From the NCBI RefSeq assembly GCF_001517975.1, contig NZ_KQ950180.1, positions 314,615 to 378,614 on the forward strand: a DNA stretch of 64,000 nt. The letters are read 5' to 3'. Under the pieces are notes generated by a model, which made no database searches, had not been told where the DNA came from, and saw only the letters and a list, made by a program, of their open reading frames with translations. Each line of letters opens with the position of its first letter. The first letter of the stretch is position 1. Shown here piece after piece: positions 1-64,000 of the stretch. Both the position numbers and the translations under genes were made by a program. Source of the DNA: Thermobifida cellulosilytica TB100 (lineage in GTDB: Bacteria; Actinomycetota; Actinomycetes; Streptosporangiales; Streptosporangiaceae).

Positions 1-462
1 GCGGGGGAAGGCGGCCAGCAGCGGGGCCACGTCGCACTGCTCGATCCAGGAGACCTCCGCCTCCTCCTGGACGAACTCGCCGAAGAACAGGGCGCGCAGC
101 GCGGGGAACCGGTCGGCGTGCTCAACCAGCAGGTCGCGCGGCCCCTGCCCGGTCTCCTCTCCCCAGCAGCCGACGACGAGCGCGCTGACCTGCGCGGTGT
201 CGACCTCGTCGAGGAAGTGCGCGAACAGGTCGGCGAACGGCTGGCGGGCGGGGTACATCACGCGCAGCCGCCATGCCGCGGTGCCCGGCGCGGCGAGCGC
301 CGCCGTGTATGCCTCGCTCGGTTCCAGCCGCTCGGGGAGGGGGTGCCCGGTCCGGCGCGCCCACTGCCGGGCTCTGTTCAGTTGCTCCTCTTGGAGGTCG
401 GCGCAGGGGTAGTCCACGACGGGCAGCCCGCCGAACTCGGTGAGGTGCTCGAAGAAGCTCAT
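1..462 (-). CDS. STM4015-family protein, 3' end outside window
   Basis: The frame is open from the ATG at 462 to the window edge, giving 154 residues of the N-terminal part. It begins MSFFEHLTEFGGLPVVDY and continues with a cytoplasmic-looking region containing VVGCWGEE. This start and the acidic, leucine-rich continuation resemble the actinobacterial STM4015 family, proteins of unknown function with leucine-rich-repeat-like C-terminal parts. The start is supported by an AGGAAAG ribosome-binding site just upstream. The repeat part would lie beyond position 1. The family call rests on recollection of the N-terminal pattern. The coding frame itself is secure. Confidence 0.7.
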   Translation of the reverse strand, partial: MSFFEHLTEFGGLPVVDYPCADLQEEQLNRARQWARRTGHPLPERLEPSEAYTAALAAPGTAAWRLRVMYPARQPFADLFAHFLDEVDTAQVSALVVGCWGEETGQGPRDLLVEHADRFPALRALFFGEFVQEEAEVSWIEQCDVAPLLAAFPR

Positions 463-579
463 GGTCGCTTTCCTGTCGGTGTATGCCAGGGCTGCCCCCA
501 GTCAAGCAGCAGGGGCCGACAGGGTGAGCGTGCCACGCCCGGCGGCGCCGCGGCGGCCGGTCCGACGCAGCGGGGTGCC

Positions 580-612
580 GCGCCGGGCGGCCGGGAGCGG
601 TCCGCCCGGCGC
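580..612 (-). terminator. hairpin after the methyltransferase gene
   Basis: An 11-bp perfect inverted repeat (GCGCCGGGCGG at 580-590, its complement at 602-612) lies just beyond the stop codon at 620. There is no T-run, which is usual for actinobacterial terminators. Confidence 0.55.
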
Positions 613-619
613 GTGCGGG

Positions 620-1252
620 TCACGGCCGGTGCGCGGCCACCCGGTCGAAGAAGCCGAGCGCCAGCGGCTCGTGCCGGTCGATCACGAATCCCTGGTCCCG
701 GGCGACGTCCACGGGGCGGCGGCGGGGCGCGGTGCCGCGCCGCCGGGCGCGCAGCGGTTCGATCCAGCGGAACGGGGCGCGGGCGTACTCGACGTGGTCG
801 ACGAGGAGCAGCCGTCCGCCGGGGCGCAGCACGCGGTGCATCTCGGCGAGGGCGGCGGCCTGGCCGGGGATCTCGCACAGCGCCAGGGTGCAGACGACGG
901 TGTCGAAGTCGGCGTCGGGGAAGGGCAGGTTCCGGGCGTCTCCCTCGTGCAGTTCCACCGGGAAGCCGACCCGGGCGGCGGCGGTGCGGGCGCGGGCCAG
1001 CATGTTGGGGCTCAGGTCGATGCCGACCACCTCGGTGACGCCGTCGGGGTAGTGGGCGAGGTTGCGGCCGGTGCCCACGGCCACCTCCAGGACCCGGCCG
1101 CGGGCCTGTCGGCACAGCCACTGCCGGGTGTCGCCGATGATCCACCGCTCCGCCCGGGCGCCGTTGTCGTATCCGGCGGCTCTGCGGTCCCAGAGCCGCC
1201 GGGTGGTGGCGACCGCCCGGTCCTGCCTGGCGTTGCTGGTCTGTTCGCGCAT
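620..1252 (-). CDS. class I SAM-dependent methyltransferase
   Basis: This 210-residue protein has a Rossmann-type methyltransferase fold of the UbiE/type 11 kind. Motif I is VLEVAVGTG at residues 54-62, the acidic SAM-binding residue is in VGIDLSPNM (D79), and a post-motif LRPGGRLLLVDHV follows. The substrate is unknown. I start at the ATG at 1252; longer frames upstream run into the divergent MerR promoter. The gene is transcribed away from a MerR regulator 64 bp upstream, an arrangement suggesting that the regulator may control it. The C-terminal part (VARDQGFVIDRHEPLALGF) resembles quinone- or phospholipid-type methyltransferases, but that is not enough to assign a substrate. Confidence 0.85.
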   Translation of the reverse strand: MREQTSNARQDRAVATTRRLWDRRAAGYDNGARAERWIIGDTRQWLCRQARGRVLEVAVGTGRNLAHYPDGVTEVVGIDLSPNMLARARTAAARVGFPVELHEGDARNLPFPDADFDTVVCTLALCEIPGQAAALAEMHRVLRPGGRLLLVDHVEYARAPFRWIEPLRARRRGTAPRRRPVDVARDQGFVIDRHEPLALGFFDRVAAHRP

Positions 1253-1279
1253 CGCTCGACCCCCGTCCCGCGTTCGTCC

Positions 1280-1312
1280 TTGACTCCTGACCCCCAGTGT
1301 GGAAGTTAATGT
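1280..1312 (+). promoter_or_regulatory. candidate leaderless promoter of the MerR gene
   Basis: TTGACT at 1280-1285 and TAATGT at 1307-1312 are separated by 21 bp, longer than the usual 17 and compatible with the stretched spacers of MerR-controlled promoters. The ATG at 1317 follows the -10 box by 4 bases, so the transcript would begin at or next to the start codon. Functional assignment is inference. Confidence 0.5.
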
Positions 1313-1316
1313 CAAC

Positions 1317-1781
1317 ATGAAGTCAAGCAGCGTGGAGCTGTCCATCGGGGAGCTCGCCGAGCGGTTCGGGCTCGCCCCGCACGTGCTGCGGCACTGGGAG
1401 TCGGTGGGTCTGCTCCAGCCGTCCCGGCGGGTCAACGGGCGCCGCCGCTACACGCCCGACACCCTGGCGCGGGTCGCGCTGATCCTGCGCGGCAAGGACG
1501 CCGGGTTCAGCCTGGAGCAGATGCGGGAGCTGCTCACCGCGCCCGACGGCGCCGCGCGCCGCGCGATGCTGGCCGAGCACCTGGCCGCGCTGGACACCAA
1601 GATCGCCCAGTTGCAACTGGCCCGGTCGCTGGTGGAGCACACCCTGGAGTGCACCGCCGAGGACTTCCTGACCTGCCCGAACCTGGCGGCGATGCTGGAG
1701 GACCTGGTCGCCTGCGCCCTGCCGCCCCAGGGTCAGGCCGAGCGCAGCCCGTCGTCCTGCGTGTCCGGGACGCTCCGGTAG
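1317..1781 (+). CDS. MerR-family transcriptional regulator
   Basis: This 154-residue protein has an N-terminal winged helix-turn-helix (residues 8-50: SIGELAERFGLAPHVLRHWE), followed by the GRRRYTPDTL wing typical of MerR proteins and a coiled-coil dimerisation helix (residues 85-110). Three cysteines (C112, C120, C133) in the pattern C-x2-EDF-x2-C recur in actinobacterial MerR proteins and could bind a metal or sense redox state. I prefer the ATG at 1317, which sits just after the -10 box; a GTG at 1299 in the same frame is the alternative. The 3' end overlaps the convergent ABC transporter gene by 49 bp. Likely controls itself and perhaps the divergent methyltransferase. Confidence 0.85.
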   Translation: MKSSSVELSIGELAERFGLAPHVLRHWESVGLLQPSRRVNGRRRYTPDTLARVALILRGKDAGFSLEQMRELLTAPDGAARRAMLAEHLAALDTKIAQLQLARSLVEHTLECTAEDFLTCPNLAAMLEDLVACALPPQGQAERSPSSCVSGTLR

Positions 1782-3685
1782 GCGGACGCCTGGAGCGCGT
1801 ACAGCTCGGCGTAGAGTCCTCCGGCGGCCATCAACTGCTCGTGGGTGCCGTGGGCGACGACCCTGCCCCGGTCGAGGACGTAGATGCGGTCGGCCATGCG
1901 CACGCTGGCCAGGCGGTGGGTGATCAGCACGACCGCGCTGCCGGTGCGGCGGGCGTGCTCGTGGATGGACGCGAACAGCCGGTGCTCGGCGCGGGCGTCC
2001 AGCGCGGCGGTGGGCTCGTCGCAGATCAGCAGGGGCGCGTCGCGGTAGAAGCCGCGGGCGGCGGCCAGCCGCTGCCACTGCCCGCCGGACAGCTCCTGTC
2101 CCGCGGCGAAACGGCGGTCCAGCAGGGTGTCCCAGCCGTACGCGAGTTCCGCGACGACCTCGTCGGCGCCGGAGAGGCGGGCGGCGTCCCCCAGCCGCCG
2201 CTCGTCGTCGGGGCTGCTCATGGTGACGTTGCGGCGGGCCGACAGCGGCCAGTGCGTGTGGTCCTGCGCGACCACCGCGATGCGTCGGCGCAGTTCGTGG
2301 GTGTCGACCTCGGCCAGGTCGGTGCCGTCCCAGCGCACCCTGCCCCGCTCGGGCTGGTAGAGCCCGGCGAGCAGTTTGGACAGGGTGGTCTTGCCGGACC
2401 CGTTCTCGCCGACCAGCGCGATCGTCTCGCCGCGGTCCAGGTGCAGGCTCACCCCGGCGAGGGCGGGCCGGTCCTTGCCGGGGTAGGTGAAGGTGGCGTC
2501 GTCCACGGTGATCCGGTCGAAGCCGGCGGGGGCGGGCCGTCGCGGGGGCGGCGGCAGCCACCGCTGGGCGTGTTCGCAGAAGTCCAGGTAGTCGCGGAAG
2601 TACAGGCCGGACTCGTAGGTGCTGTTGACCGCCCGCAGGGTGACGGCCAGCTCGGAGCGGCCGGTGCGGATGGCGAGGACCGCGGTGCCCGCCACCGCCA
2701 GCGGCATCACCCCGTTGACCAGCAGCAACCCCAGGACGAGGTAGGTCAGCGCGGTGGCTGCGCCGCTCGCACCGTCGCCGAACAGCCGCACCAGGGCCTG
2801 GCGGCGGGCCAGGTCCAACTGCACGTCGCGCTCGTGCCCGGCGATCGCGGCGAACTCGGAGAGCAGGGGTTCGCGCATGGTGTAGGAGCGGACCTCGGCA
2901 CAGGTGTTGCGGGAGGTCATCAGGTCGTCGAGCATGGCCCGGCGGCGCCGGACGTCGGTGATCGCCATCAGCCAGGTGTAGCGCATGCGGGCCGCGTGCG
3001 CCGCCGCCCACCCCTCGGGCACCACGGTGAGCACCAGCAGCGGGAGCAGCACGGGGTGCAGCACGCCGAGCACCCCGGCGGCGGCGCAGATGCCGATGGC
3101 CCCGGTGAGGATGTCGACGGTGAAGGTGACGAGGCGTTTGGTCTCGCTGGCGCCGCGCACCGAGGCGCGGAACAGGCGGTCGTGGAAGTCGTTGTCGTCG
3201 AAGGCCAGCACCTGCACGGCGGTGGCCAGTTCCATCAGGCGGGTCTCGGCGGCCTGTTCCACGTGCGGTTCCAGGCGCGCCTGCGCCCATCCGGCGGCCG
3301 CGGACAGGGCTCCGCGCAGCACGGTCGCGGAGGCGACCAGCACCAGCGCGGGCACTGCGGCGTACACCCGGTCGGGGGTGGGGCCGGCGGCGAAGAGTTC
3401 GTCGAGCACCCCCGCGGTGGCGACCAGCGCGACCGCGGTGAAGACCCCGGCGGCGAGGTTGAGGGCGAGGGTGGCCGCGGTGTTGCCGGGTGAGGCCCGC
3501 CACGCCAGGGCCAGCGCTCTGCCCACGAGTCCGGGGAGCTGCCCGATCATGCGCGCCCACCCGGTGTGGAGGACCTGCCGGTCGTAGCGGTACCACTCGG
3601 GTTCGACCAGTTCGGGCAGTTCCAGCCCGGTCGCCGCCCCGGTGGCCGGGGTTGTCGGTTCTTTTGCGGATTGCGGGGATCGCAC
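1733..3685 (-). CDS. ABC exporter, fused permease and ATPase
   Basis: This 650-residue protein has an N-terminal membrane domain with about five to six hydrophobic segments (residues 70-340) and a C-terminal ATPase. Visible are Walker A GENGSGKTT (426-434), signature LSGGQ (532-536), Walker B LLICDEPTA (552-560) and the switch histidine H590. The layout matches actinobacterial half-transporters found in peptide and lantibiotic clusters, but no biosynthetic genes lie nearby and the substrate is unknown. It would act as a dimer in the inner membrane. The start at 3685 (MRSPQSAKEP) precedes a proline- and threonine-rich cytoplasmic stretch. The gene converges with and overlaps the MerR gene. Confidence 0.9.
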   Translation of the reverse strand: MRSPQSAKEPTTPATGAATGLELPELVEPEWYRYDRQVLHTGWARMIGQLPGLVGRALALAWRASPGNTAATLALNLAAGVFTAVALVATAGVLDELFAAGPTPDRVYAAVPALVLVASATVLRGALSAAAGWAQARLEPHVEQAAETRLMELATAVQVLAFDDNDFHDRLFRASVRGASETKRLVTFTVDILTGAIGICAAAGVLGVLHPVLLPLLVLTVVPEGWAAAHAARMRYTWLMAITDVRRRRAMLDDLMTSRNTCAEVRSYTMREPLLSEFAAIAGHERDVQLDLARRQALVRLFGDGASGAATALTYLVLGLLLVNGVMPLAVAGTAVLAIRTGRSELAVTLRAVNSTYESGLYFRDYLDFCEHAQRWLPPPPRRPAPAGFDRITVDDATFTYPGKDRPALAGVSLHLDRGETIALVGENGSGKTTLSKLLAGLYQPERGRVRWDGTDLAEVDTHELRRRIAVVAQDHTHWPLSARRNVTMSSPDDERRLGDAARLSGADEVVAELAYGWDTLLDRRFAAGQELSGGQWQRLAAARGFYRDAPLLICDEPTAALDARAEHRLFASIHEHARRTGSAVVLITHRLASVRMADRIYVLDRGRVVAHGTHEQLMAAGGLYAELYALQASAYRSVPDTQDDGLRSA

Positions 3686-3760
3686 GCACCCTCCTGCGCT
3701 GCCGGCACCGCCTCGATGATGGCGACGCGCACGGTCGGGTGTGACCGGTTTCCCGGAACG

Positions 3761-3790
3761 GGCGGGATTAGGGGCGGCCCGAATCCCGCC
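3761..3790 (-). terminator. hairpin after the 320-residue hypothetical gene
   Basis: A perfect 9-bp inverted repeat (GGCGGGATT at 3761-3769, AATCCCGCC at 3782-3790) lies just past the stop codon at 3797. Confidence 0.55.
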
Positions 3791-3796
3791 GCGGCC

Positions 3797-4759
3797 TCAC
3801 CGGGTTTCCAGGTCGGCCCGGTACCAGTCGGTTCCGCACAGGGCGTGCAGTTCGGCGCCGTGGCCGGTGAACCGGGTCTGTGCCGGGGCGGGGCTCCCGT
3901 CGGGGAGGCGGACCCGGCCGGTGCCGGTGGTGGCCGCCTTCCCGGCGGACCGTTCCAGGAACACGACCCGGTTGTGGTCGGTGTCGTAACCCCCGACCAG
4001 GGCGACGCGGTCGCCGTGCACCGCGAGGGCCTGCGCGGGCACGCCCGCGGGCCACGCCTCCGCCCGGCCGTCGCAGATCCGCACCACCGGGAAAGCGTCG
4101 TAGTAGCAGGTCCACGTCTCGGTGTCGGTGACGTTCAGCGCGTAGCAGTCGGCGATGAACCCCGCTTCCTCGGGGGGTTCGTACCGCCAGGTCTGCCGCA
4201 GGTCGGCGTCGAAGCGGACCAGGCCGGGCGCGCCGATCGGGTCGTCCCACCCCAGGTTGCCGAACACGCCCTCGTCGAAGTAGCCGACCCAGACGTCCCC
4301 CGCGGTGGTGGTGCGCACGTGTTCGATGCCGTCGCCCAGGACACCGGTGCGGACCGGGGTGCCGTCGGGGTCGTGGACGGCGGCGTTGTGCTCGGGGTCG
4401 CCGCCGCGTCTGCGGCACCGTGCCCCCACGACCAGGAGGCGGCCGTCGGGCAGCGGCTGCACGCTCGGGAAGCCGATCCGCAGCTCCCGCAGCGTCACGA
4501 CCCGCTGCATCCGGGGCGCGTACTCGGCGACACGCACTTCGACCGGCCGTGCCGTCCGGGGGTCGGGGAAGGAGGCCCCGCCGCTGCCGCGGGTCCGGCC
4601 GAACAGCGCCTCCCGGTCCTCGGGGCGGGCCCACAGCGCGACCATCGTCCCCTGCGGTCCGAGGTCGGCGGAGACCAGCACGTCGCCTTCGACGGGGGGT
4701 GCCAGCCGTCCGTGCCGCCGCAGCACCAGGGAAGTGTCGCGTTCCGTTTCGTTGCTCAC
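3797..4759 (-). CDS. uncharacterised protein, possibly beta-propeller-like
   Basis: This 320-residue protein is of a kind recurrent in actinobacteria, with no assigned function that I recognise. It has spaced repeats of hydrophobic beta-strand patterns with G-D-x-V/W turns (GDVWVGYFDEGVFG, LVRFDADLRQTWRY, GDRVALVGGYD), which suggests a propeller-like repeat fold, and no signal peptide. I place the start at the GTG at 4759, preceded at about 10 bases by GGAA; an in-frame ATG at 4795 is possible. It is divergent from the DUF4241-like gene, so the 4760-4950 interval should hold both promoters. Function unknown. Confidence 0.7.
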   Translation of the reverse strand: MSNETERDTSLVLRRHGRLAPPVEGDVLVSADLGPQGTMVALWARPEDREALFGRTRGSGGASFPDPRTARPVEVRVAEYAPRMQRVVTLRELRIGFPSVQPLPDGRLLVVGARCRRRGGDPEHNAAVHDPDGTPVRTGVLGDGIEHVRTTTAGDVWVGYFDEGVFGNLGWDDPIGAPGLVRFDADLRQTWRYEPPEEAGFIADCYALNVTDTETWTCYYDAFPVVRICDGRAEAWPAGVPAQALAVHGDRVALVGGYDTDHNRVVFLERSAGKAATTGTGRVRLPDGSPAPAQTRFTGHGAELHALCGTDWYRADLETR

Positions 4760-4951
4760 CCGGTGAGCGTTCCAGAACCGCGGTTGGCGGCTCAACGGGA
4801 TTTCCGGGCGGATCGGGGGTGCGGGACGGGGGCCGCTGTCCCCACCGCCCCGGTTCTTCTCCGGCTCCCGGTGCGCGGGCTTCCGTTCGGCTGTCGCCGG
4901 CTACCGCTCCAGTGCCGCCGCCGTTCGCCCCGCGTCCCAGGAGCGAACCGC

Positions 4952-6192
4952 ATGCACTCCCCCTCTTCTCGCAGGTCGCCTACTGCGCGGGCTGGTCCGC
5001 GTCGACCGCCTCGATCGTCGGCCCGATCAGTCCGGCCACGGCCCGGGAGCGCGACTCGCGCGGCGAGCCGTACGCCGTCGTGCTCGGCGACGCGGCGGGC
5101 ACACCGCTGGTCCTGCTGGAGATCTCCTGGCGGGACGCCCACTGCGGGGTGTGGACGCTGGACGGGCGCCGCCGCACCGCCCACCACCGGTTCGTCCGCG
5201 ACGGCGACCGGTTGCTGCTGATCCGCAGCCGCGAGTGGCGCTACGCCGAGGAGGACCCCGAGTTCCACGACGGGGCGTGGTACCGGGAGCGGGAGTACGA
5301 GGTGGACGGCTCCCACACCCAACTGCTCCGCCCGCACGGTGAGCGGGGCAGCTTCCGGCAGGACCGGGACCGCAACCCCGACAGCACGGTCCACCGTCGC
5401 ACCCCGGCCTTCGGGGACTGGGCGGACCTGGCGATGCTGCACCCCGCCGTGGTATCCCCGCCCGCCCTGACGGAGGCGGCGGCGGAGGACGCCCCGGTCG
5501 AGGCGCCCTGGTCTCCCCCGCGGCCGCTGCGGTTCGAGCACGCCGACGCCCTGTTCCGACCGGGGGCGGTGTTCCGGTCCGGCCACTGGACGGGGCGGAC
5601 CGCGCGCGTCGAGGTGCACGACGCGGGCGTGCTGCGGCTTCCCACCGGCCGCGTCGTCGCCTGCGACCCGACGAGCGTCTGGGAGAGGACCGAGCCCTAC
5701 ACCGTGCCCGTCCCGGTCGGCGACCACCCGGTGGCGCTGTCGGCGGTCCGGTTCGACGACGATCCCACGCACGTGCGCGCCGCCGCCGCGCGGGTGGTGT
5801 TCGCCGACGTCCCCGTGGCCTCGTGGGAGCCGGCGACGCTGCCGGGGCAGGACCCGAGGCGGCTCGACGACGGCGAGTTCTTCGGGTTCGGTGTGGACGG
5901 CGGCATCGGCTGCTTCTTCGACGCCGCCGCCCTGCCCCACTTCCTGAAGCTGATGGAGGACTTCGACCGGTACACGGACGTCTTCCTCGGAGACAACCCC
6001 GAGGGAATCGAGGTGCAGGGCGAGCGGACGCTCAGCATCACCGACCCGGACAGCGGCGCGAACCTCGTCGCGTTCTCCTCGGGATGGGGGGACGGCAGCT
6101 ACCCGGTGTGGGCGGGCCGGGACGCCGACGGGCGGGTGTGCCGCCTGGTCGCCGACCTGCTCGTGGTCAACGGCGCCACCCTCCTGGGGTGA
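4952..6192 (+). CDS. DUF4241-like protein with a probable frameshift near the start
   Basis: The protein body (CAGWSA to the stop at 6192, about 400 residues) resembles actinobacterial DUF4241 proteins of unknown function; the C-terminal part contains FGVDGGIGCFFDAAAL and LVAFSSGWGDGSYPVWAG, typical of that domain. The best start, ATG at 4952 with AGGAG 8 bases upstream, is out of frame with the body. Adding one C to the C-run near 4958-4963 joins ATG-His-Ser-Pro to the body and gives a normal N-terminus. If there is no sequencing error, translation could begin at an in-frame GTG (4912) that lacks a ribosome-binding site, or the gene is broken. Confidence 0.65.
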
Positions 6193-6194
6193 GG

Positions 6195-6246
6195 GCCGCG
6201 CGGCCCCGTTCGCCGTGGGGAAAGACCCGAACGGGGGCCGCGCGGC
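6195..6246. terminator. bidirectional terminator between convergent genes
   Basis: An inverted repeat of about 18 bp with one bulged G (GCCGCGCGGCCCCGTTCG at 6195-6212 and its complement at 6228-6246) separates the DUF4241-like gene from the convergent LPMO gene. Position and length fit termination on both strands. Confidence 0.7.
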
Positions 6247-6260
6247 GGCTTGCCCGGGGA

Positions 6261-6968
6261 TCAGCCGGGGAAGACCACGTCACTGCAGGCGTAGAACGTC
6301 TGGTCGTAGTGGCTGGCCTTCCAGATCATGTAGACGACGTGGCGGCCGGTGCGTCCGGGGGCGTGTACGTCGATGTCGATGGACACCCCGTTGAGGGGGT
6401 AGCTGTTCTCGGGGCGTCCCTCGCCGGGCGCGAGGAGGCCGGTGTCGGCGACGAGTTCCAGGTCGTCCCAGCCGAGCGGTTCGGTGACGGGGTCGTAGCC
6501 CTGCTCGGTGACGTAGATCCGGATGTAGTCGGCGCCGTGGTGGGCCTGGTCGTGCACGGTGACGGTGAAGTCGTTGTCGACCTCGGTGGCGTGCCACTCA
6601 CCGGGCACGTCGAGTGCGGCGTAGCGGTCGCCGCCGGTGCGGCCCGCGCTGCACAGTTGTCCGTCGGGGATGGCGGCCTGGTGGTTGCCCGCGACGTGCT
6701 CGCGGTACAGGCCGTTCCAGTTCCACATGGCGGTGGTGTCGGCCTGCCAGGCCTGCCAGCACATGGGGTCCTCGGTGGCCATGTCGGGCGACTGGAAGTC
6801 GCTGCCCCACCGCTCCCAGCAGCCGTAGTTGCGGGACGGCGGGTCGATGGTGGAGCCGTGCGCGGACGCGGTGCCGACCATGACGGTGGAGAGCAGCAGC
6901 GTGGCCGCCGAGGCCACGACGAGTGCGCGCCGCCCGAGGCGGCGTCGGATCTGTCCTGCGGAAGGCAA
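6261..6968 (-). CDS. secreted AA10 lytic polysaccharide monooxygenase
   Basis: This 235-residue enzyme is a copper-dependent oxidase that cleaves chitin or cellulose. A twin-arginine-like and hydrophobic signal peptide (RRRLGRRALVVASAATLLL) ends at ASA, so the mature protein begins with His37, the first copper-brace residue. The second brace histidine is H144 in QAHHGADY. The conserved NYGCWERWG, MCWQAW and NGLYRE segments and the C-terminal HYDQTFYACSDVVF match AA10. There is no carbohydrate-binding module after the catalytic domain. It closely resembles T. fusca E7 as I remember it. Activity on cellulose versus chitin cannot be decided from sequence alone. It is a single-gene transcript with its own promoter and terminators on both sides. 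Confidence 0.95.
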   Translation of the reverse strand: MPSAGQIRRRLGRRALVVASAATLLLSTVMVGTASAHGSTIDPPSRNYGCWERWGSDFQSPDMATEDPMCWQAWQADTTAMWNWNGLYREHVAGNHQAAIPDGQLCSAGRTGGDRYAALDVPGEWHATEVDNDFTVTVHDQAHHGADYIRIYVTEQGYDPVTEPLGWDDLELVADTGLLAPGEGRPENSYPLNGVSIDIDVHAPGRTGRHVVYMIWKASHYDQTFYACSDVVFPG

Positions 6969-7014
6969 GGGACCTCCTCCGAAGCGGGGTTTTCGGTGGT
7001 GTGCTCCCGCTGGG

Positions 7015-7044
7015 ATAGTAGGACCGTAAGCTCTGCGTAATCAA
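7015..7044 (-). promoter_or_regulatory. candidate promoter of the LPMO gene
   Basis: On the minus strand TTGATT (7039-7044) and TACTAT (7015-7020) are 18 bp apart, about 46 bp upstream of the start codon, a good match to a vegetative sigma-70-type promoter. Confidence 0.6.
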
Positions 7045-7055
7045 GACATAACAGT

Positions 7056-7074
7056 ACGGAAAACTCTTTTCCGT
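7056..7074. repeat. 19-bp palindrome upstream of the LPMO promoter
   Basis: ACGGAAAACTCTTTTCCGT is a perfect 8-bp inverted repeat with a 3-bp centre, 12 bp upstream of the -35 box and in the same direction. It looks like an operator or activator site. It does not match the CelR site of T. fusca cellulase genes as I remember it. Confidence 0.5.
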
Positions 7075-7135
7075 GACGGGACCGTCACACCCGACCGTCC
7101 TCCCGCAGGTGGCGCCACTCGACAGGACCGCCGCG

Positions 7136-7165
7136 GGCGGGAGTCCTCGGCGGAGGACTCCCGCC
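7136..7165 (-). terminator. terminator of the cobalamin uptake operon
   Basis: A perfect 13-bp stem with a GGCG loop begins 5 bases past the stop codon of the ATPase gene. The arms are 7136-7148 and 7153-7165. It is strong enough to end the btuFCD-like transcript and insulate the LPMO gene. Confidence 0.75.
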
Positions 7166-7169
7166 GCCG

Positions 7170-7997
7170 TCACCCCGTGGCGGACGAGAAGCCCCCGACC
7201 GTGCCCGTTTGCGGCGGCGTCGGCGCGTCCGGCACCGGGGGCAGGAACCGAACGGAGGGCCTGCCGTCCGGCCCGTCGCGGGTCACCACGGTCCGGACGC
7301 CGTAGACGTCGGCGATCAGCTCCTCGGTGAGCACCTGCCCGGGCGTGCCCGCCGCGACGGCGCGGCCGTGCTTGAGGACCAGCAGGTGGTCGCAGAACAT
7401 CGCCGCGAGGTTGAGGTCGTGCAGCGCGACCACGCTGGTGAGCGGCAGCCGCGCGACGAGCGCGAGCAACTCCAGTTGGTGCTGGATGTCCAGGTGGTTG
7501 GTCGGCTCGTCCAGCAGCAGTTCGCGCGGCTGCTGGGCGAGGGCCCGGGCGATCTGCACCCGCTGGCGCTCTCCGCCGGAGAGCGTGTGCCAGGACTGTT
7601 CGGCCCGCTCCTCCAGACGGGTCCGCCGGATGGCCTCGCGCACCGCCTCCTCGTCCCTGGCGGAAAGGACCCCCCAGGGGCGCCGGTGGGGAGTCCGCCC
7701 CAGGCGCACCACGTCGAGGACGGTCATGTGGACCTGGGTGGTGGCGTGCTGTTCGACGACGGCGACGCGCCGCGCGACAGCCCTGCGGCCCAGTTCCCTC
7801 AGGGGGTTCCCGTCGAGCCGGACGACCCCTGACGACGTCGGCCGCACTCCGGCGAGCAGGCGCAGCAGCGTCGACTTGCCCGAACCGTTGGGGCCGAGCA
7901 GCCCCAGGGTCTCACCCGGGCGGGGTTCGAGGCTGACCCCGTCGACGATGATCCTGCCGCCTGCCGTCCACGAGACGTTCTCGGCGCTCAGTCCCAC
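7170..7997 (-). CDS. btuD: cobalamin-type ABC transporter ATPase
   Basis: This 275-residue ATPase of the FecE/BtuD group energises import by its membrane partner encoded just upstream. Walker A is GPNGSGKST (residues 36-44), the signature is LSGGERQRV and Walker B is ELLLDEPTNHLD. The GTG start at 7997 is preceded by an AAGGAGG ribosome-binding site at ideal spacing. It lies 22 bp after the permease stop in one operon (SBP, permease, ATPase). Alone it could serve siderophore or haem uptake; the cobalamin riboswitch at the head of the operon decides in favour of a corrinoid substrate. The C-terminal tail after RFLPP is proline-rich and probably disordered. Confidence 0.85.
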   Translation of the reverse strand: MGLSAENVSWTAGGRIIVDGVSLEPRPGETLGLLGPNGSGKSTLLRLLAGVRPTSSGVVRLDGNPLRELGRRAVARRVAVVEQHATTQVHMTVLDVVRLGRTPHRRPWGVLSARDEEAVREAIRRTRLEERAEQSWHTLSGGERQRVQIARALAQQPRELLLDEPTNHLDIQHQLELLALVARLPLTSVVALHDLNLAAMFCDHLLVLKHGRAVAAGTPGQVLTEELIADVYGVRTVVTRDGPDGRPSVRFLPPVPDAPTPPQTGTVGGFSSATG

Positions 7998-8019
7998 GCC
8001 GTCACCTCCTTCGGCACGT

Positions 8020-9045
8020 TCACGTTCCCCTCCGCACCCGGTAGAGGACGACCGCGAAGGCGGGCACCCCGACCAGTGAGGTCACCACCCCCACGGGGAT
8101 CTCCTGCGGGTCCATCGCGGTACGGGCGACGGTGTCGACCCACACCAGGAAGACCGCTCCCGCCAGGGCGGTGGTGGGCAGCAGGCGCCGGTGCCCGGAA
8201 CCGACGACGGCGCGCACGGCGTGCGGCAGCACCAGCCCCACGAACCCGATCGCTCCGGCCACGCTCACCAGCACCGCGGTCAGCAGGGCGGTGGCGGTGA
8301 GCAGCAGCAGCCGGACGCGGGTGACGGAGACCCCGAGGGAGGCCGCCGCGTCGCTGCCGAAGGCGAACGCGTCCAGCGCGGTGGCGGTGTAGACGGCCAC
8401 GGCCAGCACCGCGCCCAGGACGGCGGCGCCCGTGATGACGTCGTTCCAGTTCGCGCCGCTGAGCGAGCCCAGCAGCCAGAACAGCACGCCGCGGGTCTGC
8501 TCGGCGTCGGCGGAGGAGATCACGATGAACGACGTCAACGCCGAGAACAACTGCATGGCGGCGACCCCGGAGAGGACGAGGCGGTCGGTGGTGCCGCCGG
8601 AGGCGTAGCCGAGCAGCAGCACGCAGGCGAAGGAGCACAGCGCTCCCGCGAAGGCGCCCACGGACAGCGACACCGCCCCGCCGCCCACTCCGAGGACCAC
8701 CACCAGGACCGCCCCTGTCGAGGCGCCCGAGGAGACACCGAGCAGGAAGGGGTCGGCGAGCGGGTTGCGCAGCAGGGACTGCAGGACGGCTCCGCACAGT
8801 CCCAGCCCCGCCCCGCACACCGCGGCGAGCAGGGTGCGGGGCAGCCGCAGGTCCCAGATGATCCCCTCGCGGATGGGGGTGAGGGAGGACTCGCCCCCGC
8901 CGAGCCGGGAGACGACGACCGCCCAGACGTCGCGGACGGCGATGTCGGCGGGGCCGATCGTGATCGCCGTGGCGACGGAGAGCGCGAGCAGGGCGAGACC
9001 GCCCGCCCACAGCAGCAGAACCCCCCGGAGTCCGAGCCTGGCCAC
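8020..9045 (-). CDS. btuC: cobalamin-type ABC transporter permease
   Basis: This 341-residue FecCD/BtuC-family permease has about ten hydrophobic segments, starting with LLLWAGGLALLALSVATAIT. Family hallmarks include LPRTLLAAVCGAGLGLCGAV near residue 70 and GFVGLVLPHAVRAVVG near residue 270, the region that contacts the ATPase. It forms the inner-membrane channel as a dimer. The GTG start at 9045 lies 4 bases past the stop of the binding-protein gene with no ribosome-binding site of its own, so translation is probably coupled. Confidence 0.9.
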   Translation of the reverse strand: MARLGLRGVLLLWAGGLALLALSVATAITIGPADIAVRDVWAVVVSRLGGGESSLTPIREGIIWDLRLPRTLLAAVCGAGLGLCGAVLQSLLRNPLADPFLLGVSSGASTGAVLVVVLGVGGGAVSLSVGAFAGALCSFACVLLLGYASGGTTDRLVLSGVAAMQLFSALTSFIVISSADAEQTRGVLFWLLGSLSGANWNDVITGAAVLGAVLAVAVYTATALDAFAFGSDAAASLGVSVTRVRLLLLTATALLTAVLVSVAGAIGFVGLVLPHAVRAVVGSGHRRLLPTTALAGAVFLVWVDTVARTAMDPQEIPVGVVTSLVGVPAFAVVLYRVRRGT

Positions 9046-9049
9046 CGGG

Positions 9050-10075
9050 TCAGTCCGCGAGGCCGAGGTCGCGCAGGCCCTGGGCGACCTTCTCGATTCC
9101 CTCGACGGTGCGGATCGACGGGTTCATGGCGGCGCCGCTGAGCAGGATGTAGCGCTCGTTGCGGACCGCGTCCATGTGCCGGGTGACCGGATTGCCCTCC
9201 AGGAAGCGGATCTTGGCCTCCGCCGTCTCCGCGGTCTGGCTCTCGCGGGTGAGGTCGCCGATGACGAGGACGTCCGGGTTGCGGTCGGCGACGGTCTCCC
9301 AGTTGATCTGGGGCCACTCGGCGTAGGTGTCGTCGAAGACGTTCTCGGCGCCGACCGCCTCGGTGATGATGCCGGGGGCGCCGCAGCAGCCCGCCATGTA
9401 GGGGGATTCGGAGTTGGCGAACCAGTAGAGGACGGTGACCCCGGAGGCGTCGATGCCGGCGGTGGCGGTGTCGACGCGTTCTTGGAGTTCAGCGACGAGT
9501 TCCTCCCCGCGCTCCTCGACCCCGAAGACCGTCGCGAGGTCGCGCACCTCCCCGTAGACGGTGTCCAGCGCCAGCGGTTCCTCGCGGACGCCGTCACCGG
9601 CGCCCTCGTTGGACTTGACGCAGTCGGCCGGGGACAGGTAGGTGGGCACCCCGAGGTTCTCGAAGTCCTCGCGCGTGGCGACCCCGCCCTCGCTGAGGGT
9701 GGAGACGAACGACGCGGAGACGAAGTCGGGCTCCTCCTCCAGGACCCGCTCGAACGACGGCGCGTTGTCCGCCAGCCGGGGGACGGTGGCGTTGGCCTCC
9801 TCCAGTCCCTCGGCGACCGGGTCGGTCCAGGTCGCGGTCCCCACCATGCGGTCGGCCAGGCCGAGGGAGAGCAGGATCTCGGTGGAGCCCTGGTTGAGGG
9901 AGACCGCCCGCTCGGGCGGGGCTTCGACGGTGACTTCCCGACCACAGTTCTCGATGGTCCTGGGGTAGCCTTCGGCGGTGCCGGCGGGGGATTCGGTCGC
10001 TTCCGTGCCGCACGCGGCGAGCAGGAGCAGGGGAGGCAGGGCGAGCGCGGACAGGACACGTCGCGGTGAGGGCAT
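9050..10075 (-). CDS. btuF: corrinoid-binding lipoprotein of an ABC importer
   Basis: This 341-residue cluster A-type periplasmic-binding protein has a lipobox (LLLLAACGTE) with the acylated cysteine near residue 22, so it should be anchored to the outer face of the membrane. The N-terminal lobe begins YPRTIENCGREVTV, a pattern shared by actinobacterial BtuF/FepB proteins. A Cys-Cys pair in YMAGCCGAPG is unusual and could affect ligand binding. The start ATG at 10075 follows a long leader that contains a cobalamin riboswitch; the in-frame extension upstream runs through the aptamer and is not coding. First gene of a three-gene uptake operon. Confidence 0.85.
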   Translation of the reverse strand: MPSPRRVLSALALPPLLLLAACGTEATESPAGTAEGYPRTIENCGREVTVEAPPERAVSLNQGSTEILLSLGLADRMVGTATWTDPVAEGLEEANATVPRLADNAPSFERVLEEEPDFVSASFVSTLSEGGVATREDFENLGVPTYLSPADCVKSNEGAGDGVREEPLALDTVYGEVRDLATVFGVEERGEELVAELQERVDTATAGIDASGVTVLYWFANSESPYMAGCCGAPGIITEAVGAENVFDDTYAEWPQINWETVADRNPDVLVIGDLTRESQTAETAEAKIRFLEGNPVTRHMDAVRNERYILLSGAAMNPSIRTVEGIEKVAQGLRDLGLAD

Positions 10076-10153
10076 GGCTGTTCCTCTGTGCGTGAGGCTC
10101 GTGCGCGGAGCCTGGCGGCTGTTCGGTCTCCGTCCGCCGCGCGGGCGGCCGGA

Positions 10154-10312
10154 GGGTGCCAGCAGGTCTTCGGGCTCGGGTTCATCCGAGCGGGACGCCT
10201 TCCCAGAGACTGCTCCAGTGGCCGATGTCCCGCCCGTCCCCCACACCGCTGCGCGTCAGCTCCGGATTCGCACCGGATTCCCTGGCCCAACCGTGGGTCG
10301 ACTGGCAGCAGC
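10154..10312 (-). ncRNA. cobalamin riboswitch
   Basis: Read on the minus strand the leader contains, in order, GGGAATCCGGTGCGAATCCG, GCTGACGCGCAGCGG, GCCACTG, CTGGGAAGGCG and GAAGACCTGCTGGCA. These match the conserved cobalamin aptamer segments, including the B12 box. A closing stem can form between TGCCAG (10302-10307) and CTGGCA (10157-10162). It ends about 80 bases before the lipoprotein gene and should shut off the uptake operon when cobalamin is abundant. Outer boundaries are approximate. Confidence 0.9.
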
Positions 10313-10561
10313 AAGCTATCACGGGGGCCGTCCGGGCCCGCCGGGGCCTTCCCCTTGCCCATCCCGTCGGGGCCGAGCGGCCACCCCGGCGGCTCGGACA
10401 GGACCCTCGCGGCCGGTGCGCGGGCTGGCCCCGTCCTGTCCGCCGGGCGCGTGCTCTCTTGCGGCCGGCACCGTGTCCGCAGCACTCCCGGCAGCGCGGT
10501 CGCGGGGCGACGGGTCAGGGGCGGGTCCGCCCGGAGCGGTCTCCCGCCGCACCGCGGCCGC

Positions 10562-10765
10562 TCACTCCGACGGTTCGGGCAGGTCTCCGCAGTCGACCTG
10601 GGGGTTGGCCCCCATGTAGTTGAGCGGGCCCGCGACGACGGTGACGAAGGTGGTGCCGATCGACGCGCAGTTCTGCTCGGAGGTGCTGAAGTAGCCGCGC
10701 TGCCAGGCCGCCAGGGCTCCGATGGCCAGCCACACGAGGACGATGAGTGTTGCCAGACCGCGCAC
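10562..10765 (-). CDS. small membrane protein of unknown function
   Basis: This 67-residue protein has one clear transmembrane segment (LATLIVLVWLAIGALAAW), then QRGYFSTSEQNCASIGT, a second moderately hydrophobic stretch ending PLNYMGANP, and an acidic tail. Similar small proteins are widespread in actinomycetes, and two cysteines may pair outside the membrane. The GTG start at 10765 has an AGGAGGAACA ribosome-binding site, stronger than any alternative. It is a single gene between the riboswitch leader and the divergent MarR gene. Function unknown. Confidence 0.75.
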   Translation of the reverse strand: MRGLATLIVLVWLAIGALAAWQRGYFSTSEQNCASIGTTFVTVVAGPLNYMGANPQVDCGDLPEPSE

Positions 10766-10861
10766 TGTTCCTCCTGGGGGGTCGACGGTTGTGGTGGACG
10801 CGCCACTACCCGGGGGACACGGGAGCATCCGCGGAAGGGGCGGAAGAGGATGGTCCGTTCA

Positions 10862-10895
10862 CCGGACAATCCGGAAAAGACCTGGTTGCTAGCCT
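10862..10895 (+). promoter_or_regulatory. operator and -10 box of the MarR gene
   Basis: CCGGACAATCCGG (10862-10874) is a perfect 5-bp inverted repeat with a 3-bp centre in the expected -35 region. TAGCCT (10890-10895) is a fitting -10 box 6 bases before the ATG, so the mRNA may be leaderless. Autoregulation is inferred. Confidence 0.45.
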
Positions 10896-10901
10896 CGTCC
10901 T

Positions 10902-11390
10902 ATGACCACGAGCGTGCCCACCCGGACTGTCGCGGACCTGTCCTACCTGCTCTCCCACACCAGTTACGTGCTGGCGACCCGGCTGGCGGCCGCCCTCACC
11001 GAGATCGGGACCACACCCCGCGTCCACTGCGTGCTGTACCACGCCATGGAGGCCGAGCGCACGCAGATCGAACTGGCCGAGCTCTCCGACCTGGACAAGA
11101 CCACGATGGTGGTCACCGTGGACGAGCTGGAGCGGGCCGGGCTCGCCGAGCGCCGCCCGTCGAGCCGGGACCGGCGGGCGCGGATCATCCACGTCACGCC
11201 GGAGGGGGAGCGGCTCGTCGCCCGGGCGACCGAGATCGCCGACCGGGTGCACCGCGAGGTCCTCGACTCACTGCCCGAGGAGCAGCGGGAGGTGTTCCTG
11301 TCCGCGCTCACCCGCCTGGCCGAGGGGTACCTGGCCACCCCGGTGGAGACGCCGACACCGGTGCGGCGGAGCCGCCAACGCCGAAACTAG
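10902..11390 (+). CDS. MarR-family transcriptional regulator
   Basis: This 162-residue winged-helix regulator has its recognition region around ELSDLDKTTMVVTVDELERAGLAERR and a wing containing SSRDRRARIIHVTPEG, both standard for MarR. The flanking helices form the dimer interface. The ATG at 10902 lies directly after a -10 box. It is followed after 76 bp by an MFS exporter gene in the same direction, the classical arrangement in which the regulator represses its own efflux partner until the drug binds. An inverted repeat overlapping its stop codon (11387-11401) is a likely binding site in front of the exporter. Confidence 0.9.
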   Translation: MTTSVPTRTVADLSYLLSHTSYVLATRLAAALTEIGTTPRVHCVLYHAMEAERTQIELAELSDLDKTTMVVTVDELERAGLAERRPSSRDRRARIIHVTPEGERLVARATEIADRVHREVLDSLPEEQREVFLSALTRLAEGYLATPVETPTPVRRSRQRRN

Positions 11391-11401
11391 TTCCGAACTA
11401 G
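11387..11401. promoter_or_regulatory. candidate MarR operator before the MFS gene
   Basis: CTAGTTCCGAACTAG is a perfect 7-bp inverted repeat around one base. It overlaps the marR stop codon and lies about 25 bp upstream of a TACGGT -10-like box (11426-11431). Confidence 0.5.
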
Positions 11402-11466
11402 ATCGTCTACAACAAAACAATCTGCTACGGTTCCTTCTGTTGTCTTTCGACAGAGAGGAACCAGCC

Positions 11467-12915
11467 ATGCCCTCCTCCCCTCCCCGTGCGCGCTGGCTGG
11501 CGCTGGCGGCGCTGTGCACGGGAACGCTGATGATCGTCCTCGACGGCAGCGTCGTCACCGTGGCCCTGCCGCAGATCCAGCGCGACCTGGCCTTCTCCCC
11601 CGCCGACCTCACCTGGACCGTCAACGCCTACCTGATCGCGTTCGGCGGCCTGCTGCTGTTCGCCGGACGCCTCGGCGACCTGCTCGGCCACGGCAGAGTG
11701 TTCGTGGCGGGCCTGCTGCTGTTCACCGCCGCGTCGCTGCTGTGCGGCCTGGCCACCGGCCAGGCGGTGCTCGTCGCCGCGCGGTTCCTCCAGGGCGTGG
11801 GCGCCGCCGCGGTCTCGGCCGTGGGCCTGGGCATGACCGCCACCCTCTTCCCCGAGCCGGGCGAGCGCGCGAAGGCGTTCGGCGTCTTCGGCTTCGTCGG
11901 CGCGGCCGGGGCCTCGATCGGCCAGGTCCTCGGCGGCCTCCTCACCGAGGCGTTCGGCTGGCCCTGGATCTTCTTCGTCAACCTGCCCTTCGGCGTCGCC
12001 GTCGGCCTGCTGTCCCTGCGGGTGCTGGACCTCGGGCGCGGCCCGGGACTGCGCGCGGGAGCCGACGCGCTCGGCGCGGTCCTGGCCACCGGCGGCCTGA
12101 TGCTCGGCATCGCCACGATCGTCGCCACCGACCCGCACGGCTGGGCCTCGGTGCGCACGGTCGGCGGCGGACTCCTCGCGGTCGCCCTGCTCGCGGCGTT
12201 CGCGGTCCGCCAGTCCCGGGCGGCCGCCCCGCTGCTCCCGCCGCGCGTGTTCCGCACACGCGCGGTCCCCGTCGCCAACCTGGCCCAACTGCTGACGCTC
12301 TCCGCGATGTTCGGAGTCCAGATCCTCGCCGCCCTCTATCTTCAGGACGTGCTCGGCTACGGGGCGCTGGCCACCGGCGCGGCGATGCTCCCGGCGGCCG
12401 TGGCGATCGGGGCCGCCTCCCTCTTCCTGGCGCCCCGCCTCATCGCCCGCCTCGGCGAGCGGACCGTACTGCTCACCGGACTGGGCCTGCTGGTCGCGGC
12501 GTTCGTCCTGTTCACCCGCCTGACCCCGCACGCCGGGTACGTGACGCACGTGCTGCCGACGATGCTGCTGCTGGGCGGCTTCGGCCTGGTGCTCCCCTCG
12601 CTCACCGCCCTGGGCATGTCCGGGGCCTCCCCCGAGGACGCCGGAGTGGTCTCGGGGCTGTTCAACACCGGTCGGCAGGTCGGCAGCGCACTCGGCGTCG
12701 CGGTGCTGTCCACGCTGGCCGCCGCACGCGCCGATGCCCTGCTCGCCGCGGGGCAGTCCACGGCGCAGGCGCTGACCGGCGGCTACACGCTCGCCTTCGG
12801 GACCGCCGCGGGCCTGGTGGCCGCGGCGTTCGTCCTCGTCGCGGCCCTGCTGCGGCGGCCGCGGCGCACAGCCGCCGCAGCCGCGCCGGTCGGCACGTCC
12901 CGCCCGGCGGCCTGA
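11467..12915 (+). CDS. MFS multidrug exporter of the DHA2 (EmrB/QacA) type
   Basis: This 482-residue membrane protein has about 14 hydrophobic segments. The first carries MIVLDGSVVTVALPQIQ, the drug:H+ antiporter-2 motif; motif A appears as GRLGDLLGHGR, and the antiporter motif C region is near FVGAAGASIGQVLGGLL. It should expel toxic compounds in exchange for protons. The ATG at 11467 has an AGAGGAA ribosome-binding site; a GTG-type start further upstream would add only an unrelated leader. It follows the MarR regulator and ends in a strong hairpin. Confidence 0.92.
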   Translation: MPSSPPRARWLALAALCTGTLMIVLDGSVVTVALPQIQRDLAFSPADLTWTVNAYLIAFGGLLLFAGRLGDLLGHGRVFVAGLLLFTAASLLCGLATGQAVLVAARFLQGVGAAAVSAVGLGMTATLFPEPGERAKAFGVFGFVGAAGASIGQVLGGLLTEAFGWPWIFFVNLPFGVAVGLLSLRVLDLGRGPGLRAGADALGAVLATGGLMLGIATIVATDPHGWASVRTVGGGLLAVALLAAFAVRQSRAAAPLLPPRVFRTRAVPVANLAQLLTLSAMFGVQILAALYLQDVLGYGALATGAAMLPAAVAIGAASLFLAPRLIARLGERTVLLTGLGLLVAAFVLFTRLTPHAGYVTHVLPTMLLLGGFGLVLPSLTALGMSGASPEDAGVVSGLFNTGRQVGSALGVAVLSTLAAARADALLAAGQSTAQALTGGYTLAFGTAAGLVAAAFVLVAALLRRPRRTAAAAAPVGTSRPAA

Positions 12916-12917
12916 GT

Positions 12918-12954
12918 GCCGCCCGGCACGGGCGTGCTGCCCGCGCCGGGCGGC
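12918..12954 (+). terminator. terminator of the MFS gene
   Basis: A long stem (10 bp outer, one mismatch, 5 bp inner) starts 3 bases after the stop codon and is followed by TCCTTTTCCTTTTCC, close to a classical rho-independent terminator. Confidence 0.75.
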
Positions 12955-13048
12955 GCTCCTTTTCCTTTTCCGAAGAAAAAGTATTGACGGAACTCCCGGG
13001 AAATCGTCTCCTGGAATTGTCCGAACGATTCTGGACCGCGGAGACGTG

Positions 13049-15022
13049 ATGACCGCTCTCTCCCACGGAGCCCCCCTCACCCACAGACAGCCGCCGAGGA
13101 ACCGAAAATTCACCGAACAGATCGCCGCCAATTTCCTGCTGGACGCCTCCGCTTGCGGGGAGTCCGCATCCGGTGACGGGGAGCGGCTGCGCGGGCCGCT
13201 GCGGACACTGCTGCGGAGCATGGGCGCTCTGCTGGGGATTCCCGTCACCCTGCACGAGGAGGAACGGCTCTCCGTACCCGGGGGGCGGCTGGTTTTCGGG
13301 GTGTACGCCAATAGTGTTTCCAGCGGTCCGGATTACCGCATCGGCGATGTGGAAATCCGCTCCCCCGGAAGTCCGGAACTCTCCGGCGCCCCCGCGGACG
13401 GAGACGGCGGGAACCGGTGGGAGGGGTTCTGGGAGCTGCCCAACATTCTCTGCACCGACGGTTCCGAGTGGTCGCTTTTCCGCCGCGGAACGCAGCGGGG
13501 GCCGACCGTGGTCCTCCCGCAATTCCCCGGGGAGCCGGCGGCGCGTATTCCCGCCGCGGAGTTCGAAGTGCTGCTCTGGGAATTCCTGTCGTGGCGGCCG
13601 GACGGCGACCGCCCGGCCTCCGTCCTGCTGCGCAACCCCCGCGGCGAGGCGCGGCCGGACGCCTCCGACCAGGGAGAAGTGCGCGTCCCCCGGCCGACCC
13701 TCCCCCCGGACGACAGCGCCGGGACCACCTCCCGGGCACCGCGGGAGCTGCCCGCGCCCCGCACCGCGCCCCGCACCGCGCCGCGGCCGCCGCAGTGGCG
13801 GTCGCTGCCGACCGTGGACGACCTGCTGCCGTGGCACCAGCCCGGTGTGGCGGCGCGCCGGGCGTGGATGTACGCCCCCGAAGCGCGGACGCTGCGGCGC
13901 CGCTGGCAGCAACTGGTCTCGGCCCCGCCCAGGCAGCAGGACCTGCTGCTGCGCACGGACAAGTCGCCGCCCCGCCCCGGCACCGCGGGAGGGCCGGCGG
14001 CCTCCCCCGCCGTGCGCCCGGTCCTCTACCGGGCCTTCGACCGCCGCTACCTGCTCGCCGAGGAGCTCTGCCTGGACCGGCCGCGCCCCCACCTGTGGCA
14101 GGTCTGCGGCCCCCGGCAGATCTTCGTGGTCGAACAGCACACCCGCCCCGTCACCACCGGTCCGGGACTGCTCTTCAGCGCCCTCGTCCCGGACGCGGAC
14201 TGCTTCGACGGCCAGGGCGGCCGGGTGCTGCCGCTGTACCGCGACCCCGAGGGCGGCGTCCCCAACCTGACCCCGGGGCTGCTGCCGTACCTGGCGGCCC
14301 GGCTGGGCACGCCGGTCTCCCCGGGCGACCTGGTCGCCTACCTGGCCGCGGTGGTCGCCCACCCCGGCTACTCGGCCGCGTTCCGCGACCGGCTGGCGGT
14401 GTCCGGCGTCCGGGTGCCGCTGACCCGCGACCCGCGGCTGTGGCGGGAGGCCGTCGCGCTCGGCCGCGAGGTGGTGCGCCACCACACCTTCGGGCAGCGC
14501 TCCCCCGACCCCGCGGCCGCCGACCCGCCGGGGCTGTTCCGGCTTCCGGTCAGCGAACGACCGCAGGTGGCCGTGGCGGTCCCCGGCTCCCCCACCGCGT
14601 TCCCCAACCGGATCCGGCACGACTGCGACACCGGGGCGGGCGGCAGGCGGCTGTACGTGGGCGGCGGCGTCATCGCCCCGGTCCGCCCCGAGGTGTGGCG
14701 CTACGACGTGGGCGGAATGCGCGTGGTCCACAACTGGTTCGCCGCCCGCCGCCGCACCCCCCGCGGCGGCGGCACCTCGCCGCTGGACGGCATCCGCCCC
14801 GACCGCTGGAGCCCGCGCCGCACCGAGGAGCTGGTGACGCTGCTGACCGTGCTGACCTGCCTGGTGCGGCTCGCCCCCCGCCAGGCGGACCTGCTGTCCC
14901 GTATCCGCTCGGCCCCGCTGGTCACGGTCGCCGACCTCACCGCGGCGGGCGTCCTCCCGGTCCCCGAGGGCGCGCGCAGGCCGCCCCCGCTGGGCGGGCA
15001 GCTGGAGCTGCCGCTGGACTGA
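13049..15022 (+). CDS. type ISP restriction-related protein lacking motor and methylase
   Basis: This 657-residue protein has a C-terminal part (about residues 265-657) that matches the type ISP specificity domain: VDDLLPWHQPGV, FAVEQ-like FVVEQHT, NLTPGLLPYL, VAYLAAVVAHPGY, WRYDVGGMRVVHNWF and DLTAAGVLPVPEGA. The N-terminal 210 residues contain LPNILCTDGSEWSLFRRG and LLWEFLSW, which resemble the segment after the nuclease core of type ISP enzymes. The core itself reads VEIRSPG where active enzymes have E-x-K. The helicase and N6-adenine methylase domains of complete ISP enzymes are absent; a proline-rich linker (residues 215-262) sits there. I use the ATG at 13049 (GGAG upstream) rather than the GTG at 13046. 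The 5' part has more rare A/T-ending codons than its neighbours. Confidence 0.7.
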   Translation: MTALSHGAPLTHRQPPRNRKFTEQIAANFLLDASACGESASGDGERLRGPLRTLLRSMGALLGIPVTLHEEERLSVPGGRLVFGVYANSVSSGPDYRIGDVEIRSPGSPELSGAPADGDGGNRWEGFWELPNILCTDGSEWSLFRRGTQRGPTVVLPQFPGEPAARIPAAEFEVLLWEFLSWRPDGDRPASVLLRNPRGEARPDASDQGEVRVPRPTLPPDDSAGTTSRAPRELPAPRTAPRTAPRPPQWRSLPTVDDLLPWHQPGVAARRAWMYAPEARTLRRRWQQLVSAPPRQQDLLLRTDKSPPRPGTAGGPAASPAVRPVLYRAFDRRYLLAEELCLDRPRPHLWQVCGPRQIFVVEQHTRPVTTGPGLLFSALVPDADCFDGQGGRVLPLYRDPEGGVPNLTPGLLPYLAARLGTPVSPGDLVAYLAAVVAHPGYSAAFRDRLAVSGVRVPLTRDPRLWREAVALGREVVRHHTFGQRSPDPAAADPPGLFRLPVSERPQVAVAVPGSPTAFPNRIRHDCDTGAGGRRLYVGGGVIAPVRPEVWRYDVGGMRVVHNWFAARRRTPRGGGTSPLDGIRPDRWSPRRTEELVTLLTVLTCLVRLAPRQADLLSRIRSAPLVTVADLTAAGVLPVPEGARRPPPLGGQLELPLD

Positions 15023-15187
15023 CGGACACGGCGGCACGTCACTGCGGACGGCCGCGGGCGGCGCCCGTGCGACAGCGGTCCTGCCGGACCCCCTGGCCGA
15101 CCCCGGCCACCTGCGCCCGTGTGCTTGGGCTGCGGGCCCCGCATCGCCGATGCTGGGTTCCACCGCCCCCTCAGGAGGACTCCCCCC

Positions 15188-16516
15188 ATGCACGTCTCGG
15201 CCCTGTTGGAATTCGACGCCGTCCCGGTGGACTCCGCCGACACGGTGCATCTCCTGCTCGACATCACCGCGCCGGAGCTGCCCGGCCAGGACCGCCCGCC
15301 CGCGACCCTACAGGTCGTGCTGGACCGCAGCGGCTCCATGGCCGGTGAGCGCCTGGACGGGGCGGTGCGTGCGCTGCTGAGCCTGGTGGACCGGCTGGAC
15401 CCGACCGACAACTTCGGGCTGGTCACCTTCGACAGCACCGCGCGGGTGGAGGTCCCGGCCGGGCCGCTGACCGACAAGGACGCGGTGCGCCGGCGCATCC
15501 GCGCGCTGCGCCCGGGCGGGCTGACCGACCTGTCCAGCGGGCTGCTGCGCGGGGTGCAGGAGGCGCGGCGGGCCTCCGCGGACCGCGGCGCCACGCTGCT
15601 GCTCGTCTCCGACGGGCACGCCAACCAGGGCATCACCGACCACGAGCGGCTCGCCGGGATCGCCCGGTCGGCGCACGACCACGGGGTGTCGACCACCACG
15701 CTCGGCTACGGCCTGGGCTACGACGAGGAGCTGCTGGGCGCGATCTCCGACGGCGGGACCGGCAGCGCGCTGTTCGCCGAGGACCCCGACACCGCGGGCG
15801 CGCTCATCGCCGGCGAGGTGGAGAACCTGCTCGCCAAGACCGTGCAGGCGGCGTCGCTTCAGGCGCGTCCGGTGGGCGCGGCACGCGAGGTGTCCGTCGT
15901 CGGCGAGCTCCCCTCCTCCCGCCTGCCCGACGGGACGGTCATGGTAGAGCTCGGCGACTTCTACTCCGGGGAGCAGCGCAGGCTGCTGCTGCGCGTCGAC
16001 GTCCCCGGAGTGGCGCAGCTCGGCCCCGCGCAGGTGGCGGAGGTGGAGGTCGGCTACGTGGACCCGGCGTCGCTCACCACGTACACGGTGTCGCTTCCGG
16101 TGTCGGTGAACGTGGTTCCGGGCGACGACGCCGCGGGCCGGGTGCCCGACCCGAAGGTGCGCACCGAACTGGCCTACCAGGAGGCGCAGACCGCCAAGCG
16201 CCGCGCCGCCGAGGCGATGCGCCGCGGCGACCGCGAGACCGCGACCGGCATCCTGGCCCAGGCCAGCGGTTCGCTCGTCGCCTCCGTTCCCCTGGACCCG
16301 TCGGGGGAGCTGCGCACCCAGATCGCGGAGCTCGACTCCCTGGCCGCGCAGGCCCGTGTCGACGACGTGAACCGCACCGCCAAGAGCATCTACACCAACC
16401 AGTACCAGGCCAGCCGCAAACGCGGCAGGCCGCAGAGCACCCCGCCCCGGCCGCCGCAGGGCACCGACCGGCAGGACCCGCCGGACGCCGCCCCGGACGG
16501 CCGCCGAGGACACTGA
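15188..16516 (+). CDS. VWA-domain protein
   Basis: This 442-residue protein has a von Willebrand factor A domain with an intact MIDAS metal site, DRSGS (residues 46-50), the threonine loop GGLTDLSSG, and LLLVSDGHANQG near residue 140. A C-terminal all-alpha region (about residues 320-415, AKRRAAEAMRRGDRETATGIL) may be a helical scaffold, and the tail is proline-rich. There is no signal peptide, so it is probably cytoplasmic. Similar actinobacterial proteins are annotated only as VWA proteins. An AGGAGG ribosome-binding site 9 bases ahead fixes the ATG at 15188. The next gene lies 90 bp downstream in the same direction. Confidence 0.85.
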   Translation: MHVSALLEFDAVPVDSADTVHLLLDITAPELPGQDRPPATLQVVLDRSGSMAGERLDGAVRALLSLVDRLDPTDNFGLVTFDSTARVEVPAGPLTDKDAVRRRIRALRPGGLTDLSSGLLRGVQEARRASADRGATLLLVSDGHANQGITDHERLAGIARSAHDHGVSTTTLGYGLGYDEELLGAISDGGTGSALFAEDPDTAGALIAGEVENLLAKTVQAASLQARPVGAAREVSVVGELPSSRLPDGTVMVELGDFYSGEQRRLLLRVDVPGVAQLGPAQVAEVEVGYVDPASLTTYTVSLPVSVNVVPGDDAAGRVPDPKVRTELAYQEAQTAKRRAAEAMRRGDRETATGILAQASGSLVASVPLDPSGELRTQIAELDSLAAQARVDDVNRTAKSIYTNQYQASRKRGRPQSTPPRPPQGTDRQDPPDAAPDGRRGH

Positions 16517-16606
16517 GGTCCCGGGCCGCGGGTCTTCCGTGTCCGGGGCGCGGACGCGGGTAGGCGTCCCCCTAGCCCTGGGAACCGCGCAACGACGGGG
16601 GATGCC

Positions 16607-17437
16607 GTGGACCGTTCGCCGTGGATCTGCCTGACCTGCGGGGGCCACTACCCCGCCGCCGAGGAGCCGCCCGCCTCCTGCCGGTTCTGCACGGACGAAC
16701 GCCAGTGGGTGCCGCCGACCGGCCAGCGGTGGGCGACCCTGGCAGGGCTGGCCGCGGACGGGTATGCGACCGAGGTCCGCGAGGTGGAGCCCGGCCTGCT
16801 CGGCGTCGGGGTGCGCCGGCACATCGGCGTCGGCCAGCGCGGCCTGCTGGTGTGCACGAGCGGCGGCAACCTGCTGTGGGACCCGCCCGCCTTCCTCGAC
16901 GAGGAGGCGGTCCGGGCGGTGCGGGACGCGGGCGGGCTGCGGGCCGTCACCGCCAGCCACCCGCACATGTACGGGGCGATCGTCGACTGGAGTGACGCCT
17001 TCGACGCCGAGATCCTGCTGCCCGAGGTGGACGCGCACTGGCTCCAGCGGCCGTCGTCGGCCGTGCGCACCTGGTCGGGCACGCTGCCGGTGCTGCCCGG
17101 CGTGACGCTGGTGCAGTGCGGCGGGCACTTCCCCGGCAGCGCGGCCCTGCACTGGGCCGACGGCGCGGACGGCGCGGGGGCGCTGCTGGTCGGCGACACG
17201 GTCATGGTCACCCCGGGCGAGGACCGCATCACCTTCATGTGGAGTGCGCCGAACCGGCTGCCGCTGCCGGAGCGCTGGGTGCGCGGCATCGTGGCGGCGC
17301 TGCGCCCCTACTGGTTCGACCGGATCTACGGCGGCTGGTGGCTGCCGGTGCTGCGCCGCGACGCCAAACGGGTCCTGGAGGTCTGCGCCGACCGGTACAT
17401 CCAGTTCCTGCGCGGCGAGGTGGACCTGGACGGGTGA
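16607..17437 (+). CDS. MBL-fold protein with N-terminal zinc knuckle
   Basis: This 276-residue protein has four cysteines, C8/C11 and C25/C28, in a rubredoxin- or zinc-ribbon-like arrangement, followed by a metallo-beta-lactamase-type core. The metal motif is degenerate: SHPHMYG replaces HxHxDH, while the later GGHFPGS and LLVGDTVMV elements are recognisable. A hydrolytic role is therefore doubtful. The GTG at 16607 is preceded by a run of Gs that may act as a ribosome-binding site. Similar proteins are common in actinomycetes without a known substrate. Confidence 0.8.
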   Translation: MDRSPWICLTCGGHYPAAEEPPASCRFCTDERQWVPPTGQRWATLAGLAADGYATEVREVEPGLLGVGVRRHIGVGQRGLLVCTSGGNLLWDPPAFLDEEAVRAVRDAGGLRAVTASHPHMYGAIVDWSDAFDAEILLPEVDAHWLQRPSSAVRTWSGTLPVLPGVTLVQCGGHFPGSAALHWADGADGAGALLVGDTVMVTPGEDRITFMWSAPNRLPLPERWVRGIVAALRPYWFDRIYGGWWLPVLRRDAKRVLEVCADRYIQFLRGEVDLDG

Positions 17438-17438
17438 G

Positions 17439-17454
17439 CCCGCCGCGGGGCGGG
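17439..17454. terminator. short GC-rich hairpin after the MBL gene
   Basis: CCCGCC and GGCGGG pair over a 4-base loop immediately after the stop codon; the convergent phosphoribosyltransferase gene ends 158 bp away. Confidence 0.4.
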
Positions 17455-17611
17455 TGTACTTCGGCTTCCGGGCGTGTGCTCGGCGAGAGGGAGTCGGCAG
17501 TGCTCCGAGAAGGACAGCCGGTCAGCGCCCTCCGGAGTCATGGAGATTCGTCGTCTCCCGTGGTGGCGCGGGCTCTGCGGATACGGTGGAGACCGCCTCC
17601 GGGCAGCGGTC

Positions 17612-18388
17612 TCACCCAGCAGCGTCTTCCTCGTGGACAGCACAGGTGGCCCGGTCGAACGGGCTGCTGGTGATGCGCTTGACCAGCGGTTGCGCTGGCG
17701 CGAAGCCCGGTTCGAGCTGCCGGGCGAGCACGACCGTGACGACCTTGCGCGCCCCGGCCCGTTTGAGCCGGTGCGCCGCTGACTGCGCCCTCGCGCCGCT
17801 CACCCACGTGTCGTCGATGAGCAGGACGTCCGTCTGCGGCTTGGGGTCTGGAATCCTGTCGAGGAGAAACCAGTCCTGGTTGAACTCCCGTGATTCGGCC
17901 GAGATGTCGGTGTTGACGCCGAGGTCGATCCTTCGGAGGCTCTGGACAGTCGGGGTGAGCAGGGCCTGCAACGGATGGATCTGGTCGGGTTTCTTAGTGC
18001 TGGGCACAAAAGCCACATGGGTGAAGGACGCTACTCCTGCCGCGTTCTTGACGCAGCGGATGTGTCGCATGCAGAAGTCCCGGAACAGCACGGTCAGGTT
18101 CTTGCGTGCCGCTTCGCTTGCCGGGGTCTTCTTGTACATCCTCAGGTCACGGCTGTGCTGCCCTTCACTCCCGTTGCGGTAGGTGATCGGGACGACCAGG
18201 TCGGCGAGGAGGCCGCCCGCCCTGTCCCGGGTTTTCTGGCACTGGTAGCAGAGCTGGTACCGCGGACTGGTGGTTGCGCCGAAGCAGGTCCGGCAGACGC
18301 CTTCACCGTGGCGGGGCCCGGCGTGCAGGTAGTTGACCTGGACGTCCACCCGGCTGTCTATCGGGTGGCGGCGCACCTCACCAGCCAA
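17612..18388 (-). CDS. phosphoribosyltransferase-like defence protein (PPRT)
   Basis: This protein of about 258 residues has a zinc-finger-like N-terminus (C32/C35 and C47/C50) and a C-terminal type I phosphoribosyltransferase core. The PRPP-binding motif is VLLIDDTWVSGAR (residues 188-200), the usual two acidic residues plus G-T/S loop. The layout resembles ComF proteins. Pairing with DprA (11-bp overlap here) is the composition of the DprA-PPRT antiphage system (Rousset et al. 2022, as I recall). The start is TTG at 18388 overlapping the dprA stop, or GTG at 18376. The nucleotide or base it acts on is unknown. The last gene of a two-gene operon under a putative LexA box. Confidence 0.75.
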   Translation of the reverse strand: MAGEVRRHPIDSRVDVQVNYLHAGPRHGEGVCRTCFGATTSPRYQLCYQCQKTRDRAGGLLADLVVPITYRNGSEGQHSRDLRMYKKTPASEAARKNLTVLFRDFCMRHIRCVKNAAGVASFTHVAFVPSTKKPDQIHPLQALLTPTVQSLRRIDLGVNTDISAESREFNQDWFLLDRIPDPKPQTDVLLIDDTWVSGARAQSAAHRLKRAGARKVVTVVLARQLEPGFAPAQPLVKRITSSPFDRATCAVHEEDAAG

Positions 18389-19346
18389 GTTCCACCGTTT
18401 CCAGCGAATCGACCAGTTCGTCGGCGGTCATGGCGGACTCTGCGAGGATGTCGTCCACGATGTCCATGAGGTCCGCCATCCCCGCCACGACGTACACCCC
18501 GGGGCGTTGGGCGTAGTCGCGTGCCCACTGGTTGGCCAGGAGCTCCCGCGGGAAGACCACCGGACGTCCGTGTTTGAGGGCAAACCGTGCCTGGATGCGC
18601 GCACCGCTGTGCTCCCCGGCCTCGACGACGACGGTGGCGGCGGCGTAGCCGCTCATCACCGCGTTGCGCATCGGGAAGCTGTGCCGGGTGGGCGGCGCGT
18701 CGGGCAGGAACTGGCTGAGCACCATCCCCCGCTCGGCGATCTCGTCCTGGAGCCTCCGGTTCTCCCGGGGATAGCAGCGGTTGATCCCGGTGCCGATGAC
18801 GGCCACGGTCCGTCCGCCCCGTCGCAGCGCCGCGGTGTGCGCGGCCGTGTCGATTCCGGCCGCGAGCCCACTGACGACCGTCACTCCCCTGTCCACGAGC
18901 ACTTCGGCGATGTTGCTCGCGATCTCCCGTCCGCGCGGGGACGCCCTGCGCGCACCGACGACGGCGATGGCGCGCCGGTCGTCGACCCTCTCCCCTCTGG
19001 TGAACACCACCGGGGGCATTTCGTGGATCTCGCGGAGCGCGGCGGGGTAGTCGTCCTCCCAGAAGGCCCGCACGGCGACGCCTCGGGACTCGCACTGCTC
19101 CAGAAGGGCACGGGCTCGGGCCAGCGCGCGCTCGACCGGGGAATCCGCGACGTCGAAGAGGGCGTCCCGGGAGCCGAACGTTCTCTCCAGGACCGTCCAG
19201 ACACTGTCGGTGTCGAGAATGTCCTCGACAATCCTCGACCATCCGCCGCTCTTGCCCAGCAGGAGGGCGAGCAGGGCAGCCCGTTCCTCGTCCCGCCGCA
19301 CGGCTTCCAGGGTAGAGCGTTCCCGCCGAGCAGCAAATCCCGACAC
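18378..19346 (-). CDS. DprA/Smf-family protein of a DprA-PPRT pair
   Basis: This 322-residue DprA-type Rossmann-fold protein has visible hallmarks VVSGLAAGIDTAAH, GTGINRCYPRENRRL, LSQFLPDAP and RNAVMSGYAAATVVVEA. DprA proteins bind single-stranded DNA and load RecA; here the partner gene and setting point to defence rather than transformation. I place the start at the GTG at 19346, which has an AAGGAGG ribosome-binding site; an ATG at 19385 is in frame but has none. The middle of the gene (18432-18893) is repeated perfectly at 26347-26808. A 16-bp LexA-like palindrome lies 45 bp upstream. Confidence 0.85.
   Translation of the reverse strand: MSGFAARRERSTLEAVRRDEERAALLALLLGKSGGWSRIVEDILDTDSVWTVLERTFGSRDALFDVADSPVERALARARALLEQCESRGVAVRAFWEDDYPAALREIHEMPPVVFTRGERVDDRRAIAVVGARRASPRGREIASNIAEVLVDRGVTVVSGLAAGIDTAAHTAALRRGGRTVAVIGTGINRCYPRENRRLQDEIAERGMVLSQFLPDAPPTRHSFPMRNAVMSGYAAATVVVEAGEHSGARIQARFALKHGRPVVFPRELLANQWARDYAQRPGVYVVAGMADLMDIVDDILAESAMTADELVDSLETVELGW
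18432..18893. repeat. direct repeat, copy 1 (inside intact dprA)
   Basis: 462 bp, identical by eye to 26347-26808 in the same orientation. The copies begin at the shared GGCGGACTCTGCG and end at CCCCTGTC, with unrelated sequence outside. The two copies are offset by 7915 bp and enclose the dprA 5' part and the Shango-like operon. Confidence 0.95.
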
Positions 19347-19390
19347 CTGGGCTCCCTCCTTCCCAGCCTGCTCTGATCCCACCATTTTCC

Positions 19391-19406
19391 TAGAACATAT
19401 GTTCTA
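19391..19406. promoter_or_regulatory. LexA-like SOS box upstream of dprA
   Basis: TAGAACATATGTTCTA is a perfect 16-bp palindrome containing GAAC-N4-GTTC, the core of Gram-positive and actinobacterial LexA sites. The central ATAT fits the RNRY pattern; the flanks are A/T instead of C/G. It sits 45 bp upstream of the preferred GTG. Confidence 0.65.
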
Positions 19407-19605
19407 ACATATGGCGGATACCGCTTGGAATGGACCGCAGAGTCAGAAGACTGTTTCTCCCGGAGGGGGAACAGATCACCGACAGCGGTGGCCTTCACAG
19501 GTCGCCGCTCCGCTTCTACGAGGCGCCCCGGGTCGGGAAGCCAGGTACAGCGGCGCAACCGTTATCGCCACGGCAGCGCCCGGGAAGCCGACCGCAAGCC
19601 GCTCA

Positions 19606-21819
19606 TCACCCTCCCGATACGGCCGCGCCCTCCGCGGCCATGGCGCGCACCACCTCCCAGGCGGACTCCAGGTCCAGAGCACGCGCCGCATAGGAGCGCA
19701 CGAGGAGCTCGTCGTCCAGGTACCGGTCGTGTTTGTCGACGGCTTTGTCCACGGCCTGGGCGGCGAGCTCCCACGGCTCCGGCGGCTTGCCCGCCGCGAG
19801 TTCCCGGACCGTCCGCCACAGGTCCTGCGGACGGGTGTCCGACACCGTCAGCGCAGCGCCGTCGTCGCCGACGGTCAGACCGCACCGTCTGAGCAGAAGG
19901 GCGAGGGTGTTCATCACCCGGTCGCCGCGCCACGGGAACACCAGGAGGTCGCTCCCCCAGGCGTACACGGTCCTGTCGGCCAGTCCCATCCGGTGGAAGT
20001 GCCCGCGGCCTTCGGCGAGGAGGTCCTGCGCGGTGGCGTCCAGGTACCTGGGCACGTCCCGGCCGGTGTACAGGCGCCGCATCCGGGCCCGCACCCCGTC
20101 CGACACGTCCGTGTCGGCCCCGGTGAACACGGGCGGCCGTCCTCCGCCTCCCGGTCGCAGGACGACCACCTTCTGCCGGGGGTCGACCTCGACGACCTGC
20201 CACCGGCGCCCTCCGAAGACCAGCAGACTCCCCGGGCCGACATGGTTGTCGACCGGCATGCTGCCCAGGGTCTGCGCGCCGTTCACGAGGCGGTACTCGT
20301 CGACCGTGGTGAACGCGGCGTAGAAGTCGTGCCGGTTGAGCAGTTCCTCCCCTGCCTCTCCCGGGAGCAGCAGGCCGTCCTCCTCCTGGACGAGCAGGTC
20401 GTGGCGGGCCATTGATCGGAGGAGCCGGGCGAACGCGGAGGCGTCCACCCGGTGGAAGGGGCCGCTGCCGCACAGCGTGTCGTACAACTCCCGCGCGCGG
20501 GCGCCGCCCCGCTGCGCGATCACGGAGAGGACCTGTTGGATCAGGGTGGACAGGTGCAGCCGCCCGGTGTCCGGCGGCTCGTACCAGCGTTCCAGCAGCA
20601 GGTCGACCATGGCGACCGTCTGGAACAACCCGGTCCGGAGCATGTCCCCGGGAGGGGTCTCCGGGGTGTTCTCCCGTTCGGCGACGTAGACGCGCAGGGT
20701 TGCGGGTCGGCCGCGCCGCCCCGAGCGGCCGAGCCGCTGCCGCAGTCCGGCGACCGAATCAGGGGCCCCGAGCTGCGCCACGGTGTCGACCAGGCCGATG
20801 TCGATCCCCATCTCCAGGGTGGCGGTACACACGGCCGTGGCGGGGCGGGTGCCGTCCTTGAGGCGTGCCTCCGCTTCCTCCCGCAGCTCCTTGGAGAGGC
20901 TGCCGTGGTGGGGCAGGAACTCGTCGGGCAGCCCGTGCCGCCGGGAGCGCCGGGCCAGCCGGTCGGTGTACTCCTCCACCGCCGCACGCGTGTTGGCGAA
21001 GACGAGGTTGTGGCCGCCCCGCAGGGCCGCCCACAGGTCGTCGGCGATCGACTCCGCCGCGGGCCTGCCCGGCCCTCCCCCGTCGTCGCCCGGGGCCTGC
21101 CGGTCGAGGTAGCCCCGGACCGCGAGCCTGACCCGCTGGCCCGCGTCCTTGCCCACGATGACCCGCACCCGGTCCCGCTCGCCCGGCCGGAGGAAGTCGG
21201 CCGCCGCGGAGAAGTCGCCCAGCGTCGCGGACAGGCCGATCCGCGGCACCCTGCGGCGGCGCAGCAGCTCAACCCTGTGGAGCAGCGACTGCATCTGGGC
21301 GCCGCGCTCGGTGCCCATCAGGGCGTGCAGCTCGTCGACGACGACGTAGTCCAGCCCGGCGAACACCCGGGCGGCGGCGTGCCCCCGGCGAACGAACAGG
21401 GCTTCCAGGGACTCCGGGGTGATCAGCAGGATCCCGTCCGGGGTGCGCAGGACGGCCTTCTTGTCCGCCTCGGCCACGTCGCCGTGCCAGCGGTGCACGG
21501 GCACGTCGATGTGGCGACAGAGGTCGGTGAGCCGCGCGTACTGGTCGTTGATCAGCGCTTTGAGCGGGCTGACGTACAGGGCGCGGATCCCGTGTCCGCC
21601 GCTCCGCTCAGCCAGGGCGGAGCAGACCGGCAGGAAGGCCGCCTCCGTCTTGCCGCTGGCGGTCGCGGCGACGAGGATCACGTCGGAGCGCTCGTCCAGC
21701 ACCGGGCCGATGGCCCGCTCCTGGATGTCGCGCAGCCCGGTCCAGCCCTGTTCCCAGAGCCAACGCTGGACACCGCGGTGGAGCCGCCGGTAGCCCGGGA
21801 CGGTGCCGCTGGCCGCCAT
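19606..21819 (-). CDS. sngC: Lhr-type DEAD/DEAH helicase, Shango-like SngC
   Basis: This 737-residue superfamily 2 helicase has motif I ATASGKT (residues 52-58), motif II DELH (162-165), SATLGDF as motif III, and motif VI QRLGRSGRRGR. An Lhr-type winged-helix and beta region follows the helicase core. It is the size of BrxHI/Lhr-like helicases. The ATG at 21819 follows the upstream stop by one base; there is no separate ribosome-binding site, so it is translationally coupled. Last gene of an operon whose order (TerB-domain protein, ATPase, helicase) equals sngABC of the Shango antiphage system as I recall it. Confidence 0.85.
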   Translation of the reverse strand: MAASGTVPGYRRLHRGVQRWLWEQGWTGLRDIQERAIGPVLDERSDVILVAATASGKTEAAFLPVCSALAERSGGHGIRALYVSPLKALINDQYARLTDLCRHIDVPVHRWHGDVAEADKKAVLRTPDGILLITPESLEALFVRRGHAAARVFAGLDYVVVDELHALMGTERGAQMQSLLHRVELLRRRRVPRIGLSATLGDFSAAADFLRPGERDRVRVIVGKDAGQRVRLAVRGYLDRQAPGDDGGGPGRPAAESIADDLWAALRGGHNLVFANTRAAVEEYTDRLARRSRRHGLPDEFLPHHGSLSKELREEAEARLKDGTRPATAVCTATLEMGIDIGLVDTVAQLGAPDSVAGLRQRLGRSGRRGRPATLRVYVAERENTPETPPGDMLRTGLFQTVAMVDLLLERWYEPPDTGRLHLSTLIQQVLSVIAQRGGARARELYDTLCGSGPFHRVDASAFARLLRSMARHDLLVQEEDGLLLPGEAGEELLNRHDFYAAFTTVDEYRLVNGAQTLGSMPVDNHVGPGSLLVFGGRRWQVVEVDPRQKVVVLRPGGGGRPPVFTGADTDVSDGVRARMRRLYTGRDVPRYLDATAQDLLAEGRGHFHRMGLADRTVYAWGSDLLVFPWRGDRVMNTLALLLRRCGLTVGDDGAALTVSDTRPQDLWRTVRELAAGKPPEPWELAAQAVDKAVDKHDRYLDDELLVRSYAARALDLESAWEVVRAMAAEGAAVSGG

Positions 21820-21820
21820 G

Positions 21821-23197
21821 TCAGAGCCGGAAGTCGACGAGGTCGTCACCGCCGCTGCCCCGAGGCGACCGTCCGGGGGACGGGGCCGCCTCCCCGCCGT
21901 CTCCACTGTCGTAGGGCTCCGGTGCGGTCTCGGGGGCGATGTCGAGTCGGCCGAGCAGTGTCCTCCAGTCCGCGCCGGGGTTCTGTTCCAGCACCGCCAG
22001 CAGGTCGAGGAACTTCTTGATGGTGGTGCGCGGGGTGCGGAAGTACGCCTCGCCGATGCGTTGCGCGCAGTGGTCCATGAAGGCGGTGAGGGCCTCGTCG
22101 GGAAGCAGGTAGCGTTCCGGGTCTCCGTAGGCGTGGACGTGGCGCAGCTTGGTGAGGAGGACGTAGAAGTCCTCCTGGGAGAGGTTCTCCAGCCGCAGCA
22201 CGGGACCGGAGTGGTCGACCAGCCCGGAGTCGGCGTCGGCGTAGGCGTTCTCCTCCAGCCGCGACTGCAGGGCGGTGTAGGAGTAGAGGCCCCGCCGCGG
22301 GTCGGTGAGGAACTCGGGGGTCCCGCCGAAGAGGAAGCCCAGGTGCGTGGCGGTCCCCTGGAAGCTGTCGTTGAGGATGCGCAGGATCTGCTCGTAGTTG
22401 GCGTTACGCGACTGCGTGTGGGTGATCTTGTACAGGTTGACCATCTCGTCCAGGCAGACCAGCAGCCCGCCGAAGCCCGCCATGGTCACGAATCTGGCCA
22501 GCAGTTTGAGGTGGTCGTAGAAGGACGCGTCGTCGATGATCGTCCGCACGCCCAGGGCCTGCCGGGCCTCGGTACGGGTACCGTACCCGGCGCGCAGCCA
22601 GCGCACCGCGTTGCTCTTGAGCTGCTCGTCGCCGGTGTCGTGGCCGCGCCAGTAGGCGGCGACCACCTCGGCGAAGTCGTAGCCGCCGGTGAGTTCGCCG
22701 AGCTGGTCGAGGCGGGAGCGGATCACCTGTTCGACGTCGACGCCCTCGTCCCTGGCCTGGGTGAGGGCCTGGGAGACGAACCGCTCCACCACGCTCGCGA
22801 GGGCTCCTCCTTCGGGTTTGGCGCGGGTGGCCATGTTGGTCATGAGCTCGGCGTAGAGGCTGCGGGCCTGTCCGCCCGTGGACTGCAGCCGCCGGTCCGG
22901 GGAGAGGTCGGCGTGCACGGTGACCAGGCGCTTCTCCAGGGCGATCGACCGGACCAGGTGGAGGAAGAAGGTCTTGCCCGAGCCGTAGCGGCCGATGACG
23001 AACCTGCTGCCCGCTCCCCCGCCGGCGATCCGGTTGATGTCGTCGATGAGGGCCTTGATCTCCTCGACCCGCCCCACCTGGATGAGGTGCTGTCCGCGGC
23101 GGGGCACCATGCCCGCGCGCAGGGACTGGACGACCGCGTCGCGTTCTCGCGGGCGGATGGCCCCCCGGTGTGTGGTGCGGTGGTGCGCTTCACTCAT
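21821..23197 (-). CDS. sngB: BrxD/DUF2791-type ATPase, Shango-like SngB
   Basis: This 458-residue P-loop ATPase has Walker A GRYGSGKT (69-76) and Walker B LLVCLDEM (245-252). The opening RPRERDAVVQSLRAGMVP and the segment LRLENLSQEDFYVLL are characteristic of BrxD-like (DUF2791) ATPases of BREX type 2 and Shango loci. The C-terminal 40 residues are Gly/Pro/acidic and probably disordered. The start codon overlaps the upstream stop by 8 bp, indicating coupled translation. The protein probably forms a complex with the neighbouring helicase. Confidence 0.88.
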   Translation of the reverse strand: MSEAHHRTTHRGAIRPRERDAVVQSLRAGMVPRRGQHLIQVGRVEEIKALIDDINRIAGGGAGSRFVIGRYGSGKTFFLHLVRSIALEKRLVTVHADLSPDRRLQSTGGQARSLYAELMTNMATRAKPEGGALASVVERFVSQALTQARDEGVDVEQVIRSRLDQLGELTGGYDFAEVVAAYWRGHDTGDEQLKSNAVRWLRAGYGTRTEARQALGVRTIIDDASFYDHLKLLARFVTMAGFGGLLVCLDEMVNLYKITHTQSRNANYEQILRILNDSFQGTATHLGFLFGGTPEFLTDPRRGLYSYTALQSRLEENAYADADSGLVDHSGPVLRLENLSQEDFYVLLTKLRHVHAYGDPERYLLPDEALTAFMDHCAQRIGEAYFRTPRTTIKKFLDLLAVLEQNPGADWRTLLGRLDIAPETAPEPYDSGDGGEAAPSPGRSPRGSGGDDLVDFRL

Positions 23198-25859
23198 CCA
23201 ACAGCTCCTGCAGCACGTCGGTGTCGATGTCCATCGGGTCGTCGCCGTCGATGACCGGGTTTCCGGTGACGTCGAGCGCGAGTTCGTTGAGGGTGTCGAC
23301 CGCGCCGTCGGGCATCAGCCCGTGGCGGGCGGCGAGCGCGTGGAAGTCACTTCGCGGCCACGTCGACCGTTCGGCGAGGGAGCGGAGCAGCGCGGAGTGC
23401 GCCGCGTCCAGGCCCGCGACCGTCGGCGGCGCGTTCTGCGGGGCGGGGGGCCGCCCGTTCTGCTGCGGGGCCGCCGGTGCGGCGGGCGCCTGCCGGGCAG
23501 GGGTGTCCGGCGGCGTGTCCTCGTCGGTGAACACGGCGCTGAGCAGGGCGGCCACTTCTTCGCTCTCGCGCAGCTTCGCTGCGACGGCGGCTTGGTCCAG
23601 GCCGATGCCCGCCGTCGGTTTCCGGCCCGTCGTCGCGGTGCTTCCGGGCGGCCGCCCCAGCGTGTGCGTGGGGCGCAGCCGCTGGTGGACGCGGTCGGGG
23701 TCGAGTCCCAGCAGCTCGTAGATCCTGCTGAGCGTCTTCACCTCCCGCGGGGAGGTGACCCCGTCGGCGGTGGCGACGGTGACGAGGAAGTCGCCGATGG
23801 AGGTGCGTTGGGCCCGGGTCAGGGCCTCCAGCCGCTGTCGGATGCCGGCGAGTTTGGCCCCCGACTCGACCGCCCACGTCAGGTGGGCGTTCAGGCGGGT
23901 CTGTTCCGCCTCGGTGAGGTGGAGCGCCGTCTGCAGGTGGCGGACCAGGTGGCGCTGCTCGTCCGCGTGGAACTCCCCGTCGGCGATCGCGACCGCCGCG
24001 GCCAGGTGCACCAGGACCGCGGTCGCCGTGTAGGCGGGGGACGGGGCGTCGGAAGCGGCTTCGCCCGTGGGGAACAGGACCGCGGGGCCGGGTTTCAGCG
24101 CGGGGCCGCCCCAGCGCACGTCGGGTTCCACGCCGATCCCGTGGCGGGCCAGGAACCCGGTGAGGGCGGTCGCTTCCCGCTTGGTCATCTTGTTCGGGGC
24201 GGCGGTGGGCCAGCGCGCGATGAGTTCGGCGGCGTTGACGACAGCCGGGGCGTCTCCCGTGAGCCGGCCCCGGACCCAGTCGAGGAACGCGCCGACCTCG
24301 CCATCGGAGGTGTCGACCAGTTCGGCGGGGAGCAGCGCCGCCGCAGCCAGGGTCCCCGCGCTCTCCGGGTGGCGGCCCAGCCAGCGGCTGTAGGGTTCCA
24401 GTTCGGCCGTGACCTGGTCGACCAGTTCGGCGAGCTTGCGGGTGGGGGCGGCCTGTTCCACGACGTCGGGCACGTCGAGGCCGGTGACGTCGACCGTCGT
24501 CCCCAGGAAGCCCTCGCTGGCGGGCCGGTAGTGCCAGTGCAGCCGGGTCTTCCCCGGGCGCACAGCCAGGCCCCGGGGGTGGCGTTCGGCGAACCGGAGG
24601 CGGAACAGGCTCTGGAACTCGTCGGGACAGCGCTGCTGCGGTGTCCTGGGGTGGATCTGCGGGTGGTACCAGGCCCAGGAGAGCGCCCAGTCGGCGGGGA
24701 CCCGGCGGCCTTCCTGTGCCATCCGGCCGAGGGCGAGGCGCAGCCGGAACGGGGTCGGCCACCGCTCCCCGCCGTAGGGCGGCGGAGTCCGTTCCGCCTC
24801 CTCGTCCTCTGTCAGGATGTCGAGGACGGTCAGGAAGTCGGTGGCGTAGCCGTGGAACGACGAGTTCTCCCCGTAGATCGACAGCAGCCGGAGCACTTCC
24901 GCGCGGATTCCCGGAAGCTCTCCGCGCAGGTGCTTCTGCGCGCCGATGTCGCAGAGCACGCGCCGTTCCAGACCGTAGAAGAAGAGGAAGACGTATCCGA
25001 TGGAGGCCCGGGGGTCGCGGCGGCCGCCCGCCAACCAGGAGAGGTAGGCGGCGCGTGCGCTGGGCGTGATGGAGTCGTAGGACGGCCAGTAGTCCATGGT
25101 CCGGCCGGTGCGGTCCGGGCTGTTCCGGTTGACCCGCAGCTGCGGGTTGATCAGCGCGGGTTCCGTGCTGCCGTTGTCGGCCCACAGTTCCCTGCCCACG
25201 TACAGCATCCCGCCGGGGATGTCGTATCCCTGGACGTGCACGGTTTCTCCGGCGGGGATCCACCGGCCGACCTTGGGGACCTGGTCGGTCCGCGGTCGGG
25301 GCGCCGCCTGCTCGGGGGCGGGTTTCGGGCGCGGCGTCGAGGGGGGACGGGAGTGCTGCACGGCAGCAGGACGGGGCGGTTTCGCCGTGGCGGGAGGAGT
25401 TGCGGGCGGTGCCGACGGCCGCGGCCTGTCCGTACCGGTCTCCGCCCGGGACGGGGCCGCGGGTGCGGGGATGTGGGGCAGTCCGTGCCGGGGTCGAGGG
25501 CCCGCGTGGGGGTCGAGGGGCGGCCTCGGTGCGGGAGGCAGGCCGCCGCCGAGCGCCGCCGCGCTGTTCGGAGCCGTGGGCCAGTGCCGGGGAGGCGCCT
25601 GCGGTCCGGTCGGCCCGTGGCCCGGCCGGTTCCTGCCGATGCGGAACGCGAACCACACGGCCGCCCCGCCGACGGCGACGAAGACCGAGCCCACGACCAT
25701 CGTGGCGAAGGCAGCGGCCACGTCTCCGACCAGCAGGCCGCCGAACGCAGCGAGGCACAACACTCCTCCCAGCAACGCGCCCAGCACACCAGGAATCCCG
25801 AGGACGACGATTCCGGCGATGCGTGCCGCTGAAGACCGCGTGTGTCCGCCACCGTGCAT
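23190..25859 (-). CDS. sngA: membrane TerB-domain protein, Shango-like SngA
   Basis: This 889-residue protein has two N-terminal transmembrane segments (about residues 13-67), a long Pro/Ala-rich linker, a TerB-N domain (YDIPGGMLYVGRELW onward, including RVNRNSPDRTGRTMDYWPSY), a central TerB-like helical domain (LAAAVAIADGEFHADEQRH) and a TerB-C segment at the end (MDIDTDVLQELLDE). TerB-N/TerB-C proteins form operons with ATPases and helicases; the trio here matches Shango. Placing a membrane anchor on the first subunit suggests that the complex acts at the membrane, which is inference. ATG at 25859 with an AGGA-type site. GC content equals its neighbours. Confidence 0.85.
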   Translation of the reverse strand: MHGGGHTRSSAARIAGIVVLGIPGVLGALLGGVLCLAAFGGLLVGDVAAAFATMVVGSVFVAVGGAAVWFAFRIGRNRPGHGPTGPQAPPRHWPTAPNSAAALGGGLPPAPRPPLDPHAGPRPRHGLPHIPAPAAPSRAETGTDRPRPSAPPATPPATAKPPRPAAVQHSRPPSTPRPKPAPEQAAPRPRTDQVPKVGRWIPAGETVHVQGYDIPGGMLYVGRELWADNGSTEPALINPQLRVNRNSPDRTGRTMDYWPSYDSITPSARAAYLSWLAGGRRDPRASIGYVFLFFYGLERRVLCDIGAQKHLRGELPGIRAEVLRLLSIYGENSSFHGYATDFLTVLDILTEDEEAERTPPPYGGERWPTPFRLRLALGRMAQEGRRVPADWALSWAWYHPQIHPRTPQQRCPDEFQSLFRLRFAERHPRGLAVRPGKTRLHWHYRPASEGFLGTTVDVTGLDVPDVVEQAAPTRKLAELVDQVTAELEPYSRWLGRHPESAGTLAAAALLPAELVDTSDGEVGAFLDWVRGRLTGDAPAVVNAAELIARWPTAAPNKMTKREATALTGFLARHGIGVEPDVRWGGPALKPGPAVLFPTGEAASDAPSPAYTATAVLVHLAAAVAIADGEFHADEQRHLVRHLQTALHLTEAEQTRLNAHLTWAVESGAKLAGIRQRLEALTRAQRTSIGDFLVTVATADGVTSPREVKTLSRIYELLGLDPDRVHQRLRPTHTLGRPPGSTATTGRKPTAGIGLDQAAVAAKLRESEEVAALLSAVFTDEDTPPDTPARQAPAAPAAPQQNGRPPAPQNAPPTVAGLDAAHSALLRSLAERSTWPRSDFHALAARHGLMPDGAVDTLNELALDVTGNPVIDGDDPMDIDTDVLQELLDE

Positions 25860-26346
25860 GGAGTCCTACCTCTGACCGGGGGAAGTCAAGGGCTGCTGAT
25901 GTTAGGGCCAACCAAGCCGGGCGAGCCGGAAAACAGCTCGAATTACTCAAATTTCATGATTTTCAAGGCGGGCAGTGCGCCCTCTTGAGCCAACAGGAAG
26001 GCTGCCTTTTCTCCTACATTGTCCCCCAATACACCTTTTCGGCCACGGTGTCGGAGGACCGCTTCAACGCGTCCCGGCCTCGGGGAATCGCGGTAGCGGG
26101 ACCGCCTGGCCTCCGGCTTCGGGGTCGGGGGGACAACGGTCTCCGGGGCTCTGCCGGACTCGGAGACTTTCGGAAGTCCCTTTTCCTTCTTCCTCGATCC
26201 TGGAGATCGCTGATCACAATCCCCGCCACCGCTGTGCGCACTGTGCGTTACCCGGAGCTGCCCAGGCGCGGGCTGCCCGGCCGTTCCTCCCGCATCGGCG
26301 CGCCTCGCCCGCCGACGTGCACCGCTCCCGCCTACGTGGCCGCCGC
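25860..26346. other. gene-free interval between sngA and the dprA fragment
   Basis: No convincing gene. It begins with a possible minus-strand -10 box for sngA (TAACAT at 25899-25904) and an AT-rich patch (25925-25965), then ordinary GC-rich DNA up to the repeat border at 26347. Frames present have codon use unlike real genes of this window. I found no insertion-sequence ends. Confidence 0.6.
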
Positions 26347-26808
26347 GGCGGACTCTGCGAGGATGTCGTCCACGATGTCCATGAGGTCCGCCATCCCCGC
26401 CACGACGTACACCCCGGGGCGTTGGGCGTAGTCGCGTGCCCACTGGTTGGCCAGGAGCTCCCGCGGGAAGACCACCGGACGTCCGTGTTTGAGGGCAAAC
26501 CGTGCCTGGATGCGCGCACCGCTGTGCTCCCCGGCCTCGACGACGACGGTGGCGGCGGCGTAGCCGCTCATCACCGCGTTGCGCATCGGGAAGCTGTGCC
26601 GGGTGGGCGGCGCGTCGGGCAGGAACTGGCTGAGCACCATCCCCCGCTCGGCGATCTCGTCCTGGAGCCTCCGGTTCTCCCGGGGATAGCAGCGGTTGAT
26701 CCCGGTGCCGATGACGGCCACGGTCCGTCCGCCCCGTCGCAGCGCCGCGGTGTGCGCGGCCGTGTCGATTCCGGCCGCGAGCCCACTGACGACCGTCACT
26801 CCCCTGTC
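26332..26808 (-). pseudogene. internal dprA fragment, second copy
   Basis: This truncated dprA copy encodes only the central Rossmann part (MTVVSGLAAG to DDILAES, then a new five-residue tail AAAAT). Over the 462-bp repeat it is identical to the intact gene. It lacks the N-terminal 151 residues and the C-terminal MTADELVDSLETVELGW, so it is probably non-functional. Identity without drift implies a recent event. Its position on the far side of the Shango operon is discussed under findings. Confidence 0.85.
26347..26808. repeat. direct repeat, copy 2 (dprA fragment)
   Basis: 462 bp, identical by eye to 18432-18893, same orientation. It marks the right boundary of the unit that contains the Shango-like operon. 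Confidence 0.95.
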
Positions 26809-27006
26809 GCACCCCGCACCCGCGCTGGAACCCGAGTTCTCCCCAGGGCAGATGCTGTCGGAATGGATTTCCGCGACAGAAGGCCGTTTCTCCCCAACCC
26901 CCTCGATTCAGCACCGCTTCGGACACTCCGCTCGTAAGGTAGGAGACGCCTTCCCCGCCCTCCGAAGGCAGCGTTTCCGCCCGACGTCTGGAGAAGACCC
27001 CCCATC

Positions 27007-29100
27007 ATGCCGCAGCTCGCCATCGACAAGGATTTCCTGCAGCGGTACGCGAAGCTCGACAAGCGCGTGCAGAAGGCCGTGGACGAGGCGCTCCACAAGT
27101 TCGCCACCAACTACTACGCCGGCGGGCACCTGGAGAAGATCGCCGACGCACGCGACCCCCGGGTCCGCACGCTGCGCATCACCCAGGGCTACCGGGGCGT
27201 GGTGCTCGCTCCGGAGAAGGGCGACACCTACCTGCTGGTCACGGTGCTGCCGCACGACGACGCCTACGCCTACATCCGCAACAAGCGCTTCTCCGTCAAC
27301 CAGGCGCTGGGCGTGCTGGAGGTCCGCGACGAGGCCGGGCTGGAGACCATGAGCGGTGTGCTCGCCTCGGTTGCCGAGACCACCGAGACCCGCCTGTTCG
27401 ACCACGTGCCCGACAAGCACCTGTTGCAGTTGGGCGTCGACCAGCAGGTCCTGTCGATCGTGCGGCTGCTGACCGACGAGGCCCACCTGGACGCGCTGGA
27501 GGCCCTGCTGCCCCAGGCCCAGCACAACGCCCTGGTGGCGCTGGCCTCGGGGATGACCGTGGAGGAGGCGTGGGAGCAGCTCAGCCGGGACCTGGCGGAG
27601 GAGTCCGCGCCCGAGCAGGTCGACCCCGACGACCTCACCGCGGCGATCCGACGCTCCCCCGACCGGGCGGTGTTCGTGGAGGGCCCGGAGAGCCTGCGCG
27701 AACTGCTGGAAGCCCCGTTCGACCTGTGGCGGGTGTTCCTGCACCCGCAGCAGCGCCGGATCGCCTACCGCGACTACAACGGACCGGCGATGGTCACCGG
27801 CGGCGCGGGCACCGGCAAGACGGTGACGGCGCTGCACCGCGTCGCCCACCTGGCGGCCCGCTACGACTCGGGGCGGCCGATCCTGCTGACCACGTTCACC
27901 AAGTCCCTGGACGCGGCGCTGCGCGCGCAACTGGAACTGCTGGTCAAGGATCCCGGGCAGCGGGACCGGGTGGACGTGCGCAACCTCGACAAGGTCGCCT
28001 ACCAGGTGGTGGCCGAGGACCGCGGCACCGACCCCAAGCCGTGCCGTGCCACGGTCCTGGAACCGCTGTGGGACGAGGCGGGCGCGGACAGCGGGTTCTC
28101 CGGCGCGTTCCTGCTCACCGAGTGGGAGCAGGTGATCCTCGCCCAGAACCTGCGCACCGAACGCGACTACCTGGAGGCGCCGCGGCGCGGCCGGGGCGGG
28201 CGGCTCGGCCCCGACCAGCGGCGCCGGGTGTGGCGCGCGGTGCTGGCCGCCACCGGCCGGATGGCCGAGTCCAACCTGTGGTCGTTCACGCAGATCGCCG
28301 CGGAGGCCGCCGACATCCTGGACCGCACCGGGCAGCGGCGGTACCGGCACGTGGTGGTGGACGAGGCCCAGGACCTGCACCCGGCGAAGTGGCGGCTGGT
28401 GCGGGCGCTGGTCGCCGAGGGGCCTGACGACCTGTTCCTCGCGGGTGACCCGCACCAGCGCATCTACGACCACCGGGTGTCGCTGAACTCGCTGGGCATC
28501 AGCGTGCGGGGGCGCAGCCGCCGCCTGACGGTGAGCTACCGCAGCACCCAGGAGATCCTGTCGTGGGCGGTGCGGGTGCTGGGTGCCGCGCCCGTCACCG
28601 GCCTGGACGACCTGGCCGACGGCCTGGACTCCTACACCTCCCCGCTGCACGGGCGGCGGCCGGTGGTGCGGGGCTTCGCCGACCGCGGGGCCGAGCTGGA
28701 CGCGCTGGTCGACCAGGTGGAGGAGTGGCTGACGCAGGGTGTGGAGGCCGCCTCGATCGGGATCGCCGCGCGCACCCGGTTGCTCTCCGACGAGGTCGCC
28801 GAACGGCTGCGGGAGGCGGGCGTCGACTGCTGCTCCCTGACGGACAGACCGGGGGTTCCGGGGGTGCGGGTGGGCACCATGCACGGCATGAAGGGCCTGG
28901 AGTTCCGGTGCGTGGCGGTCGTCGGTGTGGACGCCGACCTGGTGCCCTACACCGCCCAGGTCACCGACCGCGCGGAGGACCCCGTCGCGCACGGCCACGA
29001 CCTGCAGCGGGAGCGGAACCTGCTGTTCGTGTCGTGCACCCGGGCACGCGACGCGCTGTACGTGTCGTACAGCGGCGAGCCGAGCCCGTTCCTGCCGTGA
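27007..29100 (+). CDS. UvrD/Rep-family helicase with RelE-like N-terminal domain
   Basis: This 697-residue protein begins with a RelE/ParE-like segment (residues 1-105: FLQRYAKLDKRVQKAV, YYAGGHLEKI, VRTLRITQGYRGVV, DDAYAYIRNKRFSVN), as seen in a group of actinobacterial UvrD-like helicases. The helicase core has Walker A GGAGTGKT (265-272), Walker B VVVDEAQD (449-456), and late motifs VGTMHGMKGLEF and RNLLFVSCTRARD. It should translocate on single-stranded DNA. The ATG at 27007 has GGAGAAG upstream. Its 3' end faces the DUF262 nuclease gene 39 bp away, and it is the leftmost member of the DISARM-like cluster. Whether the N-terminal domain still has RNase activity is unknown. Confidence 0.85.
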   Translation: MPQLAIDKDFLQRYAKLDKRVQKAVDEALHKFATNYYAGGHLEKIADARDPRVRTLRITQGYRGVVLAPEKGDTYLLVTVLPHDDAYAYIRNKRFSVNQALGVLEVRDEAGLETMSGVLASVAETTETRLFDHVPDKHLLQLGVDQQVLSIVRLLTDEAHLDALEALLPQAQHNALVALASGMTVEEAWEQLSRDLAEESAPEQVDPDDLTAAIRRSPDRAVFVEGPESLRELLEAPFDLWRVFLHPQQRRIAYRDYNGPAMVTGGAGTGKTVTALHRVAHLAARYDSGRPILLTTFTKSLDAALRAQLELLVKDPGQRDRVDVRNLDKVAYQVVAEDRGTDPKPCRATVLEPLWDEAGADSGFSGAFLLTEWEQVILAQNLRTERDYLEAPRRGRGGRLGPDQRRRVWRAVLAATGRMAESNLWSFTQIAAEAADILDRTGQRRYRHVVVDEAQDLHPAKWRLVRALVAEGPDDLFLAGDPHQRIYDHRVSLNSLGISVRGRSRRLTVSYRSTQEILSWAVRVLGAAPVTGLDDLADGLDSYTSPLHGRRPVVRGFADRGAELDALVDQVEEWLTQGVEAASIGIAARTRLLSDEVAERLREAGVDCCSLTDRPGVPGVRVGTMHGMKGLEFRCVAVVGVDADLVPYTAQVTDRAEDPVAHGHDLQRERNLLFVSCTRARDALYVSYSGEPSPFLP

Positions 29101-29139
29101 CGGCGGTGGGGGCGGGTGCGGCCCGCCCCCACCTGCCGG

Positions 29140-31419
29140 TCACAGGAGGTCGCGGACGCGGCGGCGGGCGGTCTCCAGCTCCTCGGGGGTGAACAGCTTG
29201 GCGTAGGCGGGGTGGCTGAGCACGACCGCCTCGACGGTCAGGTCGGGCCGTCCCAGCTCCCACAGCTTGACGAAGCCGTCGGAGATGGTCGGCTTGGACA
29301 GCAGCAGTTTGGCGGTGGCCAGGGCGCCGCGCTCGTTGAGCATCTTCCGGAAGTAGGTGGGCCGGTACCCGGTCTCCGCCCAGGTGCGGTCGCACACCGA
29401 GTTGAGGGCCTCGTCGAACGCGGCGAGGATCTCCGGGTCCGCTCCCCCGTCGGCGGCCCCCGCTCCGGCGGGCGGGGCCGACTCCGTCTCCCCGGCGGCC
29501 TTGGCGTTGCGCCGCCGCGCGTACTCCAGCAGCGCGTCGGCGGAGGTGAACACGCGGTATCCGAGCCCTTCCAGGGCGGCTTCGTCGGCCTCCTCCGGGT
29601 CGAGTTCCAGGACCACCGGGTCGTCCTGGCCGGTCTGCAACCCGTCCGGCCAGTACGCCTCGGCGACGGCCAGAGGGCGCCCGTCGGAGGGATCGGCGAT
29701 CTCGACGTTGCGTTGCGGCGCGGCGCAGCCGAGCGCGGCCAGCTCCTCGACGAGGGCGTCGAGCTGGGCGGCGCGGGCGTCGCGCTCGGTGTCCTCCTCC
29801 TCGACCACGGCGACCCGTCCCAGCGCGACGCTCTCCGCGGCCTCGGAGCGCCCCTCGCGGAGCTCGTCGAGGAAGCGGTTGGCGGCGTCGGCGAGCAGCC
29901 GGGTGCGTTCGCTGAGGAAGTCCTCGTAGCGCTCCACCTCGCGCAGCGCAGGGTCGAGGGGGATCCACTGGGAGGCCAGCGCTCCCGGGTTGCGCTGCTC
30001 GACCTCGGCGAAGTACTCGCGCGGTTCGCGCTTGCCGATCTTCAGGTTGGTGTCCTGGGTGAGGAAGCAGAAGTTGGCGACCGCGTTGACCTGGCGGCGG
30101 TTGTAGTGCTGCTTGAGCAGGGCCTTGGGGAAGATGTGGTGCACCTGGAGGCTGGTGAGGCGGCCCAGCATCTCCTTGCGCAGCGGCAGCCCGGAGCCGA
30201 AGTCCTGGGCCTGGCCGACCCGGGTGAGCAGGTACAGCATCGGGTAGAAGCGGGAGCCCATGGTGGAGCCGGAGAAGTCGACCGGGCGGACGGTGAGGGC
30301 GCCGCCCCGCCACTGCTCCAGCACCCGGATGAGCCCGTCGACGCCGTCGTCCTGCACGGCCGCGTAGTCCTGGGCGAGCATCGTCTCGGTGGAGCCGGAG
30401 TGCCGTCCCCACAGGGCGGCGTGGACGTACCAGTAGAGGACGCGGTCCCGGTGCCGGGCGTCGTCGAAGTCGCCGCCGTTGAGGTGGAGCAGGCGGCAGA
30501 CGACGGGGACGGCGTAGCGGCCCATGAGCACCCGGTCGTGGTCGAGGCCGAGGCGTCCGGAGACGGTGTCGAGGAACTTGCCGATGTAGTCGACGGCGGC
30601 GTCCAGCGCGTCGCGGAACTGCTGCGGGCTGACCTCCTCCAGGGCGGAGAAGAAGGCGCGCCCGGTGGCGACCGCGGTGACGCAGCGCAGCAGCCAGTCG
30701 AGGCTGAAGGAGAAGCCCATCTCCTCCCAGCGGGCGAGGTGGCCGCGCATGATGCCGCGCGCCTCCGGCCACTCGGCGCAGATGTTGGCGAGCGCGAGGT
30801 CACCCTTGGACAGTTTGGTGCCGCCGGAGTTGACCCGGTTGAAGATGTCGACGACGACGTCGACGGTCTTGTCCCGGCCGGTGATCTTCTCCTCGTGGAA
30901 GTCGCGTTCCTGGATGGCGTGCAGTTTGGTCAGCCGCTCCATCACCGCGATCATGTCGGTGCCGGGGGCGCTCGGGTCGAAGGTGGAGAGCGCGGCGCGC
31001 AGCCCTTCGGTGAACAGCCGGGACACGTCCACCCAGCGCGAGTCGCCGCGCATCTTGGTCGCGGTGTAGAACTCGAAGACCTCGGTCTCGACGTTGAAGT
31101 GCAGGCCGGTGAAGGCGGTGGCGTCGCCTTCGAAGAAGGCGGGCGGGCGCCCCCGCATCACCCCGTACAGCGAGGTGATGCGCTGCTGCCCGTCGAGGAG
31201 CAGCGCCCGGGTGCCGGAGACGTTGGCGGTGACGCCGCGGACTGCTTCCGGGTCCACCTCGGTCTCCCACACCAGCAGCGAACCGACGGGGTACCCCAGG
31301 TAGAGGGAGCGCATCAGTCCTCTGACCTGGTCGCGGTTCCACACGTAGCCGCGTTGGAACTCGGGCAGCAGCATCGCCCCGCTGTCGATGTGGTCGAGGA
31401 TGGTGGAGAGTTTGGTCAT
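29140..31419 (-). CDS. DUF262/HNH GmrSD-like nuclease
   Basis: This 759-residue protein has a DUF262 N-terminal domain with LPEFQRGYVW (residues 18-27), DGQQR (76-80, nucleotide-binding or hydrolysing motif) and NRVNSGGTKLSKGDLAL (194-210). An HNH/DUF1524-like nuclease motif follows: VHHIFPKAL at 426-434, then N450 and N458. This is the architecture of GmrSD-type modification-dependent restriction enzymes, which cut glucosylated hydroxymethylcytosine DNA. The C-terminal 100 residues (TYFRKMLNERGALATAKLLL, LFTPEELETARRRVRDLL) form a further helical domain I cannot name. ATG at 31419 with GAGG. It lies 84 bp after the acidic gene upstream and probably shares its transcript. Confidence 0.85.
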   Translation of the reverse strand: MTKLSTILDHIDSGAMLLPEFQRGYVWNRDQVRGLMRSLYLGYPVGSLLVWETEVDPEAVRGVTANVSGTRALLLDGQQRITSLYGVMRGRPPAFFEGDATAFTGLHFNVETEVFEFYTATKMRGDSRWVDVSRLFTEGLRAALSTFDPSAPGTDMIAVMERLTKLHAIQERDFHEEKITGRDKTVDVVVDIFNRVNSGGTKLSKGDLALANICAEWPEARGIMRGHLARWEEMGFSFSLDWLLRCVTAVATGRAFFSALEEVSPQQFRDALDAAVDYIGKFLDTVSGRLGLDHDRVLMGRYAVPVVCRLLHLNGGDFDDARHRDRVLYWYVHAALWGRHSGSTETMLAQDYAAVQDDGVDGLIRVLEQWRGGALTVRPVDFSGSTMGSRFYPMLYLLTRVGQAQDFGSGLPLRKEMLGRLTSLQVHHIFPKALLKQHYNRRQVNAVANFCFLTQDTNLKIGKREPREYFAEVEQRNPGALASQWIPLDPALREVERYEDFLSERTRLLADAANRFLDELREGRSEAAESVALGRVAVVEEEDTERDARAAQLDALVEELAALGCAAPQRNVEIADPSDGRPLAVAEAYWPDGLQTGQDDPVVLELDPEEADEAALEGLGYRVFTSADALLEYARRRNAKAAGETESAPPAGAGAADGGADPEILAAFDEALNSVCDRTWAETGYRPTYFRKMLNERGALATAKLLLSKPTISDGFVKLWELGRPDLTVEAVVLSHPAYAKLFTPEELETARRRVRDLL

Positions 31420-31503
31420 CGGTGGCCTCGTTGGGGGATTCGGTGCTCGTCGTTCCTGAGTCCTGTCCGGCCGGCTGTGCGGCGCCCGCCGGGCCGGGGC
31501 CGG

Positions 31504-32229
31504 TCAGAAGATCTCCAGTTGTCCGGGGGTGGGCCGCACGACGGCCCTGATGTGGCCGAGGGTCTCGGGGGACACCTCGTAGAGCAGGTCGACGTCGTCG
31601 GTCCACACCGCGAAGGCCGACCGCAGCGCGTCGGGGAGCCGCCGGAGCTTGGCGAGTTCGAAGGTGAGCGCGGAGTCGTCGCCGATCTCGGCCGCGGAGC
31701 GCACCGCGGTCCAGACCTCGGCGAAGCTGGCGAACAGGTCCCGGAGGTGGGCGGCGCAGCGGTGGATCCGGTCGAGGAGTTCGGCCGCGGTCTCCTCCCG
31801 GTCCGCGTCCTCCTGCTCTTCGCCGTCGGCCGCCGGTTCGGGGAGGTCGTCGTCGGCGAAGAGCGCGTCCTGCTCCTCGTCCTCCGCCCACCGGGGGATC
31901 TCCCCGCTGGGCGTGTAGCCGACCTTGCCGGGCACGGCCCAGTAGTCGGTGCCCCAGTCGTCGAGCAGCACGTCCTTGGCGACCCGTGCCAGGGCCGCGT
32001 AGACCCGCAGCGGCGTCTCGTCGAGGTCGCGGACGGTGGCGCACAGGTCGTCGACGTACCGGCTGATCCGGGGGTAGCGGTAGTCGTCCAGGTCGTCGCC
32101 GATGCGCGCCGCGTAGGCCCCGATGCGCCGGGAGATCTCGGTGAGCGGCTGGTCGAGGGCGACGAATTCGGCGTTCAGCCGTTTCTTGAGCTCCTTGTAC
32201 TCCTCAAGCGCTTCCCTGTCCCTCAGCAC
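31504..32229 (-). CDS. acidic protein of unknown function in the DISARM-like cluster
   Basis: This 241-residue protein is not one I recognise. The N-terminal 100 residues are helical with a charged repeat (EALEEYKELKKRLNAEF), an acidic low-complexity stretch lies at 120-145 (EEQDALFADDDLPEP), and the C-terminal part is again helical. There is no signal peptide, membrane segment or nuclease motif. It starts 103 bp from the SOS box and is divergent from the large helicase gene, so one intergenic region could control both arms of the locus. The acidic patch could mimic DNA or bind a basic partner, which is speculation. Confidence 0.7.
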   Translation of the reverse strand: MLRDREALEEYKELKKRLNAEFVALDQPLTEISRRIGAYAARIGDDLDDYRYPRISRYVDDLCATVRDLDETPLRVYAALARVAKDVLLDDWGTDYWAVPGKVGYTPSGEIPRWAEDEEQDALFADDDLPEPAADGEEQEDADREETAAELLDRIHRCAAHLRDLFASFAEVWTAVRSAAEIGDDSALTFELAKLRRLPDALRSAFAVWTDDVDLLYEVSPETLGHIRAVVRPTPGQLEIF

Positions 32230-32320
32230 GGGGCCTGCTCCCTACAACCGGTTTCCAGACGTGGGAACCGTAGCAGCCGAATAGGACATTCCGATTGCTT
32301 TTCGCACTCGCTTTATTTCT

Positions 32321-32334
32321 CGAACACCTGTTCG
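32321..32334. promoter_or_regulatory. LexA-like SOS box before the DISARM-like helicase
   Basis: CGAACACCTGTTCG carries the full CGAAC-N4-GTTCG half-sites of the Gram-positive SOS box; with the flanking T it matches 11 of 12 fixed bases of the mycobacterial TCGAAC-N4-GTTCGA. It lies between the divergent acidic-protein and helicase genes, 11 bp before a good -35 box. Confidence 0.72.
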
Positions 32335-32345
32335 CTAATTCCGTT

Positions 32346-32374
32346 TTGTCTGCCCCCTGTGCTACCCATAGCGT
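32346..32374 (+). promoter_or_regulatory. promoter of the large helicase gene
   Basis: TTGTCT (32346-32351) and TAGCGT (32369-32374) are separated by exactly 17 bp; the ATG lies at 32433, about 50 bases after the expected transcription start. Confidence 0.6.
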
Positions 32375-32432
32375 TCGACCGTCGTGCGACGTCACGGCGG
32401 ACTGCCGCGAGACACCACGGGATCTGGGTGGT

Positions 32433-37667
<5,235 letters not shown>

Positions 37668-38057
37668 CCGTCTCCGGCGGTCTTGGCACCGGGGGCCGGT
37701 GCTCCGTGCTCCTCGGCCTCCGGTGTCGATCCCGACGCCTGCTGTCCGCGCTTCCCAGTCCTCCGGAGACGCCCGCCCTTCCCCCGCCCTCTGGAAACAT
37801 CCGCCTTCCCAACCCCTCCCCCACCGCAGCCCAGGTCAAAGCTGCCGGGCCTCCCGGCCGACGCCCACCCGCCACCCATCCACCTGGAGAACCCCGAACC
37901 TGAAAACCACTCCTCCGCTTCAGCCGCGCTCCGCACCCGGGCGACAAAAGCCCTCAACCCGCCCCGACTGTCCCCCCGAATCTCTAAACTGACCTGGTAT
38001 CCCCCGATCGACGACTGCGAGGTTTCCCGTGTCCCCTGCTCTGCGAGGTGGTGCCGC
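37668..38057. other. gene-free leader of drmD with a dispersed repeat
   Basis: 390 bp without a credible gene. Holds one copy of an 86-bp dispersed repeat (37786-37871) and further Pro/C-rich unit-like pieces around 37756-37785. The part from 37900 to 38057 probably carries an internal promoter, but I see no clear -35/-10 pair. Confidence 0.6.
37786..37871. repeat. 86-bp dispersed repeat, copy A
   Basis: Same length as 47335-47420 and about 87 percent identical by eye. It begins GCCCTCTGGAAAC, contains AGCCCAGGTCA and GCTGCCGGGCCTCCCGGCCG, and both copies lie in gene-free gaps. Confidence 0.8.
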
Positions 38058-40913
38058 ATGAGTCCCGCCGGTACGGCAGCCTTCGAACCCGGCTCCCTGG
38101 TGAAGGGGCGCGGACGCGAGTGGGTGGTGCTGCCCTCCTCCGACGACGCCTTCGTGGTGGTCCGCCCCCTCAACGGCGACGACGCCCTCACCGCGCTGCT
38201 CTTCCGCGACGAGGTGGAGCCCGCCGACTTCCCGCCCCCGTCCACGGAGTCGGCCCAGATCGGCGACCACGCCTCGGCGTCGCTGCTGCGCACCGCGATG
38301 CGGGTGGGGTTCACCTCCACCGCGGGGCCGTTCCGCTCCCTGGGGTCGATCAGCGTGCAGCCGCGCCAGTACCAGTTCGTGCCGCTGCTGCTGGCGCTGC
38401 GCATGGAGACGGTGCGGCTGCTGATCGCCGACGACGTCGGCATCGGCAAGACCGTCGAGGCGGCGCTGATCGCCAAGGAGCTGCTGGAGCGCGGCGAGGT
38501 GGACCGCATGACGGTGCTGTGCTCCCCGGCACTGGCCGAGCAGTGGCAGGCGGAGCTGCGCGACAAGTTCGGCATCGAGGCCGAGCTGGTGCTGCCGTCC
38601 ACGGTGCGCCGCCTGGAGCGACCGATCCGCACCGATCAGTCGGTCTTCCGGGAGTACCCGTACACGATCGTCTCCACCGACTTCATCAAGTCCGAGCAGC
38701 GCCGCGCCCAGTTCCTCAACCACTGCCCCGACCTGGTGATCGTGGACGAGGCGCACACCTGCGTGAGCGCGTCGGGCGCCGGGCAGCGCCAGCGGCGTTT
38801 CGAGCTCCTGCAGAAGGTGGCCGCCAAGCAGGACCGGCACTTGATCCTGGTCACCGCCACCCCGCACAGCGGCAAGCAGGACGCGTTCCGCGACCTGCTG
38901 GGCCTGCTCAAACCGGAGCTGGCCGACGTGGTCGAACACGAGCTGGGCACCCGGAAGGGCCGTGAACTGCTGGCCCGCCACTTCGTGCAGCGCCGCCGCC
39001 GCGACATCCGGCACTTCCTCGACCAGGACACGCCTTTCCCGAAGGACCGCGAGGTCCGCGACCAGAAGTACGAGATGAGCCCGGCCTACGCCGAGTTCAG
39101 CGCCGACGTGCTGGCCTACGCCCGGGAGACGGTCGCCGACCCCAGCGGCACGGGGGTGCAGCAGCGGGTGCGGTGGTGGTCGGCGCTGGCGCTGCTGCGG
39201 TCGGTGGCGTCCTCCCCGGCCGCGGCCGCGGCCACGCTGCGCACCCGGTCGGCGGCCCTGTGCGCGAACAGCGTGGCCGAGGCCGACGCGCTGGCGCGGG
39301 AGTCGGTGTACGACACCGACAGCGAGGCCACGGAGGGGGTGGACGCCGTGCCCGGCGCGGACGCCGACTCCGAGATCCTGCCTCCGGCGGCCGCGCGGCG
39401 GCTGCAGGAGCTGGCCGAACGCGCCGAGAAGCTGACGGGCGTCGAGCACGACACGAAGCTGAAGGCGCTGATCAAAACGGTCAAGGGCCTGCTCGCCGAC
39501 GGCTACGACCCGATCGTGTTCTGCCGCTACATCCCCACCGCCCGCTACGTCGCCGACGAGCTGCGCAAGGCCCTGAAGAAGGGCTGCGCGGTGGAGGCGG
39601 TCACCGGCGAGCTGCCTCCGGCCGAGCGGGAGGCCCGCGTCGCGCAGCTCACCTCGGCCGAGGGCCGCCACGTGCTGGTCGCCACCGACTGCCTGTCGGA
39701 GGGCGTGAACCTCCAGGAGCACTTCCGCGCGGTGGTCCACTACGACCTGGCGTGGAACCCCACCCGGCACGAGCAGCGCGAGGGCCGCGTGGACCGGTTC
39801 GGGCAGCGCGCCGAACGGGTGCGCGCCGTCACCCTGTACGGGGTGGACAACGGCATCGACGGCATCGTGCTGGACGTGCTGATCAAGAAGCACCGCACGA
39901 TCGCCGAGCAGACGGGGGTGGCGGTGCCGGTGCCCGCGTCCAGCGAGTCGGTGCTGCAGGCGCTCGCGGAGGGCCTGCTGCTGCGCGGCCAGCAGGCGCA
40001 GCTCGAACTCGACTTGGGCGTCACCGAGGCTCGCCGCGCCCTGGACCGCGACTGGGAGCTGCTGTCGGAGCGCGAGTCGAAGCGGATCACCAAGTTCGCG
40101 CACTCCGGCATGGACCTGACCAGTGTGGAGGAGGAGCTGAAGCGGCTGGCGCCCGCCGCCTACGACGAGCTGGGCCGCCCCAGCGACATCGCCGCGTTCG
40201 TGGAGCGCGCGCTCGCGGAGATGGGCGTGCAGGTGCGCGCCGACGACGAGAAGCTCACCGTCTCCCCGCAGGTGCTGCCGCCGGGGGTGCGCTCCGCGCT
40301 GGGCGTGCCCGACGACGTCAGGAAGGATCTAGTGTTCCGCCGCGACCTGCCCGCCGGGCCGCGCGAGCACGTGCTGATCCGCACCGACCCTGCGGTGCGC
40401 GCCCTGGCCCGCTACGTGCTGGAGACCGCGCTCGACCCGAGACCGGAGGTGCGTCCGGCCGCGAAGCGCTGCGGGGTCACCCGCACCGCGAAGGTGTCCA
40501 CCCGCACCGTGCTGCTGCTGGTGCGCTACCGGTTCCTGCTGACCCTGCCCGGCGTGGACGGGCCGCGCACCGTGGTGGTGGAGGACGCCCGCCTGCGCGG
40601 CTACCGGTCGGGCGCGCAGGGCCGCGAGTGGCTGGACGACGCCGAGGTCGCCGCGCTGCTCGCCGCCACCCCCGACGCGAACGTGCTGCCGGAGCTGGTG
40701 CAGCGGCAGGCGCAGCGCGCCGTCGCCGAGATCGACGAGGTGCGCGGCGACCTCGACGAGCTGGGCGTCGCCCTCGCCGAGGAGCTGCGCCAGGCCCACT
40801 ACGACATCCGCAAGTCCGCCGAGGCCCGCGTGCGCGGCCTCAAACTCGTCCCCCACGACCGCGCCGACGTGCTCGGCGTGTACGTCTACCTTCCCCTGGG
40901 AGGCGCCCAGTGA
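38058..40913 (+). CDS. drmD: SNF2-like helicase, DISARM DrmD-like
   Basis: This 951-residue SNF2-family protein has motif I DDVGIGKT (125-132), DEAH (230-233), TATPHSGKQ as motif III and the late ATDCLSEGVNLQEH and QREGRVDRFGQR motifs. The N-terminal lead-in SISVQPRQYQFVPLLLALRM followed by RLLIADDVGIGKT is characteristic of DISARM class 1 DrmD. SNF2 proteins move on double-stranded DNA; in DISARM they act with the methylase and the DrmAB complex. ATG at 38058 with GAGGTGG. Its stop overlaps the next start (GTGA), a tight two-gene unit with the methyltransferase. Confidence 0.88.
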   Translation: MSPAGTAAFEPGSLVKGRGREWVVLPSSDDAFVVVRPLNGDDALTALLFRDEVEPADFPPPSTESAQIGDHASASLLRTAMRVGFTSTAGPFRSLGSISVQPRQYQFVPLLLALRMETVRLLIADDVGIGKTVEAALIAKELLERGEVDRMTVLCSPALAEQWQAELRDKFGIEAELVLPSTVRRLERPIRTDQSVFREYPYTIVSTDFIKSEQRRAQFLNHCPDLVIVDEAHTCVSASGAGQRQRRFELLQKVAAKQDRHLILVTATPHSGKQDAFRDLLGLLKPELADVVEHELGTRKGRELLARHFVQRRRRDIRHFLDQDTPFPKDREVRDQKYEMSPAYAEFSADVLAYARETVADPSGTGVQQRVRWWSALALLRSVASSPAAAAATLRTRSAALCANSVAEADALARESVYDTDSEATEGVDAVPGADADSEILPPAAARRLQELAERAEKLTGVEHDTKLKALIKTVKGLLADGYDPIVFCRYIPTARYVADELRKALKKGCAVEAVTGELPPAEREARVAQLTSAEGRHVLVATDCLSEGVNLQEHFRAVVHYDLAWNPTRHEQREGRVDRFGQRAERVRAVTLYGVDNGIDGIVLDVLIKKHRTIAEQTGVAVPVPASSESVLQALAEGLLLRGQQAQLELDLGVTEARRALDRDWELLSERESKRITKFAHSGMDLTSVEEELKRLAPAAYDELGRPSDIAAFVERALAEMGVQVRADDEKLTVSPQVLPPGVRSALGVPDDVRKDLVFRRDLPAGPREHVLIRTDPAVRALARYVLETALDPRPEVRPAAKRCGVTRTAKVSTRTVLLLVRYRFLLTLPGVDGPRTVVVEDARLRGYRSGAQGREWLDDAEVAALLAATPDANVLPELVQRQAQRAVAEIDEVRGDLDELGVALAEELRQAHYDIRKSAEARVRGLKLVPHDRADVLGVYVYLPLGGAQ

Positions 40914-43900
40914 GCACCGTGACGTCTGTGACCACGACGGCGGCGACGGCCGCCGCCGCGACCCCGCGCGGCTACTCGTCGGTGCGCGTGGTCGGTTCGC
41001 TGCTGACCGCTGACCTGATCGGCCGGATCGGCTCCGGCGACCCGCAGTTGAAGGGCCTGCGTTCGGAGGACTACGGCCTGGTCCCGGGGCGGCGGCTGGG
41101 TGAGGCGGCGAGCCGCCGCTGGGAGGAGCTGCTCGGCGTGTACCGGGCGTTCCAGCAGCAGCTCGCCAAGGCCGGACCGGACGAGTCGCTGGTGACGCTG
41201 ACCCGGGAGCGCTGGCTGCTGCCGCTGTTCGACGCGCTCGGTTTCGGCCGCCTCCAGTACCGGCGCGGCGGCCTGACCGCCGAGGGCCGCACGTTCCCGG
41301 TCAGCCACCTGTGGCACAACGTGCCCGTCCACCTGGTGGCGTGGGGACGCGACCTGGACAAGAAACGCGGCGGCAACGGAAGCGCGGGCGGCGACCGCGC
41401 CCCCCAGTCGATGCTCCAGGACTTCCTCAACTCCAGCGAAGCGCACCTGTGGGGCATCGTCAGCAACGGGCAGAAGCTTCGGCTGCTGCGGGACGCCGCC
41501 TCCCTGGCGGAGGCCGCGTTCGTCGAGTTCGACCTGGAGTCGATGTTCGACGGCGAACTGTACTCCGACTTCGTGCTGCTGTTCGCGCTCGCCCACGCCT
41601 CCCGGTTCGAGCCGCACACCCCCGAGGCCGAGGAGGAGGATGAGGGGCGGGCCCCGGCGAAGGCGAGCGTCGCGGACTGCTGGATCGAGAGGTGGCGGGT
41701 CGAGGGCGACCGCACCGGAATCCGGTTCCGCGACAAGCTCCGCGACGGCTTGCAGGCGGCCCTGGAGGAGCTGGGCACCGGCTTCCTGGAAGCCAACGAG
41801 GAGCTGCGGGAGAAGCTGCGCGCCGGGGAGGTGTCCCGCCACGACCTGCGCGACGAGCTGCTGCGGCTGGCCTACCAGGTGCTGTTCCTGTTCGTCGCCG
41901 AGGACAAGGGCGTACTGCTCGACCCGGACGCCGACGAGACGGCACGGGAACGCTACCGCGTCTACTTCTCCACGCAGCGTCTGCGCCGTATCGCCCTGGA
42001 GCGGGTGGGCGACCGCCACGACGACCTGTGGCGGACCCTGCTGATCGTGCTGGACGCGCTCGGCTCCGACGAGGGCCGCAAGGAGTTGGCGCTGCCCGCG
42101 CTGGGCGGCCTGTACTTCACCGCCGAGGCGTTGGGAGACGGGGGCGCGCGGCCGGAACTGCTGCGCGGCGGGGGGATCACCCTGTCCAACCGGCGGCTGC
42201 TGGCCGCGGTGCGCCACCTCACCCGGGTCAAGGACGAGAGCGGACGCTGGCAGCAGGTGGACTACCAGCACCTCGACGCCGAGGAACTGGGGTCGGTGTA
42301 CGAGTCGCTGCTGGAGCTGATCCCGTATGTCGACTCCGCCAACCGCGCCTTCGAACTGCGCAGCGCCGCCGGGAACGACCGCAAGACCACCGGCTCCTAC
42401 TACACGCCGTCCTCCCTGGTGGAAACCCTGCTGGACAGCGCACTCAACCCGGTCATCGAGCGGTACTCCGAGCGGGGAGTTCCCGACGACCTGCTGAAGA
42501 TCACCGTGTGCGACCCGGCGTGCGGCTCCGGACACTTCCTGGTGGCGGCGGCCCGCCGCATCGCCCGCGCCTACGCGGTCCTGGAAGCCGGGGACGAGGA
42601 GCCCACCCCCGACGCCATCACCAGGGCCATGCCGAAGGTGGTGCGCCACTGCATCTACGGTGTGGACCTCAACCCGCTGGCGGTGGAGCTGACCAAGGTG
42701 TCGCTGTGGCTGGCGTCGCTGGAGCCCGGCAAGCCGCTGGCGTTTTTGGACGCGCACGTCAAGGTCGGCAACGCGCTGCTGGGCGCGACGCCGAAACTCC
42801 TGGACGGCGGCATCCCGGACGGGGCGTTCAAGGCGCTGGAGGGCGACGACAAGAAGTTCGTCGGCGTGCTGAAGAAGCAGAACAAGCAGGAGCGCCAGAC
42901 CGGGCAGATCAGCGTGCTCGCCGCCGGTGAGGGCTTCTCCAGCAACGTGGAACTCGCCGAACGGGCTCGCCGGATCAACCGGACCGCCAAACCGGGCCTG
43001 GCCGGCATCCGCGAGCAGGCACGGCAGTGGCGTGAGCTTGAGGCGTCCCCGGAGAAGCAGCGCCGCAAGCGGGTCGCTGACGCCTGGTGTGCGGCGTTCG
43101 TCTGGCCGAAGCGCCCCGACGCTCCCGCCGCCATCACCACCGAAACCGTGCGGCAACTCGAAGAGGCAGGCGGAACCCTCACCCCGGAGCAGACCAGGCA
43201 GCTCGACAACCTGGTCAAGAGCTACCACTTCTTCCACTGGCACCTGGAATTCCCGGAGGTCTTTCCCGGGATTGACGAGGACGCGGAGGACTACAACCCG
43301 GACACGGGATGGCAGGGCGGCTTCACGTGCGTGTTGGGGAACCCGCCGTGGGAGCGGGTGAAACTCCAGGAGAAGGAGTTCTTCGAGTCGCGCGCCCCGG
43401 AGATCGCCAAGGCCCCGAACAAGGCCAAGCGGGAAGCCCTCATCAAGCAACTGGGGGAAACCGAGGAGGGCGCATACCTGCTTCGCGAATTCCAGGAGGC
43501 CAAGCACCGGTCCGAGGGGATCAGCCTGTTCCTGCGCGAGTCGGGGAAGTACCCGCTGAACGGACGCGGCGACGTCAACACCTACTCGGTGTTCACGGAA
43601 CACGGCAGGGAGCTGCTTCACCCTCGCGGCAGGCTCGGCATCATTGTTCCCACCGGGATCGTCACCGACGCCACCACCCAGCATTTCTTCAAGGACGTCG
43701 TGAAGCGGCGGGTTCTGGCGACTGTCTACGACTTTGAGAACCGAAGCAAAATCTTCCCTGCCGTTGACAGCCGCGTGAAGTTCACCCTGCTGACCCTGGC
43801 TGGACGCGCAGCCAACGTTGAGCGCGCCGAGTTCGCGTTCTTCCTGCACAGTACAGCCGAACTGAGCGACCCGGAGAAGGTCTTCACTCTCAGCGCCGAG

Positions 43901-44992
43901 GAGATCCTGAAACTCAACCCGAACACCGGAACCTGCCCGGTCTTCCGTTCCCGCCGCGATGCCGACATCACGTTGAAGATCTACGACAAGGCCCCTGTCC
44001 TCATCAAGCGTGGGGAAGAGGAGGAAAATCCGTGGGGCGTGTCGTTCATGCGCATGTTCGACATGTCCAACGACTCCGACCTGTTCAAGACCCGTGAGGA
44101 CCTGGAGGCCGACGGCTGGCGCCTGGAGGGCAACGTCTTCGTCCGAGGCGAGGAGCGGATGCTTCGGCTCTACGAAGGAAGAATGGGACACCAGTTCAAC
44201 CACCGCTTTACATCTATCGAACACGACGAGGTGAAAATCAGCGAAGAACAGCTTCTCTCAGCAGAGACTGTTGCTTGGCCTGAGTATTGGGTATCCGAAA
44301 AGGAAACCACCAACCGCTTGTCTCGGCGAAAATTCCACTGCAAATCTGGACTCCTGGGCCACCGACGAGTCGCTCGTGACACCGATGAGCGGACCGTGAT
44401 ATCGGCAATCATTCCATGGGGGGCAGCCTCGTACGGGTGGATCATCACCTCTGGCCCCGATGCATGTGACCTCGCCACTCTCTCCGCGATCTACAATTCA
44501 CTCCCCTACGATTACCTACTAAGAAATTCCCTTAGCCAACCAAGCATTCCCCAAGGAACATCAGAACAGATAGCAGTTCCCACAAAGGAATCTATAAATA
44601 ATTTTACTGATTTTGCTCTTAGTGACCGAAAGTGGATCGTTTCCCGGGTGCTCGAACTCGTTTACACCGCTTGGGATTTGGAACTCTTCGCGCGCGACCT
44701 CGGAGACTCCATGCCCCCTTTCATCTGGAACAGCGAACGACGGTTCCTGATTCGCTGCGAAATGGACGCTGCTTTCTTTCATCTGTATGGAATTGAGCGG
44801 AACGACGTCGGTTTCATCATCGACAGCTTCCGAACTTTTCGGAACAATGATCCCGAGCGGTTCTATCGCACCAAGGACACGATCCTCGACATCTACGACG
44901 CGATGGTGAAGGCCATCGAGACCGGTGAGCCATATCAGACGGTCCTCGACCCGCCCCCCGGCGAAGGTCCCCGCCACCCTGCGCGGGACTGA
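40910..44992 (+). CDS. drmMI: Eco57I-type adenine methyltransferase, DISARM DrmMI-like
   Basis: This 1360-residue protein has the N6-adenine methylase motif I DPACGSGHF (535-543) and catalytic motif NPPW (811-814), with an N-terminal domain containing LWGIVSNGQKLRLL like that of Eco57I and type IIG enzymes. The C-terminal part after about residue 1090 should contain the target-recognition domain. From about 44180 to 44900 the DNA is visibly richer in A and T (for example ATAAATAATTTTACTGA) than the rest of the window, so the recognition part may have been exchanged. GTG start at 40910 with GGGAGG, overlapping the drmD stop by four bases. In DISARM the methylase marks self DNA. Confidence 0.85.
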   Translation: MSTVTSVTTTAATAAAATPRGYSSVRVVGSLLTADLIGRIGSGDPQLKGLRSEDYGLVPGRRLGEAASRRWEELLGVYRAFQQQLAKAGPDESLVTLTRERWLLPLFDALGFGRLQYRRGGLTAEGRTFPVSHLWHNVPVHLVAWGRDLDKKRGGNGSAGGDRAPQSMLQDFLNSSEAHLWGIVSNGQKLRLLRDAASLAEAAFVEFDLESMFDGELYSDFVLLFALAHASRFEPHTPEAEEEDEGRAPAKASVADCWIERWRVEGDRTGIRFRDKLRDGLQAALEELGTGFLEANEELREKLRAGEVSRHDLRDELLRLAYQVLFLFVAEDKGVLLDPDADETARERYRVYFSTQRLRRIALERVGDRHDDLWRTLLIVLDALGSDEGRKELALPALGGLYFTAEALGDGGARPELLRGGGITLSNRRLLAAVRHLTRVKDESGRWQQVDYQHLDAEELGSVYESLLELIPYVDSANRAFELRSAAGNDRKTTGSYYTPSSLVETLLDSALNPVIERYSERGVPDDLLKITVCDPACGSGHFLVAAARRIARAYAVLEAGDEEPTPDAITRAMPKVVRHCIYGVDLNPLAVELTKVSLWLASLEPGKPLAFLDAHVKVGNALLGATPKLLDGGIPDGAFKALEGDDKKFVGVLKKQNKQERQTGQISVLAAGEGFSSNVELAERARRINRTAKPGLAGIREQARQWRELEASPEKQRRKRVADAWCAAFVWPKRPDAPAAITTETVRQLEEAGGTLTPEQTRQLDNLVKSYHFFHWHLEFPEVFPGIDEDAEDYNPDTGWQGGFTCVLGNPPWERVKLQEKEFFESRAPEIAKAPNKAKREALIKQLGETEEGAYLLREFQEAKHRSEGISLFLRESGKYPLNGRGDVNTYSVFTEHGRELLHPRGRLGIIVPTGIVTDATTQHFFKDVVKRRVLATVYDFENRSKIFPAVDSRVKFTLLTLAGRAANVERAEFAFFLHSTAELSDPEKVFTLSAEEILKLNPNTGTCPVFRSRRDADITLKIYDKAPVLIKRGEEEENPWGVSFMRMFDMSNDSDLFKTREDLEADGWRLEGNVFVRGEERMLRLYEGRMGHQFNHRFTSIEHDEVKISEEQLLSAETVAWPEYWVSEKETTNRLSRRKFHCKSGLLGHRRVARDTDERTVISAIIPWGAASYGWIITSGPDACDLATLSAIYNSLPYDYLLRNSLSQPSIPQGTSEQIAVPTKESINNFTDFALSDRKWIVSRVLELVYTAWDLELFARDLGDSMPPFIWNSERRFLIRCEMDAAFFHLYGIERNDVGFIIDSFRTFRNNDPERFYRTKDTILDIYDAMVKAIETGEPYQTVLDPPPGEGPRHPARD

Positions 44993-45011
44993 GGCCGACC
45001 TCAGACACACG

Positions 45012-45053
45012 ACAGCCGCGCAGCCGAGTGCGGGTACTCGGCTGCGCGGCTGT
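45012..45053. terminator. bidirectional terminator
   Basis: A perfect 18-bp stem (45012-45029 and 45036-45053) with a 6-base loop lies between the convergent methyltransferase and DUF397 genes. Positions are 20 bases past one stop and 10 before the other. Confidence 0.85.
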
Positions 45054-45062
45054 CCGGCAACG

Positions 45063-45314
45063 TCAGCTCTCGAACTCTTCCCGGTTGAGGCTGGCGACGA
45101 AGGCCCTCCACTCAGCGGCAGGGAAGGTCAGCACGGCGGCGTCGGGGTGCTTGGAGTCACGGAGGGCGGTGGTGCCGGGAAGGTTGGCGACTTTAAAGCA
45201 GTTGTCGTGCTGGCCACTGTAGCTGCTCCTGCGCCAGTGCGGCAGAGAAACTTCAACACAGTTCTCGTTCGCGCCACTGTATCTACTTCTTCTCCATATC
45301 CGCCGGTCAATCAC
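45063..45314 (-). CDS. DUF397 protein with two repeats
   Basis: This 83-residue protein has a partial DUF397 unit WRRSRYSGANENCVEV and a complete one WRRSSYSGQHDNCFKVANLP, then the usual DSKHPDAAVLTFPAAEW. DUF397 proteins are small partners of XRE regulators in actinomycetes, often involved in developmental or antibiotic control. The GTG start overlaps the stop of the XRE gene by 8 bp, so both are expressed together. The first unit is shortened, suggesting a tandem duplication. Confidence 0.9.
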   Translation of the reverse strand: MIDRRIWRRSRYSGANENCVEVSLPHWRRSSYSGQHDNCFKVANLPGTTALRDSKHPDAAVLTFPAAEWRAFVASLNREEFES

Positions 45315-46173
45315 TTACTTCTCCTCCCAATGACCGGATGACATCGTTGATGAAGGCCAGCGACTGCTCTTGGTCCAAGGAGGAATCCCTGACGTTGTAG
45401 AACATGGAGTTGAAGTACTCCAGTTCTCCTGCTTCTTCCAGGAAAAGGCCACACACAGGCGTCTCCACGTAAGCAACGCTTGAATCCCGCGGATCAGGGA
45501 AATCCATGATCAGAAAACTACCCTCGGTTGCCAGGTGCGCCCCCGCTGAAAAGGGCAGGACGTAGATCTCCACGTTGTGACGCACGGCCATGTAAGTCAG
45601 ACGCCGAAGCTGCATAAGCATTACGTCCTTTGACCCGAAAGGCCTACGTAGCACAGCTTCATCGAGAACAGCCTGGTAGAGCGGCGGGTCAACCCTGTCC
45701 AGGATCTGCTGCCGTCTCATCCTGGCACCGACTCGCAGCATGACCTCGTCAACCGACCGAGTCTTGTCCGCACCGATGACTGCCTCTGCATATCCAGCCA
45801 CCTGGAGTAGCCCTGGCACCACCTGCGCCTCGTAGACACGGAACGCTGAAGCTTCCGTTTCGAAGTCGACCAAGTCAGTGGGGAAGATGCTCCTGTACTT
45901 GGCCCACCAGCCACGCTCACCGGCAAGCCTGGCCAACTCATGCAGGTTCTCGCGATCTTCCTTGTCGGTGACCCCGTACAGCTTGAGCAGCTTGTCCAGG
46001 ATCTCCGCAGAGACAGTCTTGGACTCCGCCGACTCGATCTTGCTGAGGTTGGACCTGCTGATCCCCGTCTTCTCTGCCACCTCTTGCAGGGACAGGCCGT
46101 GCGACTTTCGGAGGCGGCGCAGCTCTGCCGAGAGCCGACGTCGACGGATAGTCGGACTGTAGGGAGCGGACAT
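45307..46173 (-). CDS. XRE-family regulator with DUF5753 ligand domain
   Basis: This 288-residue protein has an N-terminal helix-turn-helix (residues 28-47: LQEVAEKTGISRSNLSKIES) and a C-terminal DUF5753 domain (EAQVVPGLLQVAGYAEAV, RQQILDR, AVLDEAVLRRPFG). This is the standard regulator paired with DUF397 proteins. It probably binds its own upstream region; a 19-bp palindrome at 46240-46258 is the best candidate site. Start at the ATG at 46173; a TAGACT box 7 bases upstream hints at a leaderless mRNA. Base composition is less GC-rich than the left flank. Confidence 0.9.
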   Translation of the reverse strand: MSAPYSPTIRRRRLSAELRRLRKSHGLSLQEVAEKTGISRSNLSKIESAESKTVSAEILDKLLKLYGVTDKEDRENLHELARLAGERGWWAKYRSIFPTDLVDFETEASAFRVYEAQVVPGLLQVAGYAEAVIGADKTRSVDEVMLRVGARMRRQQILDRVDPPLYQAVLDEAVLRRPFGSKDVMLMQLRRLTYMAVRHNVEIYVLPFSAGAHLATEGSFLIMDFPDPRDSSVAYVETPVCGLFLEEAGELEYFNSMFYNVRDSSLDQEQSLAFINDVIRSLGGEVSD

Positions 46174-46239
46174 GGGAGCGAGTCTAGGGCAACCTCCTTC
46201 GACCTTTTTAGTGGATTCCCTTGAAGCAAAGTAGATTCC

Positions 46240-46258
46240 ACTCCATTATGAATGGAGT
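46240..46258. promoter_or_regulatory. palindromic operator between divergent genes
   Basis: ACTCCATTATGAATGGAGT is a perfect 8-bp inverted repeat. A second, slightly imperfect pair (AGTGGATTC at 46210-46218 and GATTCCACT next to the first palindrome) makes a double site, suitable for the XRE regulator to control both directions. Confidence 0.5.
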
Positions 46259-46288
46259 CTAACAGCTCAGAGCACTCCTGGAGGAGAC

Positions 46289-46660
46289 ATGGCTCCGCCC
46301 ATGCATGCCCACAGCGCCCTCTCACTCACAACACCGCAGGTCAACCGCCTGCAAGCCCATCCCCGCACCGACTGCCTCGCCCGGCTCGCCGAGGCGGTCC
46401 GGTCCCTCGGGGGGACCGCTCTGCTGGCCCTGTCCTCGACCGCACACCCGGTGCTCTACGTCCGAACCCCGGACCGCCTCGTGCCGGTCGTGGTGGTGCA
46501 GGGGATCACCGGCGGTTGGTGGTTCATCTGGGGCCGCACCGGTCAGGCGCCCGTCAGCCACGTCGAAGGGGCCGCTGCGGCGCTGTGCGCCGACACCGCT
46601 TCCGCGCCGCGCCGGAACCTGGTGGCCGCGCGCCGTTCCTCGTTGAGGGGAGCGGCCTGA
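46289..46660 (+). CDS. small uncharacterised protein next to the ATPase
   Basis: This 123-residue protein of unknown function has hydrophobic strand-like stretches (LALSSTAHPVLYVRT, LVPVVVVQGITGGWWFIWG) and no signal peptide. It is often found, as far as I recall, just before an anti-sigma-like ATPase and near XRE/DUF397 genes in actinomycetes. The ATG at 46289 is preceded by a GGAGGAG site. The stop overlaps the next ATG (ATGA), so both genes are co-translated. Confidence 0.75.
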   Translation: MAPPMHAHSALSLTTPQVNRLQAHPRTDCLARLAEAVRSLGGTALLALSSTAHPVLYVRTPDRLVPVVVVQGITGGWWFIWGRTGQAPVSHVEGAAAALCADTASAPRRNLVAARRSSLRGAA

Positions 46661-47160
46661 TGAGCACCACCCCCGACACCGACGCCAGCACCTCCAGGCC
46701 CAGCCCTGGGCATCCGTGCCCGGTCTCGAAGTTCTGGGAGCTGCCCGGCGACACGGCGCTCTGCCCCGACCTGCGCCGCCGGGTCCGCACCAGCCTGGCA
46801 GGCTTCACCCACCTGGTCGACGACGCCGAACTGGTGGCCTGCGAACTGTTCGCCAACGCCTGCCGCCACACCCGCAGCGGCCAGGAAGGCACGGTCTCGG
46901 TCAGCCTGTCGGCCCTGCGCACCGGACTGGTCCTCATCACCGTCACCGACCAGGGCCCCCACACCGACCCGCACACCGGCCTCCCGCACATCCCCCACAC
47001 CCGCCGGCCGAGCACCGATCCGCTCACCCCGGGCGGGCGCGGCCTGCTCCTGGTCGCCTCCCTGGCCACCCACTGGGGCCACTGGACCACCGAGGCAGGC
47101 GGCACCACCGTCTGGGCCGTCTTCGCACCCCCGACCACCACCCCCACCCAACTCCCCTGA
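46660..47160 (+). CDS. HATPase_c_2 anti-sigma-like ATP-binding protein
   Basis: This 166-residue protein is of the RsbW/SpoIIAB-like group. The N-box is ELFANACRHT and the G-box is GGRGLLLVASLATHWG; between them lies VTVTDQGP-like LITVTDQGPHTD. Such stand-alone kinase-fold proteins occur by the dozen in actinomycetes and regulate sigma factors or morphogenesis. The N-terminal 25 residues are polar and probably disordered. It overlaps the preceding gene by 1 bp of the stop. Confidence 0.85.
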   Translation: MSTTPDTDASTSRPSPGHPCPVSKFWELPGDTALCPDLRRRVRTSLAGFTHLVDDAELVACELFANACRHTRSGQEGTVSVSLSALRTGLVLITVTDQGPHTDPHTGLPHIPHTRRPSTDPLTPGGRGLLLVASLATHWGHWTTEAGGTTVWAVFAPPTTTPTQLP

Positions 47161-47651
47161 CCCCGCACCCGCCACCAAGGACCCGCACCAGACCAACGGT
47201 GTCCCCTGCCGGGGCGAGCCTCCACGCAGCCGCACCCGCGCGTAAGCCGTCCGCGCCGCTCGCCCTCGCCCCACCCCAAGGACCACACCCAGGCCCCAAC
47301 CCGGCCGACCAAAAGGGCCTTCACCCAGGCCCCAGCCCTCTGGAAACGCCCGCCTTCCCGATCCCTCCCGCGCCCCAGCCCAGGTCAGGGCTGCCGGGCC
47401 TCCCGGCCGAAACCCACCCGCACCCGAAAAACCTTGGGTTCCCCAACCGGAAACCCGATCCCTCTGCTTCGGCCGCGAGGCGCGGCAGCCCTGAGGTCGC
47501 CCCGGGCCCGGGAGGGATTCGAACCCCTCCCTCTCCACACCCATCCCAGGCCCACCCCAAGGACCACACACCGGCCAGCTCAAGGACCTTTCACCCCGGC
47601 CCCTGAGAGGCCCGCCTTCCCAGCCCTTCCCGCAGTTCCGGAAGTCCGCCT
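47161..47651. other. 491-bp gene-free interval with repeat and T-arm-like palindrome
   Basis: No credible gene on either strand. Holds an 86-bp dispersed repeat (47335-47420), a second stretch of related C-rich units (47595-47645), and a palindrome near 47510-47535 whose minus strand contains GGGGTTCGAATCCC, like a tRNA T-arm. I found no rest of a tRNA. Confidence 0.6.
47335..47420. repeat. 86-bp dispersed repeat, copy B
   Basis: Same length and strand as 37786-37871, about 11 mismatches. The similarity continues weakly for another 50 bp (TCTGCTTCGGCCGCG versus TCCGCTTCAGCCGCG). Confidence 0.8.
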
Positions 47652-48530
47652 ATGACCGCACCCGACACCGACGCCATGCCCGACACCGCCCACACCGCGC
47701 CCGCATCCGGCTCCGACGTGTCCGACCCCCGCCACGAACCCCTACGGTTCGGCTACACCCTCACCGAACTCGACGACATCGCCGCAACCGCCGCCGCCAC
47801 CGTCCACCACCGCAGCCACCTCAACCGCGACATCCGCGTCCAGACCGCCTGGGAGGCCATCACCACCCACCTCTACGCAACCGACCAGGCCCCCACCCGC
47901 CACACCCTGCTCACCGTCGCCTGGAACGCCATCCGCCAGGCCGCCCGCGCCGACTGCGCCTTCCGCGGCTGGCAGCCCGGCTACGAGGCGGTCACCCGCC
48001 CCGGCTTCGAGCGCTACTGGGCGTTGAGCGCCAACCCGCACCCCAGCCCCGAGGCCGCCGTCGTGGAACGCCTCGCCCTCGCCCAGATCTGGCCCCGGCT
48101 GCGCCCCCGCCACCGCGAACTCCTGCTCGCCCTGGCCGTGCACGACGACTACACCCGCGCCGCCGAAGCCGTCGGCCTGAAGTACCACAGCTTCGTGTCC
48201 TGCATCTCGCGGGCCCGGCGCGCCTTCCTCGCCCTCTGGCACGAGCACGAGGCCCCGTCCCGGCCCTGGGGCCACGACGTGCGCGGCAAGCAGCCCACCA
48301 CCCGCACCGTCACCGGAACCGTCCTGCGGCTGCGCGAACGCCGCCGCGCCCAGCGCGACACCCCGCCCCGGCCCCGCGGCCCCCGCAGGAAGGACGTCGG
48401 CGTCCCCGACGCCGAGCTCGCCCGCCGCTACCTCGCGGGCGAGTCCCTCGCCTCCATCGCCCGGTCCGTCGGCCTCGGCAAGACCACCGTCCACACCCGC
48501 ATCCAGCCCCACCTGGGTGAGCGCCGGTGA
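47652..48530 (+). CDS. sigma-70-like helix-turn-helix protein
   Basis: This 292-residue protein has a region resembling sigma factor region 2/4 helices (VQTAWEAITTHLYAT, LTVAWNAIRQAARAD). It has a central HTH (LAVHDDYTRAAEAVGLKYHSFVSCIS) and a C-terminal second HTH (ELARRYLAGESLASIARSVG followed by KTTVHTRI). It looks like a DNA-binding regulator rather than a complete sigma factor. The start at 47652 has GGAAG; the first 30 residues are low complexity. It ends 7 bp from the convergent subtilase gene with no terminator between. Confidence 0.7.
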   Translation: MTAPDTDAMPDTAHTAPASGSDVSDPRHEPLRFGYTLTELDDIAATAAATVHHRSHLNRDIRVQTAWEAITTHLYATDQAPTRHTLLTVAWNAIRQAARADCAFRGWQPGYEAVTRPGFERYWALSANPHPSPEAAVVERLALAQIWPRLRPRHRELLLALAVHDDYTRAAEAVGLKYHSFVSCISRARRAFLALWHEHEAPSRPWGHDVRGKQPTTRTVTGTVLRLRERRRAQRDTPPRPRGPRRKDVGVPDAELARRYLAGESLASIARSVGLGKTTVHTRIQPHLGERR

Positions 48531-48537
48531 AACGCGG

Positions 48538-51105
48538 TCACACCCGGTTCTCGACCGGCGTCTGGACGCTGATCTGGTTGGTGATCGGCGTGTAGATGTC
48601 CACGTCGACGTCCGGAGCCGACAACGACACCAGCAGGGAGTAGCGCACAGCACGCTCCCGGCGGTCGCCGAGCTTGGTCTCCTTCCACCACCCGTTGACA
48701 GGAACGACACCGATAAGGCCCGACTCTGCCAACTGAGCCCCGGTCCCGCTCCAGATGTCGCAGCTCACGGATCCCTTATTCCGACTCTCCGGGCCGATAA
48801 ACCAGTTCTTGTCCTCCCCCTGACTCTTTTTGGAGCGACTGTTCTCCTCATCAGAGGCTTCTCTGCCGATCCGCTTCACGAAGTCCTCATCGGATTCCTC
48901 TGGTTTTTTGACCGCGAAACGCAACTGGTGGGAAGCGTAGCTGTAGCGGCCTCGCCAACCTCGGCGGGAGGGGTTCGGTTCCACGAAATAGGAGAGCGTC
49001 ACCTTCATGTGACACTGTACGTCCCACAACTGCCGGAACACCTCAGCCGGCCAGGGAAGTTCGTGCAGACGGAACTTCCGTATGGAGAACCTGCCAGACT
49101 TGCTTTTCTCAAAGGGGTGGAACTCGTCCTCAATCAGCATGGTGACGGTGTTGCGGAAACTGTTGAGGACGGCTTTCTCCCGTGGGACCCCCCAGCCGTA
49201 CTGTCGCAGCAACTGCTTCCTGTCCGTCTTCCTCTTCGCGCCGTTGAACTTGGCCTGCATCGGCTCGGTCCACTCTGCGGCGTGCACGAGGAGTCCTCGC
49301 ACGGTCTCCGGCCACAGCTTCGGATAGCGTTCCCACACGAGCGCGCAGAGGCGGGCGGCCTGAGCTGTGGCCGCGCTGGTGGCGTTCGCCGTGTGCAGCA
49401 GATCCGGTGGAGGCCCCGTGGTCACCAGGCTCACCGACTCGTGATCGACTGCATGGGTGAAGTTCTTGTCCCGCAGGAGGTTTCCGCCTTCCAGGACGAT
49501 GTCGGGCTTGTTGGGCCACGGCTTCCTGAACTCGACCGCGGTCCGGCTCCAAGGTGACAGTTCACCTCGGGGAGCGAGCGGCGTGTAGCCCTGGAGCTCC
49601 GGAACGCTCGGATCTCCCATGAGTTCCGTGTACGCGCCAACCGTCAGGACGTTCCACGCCTGAGCTGGAGCCTCGATGACTGACGTGACATTGACGTCCA
49701 GATAGTCGTCCCCGCTGAAACCGTGGTTTCTGCTGTACCTGTTGTTGTCGACGTTTCCCGCAGAGACGACGTAGAGTCGCGCTGCCTCGGGATCGGGGTC
49801 TCCGAGCAGCTCAATCCCGTTGTCACTGCGCGCAACGTCGGTACCGAACGCCAGTGCGTCAAGCGATGCGGACCACGCGGTCGGGAGTCCTTGTGTCGCG
49901 GGGCTTTTGAAGTCGGTAATGGGCAGGGAGAAAGCTCGTCTGCGTTCCGGGTCCGCTGCCTCCGCCAGTGCGGTCCCCGCAGCCGTCACCTCCCCGTACA
50001 ACGGAAGTTCCGTCGCCCGTCTCGCATCGACGATCTTGACCGACTCCAGAAGAGTGCGTATGAGGGGTGCCTCGGATCCCACCAATGCCTTGTCCAAGCT
50101 ATCCCCGAACAGCGCGAGACCGGCCATACGGGTTCCGTGGTAGTTACCCCCGTCCGCAGGAGTGGTATCCGGCAGCGCGGTGAGCGGCGGGTGGGCCAGG
50201 AACGGCCGCAACAGCGGGTGCTCCCCCAGAATCCCGGTGTCGAGGAGGCAGACGGCCGGCGCCCGTCGGTCCGGTGGAGTCAGCCTTCTCGCCAGGTCGT
50301 AGACAAGTTCGCGTCGCAGGTCGGTGTCGGCTCCGGCGAGCTCGTGGATCTCGCTGGGCCGGTGCAGTTCGGCGAGGGAGGCGTCTGTGGCCACGATCGG
50401 GGCGAGGTCACGGGCGCTGGCGTAGACGTTGACGATGACATGGTCGTGGATCGTGAGCGCTCCGCTGACCGTCCACCCGTACCGCTGGGCCGCGATCCGC
50501 AGCGATTTCAACGGCTGGTGTTTCGGTGAGCGGCGAAGCAGCCACACCTCCCACCAGAGAGGGACGTCTTCATCGGGGAACTCCGCCTCCTCCACCCAGA
50601 AGTCACGGAGAGCCGCGGTCATCAACTGCTGGATGTGAGCGACGGTTTCGGCGTGCCTGGGTTTGCCGTTCGGACGGTCTTCTGTGGCGAACTCGTCGAG
50701 CCGCTTGAGGAAATCCTCCTGCGCCTTCGGTGGCAGCCAGACCACTGCCCGCTGAGGGGCGTCCTTGGTCTGAGGGTGCTCCACCAGCAGTCTTCCGCCG
50801 TCGGCTCTGGTGCTGTCCAGCCCTCCCAATGAGAACTGGTAACCCGAACAGCCCACAACGGAGACGGTGATCCCTTTGTCCTGAATCTCGGTGGGAACAC
50901 TGGCCTTTCGTTCTTGTACCTCTTCTTGGACACGGGTGAGTTGCGTACGGAGACTGCGGGCGTGTCCTCGCCGATCCGTGATCGGACGTATGGCCGGGGG
51001 TCGTCCTCCCCCACCGGGTTTATAGGCTCTGTCCTGGCCGGTTCCAGGAACGACAAGGTGCGGGAGCCCCGACCAACGGGAGCCCCCGGAGGGGTTCTCG
51101 GTCAT
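48538..51105 (-). CDS. ietS: S8 subtilisin-like protease of an IetAS-type pair
   Basis: This 855-residue subtilase has catalytic Asp289 in LLDTGI, His323 in NYHGTRMAG, Ser577 in NATSAAT, and an oxyanion Asn451 in SAGN. There is no signal peptide, so it acts in the cytoplasm. The N-terminal 280 residues and C-terminal 200 residues are extra domains, as in proteases paired with AAA ATPases. Its ATG overlaps the ATPase stop (ATGA). AAA ATPase plus subtilase is the composition of the IetAS defence system (Gao et al. 2020, from memory). Target proteins are unknown. Confidence 0.88.
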   Translation of the reverse strand: MTENPSGGSRWSGLPHLVVPGTGQDRAYKPGGGGRPPAIRPITDRRGHARSLRTQLTRVQEEVQERKASVPTEIQDKGITVSVVGCSGYQFSLGGLDSTRADGGRLLVEHPQTKDAPQRAVVWLPPKAQEDFLKRLDEFATEDRPNGKPRHAETVAHIQQLMTAALRDFWVEEAEFPDEDVPLWWEVWLLRRSPKHQPLKSLRIAAQRYGWTVSGALTIHDHVIVNVYASARDLAPIVATDASLAELHRPSEIHELAGADTDLRRELVYDLARRLTPPDRRAPAVCLLDTGILGEHPLLRPFLAHPPLTALPDTTPADGGNYHGTRMAGLALFGDSLDKALVGSEAPLIRTLLESVKIVDARRATELPLYGEVTAAGTALAEAADPERRRAFSLPITDFKSPATQGLPTAWSASLDALAFGTDVARSDNGIELLGDPDPEAARLYVVSAGNVDNNRYSRNHGFSGDDYLDVNVTSVIEAPAQAWNVLTVGAYTELMGDPSVPELQGYTPLAPRGELSPWSRTAVEFRKPWPNKPDIVLEGGNLLRDKNFTHAVDHESVSLVTTGPPPDLLHTANATSAATAQAARLCALVWERYPKLWPETVRGLLVHAAEWTEPMQAKFNGAKRKTDRKQLLRQYGWGVPREKAVLNSFRNTVTMLIEDEFHPFEKSKSGRFSIRKFRLHELPWPAEVFRQLWDVQCHMKVTLSYFVEPNPSRRGWRGRYSYASHQLRFAVKKPEESDEDFVKRIGREASDEENSRSKKSQGEDKNWFIGPESRNKGSVSCDIWSGTGAQLAESGLIGVVPVNGWWKETKLGDRRERAVRYSLLVSLSAPDVDVDIYTPITNQISVQTPVENRV

Positions 51106-52079
51106 GCGTGAGCCAGGCGCCTTTCATCCAGAGCGCTGATCAGATCGGTGTTGGTGACAGATTCCGAATCGCTCAGGATAGCGTTCTTCGCGGCGGTTTC
51201 CGCTGCTCGTACGAGCTCGGCATGGCTGAGGCCGTCCACGTGGTCATGCAACTGTTCCCAATCGACGCCCGAGGTGTCCATGACGGCCAACCGTCCACGG
51301 AGCACCCGCACGGCTTGTTCCGCATTGGGACGATCGTAAGCGACAACCATGTCGAAGCGCCGGAAAAGCGCCCGATCCAGTAGATCAGGATGATTTGTCG
51401 CCGCTACAACTAGACTTTCCGGACTTGTCTCATCCAGGAAGAGCAGGAACGTGTTGAGAATCCTCCGCGCCTCGCCCACGTCGTTTCCTGCCCCGCGTTC
51501 ACCGCCGAGCGCGTCGAACTCATCGAACAGGTAGACCGCACGGGTCTGAACCGTGGCGTCGAAGATCACGCGCAGCTTAGCCGAGGTCTCCCCCATGAAA
51601 CGGCTGATCAGACCGTCGAGGCGGATGGTGAAGAGGGGGAGGCCCAACTCCTTGGCGAGGACGGCCGCCGTCATGCTCTTGCCCGTCCCGGGCGGCCCCA
51701 CCAGCAGCAGTCGGTGCATGGGAGCGAACCCGAAGCCCTCCAGGCGCTCCCGCTGCCGCTGCTCACGGATCACTCGTTCCAGGCGCGCCCGCACTCCGTC
51801 GGCAAGCGTCATGTCCCTGAGCCGAATCTCCGGGTACTCGGCCGTGACGAGTTCGGCGAGTTCCCCCTTCGGCTTGACCACCGGTATGGGCCCCGTCCTG
51901 CGGGCTGTCGGCCTGGACTGCGCAGCGTCAATGAGTTCACGCAGATCCGCGGCGAACCGGGTGTGCCCCTGCCGTGCCGCCTTGGCCGCGACCTGAAGCG
52001 CGACCGAGTAGAAGCCCTGGTCGTCGTCTCGGGCGTGTGCACGAACGAGTGCCCTGACGTGGTCCGCGGTCGCAGCCAT
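51102..52079 (-). CDS. ietA: AAA ATPase of an IetAS-type pair
   Basis: This 325-residue AAA+ ATPase has Walker A GPPGTGKS (128-135), Walker B YLFDEFDAL (183-191), sensor 1 in VVAATNHPDLLDRAL, and arginine-finger residues RRFD. The N-terminal 90 residues are helical and may bind the protease or substrate. The ATG at 52079 has a GGAGG site 6 bases upstream and is preferred over an ATG at 52109. First gene of a tightly coupled pair with the downstream S8 protease, likely working as unfoldase or regulator. Confidence 0.9.
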   Translation of the reverse strand: MAATADHVRALVRAHARDDDQGFYSVALQVAAKAARQGHTRFAADLRELIDAAQSRPTARRTGPIPVVKPKGELAELVTAEYPEIRLRDMTLADGVRARLERVIREQRQRERLEGFGFAPMHRLLLVGPPGTGKSMTAAVLAKELGLPLFTIRLDGLISRFMGETSAKLRVIFDATVQTRAVYLFDEFDALGGERGAGNDVGEARRILNTFLLFLDETSPESLVVAATNHPDLLDRALFRRFDMVVAYDRPNAEQAVRVLRGRLAVMDTSGVDWEQLHDHVDGLSHAELVRAAETAAKNAILSDSESVTNTDLISALDERRLAHA

Positions 52080-52147
52080 GTCGCCCTCCTCGCCGTGCGT
52101 GGGGTACACCTCCGGAGGCCAGTTAATGACCTAGAGGACTGACTTAG

Positions 52148-52378
52148 TCACTCTGCGCTCAGGCGTGTCGCCGTGTTGACGAGCATCTCTTTTTGGGTTC
52201 TACCCAGAACCGAAGCAACTAGCACTGTTGCCCACCGGTCTGACAAGGATTCCCCCAGGATGTCCACTATCGGCCACCCTGGAAGCAGATGCCGCATACC
52301 AGCACAGAAGTCTGCTTCTTGCGCCCCGGAGATCCTAACGGCTCCATTCCACACGATGACAGCAGCATCCGGGACCAA
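52148..52378 (-). CDS. small uncharacterised protein upstream of ietA
   Basis: This frame of 76 codons, on the strand of the ATPase and ending 69 bp before it, encodes a protein-like sequence (ADFCAGMRHLLPGWPIVDIL, SLSDRWATVLVASVLG). Start TTG at 52378 without a clear ribosome-binding site; a GTG eight codons later is possible. Base composition is lower in GC than the rest. It could be a third component of the IetAS-type locus or an unrelated gene. Function unknown. Confidence 0.45.
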   Translation of the reverse strand: MVPDAAVIVWNGAVRISGAQEADFCAGMRHLLPGWPIVDILGESLSDRWATVLVASVLGRTQKEMLVNTATRLSAE

Positions 52379-52584
52379 AACGATTACATTCCTTGCCGTT
52401 CTGCTCTCCTCAGTCGACAGCCCTCACCCGTTCCGGTGTGCTCATAGTTCCCGTAAGCCCTGGTCCGCACGCCGGCTCCTCGGAGAACAGTGGCGGGCAG
52501 AAGAGCGGCAGAGGACTCTCCCCTTCCGGCTTCCACACCGGACAGGCAGGGGTGGGGACCCTCAATCGACCCGCCAGCGCACAG

Positions 52585-52833
52585 ATGCGTCTGGTCACCT
52601 CTTGTCAGCGCGCCGTGTTCGACGCTGCTGTCCAAACGTTGGAAGAATACGTCTGGGCCTACAAGAACCTCGTGGTCCCTGCCTGCCCGGAGCTTGTCGC
52701 CCGCGCCTGGCGGCAGTGCCGCATCCGTCCGGAGGACTTCGAACCCCAGTCGCTCGCCTGCGTCGGCCTGACGCTCGAAGCGGTGTGCGGCACAGGACTC
52801 CTCAGCGTCCTTGAAGGGAAAGAGCAGCGTTGA
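52585..52833 (+). CDS. small protein coupled to the Nudix gene
   Basis: This protein of about 82 residues is rich in helices (FDAAVQTLEEYVWAYKNLV, PELVARAWRQCRIRPEDFE). The stop overlaps the TTG start of the Nudix gene by 4 bases, the main support that it is expressed. The N-terminus is uncertain: ATG at 52585 lacks a ribosome-binding site and a GTG at 52552 is in frame. Not recognised. Confidence 0.5.
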   Translation: MRLVTSCQRAVFDAAVQTLEEYVWAYKNLVVPACPELVARAWRQCRIRPEDFEPQSLACVGLTLEAVCGTGLLSVLEGKEQR

Positions 52834-53399
52834 CGCGCCCCGAACGGGTCTCCCGCACCACCGTCTACACCAGCCCGTGGCTGACCCTGTTCGAGGACGA
52901 GATCGTCCGCGGCGACCAGCCCGGCCGCTACGCCGTGGTGGAACGCGCCGACTCGGTGGTGCTGCTCGTCCGCTCCGAGCGCGACCGGCTGCTGTTCGTC
53001 CACACCTACCGGTATCCGACCGGGGAGCTCTCCCTGGAACTGCCCATGGGCGGCATCGATCCCGGCGAGGAGCCCGTGGCGGCGGCACTGCGGGAGCTCG
53101 CCGAGGAGACCGCCCTCACCCTGCGCCCCGGCGACCTGCGCTGCCACGGCGTGTTCCGCGGCTGCCCCGGCCTCACCCCGCAGTCGGTGTGGGTCTACTC
53201 GGCCACTGTCGACGACGCCCTGCTCGACTCCGCCACCACCCGCCACAGCGGGGACGACCTCGAAGGCACCCGCGTCGTCGCCCTGGCAGAGGTGCCCGCG
53301 CTGATCGCCGCGGGCCGCATCACCGACAGCTTCTCCCTGAGCAGCCTCGCGCTCAGCGGATGGCTTTCCGCTGCACCGGACGGCGGCCCACGGCGCTGA
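52830..53399 (+). CDS. Nudix hydrolase
   Basis: This 189-residue protein has a nearly perfect Nudix box from G74: GGIDPGEEPVAAALRELAEE, with R88, E89, E92 and E93 as the metal ligands. The region before it (RLLFVHTYRYPTGELSLELP) resembles ADP-ribose/ADP-sugar pyrophosphatases. It should hydrolyse a nucleoside diphosphate-linked compound. TTG start at 52830 with GGGAAAGAG upstream. A neighbouring defence setting leaves open a role in nucleotide signal turnover, but general house-cleaning is as likely. Confidence 0.85.
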   Translation: MTRPERVSRTTVYTSPWLTLFEDEIVRGDQPGRYAVVERADSVVLLVRSERDRLLFVHTYRYPTGELSLELPMGGIDPGEEPVAAALRELAEETALTLRPGDLRCHGVFRGCPGLTPQSVWVYSATVDDALLDSATTRHSGDDLEGTRVVALAEVPALIAAGRITDSFSLSSLALSGWLSAAPDGGPRR

Positions 53400-53460
53400 C
53401 CCCGGCCAGGAGCGGCGGGGCCGCTTCCGGTGCCGACAGAGCCGGGGCGCGTCGACGTGG

Positions 53461-54054
53461 TCAGAGCCCCGCTTCAGTGAGGAAACGGGACAGCGGCACC
53501 GCTTCGGCCCGCAGTTCCAGGGCTCTGGCCTCCAGTTCCCGCACCGCGTCGGGAGCGCGGACCAGCCAGCCGCCGGTCTGTTCGCCGACCGGCCCCTCCC
53601 CGTAGTCGTGGACCAGGGCAACATCCCGGTCGAACAGCAGGAAGTCGAAGCAGTCGCGGCTCGGTAGCGGCACGCCGGGGGCGGCGCGCACCACTTCGAC
53701 GGTCTCGCCCATGCGGGCGCGGATCCGGTAGGCCAGCAGCTCGTAGCGGAGGTAGTCGGTCAGCGGCTCCCGCAGCACCCGGATGCGCGCGAACTCGATC
53801 CCCCGGGATCGCACGTCCTCGTACAGCGGCCGGTCGGCCTCGGCCTCCTCCCGCAGCAGTTCCACGGCCCGGTCGTACTCTCCCTGCTCGTAGGCGCGCT
53901 GGGAGGCGCTGTTGACGTTCTCCCGGTAGGACTGCCAGCACTCGACCTTGAGGAACCGCCTCCCCAGTTGCGCCCAGGCGCGGGAGAACTCCGAAGCAAA
54001 AGCGTCGAGGTCGAGCCGCTTGCCGCGGTCCACTGCCCAACCGGGTGGTCGCAT
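53461..54054 (-). CDS. DUF6879-like protein
   Basis: This 197-residue protein has the actinobacterial DUF6879 pattern: FLKVECWQSYRENVN, AEADRPLYEDVRSRGIEFAR, REPLTDYLRYELLAYR, FDFLLFDRDVALVHDYGEG and a C-terminal AVPLSRF. Function unknown; relatives often lie near XRE/DUF397 regulators. I start at the ATG at 54054, which has GGAGG 5 bases before; an in-frame GTG at 54177 would add about 40 residues without a ribosome-binding site. Confidence 0.8.
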   Translation of the reverse strand: MRPPGWAVDRGKRLDLDAFASEFSRAWAQLGRRFLKVECWQSYRENVNSASQRAYEQGEYDRAVELLREEAEADRPLYEDVRSRGIEFARIRVLREPLTDYLRYELLAYRIRARMGETVEVVRAAPGVPLPSRDCFDFLLFDRDVALVHDYGEGPVGEQTGGWLVRAPDAVRELEARALELRAEAVPLSRFLTEAGL

Positions 54055-54642
54055 CTGTTCCTCCGGGATGTCTTTCCTGATCATTGCCGGGGCATTGAAC
54101 GGAATGCGCATGGCGCTCTGTTTGTTCACCGCGCCTCTGGCATCGGGCAGCAGCGTCCCACCGAGCTCTTCGATCACGTCCCTGCCAATGACCGCGAAAC
54201 TGCGTCGTCAAGTCCCAAGGTATCCGGTGAGCCATTCACTCCAGTGGTGTTTCCGGGCTCCTCCGAAAGCCTTCCCGGCACTGAGCCGCCTTCGCCCCCA
54301 CCGTTCATCGCATCCTTCGCGATGTCGGGGAGATGCGAGGGCCTGGACCTCTCTTCTGAGCCTCTCTCGGCTCCCCGCAGTCAGCACCAGCACCCATGGC
54401 TCCTGGCCCAGCAGGTGATCCCGGCTTCATCGTCCAGCCCTGGTCACAGCAGCCCTGGCTGTTCCTGGACAGGCCCGTGATGTGTCCCCGGCGCGTCCTG
54501 CCGGACGGGAGCAGCCGGGGATTGCCCCGAGCGCTCTTCCTGTGATGCGGGCGAACCTGTGGGAACGGCGCAACGGCTCCAAAACAGTCGTCACCGTCTG
54601 GTTATCTGAGGCCGGATACCACGAGCAGGAATTTCGTGAAGA
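54055..54642. other. gene-free interval between DUF6879 and mcrB
   Basis: About 590 bp. The minus-strand frame continues upstream of the DUF6879 start for 41 codons but its codons look less constrained. The rest is ordinary composition without a coding frame I trust. It should carry divergent promoters for both neighbours; I see no clear -35/-10 pair. Confidence 0.5.
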
Positions 54643-56799
54643 ATGCCGACAACTACGGCTTCTGAACCCCCGGCAACCGTGTTGGAGCCACGCGTGCTGA
54701 CACCGAACCAGCAGGTGAGGAACAGGATCGCTCGGACGGCGATGGAGATACTCGCCGAATCGGATGACAGCAGAGGAGTGCACAAGGACGACCTCTGGCG
54801 CCAGGTCAAGGAGCGTTACCCCGAAGTCGACCGGGACTGGGCAAGGCACGCCAATGCCAAGAGCGGCCCATTTGTCTTTCTGACCTGGCATTCCTCGGGA
54901 CTGTCCACTATCGGCTGGCTCTACAAAGACGGCTGGGGACACTGGCGGATCACCGGGGCAGGGCGGTGGTCGTTGGAGGAGTATCCGTCCCTGGACGCCT
55001 GGGCTGCGGCCATCGACCAGCGTTACCAGGACTGGAGCAGGAAACGCGACCGGTTCGAGCAGGCCGAGAAACTGCTCTCCTCGCTCCCCGAGGACTCCTA
55101 GATCAGCGCCGACGCCCTCTCCGCTCAACTGGGAGTCTCCAAGGAACTGCTGGTCCAGCGGCTGCACCGGTTTCAGCCGGAAGGCTGGTACCGGGTCCTC
55201 GACCCTGAGGGCACTCCCCCGAAAGACGCCCACCTCACCCCGGCCGAACGGGCCGAGTTCGAGAAGCTCCTGGTCGAGAGCGGCACAGCCGGTCCCGACG
55301 GCCGCGCACCGCTCCACCGGCGGCTCGACCTCGCCGACATGGCGCAGTACCTGGACGCCGAGGACACCTCCGGCTCCGACGAGGCCAAGCGCCGTGCGTG
55401 GCTGGTGCGCGGCTCCAACGTGCAGGGCGAGAACCTGGTGCGCTCCCTGTGGCTGCCGCAGGGCGTGTGCTCCCTGGCGGCCTCCCGGCTGCGGGAGCTG
55501 CCCGCCGGCAGCAGCCGCGAGGACGTGCAGGCCGCGGTCGCCGAGGACTACGCGCACCTGAGCGCGGCCGAACGCTCCCGGCTGGCCGTGGAGTACCACG
55601 CCTTCCTCACCCGCATGCGCACCGGCGACATCGTGCTCACCAACGACGGCTCCGCGGTCTACATCGGCGTCGTCGGCGGCCCCGCGAGCTTCACCGCCAG
55701 CAGCGGCAACCGCGCCAACCTGCAACGCGCGGTCTCCTGGCACAACCCGCGCCGCCCGCTCGACTACGCCGACGCGCTGCCCGCCGACGCCGCCAACCGG
55801 ATGGCCAACCCCGACACGACCGTCGTCGACCTCACCGAGTTCGTCGGCGACCTGGAGAAGCTGCTCGGTAAGGAGCCCGAGCAGCCGGTCACCTCGCGGC
55901 CGTTCACCCTTCCCGACGCCACCGGGGCGCTGGCCGCAGAGCTCCACCTGCCCGAGGAGTGGCTCCAGGAGTGCGTGGAGCTGCTGCGCGACCGGCCGCA
56001 ACTGGTGTTCTACGGACCGCCCGGCACCGGCAAGACCTACGTCGCCCAGGCGCTGGCCAAACACCTGACCGGCGGCAAGCCGGAGAACATGCAGCTCGTG
56101 CAGTTCCACCCCGCCTACTCCTACGAGGACTTCTTCGAGGGCTACCGTCCGCGGCCCGGCGGCGACGGCCAAACGGGCGGGTTCGAGCTGGTGCCGGGCC
56201 CGCTGCGCACCCTCGCCGACGCCGCCCGCAAGCACCCCGACGAACCGTTCGTGCTGATCGTCGACGAGATCAACCGCGGCAACCTCGCCAAGGTCTTCGG
56301 GGAGCTGTACTTCCTGCTGGAGTACCGCGACCGGTCGGTCAACCTGCTCTACGGCTCCGACGGCGGCCTCGGCTTCACCCTGCCGAAGAACCTCGTCCTG
56401 CTCGCCACGATGAACACCGCCGACCGCTCCATCGCGCTCATCGACGCGGCGATGCGCCGCCGGTTCTGGTTCCGGGAGCTGCACCCCAGTACCGAACCGG
56501 CCGCCGGCGTCCTGGAGCGCTGGATCGCCGCCCGCGCGTCCGCGGGCGAGCCGGTGCACGAGGACGCGGCCCGCCTGCTGGCCGCCCTCAACGAACGCAT
56601 CGAGGACCGCGACTTCCGCATCGGCCCCGCCTACCTGATGCGTCCCGCCGTCCACGAGCATCCGCGCGGGCTGGAGCGGGTGTGGGAGCACCAGATCCTG
56701 CCGCTGCTCCAGGAGCACCACTACGGCGACGGCACCGACGTGGCCGGGCGGTACGGGCTGGCCGCGCTGCGGAAGCAGCTCGCCGGGGACGAGGGCTGA
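54643..56799 (+). pseudogene. mcrB: mcrB-like GTPase gene with an in-frame amber codon
   Basis: One continuous frame of 719 codons is broken only by TAG at 55099-55101 (codon 153). Before the stop a recognition-type N-terminal part of 152 residues (HANAKSGPFVFLTWHSSG); after it the frame resumes in protein-like sequence (ISADALSAQLGVSKELL) and leads into the AAA+ motor: Walker A GPPGTGKT (458-465), DEINRGNL, and the McrB signature MNTADRSIALID. The nearest restart is ATG at 55339 without a ribosome-binding site. McrB binds methylated DNA and hydrolyses GTP. The stop may inactivate restriction, be suppressed, or be a base error. Followed immediately by mcrC. Confidence 0.8.
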
Positions 56800-58034
56800 T
56801 GCCTCCGCTGCTCATATCGGTCGCCGAGAACAAGTCGTGCTCGGTAGTGTCCCTGACTCCCGAGCAGAGGGAGACCCTGGACTCGTCGGAACTGGTGTCC
56901 TCGGTGCGGAAGCAGCGGGACGGCACCTGGACCGTGACCGTGAAGCAGGGGGTGGCGGGCGCGGTCGTGCTCGGCAGGGGCGCCGGCGCGGTGGAGCTTC
57001 GCATCGAGCCGAAGCTGCCGATCCAGCGGCTGCTGTTCCTCGTCGGCTACGCCCGGCGCGGCGTGGACTGGCGGATCGACGAGGTGCCGGTGGGCGCCGA
57101 ACCCGGCCTGCTGCCCGCCCTCGCGCACGTGTTCGGGAGGATGGCCGACCGTGTCCTCGCCAAGGGGGTGCTCAGAGGGTACCGGTCGGTCGAGGAGCCG
57201 CTGCCGGTGGTGCGCGGCCGCATCCGGGTGGCCGAGCAGGTGCGCCGCCGGTTCGGGGTCGCGCCGCCGGTGGAGGTCGGCTACGACGACCACACCCCCG
57301 ACGTTGCGGAGAACCGCATCCTGCTGACCGCCGCCCTCCGCCTGCTGGCCCTGCGGGGGATCGGCGAGGCGGCGCGGTCCCTGCTGCGCCGGGTGCTGAT
57401 CCGGTTGGACGGGGTCACCCCGCTGCCTCCCGGGTCGTCCCCGGCCTGGCAGCCCACCCGGCTGAACGCCCGCTACCACTCCGTGCTCGAGCTGGCCCGC
57501 CTGGTGCTGGACGGCGAGTCCTGCGAACTGGAGGACGGCACCCGGGTGCGGGTGGAGGGCCTGGTCCTGACCATGTGGCAGGTGTACGAGGACTTCGTGA
57601 CCCGGGCCGTGGCCGACGTCCTGCGGAGGTCCGGGGCCCGCTGCCTCCTCCAGGACACCCGGTTCCACCTCGACCGGGCGCGGACCCTGCCGCTCAGACC
57701 GGACCTCGTGGCCGAGCGGAGAGGGCCGGACGGGACCGTGCGCCCCTTCGGCGTCCTGGACGCCAAGTACAAGCAGGACACTCCCCGCGAGGATCTCTAC
57801 CAGGTGCTCGCCTACTGCACGGTCCTCGACCTGGCCGAGGGGCACCTCGTCTACGCCGCGGGCTCGGACTCCCGGAACGCCGCGGGCGCCGACACCGTCC
57901 GCCGCGTCCACCACCTGAACACTCCCGGCGGCATCACCGTCTACCAGCACGCCCTGGACCTGGACCGGCCTCCGGAGGAGGTGCTGGCGCAGATCCGGTC
58001 CATCGCGGCGCGGATGCTCGGCGGCTCTAGGTAA
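56799..58034 (+). CDS. mcrC: McrC-like nuclease subunit
   Basis: This 411-residue protein has a PD-(D/E)xK nuclease core in its C-terminal half: D302 in RPDLVAE and D321-A-K323 in VLDAKYKQ. The N-terminal beta-rich region carries RIEPKLPIQRLLFLVGYA, and the central ENRILLTAALRLL helices are typical of McrC proteins, which attach to the McrB ring and cut DNA. The start codon overlaps the mcrB stop by one base (TGATG). Reading frame intact, so the nuclease could still be made if mcrB is translated through. Confidence 0.9.
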   Translation: MPPLLISVAENKSCSVVSLTPEQRETLDSSELVSSVRKQRDGTWTVTVKQGVAGAVVLGRGAGAVELRIEPKLPIQRLLFLVGYARRGVDWRIDEVPVGAEPGLLPALAHVFGRMADRVLAKGVLRGYRSVEEPLPVVRGRIRVAEQVRRRFGVAPPVEVGYDDHTPDVAENRILLTAALRLLALRGIGEAARSLLRRVLIRLDGVTPLPPGSSPAWQPTRLNARYHSVLELARLVLDGESCELEDGTRVRVEGLVLTMWQVYEDFVTRAVADVLRRSGARCLLQDTRFHLDRARTLPLRPDLVAERRGPDGTVRPFGVLDAKYKQDTPREDLYQVLAYCTVLDLAEGHLVYAAGSDSRNAAGADTVRRVHHLNTPGGITVYQHALDLDRPPEEVLAQIRSIAARMLGGSR

Positions 58035-58787
58035 AGCCGCATGCCGTCCGTCGGCTGACACCGGACGTTGCCTCCCTGTTCGGTGTCGGCCGACGAGTGC
58101 CGGTGGTCGGCTGCTCGTTTGGCGGGTGACTCCGAGCTCACCGGCGTGAGAGCACCGCTGTGGCTCAGAGACACGCCCCAGGATCATCCGGTTTTGCCTG
58201 AGTTTGCCCCGAGGCGCTGTCCGCCCGGTACGGAAGTCCGCCTCCACGACACGGCGGCACTTTCTACCGCACCTGGGGGCGGTCAGCGGTGCGGCACACA
58301 TCCCAACCCGCTGATCCGCCGCACTCAGTTACAACCCTGTGTACGCGAGCACCCGCCGAGCGCAACAGAGGAACGTCAGCGGGGAGCCTGTGGACTCCCA
58401 CCGCTCCAGGGATGTCGCCAATCCCCAGAACTCAAAGAAGCTTTCGGACCCACAATGTCCCAGAAAGCGATCTCTAATCCCTTTTGTCCGCATCCAGATT
58501 TCCAACTCCAAGCAATATTTTGCAAAAAACGGCCAAAAATCCACAAACCTCCAGAACGCGTCAAAAGATTACCCTTCCCCCTGCGCCACCCAAACCAACA
58601 ACCCAGATCCAACAAGGGAAACAAAACAGACAAAACTCTCTACGCGCCACAAATTCACACCTGGAGAGCAGAGGAGCCGAACAGAGAGACGCCTAACAAA
58701 ATTTATGGAAAAATCGCTACCCACCGACCACCACCAATGTGGACAGATACGGTGAAGCTCGATACAGCAGCCGGACAGGGGGGAGCA
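58035..58787. other. long C/A-rich leader upstream of the ParB-like gene
   Basis: About 750 bp without a credible gene. After the mcrC terminator, the part from about 58390 to 58740 is conspicuously poor in G on the + strand and rich in A and C (for example GGAAACAAAACAGACAAAAC), unlike the rest of the window. The frames in it have no protein-like pattern. It may be a structured or unstructured 5' leader, or foreign DNA. Confidence 0.6.
58050..58094 (+). terminator. hairpin after mcrC
   Basis: A 14-bp stem with one mismatch (58050-58063 and 58081-58094) around a 17-base loop starts 15 bases after the mcrC stop. Confidence 0.6.
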
Positions 58788-59612
58788 ATGCGGACGACAA
58801 TCATGACCGTTACGCCCGAGCTGGCACAGCAGTGGCTCGATGAGAGCAATCTGCACAACAGGCCACTCCGCGAGGCCGCGGTACGCGCACTGGCCAAACA
58901 GATCGAGCGCGGTGAGTGGCAGCTCTCTCACCAGGGAATCGCGTTCGACGAAAAGGGGATCCTCCTCGACGGTCAGCACCGGCTCGCCGCGATCGCACGT
59001 GCTGGCCGACAGGTCGAAATCATGGTCACCTTTGACGCTCCCCGGTCCTCGTTCAGCGTCCTCGACACAGGACAGAAAAGGACAGGACGGGACGTTCTCG
59101 CCCTGGCGAACGAGGACAACCCCCTGTACCTGGCCTCGGCACTGCGAGGGCTGTACCTGTATCAGAACTTTCCAGAAAACTCCTGGTCCGGGCAGACGTC
59201 CATGATCAGCAACGACCAGCTGCTCGATCTGCTGGAGGAACACCCCGGCATGCGAGAGGCCGTAGTACGCGGCATCGCCATCGGCAGGGAGATCGCGATG
59301 ACCCCCACGGCAGCGGCGATCGGCTGGTACGTGACCACTACCGCGCGCCCCGACGTCAACCAGCACGAGTGGTACGTCGGTCTCACCACTGGCGCGAACC
59401 TCCCCATCGGGGACCCCCGGCTCGCCCTGATCAAGACCATGCGCTTGCTCGCCAGCGGCAAAACGACCCGGCGCCGCGACGACTCCCGTATCCACCTCTT
59501 CTACTACCTGAAAGCGTGGAACGCCTGGGTCGAGGGACGCAGCATCAAACAGCTCCGTATGTCTCCCCGGGAGAAGGCTCCCCGTCCCACCACCCGTCCC
59601 GCCATTTTCTGA
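58788..59612 (+). CDS. ParB-like domain protein of phage type
   Basis: This 274-residue protein has an N-terminal part with TPELAQQWLDES, ALAKQIERGEWQ and LLDGQHRLAAIARAG, the pattern of ParB/Srx-like domains in prophage proteins of unknown role. The C-terminal half is helical (LLDLLEEHPGMREAVVRGI) and ends in a basic tail. ATG at 58788 with GGGGGGAG. Preceded by an unusual G-poor leader; followed by a gene of unknown function 214 bp away. Confidence 0.75.
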   Translation: MRTTIMTVTPELAQQWLDESNLHNRPLREAAVRALAKQIERGEWQLSHQGIAFDEKGILLDGQHRLAAIARAGRQVEIMVTFDAPRSSFSVLDTGQKRTGRDVLALANEDNPLYLASALRGLYLYQNFPENSWSGQTSMISNDQLLDLLEEHPGMREAVVRGIAIGREIAMTPTAAAIGWYVTTTARPDVNQHEWYVGLTTGANLPIGDPRLALIKTMRLLASGKTTRRRDDSRIHLFYYLKAWNAWVEGRSIKQLRMSPREKAPRPTTRPAIF

Positions 59613-59826
59613 ACTCCTGACACGCCCCTACGGCCTCCTCCCCCTGCTGCCCGCGCCCCAACTGTGCGCCAAGCAGCAGGGGCCCAGGCCGCGTACCAAA
59701 GACCTCAGAGGCAGCCCCAAATGCAAGGGTTTGCAAGCACGTGTGCGCGTAGAGAGTCGTCACGCCTCCTCGGCCCGTCTGTCCACGAGCACGCCCCTGA
59801 GATGTTCCCCCGCTTGGAGACCGATC

Positions 59827-60159
59827 GTGAGTGACATCCCAGACGAACAACAGCAACCGTTGCCGGACCGCAACGGGTCCAGCAGCGCTCCCGCCCCGGC
59901 GGAAATCACGCAGAAAGCCTCATACGACCACATCTACGAACTGTTTGATCATGAGGTGACCGCCGTCCAAATCAACAACTTGAAGGCGGAACTGCTGCTG
60001 GCCCGAATCTACCGGGAGGTGTTGCACCTCTCTCAGGTCTTCCCGAGGACGTCGGGTACGTGGAACGACACTGGACAGAATCAGCTCATCGAGTCCCTGC
60101 TGCTGGTCAACCTACTCTCGACGTTCTATTCGGCGAAGTTCGGCGACGACACGGACTGA
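59827..60159 (+). CDS. small uncharacterised protein
   Basis: This 110-residue protein starts at GTG 59827 with GGAG 8 bases before. The first 35 residues are Gln/Pro/Ser-rich; the rest (AVQINNLKAELLLARIYREV, LIESLLLVNLLSTFY) is helical and amphipathic. No family recognised. Same strand as the ParB-like gene, possibly the same transcript. Confidence 0.6.
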   Translation: MSDIPDEQQQPLPDRNGSSSAPAPAEITQKASYDHIYELFDHEVTAVQINNLKAELLLARIYREVLHLSQVFPRTSGTWNDTGQNQLIESLLLVNLLSTFYSAKFGDDTD

Positions 60160-60952
60160 CTCCACTCACCGGAGTGAACTCCACCGATCCCGCGTCGGTC
60201 ATCGCAACAACCGTTTTTGGTCTCCAGAGGTCCACTGGCCGATCCTGGCTCCAGCGAAAGATCCCCCGAGATCCAGGACACGTTGCCCGCCCCAAAAGAC
60301 GTCTGGGCATCACCGTCACGGCCAGCATCCAGGAGAGAAGCAGACCTCTGCCCACAGAGCTGATCGACGGAGCTTGTTTCCGCGCCTTTGCGCCGAGCGG
60401 CTCTCCTCCCAGAGGAAGGGGGCAATCAAGCGACTGACCTGCACATTCTCCCCTGAGACTGCAGGAGAAAGATCAGCTGTACGACCATTCGCGCCGTGTC
60501 TCCTGGCTAGGAAACGGCAGGCGAATCCGGCTCTGAGGACAGGCCCGCGACATCCGGACACGGGTACCGCGGGCCTGTCAAGCGGAGTTGATAGATCCGG
60601 CCAGGATGGAGCTGCGTATTCGTCCCTCCCCGGCCCGCCAGTACACGTCGTCGCTGTTACGGCTGACGACGAATGCTGCGACAGACACTGTCAGCATTGC
60701 CGATCACAGAGCCCTTCAACCTCTCTGACCTCGCCTGCTTCCCGGCTTCGGTCCGCCTGCCCAGGCGCGCCGACACGGTCTTTGCACTTCCCTGGACTCA
60801 TGGCAGTCCCCTGCTCCGACTCACGCACCGCAGTCGAGTCCTTGCCCACAGGCCCGGTTCTGGCCCTCTCGTCTGCTCTCCCCTGTCTTGCTCCCTGGGC
60901 GCGGAACTTCCCTCCGGGCATCAGACCGCTGCGTCTCGGGCAGTGGCAGCGC
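60160..60952. other. gene-free interval before the DUF1275 gene
   Basis: About 790 bp; frames on both strands show no sustained coding bias. It holds an 11-bp inverted repeat around 60540-60579. Base composition is lower in GC than the flanks. I could not identify remnants of a known gene. Confidence 0.5.
60540..60579. repeat. 11-bp inverted repeat with 18-base loop
   Basis: ACAGGCCCGCG (60540-60550) and its exact complement CGCGGGCCTGT (60569-60579). May be a terminator or a protein site; no gene ends next to it. Confidence 0.55.
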
Positions 60953-61650
60953 ATGACCAGTCAGTCTCCTGTGGCTCAGACCCGGCTGCCCGGGCTGCTG
61001 CTCGCGCTCACCTTCTCCACAGGTGTCGTCGACGCGGTCAGCTTCCTCGGGCTGGACCTGGTGTTCACCGGCAACGCCACGGGAAACGTACTGCTTGTCG
61101 GCATGTCCGTGGTCAGCTCTTCCGGTCCTTCCCCGCTGCGGCCTGCGGTGTCCCTGGTCGCCTTCGCGGCGGGCGCCGCCCTGGCCGGGCGGGTGCTGCG
61201 GGGCGTGCCCGCCGTCTGGACGCGCCGCACCACCGTGCTGTTGGCCCTGGTCGGCCTGGTGCTGCTGCTCTGCTCCGGGCTGTGGCTGGGGTGGGGGACA
61301 GCGGGGGGACGCTGGCGGTCACGGTGGTGCTCGGCCTGGTCATGGGCGCCCAGGCCGCCACGGCGCGCCGTCTGGCGGTGGCGGACCTGAACACGGTGGT
61401 GGTCACCGTGGCGTTGATCGGTCTGGCCGCCGAGTCCCCGCTGGGGGCGGGCACCAACCGGCGGTGGCGGCGCCGGGCGGGCGCCATCGCGCTCCTCTGC
61501 GCGGGCGCGGCCACCGGGTCGCTGCTGCTCCAGGTGCACCCCGGTCTGGGCTTGCTGCTGTCGGCGGCCGTGGTACTGGCGGTGGCCGCGGTCGGCGCGC
61601 GAACCCCCTCTCCCCCGGCGCAGGGGGACTCGGCACCGCACCACCGGTGA
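60953..61650 (+). pseudogene. DUF1275 (YoaK-like) membrane protein, frameshifted
   Basis: The first part (ATG 60953) encodes a typical DUF1275 N-terminus: LTFSTGVVDAVSFLGLDLVF, then GNATGNVLLVG and several transmembrane helices to about LCSGLWLGWG. The second part continues in another frame with VTVVLGLVMGAQAATARRL, VADLNTVVVTVALIG and the last helices. Adding one G to the run near 61304-61309 restores a single frame of about 232 residues. The family is a six-helix membrane protein of unknown transport role. The defect may be a homopolymer error or a recent mutation. Confidence 0.8.
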
Positions 61651-61668
61651 CGGCCCGCCCACGGGCCG
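61651..61668. terminator. bidirectional hairpin between convergent genes
   Basis: CGGCCCG and CGGGCCG pair over a 4-base loop directly after the DUF1275 stop and 6 bases from the exonuclease stop. Confidence 0.6.
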
Positions 61669-61673
61669 GGGTC

Positions 61674-63242
61674 TCAGCCGACCAGGCCCGCGACCGTGTC
61701 TGCGGCGCCGACGAGGGCCGTGAACAGCACCAGCACGCCCGCGCAGCCCCCGCTGTTCCTCGCCGCTGCACCGGCGGCGGAGGCCGACGACGGGGTGAAG
61801 ACCGGTTCCGGCTCGTCGGCGAACCGGTCGACGAACCTGGCGCGGTACTCGGCTGCCGTCAGTTCGCGGGGCCTCCAGAACCCGTGCCACTCGGGGACTT
61901 CCGCACCTTTGTCGCTGGCCTGCTCGGCAGCGATGCGTGCGGCCACCTCCTCCGCCCGGTCGTCGGCGACCAGCGCCTCCTCCCGCTGGTGTCGTTCCAC
62001 TTCGGCGGTCAGCAGCTTCCTCGCCTCCTCGGGGGTGAGGACCGGCACTCCCCTCTGGCGGGCCTGGGCGGTTTTGGGGGTCTCGACGCCTTCGGCAGCG
62101 ATGACGAGCCGGACCGTCTTGGTGACGTTCACCGCGACCGCGGCCCCGTGGTCCACCGCGTAGTCCATCACCTCGGCCAGTTGCTCCCCCTCGCCGACGG
62201 GGAGCAGCCGCCATCCCTTCAGCGGCCCCGACCGGCGTGCCCGTTCGGCTGCTGCGGCCTCCTCCAGGTCGCTGATGAGGTGGCCGACCGCCAGGTTCTT
62301 CGCGGCGCGCTGGAGTTCCCGGAGCTCGGCGGCGGTGACCACGCCGTCGGCTTCGGCCCGGTCGCGGGCCCGGAGCAGAAACTCCCCGTGGACGCCGCGC
62401 GCGGTCTCCTGGGTGAGTCCGGCGCGGGCCGCCAGCAGCGCCAACTGTTCGGCTTCTTCTCCCACGACCCGGCCGTCGGCGAGGGCGTGGGCCAGCATCG
62501 CCTGGTAGTCGTCGAGTCCGCTTCGCCTGGGCGGGGGTGCGTCCGCCATCAGCGGGAGCCGCGCGGTGAGGGTGGCGAGCCACCCTTCGCTGCCCTTGCG
62601 GAGTCCTGCGGCGCGGGGCGCGATGAGCCGGGTGCGCGGCAGTTGCGGCAGCGCCGAGGGCGGCGGTCCGTCCCAGTACAGCGGCTGCGGGGCGGCGCCG
62701 ACGAGTTCGGTCAGCAGGGCGGCGAGCGACCGGGCGTCGCCGAGGGCGCTGTGTTCGGCTGTCGGCCACCGGCCGGTGAGCAGGTGGTGCAGGTGGGGCA
62801 GGCGGTAGCCGTAGCGGTCGAGGTGGGTGCGGGCGGCGACGAGGGTGCACAGTCCCGGTATCCCGGACAGAGGGGTGCCGAGGCGGGCGAACTCCGCGGC
62901 GAGGAACCCCTCTTCGAAGTCGAGCTTGTGGCCGACGACGATCGCGCCGTCCAGGCAGGCGAGCAGGTCTCCGGCGATCTGCGCGAAGCTCGGCGCCCCT
63001 TTCACCCAGGTGTCGGTGATGCCGTGGAGTTCGGCGTTGGGGATGGGGACGCCGGGGTCGACCAGGGTGGAGTACTCGTCGAGCACGGTTCCGTCGCCGC
63101 GCATCCGCACCACCGCCACCTCGCAGACCCGCGCTCCCCGCTTCGGGTCCAGACCGGTCGTTTCCAGGTCGAGGACGGCAAAGGTCAGGGCACGCGGGTC
63201 GAGGCCGCCGCTTCGGGTGAGGCGGCCGTAGCGGAACACCAT
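61674..63242 (-). CDS. DEDDh exonuclease with TerB-like and BRCT-like regions
   Basis: This 522-residue protein has an N-terminal 3'-5' exonuclease of the DnaQ type with D25 and E27 in VLDLETTG, D108 in VGHKLDFEEG, and H164/D169 in EHSALGDA. A central helical region (AMLAHALADGRVVGEEAEQL, READGVVTAAEL-like) resembles TerB. A following segment (LKGWRLLPVGEGEQLAEVMD, LVIAAEGVETPKTAQARQRG) resembles a BRCT fold. The last 25 residues are hydrophobic (VLVLFTALVGAADTVAGLVG) and may anchor the protein. ATG at 63242 with a perfect GGAGG site. A role in DNA repair or nucleic acid trimming is likely. Confidence 0.85.
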   Translation of the reverse strand: MVFRYGRLTRSGGLDPRALTFAVLDLETTGLDPKRGARVCEVAVVRMRGDGTVLDEYSTLVDPGVPIPNAELHGITDTWVKGAPSFAQIAGDLLACLDGAIVVGHKLDFEEGFLAAEFARLGTPLSGIPGLCTLVAARTHLDRYGYRLPHLHHLLTGRWPTAEHSALGDARSLAALLTELVGAAPQPLYWDGPPPSALPQLPRTRLIAPRAAGLRKGSEGWLATLTARLPLMADAPPPRRSGLDDYQAMLAHALADGRVVGEEAEQLALLAARAGLTQETARGVHGEFLLRARDRAEADGVVTAAELRELQRAAKNLAVGHLISDLEEAAAAERARRSGPLKGWRLLPVGEGEQLAEVMDYAVDHGAAVAVNVTKTVRLVIAAEGVETPKTAQARQRGVPVLTPEEARKLLTAEVERHQREEALVADDRAEEVAARIAAEQASDKGAEVPEWHGFWRPRELTAAEYRARFVDRFADEPEPVFTPSSASAAGAAARNSGGCAGVLVLFTALVGAADTVAGLVG

Positions 63243-63452
63243 GGGGGACCTCCGGGAAAACTGTTCGCGTCCGCAACGGTCCCGGATCTGCCAGGGGTTT
63301 TCCAGGGAGAAGCCGGAAATTCCCCAATTTTGCGGAAGCCGGACGGCCGTCCACCATGGCCCTGGTGCCATTCCGGCGCGCGATCATGGCTTCAGGGACA
63401 GAACCGCGGTACCCCGGTGCCCCGGACGGCCGTCCGGTCGGCACCGCCCGGC

Positions 63453-64000
63453 TCACTCCCCGCTGACGAACCGGGTCGGCTCCGCCAGTGCCGCCCGCGC
63501 GCCCTCCACGTCGGCCAGCCGGGCCGCGAGGGTGCGTTCGGCGAGGTGGCGGGGGAGCGCCGCGGTGAACTTCAGCCCTTCCAGGGCCCTGTCGTCCACC
63601 TGCGGCAGCGCGACACGGTCGGCCGCGGCCTCCCGGACGGCCCGCCAGCGGGCCGGGTCGGTGTCGTCGCCCAGCCGCAGGTGGGTGTCGCGGGCCTGCT
63701 GGGCGGGGTCGGCGATCCCGGTGAGGGTGGCGCGCAGGGTGAGGTTGGCCCGGGTGCCCGCCCAGGTCCACCAGCGCACGTCGCCGCCGCGGCGGGTGAG
63801 CACGGTGCCGTCGGGGTGGACGTGGTCGGCGTGCCGGTCGCGGGCCTTGGCCAGGGCGTCGACGGCGCGCCGGGTCAGCTTCACCGGCGGGTCCGCGCCC
63901 AGCAGCACCTCGCGCACCGCGCGGCTCAGCTCGAACGACCAGCCGGTGTGGCCGGTGGCGTCCCAGCGGGCCCGCCCGCCGCCGTCCTCGGCCGGTTCCA
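63453..64000 (-). CDS. C-terminal part of an Lhr-family helicase
   Basis: The frame runs from the window edge to a stop at 63453 (about 181 residues). It contains GWSFELSRAVREVLLG, ADPPVKLTRRAVDALAKARD and WWTWAGTRANLTLRATL. These are features of the C-terminal region of large actinobacterial Lhr-type DEAD/DEAH helicases, after the helicase core. Helicase motifs themselves lie beyond position 64000. Probably unrelated to the SngC helicase except by superfamily. Confidence 0.7.
   Translation of the reverse strand, partial: EPAEDGGGRARWDATGHTGWSFELSRAVREVLLGADPPVKLTRRAVDALAKARDRHADHVHPDGTVLTRRGGDVRWWTWAGTRANLTLRATLTGIADPAQQARDTHLRLGDDTDPARWRAVREAAADRVALPQVDDRALEGLKFTAALPRHLAERTLAARLADVEGARAALAEPTRFVSGE

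Follow-up and report, generated by a model that had tools for sequence, protein, structure and literature searches.

The window, the whole stretch of 64,000 nucleotides of Thermobifida cellulosilytica TB100 DNA analysed here, contains two SOS-box palindromes that we consider, with a probability of about 0.85, to be LexA operators. Site 1 would control a ShosA-ShosT operon and site 2 a divergent operon encoding a 241-aa protein and a GmrSD-like protein, both operons being kept low in cells without DNA damage. The recurrence of the box at ShosA-type genes in many bacteria suggests an antiphage system whose genes stay repressed in the absence of DNA damage.

Two strong SOS boxes and the host matrix

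The host encodes a LexA protein with both domains, and boxes are present at its recA, lexA and ruvC genes. The preliminary description reported palindromes at 19391-19406 and 32321-32334, each with GAAC-N4-GTTC, and proposed to score them with a host LexA matrix. Both positions are borne out, the second, CGAACACCTGTTCG, being the inner part of the 16-mer that we treat as site 2 (Table 1). The matrix was built from recA, lexA, ruvC and DUF6504 boxes, with identical recA boxes entered once and the host recA box twice. Site 1 scores 22.5 bits and site 2, which is identical to a recA box in the training set, 21.9 bits, compared with 18.0-25.1 bits for the training boxes; both thus fit the host matrix over core and flanks, within the range of recA and lexA boxes. 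On one side, the host lexA and DUF6504 boxes have the same TA flank as site 1. The 16-mer of site 2 is the recA box of the relative G444 and is also present at C3:145903 of the host genome. Across 30 recA loci (host included), 23 have the full core, two have 7 of its 8 letters and five have none, two of these five matching only from residue 93.

After sites 1 and 2, the next-best site in a matrix scan of the 64 kb reaches 11.0 bits, and 2 Mb of simulated sequence held no match as good as either. The bare core GAACN4GTTC is only mildly enriched, since it occurs four times in the window versus 0.85 times in shuffles, with 1 of 100 shuffles reaching four. This mild enrichment, and the location of many of the retrieved genome core matches inside reading frames, would be expected if both sites were chance palindromes without function. 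We consider that reading barely credible, given scores equal to those of recA and lexA boxes, nothing comparable in the simulated sequence, recurrence at 39 of 84 ShosA starts, and arms of site 2 that are kept while the spacer changes.

Genome-wide abundance of equal sites at non-SOS genes had been named beforehand as evidence against LexA control. Among the 41 own-genome sites scored, out of 80 core matches in the genome, 13 reach at least 18 bits: six at recA, lexA (2), ruvC and two DUF6504 loci, two that are sites 1 and 2, and five at other genes.

The earlier statement that gene-free intervals hold no other such site needs correction, as the core is also matched at 26828-26839, between a ShosA remnant and a UvrD-like gene. 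This match is probably a decayed copy of the ShosA box, because it scores only 6.0 bits yet aligns with the ShosA box of the sister genome G397. The fourth core match, at 44735, lies inside the methyltransferase gene. The Shango operon upstream of site 1, with SngA, SngB and SngC in a row, has no strong box of its own in the matrix scan.

Table 1 Features of the window discussed in the text
Feature	Position	Strand	Basis
ShosT-type phosphoribosyltransferase, 258 aa, TTG start, overlaps shosA end	17612..18388	-	PADLOC PsyrT 5e-7, ShosT 1e-5
ShosA-type DprA, 335 aa	18378..19385	-	PADLOC ShosA 1e-65; Pfam DNA_processg_A
Site 1, SOS box TAGAACATATGTTCTA	19391..19406	n/a	22.5 bits; 5 bp before ShosA ATG
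Shango operon SngA-SngB-SngC, upstream of site 1	19606..25859	-	PADLOC 2.8e-104, 6.5e-179, 7.7e-275
ShosA remnant, 462 bp identical to 18432-18893	26347..26808	-	Sequence identity
TGGAACCCGAGTTCTC, core match, probably decayed box of ShosA remnant	26826..26841	n/a	6.0 bits; aligns with G397 ShosA promoter
UvrD-like helicase beside remnant	27007..29100	+	Same ShosA neighbour in G397
GmrSD-like protein, 759 aa, GmrSD_N domain	29140..31419	-	PF03235 8.8e-27; PADLOC HEC-05 2.8e-37
241-aa protein, no family, first gene of operon tied to site 2	31504..32229	-	Coding by codon-position GC
Site 2, SOS box TCGAACACCTGTTCGC	32320..32335 (16-mer)	n/a	21.9 bits
DruE-like SF2 helicase, earlier "DISARM-like helicase"	32433..37667	+	PADLOC DruE3 2.4e-100; DEAD, Helicase_C, MZB
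DpdE-like helicase	37683..40913	+	PADLOC DpdE 9.2e-271, DrmD 1.2e-81
Eco57I/DrmMI-like methyltransferase	40910..44992	+	PADLOC DrmMI 9.5e-61

Recurrence of the box at ShosA-type genes

The gene behind site 1 is a DprA-like ShosA. The PADLOC match of the adjacent ShosT-type protein is weak and Pfam gives none; the protein carries the motif VLLIDDTWVSG and is 30% identical to three annotated phage or plasmid phosphoribosyltransferases (PRTases) of such pairs; three PRTases from proteobacterial pairs gave no match at E<=1.

In Actinomycetota we compared 84 chromosomal loci of the ShosA type, the window among them. Of these, 39 have a strong box between -100 and +90 of the ShosA start, a position that is estimated where the match begins at a late residue; without the window the count is 38 of 83. 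The sequence outside this interval at these loci predicts 0.41 boxed loci, and Markov shuffles give 0.15. Counted as sequence clusters, 37 of 80 are boxed; 45 of the 84 loci have no strong box at the start. Two matches were left out: G1004, which starts 106 bases from its contig end, and L205, the ShosA remnant in the window. The ShosA samples overlap and differ in their E-value cuts. For one search the best 30 loci were used; rank and PRTase neighbourhood separated 10 ShosA-like loci, one of them the window's, from 20 housekeeping DprA loci. None of these 20 is boxed; they come from distant, often AT-richer lineages, and the better control is the sequence of the ShosA loci themselves outside the start interval. 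Relatives thus share the box of site 1 at this gene, one same-genus copy being TAGAACATGTGTTCTA. These results support site 1 as a recurring putative LexA operator of ShosA/ShosT operons. G398, from the same genus, has a box at neither ShosA nor the 241-aa gene and hinted that the box is lost together with ShosT. This idea was dropped, as ShosT accompanies 18 of 23 loci with a box and 27 of 33 without (p = 0.75).

Of 10 actinobacterial mobile copies, 2 are boxed (Gordonia phage Vasanti and one Pseudonocardia plasmid), and three Streptomyces plasmids have no box. One of these is from S. venezuelae; its plasmid DprA-PRTase pair could have linked these data to published LexA ChIP-seq, an approach set aside because the pair has no strong box. 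The alphaproteobacterial box GTTCN7GTTC is present at 5 of 5 rhizobial or Sphingobium plasmid copies of related operons and missing from four other alphaproteobacterial plasmid copies. Burkholderia phage Mana has CTGTN8ACAG 99 bp before the DprA start. At the gene starts of 80 homologues on viral contigs, CTGTN8ACAG occurs 11 times versus 0.58 expected and GTTCN7GTTC 8 times versus 0.45, about 18-fold in each case, and six control patterns at the same loci occur 0-1 times each. The 11 CTGTN8ACAG sites are 8 distinct 20-mers, one locus (L371) matching phage Mana in length and box, and the 8 GTTCN7GTTC sites include an Enterobacter sequence (L360). Exact CTGTN8ACAG is absent from all 7 gammaproteobacterial copies with known hosts, and two Enterobacter copies have GTTCN7GTTC, a motif that does not match their host. 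In a tree read by leaf order, with no support values, GTTCN7GTTC occurs in an alphaproteobacterial clade and CTGTN8ACAG in others.

The LexA motif itself varies with lineage, according to a table in PMC9578287. LexA is favoured as the regulator because the motif at ShosA-type genes changes with lineage as that of LexA does. An operator of another dedicated, palindrome-binding ShosA/ShosT regulator with a LexA-like motif would account for the TA rather than CG flanks in site 1 and its close relatives and for a motif at one gene family. We regard it as very unlikely, since CG flanks predominate among the boxed ShosA loci (C at position 2 in 32 of 39), the TA half-site is present in host lexA and DUF6504 boxes, and the shift to GTTCN7GTTC or CTGTN8ACAG parallels that of LexA (PMC9578287).

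Assignment of site 2

Site 2 falls between two divergent genes: the helicase ATG is 97 bp away, and the 241-aa gene on the opposite strand starts at a distance of 90 bp. The box does not cover a conserved -10-like TACGGT but sits about 47 bp upstream of this element. The 241-aa protein has no family match in PADLOC or Pfam; of 149 genomes, four carry its gene, and all four belong to the genus of the host. Three of these four have the site 2 box at this gene; it is absent elsewhere. In G396 and G397 the arms CGAAC/GTTCG are unchanged while the spacer differs. The idea that GmrSD genes generally carry an SOS box was rejected, as 17 of 17 orthologous GmrSD loci elsewhere have neither the box nor the 241-aa gene.

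Position alone had led to site 2 being assigned to the DruE-like helicase. That it is the LexA operator of the helicase operon, alone or jointly with the divergent operon, would suit the 97-bp distance and the same-genus orthologue L075, which has TCGAACGCCTGTTCGT at the same distance. Among 30 loci, only the window and L075 are boxed. A full-core box is found upstream (up to 300 bp) of none of 80 helicase relatives, with shorter upstream stretches available for three of them; three relatives show 7 of the 8 core letters. G397 keeps the box and the 241-aa gene with no adjoining helicase, its helicase relatives lying elsewhere. We therefore dropped the assignment by position and consider a helicase operator unlikely; control of the helicase by site 2 is possible, not supported. 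The comparative evidence ties site 2 to the divergent 241-aa and GmrSD-like operon instead, because of the unboxed helicase relatives and the arrangement in G397. Of the LexA control of two operons put forward in the preliminary description, the LexA type of both sites and the link of site 1 to ShosA/ShosT are supported, and the second operon is, on comparative evidence, probably a different one.

The label "DISARM-like" was also loose, because the helicase is nearest DruE (2.4e-100, versus 2.8e-14 for DrmA) and the next gene is nearer DpdE than DrmD. Neither DrmB nor DrmC is among the matches listed for the three genes scanned (DruE-, DpdE- and DrmMI-like).

Proposed damage-gated expression and known systems

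From the boxes, their matrix fit, their recurrence and the change of motif, all observed in sequence, we infer that LexA binds, that the operons are induced, in which order the steps follow, and that the systems serve defence in this host. In the undamaged cell LexA would hold both operons low; site 1 overlaps the start region of the ShosA-ShosT operon. Single-stranded DNA (ssDNA) from damage or phage replication would load RecA, LexA would cleave itself, and both operons would be made. ShosA/ShosT would then be a two-step gate on one signal, with RecA-LexA transcription followed by toxin activation, for which others propose that the DprA partner senses phage DNA or DNA-protein complexes.

More generally, we lean towards the view that ShosTA-type modules are damage-gated immunity: the LexA operator of each lineage would have been acquired repeatedly (in Actinomycetota, alphaproteobacteria and other proteobacterial phages), the pair would be made only when RecA meets ssDNA, and DprA would be a second ssDNA-linked check. 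If so, the SOS response would be the moment at which temperate phages, Vasanti and Mana among them, arm the module, with a bearing on the induction behaviour of plasmids and temperate phages encoding the pair. When ShosTA is produced, and how it stays harmless, was not explained in the portions of the literature consulted. The recurrent LexA operator offers a simple, testable answer, in which production is tied to the ssDNA signal of phage replication and DNA damage. Defence islands may thus be readable through promoters as well as genes.

Known ShosTA systems, including a pair borne on a P2 phage, likewise have adjacent DprA-like and PRTase-like genes (PMC9122126, in part). Here a predicted LexA-type operator precedes the genes, whereas our literature search, covering sources in part, found no description of SOS control for known ShosTA. 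In RqlHI/PsyrTA a DprA-like protein restrains a PRTase-containing toxin whose activity itself induces the SOS response; that toxin is a RecQ-like helicase-PRTase fusion, unlike the ShosT-type protein here, and the term LexA is absent from the available text (PMC4670107). The S. venezuelae LexA regulon, with the motif tCGAAC-N4-GNNCGa and targets recA, lexA, ruvC and dnaE2, shares its motif and the first three targets with the host; "dprA" and "phosphoribosyl" are absent from the available main text (PMC9380542). With GmrSD type IV restriction the GmrSD-like protein shares GmrSD_N, the only GmrSD domain above the Pfam threshold, and here its gene is preceded by the genus-restricted 241-aa gene. 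Compared with Druantia, Dpd and DISARM, the DruE-like, DpdE-like and DrmMI-like genes in a row are, by best matches, a mixed set and not a standard DISARM; such helicases have been grouped as YprA-like, and a DISARM-related array has been named ARMADA (PMC13192584, in part).

Host SOS boxes and the two palindromes

Both palindromes of the preliminary description, one before a DprA–phosphoribosyltransferase (PRTase) gene pair (site 1) and one beside a helicase gene (site 2), were confirmed in the sequence. Their core, GAACN4GTTC, occurs four times in the window versus 0.85 times in shuffles, and 80 times in the 4.43-Mb host genome, where the reversed pattern has 10 matches. Because the enrichment of the core alone is weak in the window, we built a 16-bp matrix from the SOS boxes of the host and the recA promoters of relatives. 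Based on this matrix, sites 1 and 2 score 22.5 and 21.9 bits, compared with 18.0–25.1 for the training boxes, which supports the proposed LexA-type nature of both. The third-best score in the window is 11.0, and 2 Mb of simulated sequence contained no match as good as either site. Site 2 is identical to the recA box of a relative (G444), itself among the training boxes.

Both a LexA_DNA_bind and a Peptidase_S24 domain are found in the LexA protein of the host. Across 30 recA loci, including that of the host, 23 carry a full-core box, two a box with 7 of 8 core letters and five none. Abundant equal sites at non-SOS genes had been named as an argument against LexA control. Out of 41 host sites scored, a subset of the 80 core matches, 13 reach at least 18 bits, six of them at recA, lexA (two), ruvC and two DUF6504 loci, the remaining seven being sites 1 and 2 and five at other genes. 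Also in the host genome, an 18.5-bit box precedes a 414-aa gene without known family that adjoins a type II restriction enzyme gene, and three identical copies of CCGAACCGATGTTCTT lie within 200 bp where codon bias picked no gene. The RecA profile of the host is split within one 806-aa frame by a LAGLIDADG_2 domain, an interruption resembling an intein. The host genome also encodes a GH6 cellulase, in keeping with its probable placement in Thermobifida.

Coordinates of the features discussed (C, host contigs; L, fetched loci; other positions refer to the window)
Feature	Position	Strand	Remark
Site 1	19391-19406		before shosA and shosT
Site 2	32320-32335		
241-aa gene	31504-32229	-	no family; frame from codon-position GC
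GmrSD_N gene	29140-31419	-	frame from codon-position GC
DruE-like helicase gene	start 32433	+	right of site 2
shosA duplication	18432-18893, 26347-26808		462 bp without difference
ietS (subtilase), ietA (AAA ATPase)	48538-52109		defence pair
lexA boxes			TCGAACGTTTGTTTGA, TAGAACTGGCGTTCGA; upstream of lexA, region common to divergent LysM gene
recA box			CCGAACCTTTGTTCGA; host recA
ruvC box			GCGAACGAGCGTTCGA; host ruvC
DUF6504 box			TAGAACATGTGTTCGA; host DUF6504 locus
Host recA	C1:220539-222506		L006, L042, L043
18.5-bit box	C1:726776-726791		L009
Triple repeat	C3:300296-300497		L039
Second DruE-like helicase gene	C8:60179-61630		N-terminus 61% identical
Second GmrSD-like gene	C1:1246718-1248958		61% identical
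G397 shosT	L242:13507-14279		

Recurrence of the box at ShosA genes

Site 1 is followed, 5 bp downstream, by the start codon (ATG) of a gene whose 335-aa DprA-family product matches PADLOC ShosA (1e-65). The overlapping 258-aa gene that follows has weak ShosT and PsyrT matches; its product contains the motif VLLIDDTWVSG and shares 30% identity with PRTases annotated in Gordonia phages and in a Pseudonocardia plasmid. A complete Shango operon lies upstream. The TA flanks of site 1 are unusual compared with TCGAAC; they also occur on one side in host lexA and DUF6504 boxes and, near the host, at two loci (L184, L187), with a third (L186) having TA on one side only.

ShosA homologues were collected from overlapping samples of 396 phylum, 394 class and 341 family genomes, and boxed loci were defined as those with a site of at least 14 bits in the interval from -100 to +90 around the estimated start. 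By this definition 39 of 84 distinct ShosA-type loci on chromosomes, the window's among them, are boxed, versus 0.41 expected from the rest of their sequence (7 sites in 272 kb) and 0.15 from Markov shuffles; by sequence clusters, the count is 37 of 80. The majority sequence is TCGAAC-RTRT-GTTCGA, and at 25 of the 27 boxed loci inspected the box is overlapped, or followed within 60 bp, by a start codon in frame. A site of this kind is absent from all 20 housekeeping DprA loci compared. LexA control of site 1 is well supported by sequence comparison. LexA would repress the operons and SOS induction would release them, and a box at the start codon might directly prevent transcription; the scheme points to one signal, single-stranded DNA, acting at two gates. 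Among the papers listed in the literature searched (ShosA, ShosT, DprA, PRTase, LexA and SOS-linked defence, with subscription journals mostly beyond its reach), none deals with LexA control of ShosTA, the DprA–PRTase toxin–antitoxin pair, and the only match for DprA, LexA, SOS and PRTase combined concerned pneumococcal competence.

Two of ten actinobacterial mobile copies are boxed, those of Gordonia phage Vasanti and a Pseudonocardia plasmid; the unboxed copies are from Gordonia phage Bosnia and two Rhodococcus, two mycobacterial and three Streptomyces plasmids. Vasanti (L319, MK359313.1; a strong box of 24.5 bits) and Bosnia (L318; none) are temperate-type phages with an integrase and DprA–PRTase pairs. 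The Streptomyces copies (L427, L428, L429) share TTCGAACA before CCGGGGCC at the DprA start, one half-site without a partner.

The likely operon of site 2 and the history of the island

Site 2 had been placed with the helicase. Its box-like nature stands; the comparison points instead to the divergent operon of the 241-aa and GmrSD-like genes. In up to 300 bp upstream of 80 helicase relatives (56–76% identical; for three, the upstream sequence is shorter than 300 bp), no full-core box was found, and three relatives match 7 of the 8 core letters. A search of 149 genomes turned up the 241-aa gene in four, all belonging to the host's genus; its start carries a box in G396 (ACGAACAGGCGTTCGA) and G397 (GCGAACAAATGTTCGA) and none in G398. 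In G397 the helicase relatives are elsewhere, and similarity to the window sequence starts at the box. The CGAAC and GTTCG arms are constant in three genomes while the spacer and outermost base vary, and a conserved, predicted -10-like TACGGT lies ~47 bp downstream of the box. Because the box is kept at the 241-aa gene and missing at helicase relatives, we assign site 2 to the 241-aa and GmrSD-like operon, its likely target; it may possibly also act on the helicase. The case for LexA control of site 2 is good, judged from sequence. The host genome encodes another DruE-like helicase and another GmrSD-like protein, and no strong box precedes either gene; the IetS–IetA pair of the island likewise lacks one.

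In G397 the order is box, 241-aa gene, truncated GmrSD, UvrD-like gene, box, ShosA, ShosT. In the window, a ShosA remnant adjoins the UvrD-like gene, and Shango separates this remnant from the intact ShosA. The shosA duplication flanks Shango, whose insertion may have come about through recombination at shosA. The sequence GAACCCGAGTTC at 26828 can be aligned with the box at ShosA in G397, of which it looks like a decayed copy. The boxed 241-aa and GmrSD operon is present in G396, where ShosA has no match; G398 has ShosA, no detected ShosT and no box. The G397 GmrSD is reduced to its last 115 residues with the box retained, and the G397 ShosT, read in two frames by tblastn, may be frameshifted.

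Change of the motif with lineage

According to PMC9578287, SOS boxes differ by lineage: CGAACN4GTTCG in Bacillus, GTTCN7GTTC in Caulobacter (a motif also given in PMC12700426) and TACTG(TA)5CAGTA in E. coli. GTTCN7GTTC, with differing spacers, lies 107–110 bp upstream of DprA operons in five of five plasmids (four Rhizobiaceae, one Sphingobium), whose second gene is annotated as a PRTase in Sphingobium and as hypothetical in the Rhizobiaceae; another four alphaproteobacterial plasmid copies lack it. In Burkholderia phage Mana, TACTGTATGCATAAACAGTA stands 99 bp upstream of DprA. Exact CTGTN8ACAG was found in none of seven gammaproteobacterial copies (the upstream sequence of one is just 147 bp long); among the seven, the two from Enterobacter have GTTCN7GTTC, a motif ill-suited to the host. 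This alphaproteobacterial motif is seen in the Enterobacter-type copies L332, L333 and L360, perhaps by chance or transfer. No exact match to any of these box types is present in a cyanobacterial copy or a Geobacillus-phage copy.

Among 80 IMG/VR loci found by ShosA alignment, with expectations from the same contigs, CTGTN8ACAG lies near the start in 11 (0.58 expected), GTTCN7GTTC in 8 (0.45) and GAACN4GTTC in none (0.64); six control patterns gave 0, 0, 0, 0, 1 and 0. In a tree of 90 sequences, judged by the order of its leaves, the loci with GTTCN7GTTC fall among alphaproteobacterial references, the Enterobacter group excepted, and 9 of the 11 viral loci with CTGTN8ACAG are placed close to the Burkholderia phage. 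Were the boxes bound by a regulator dedicated to ShosA, such a lineage-wise change of motif would be unexpected; it is expected of LexA.
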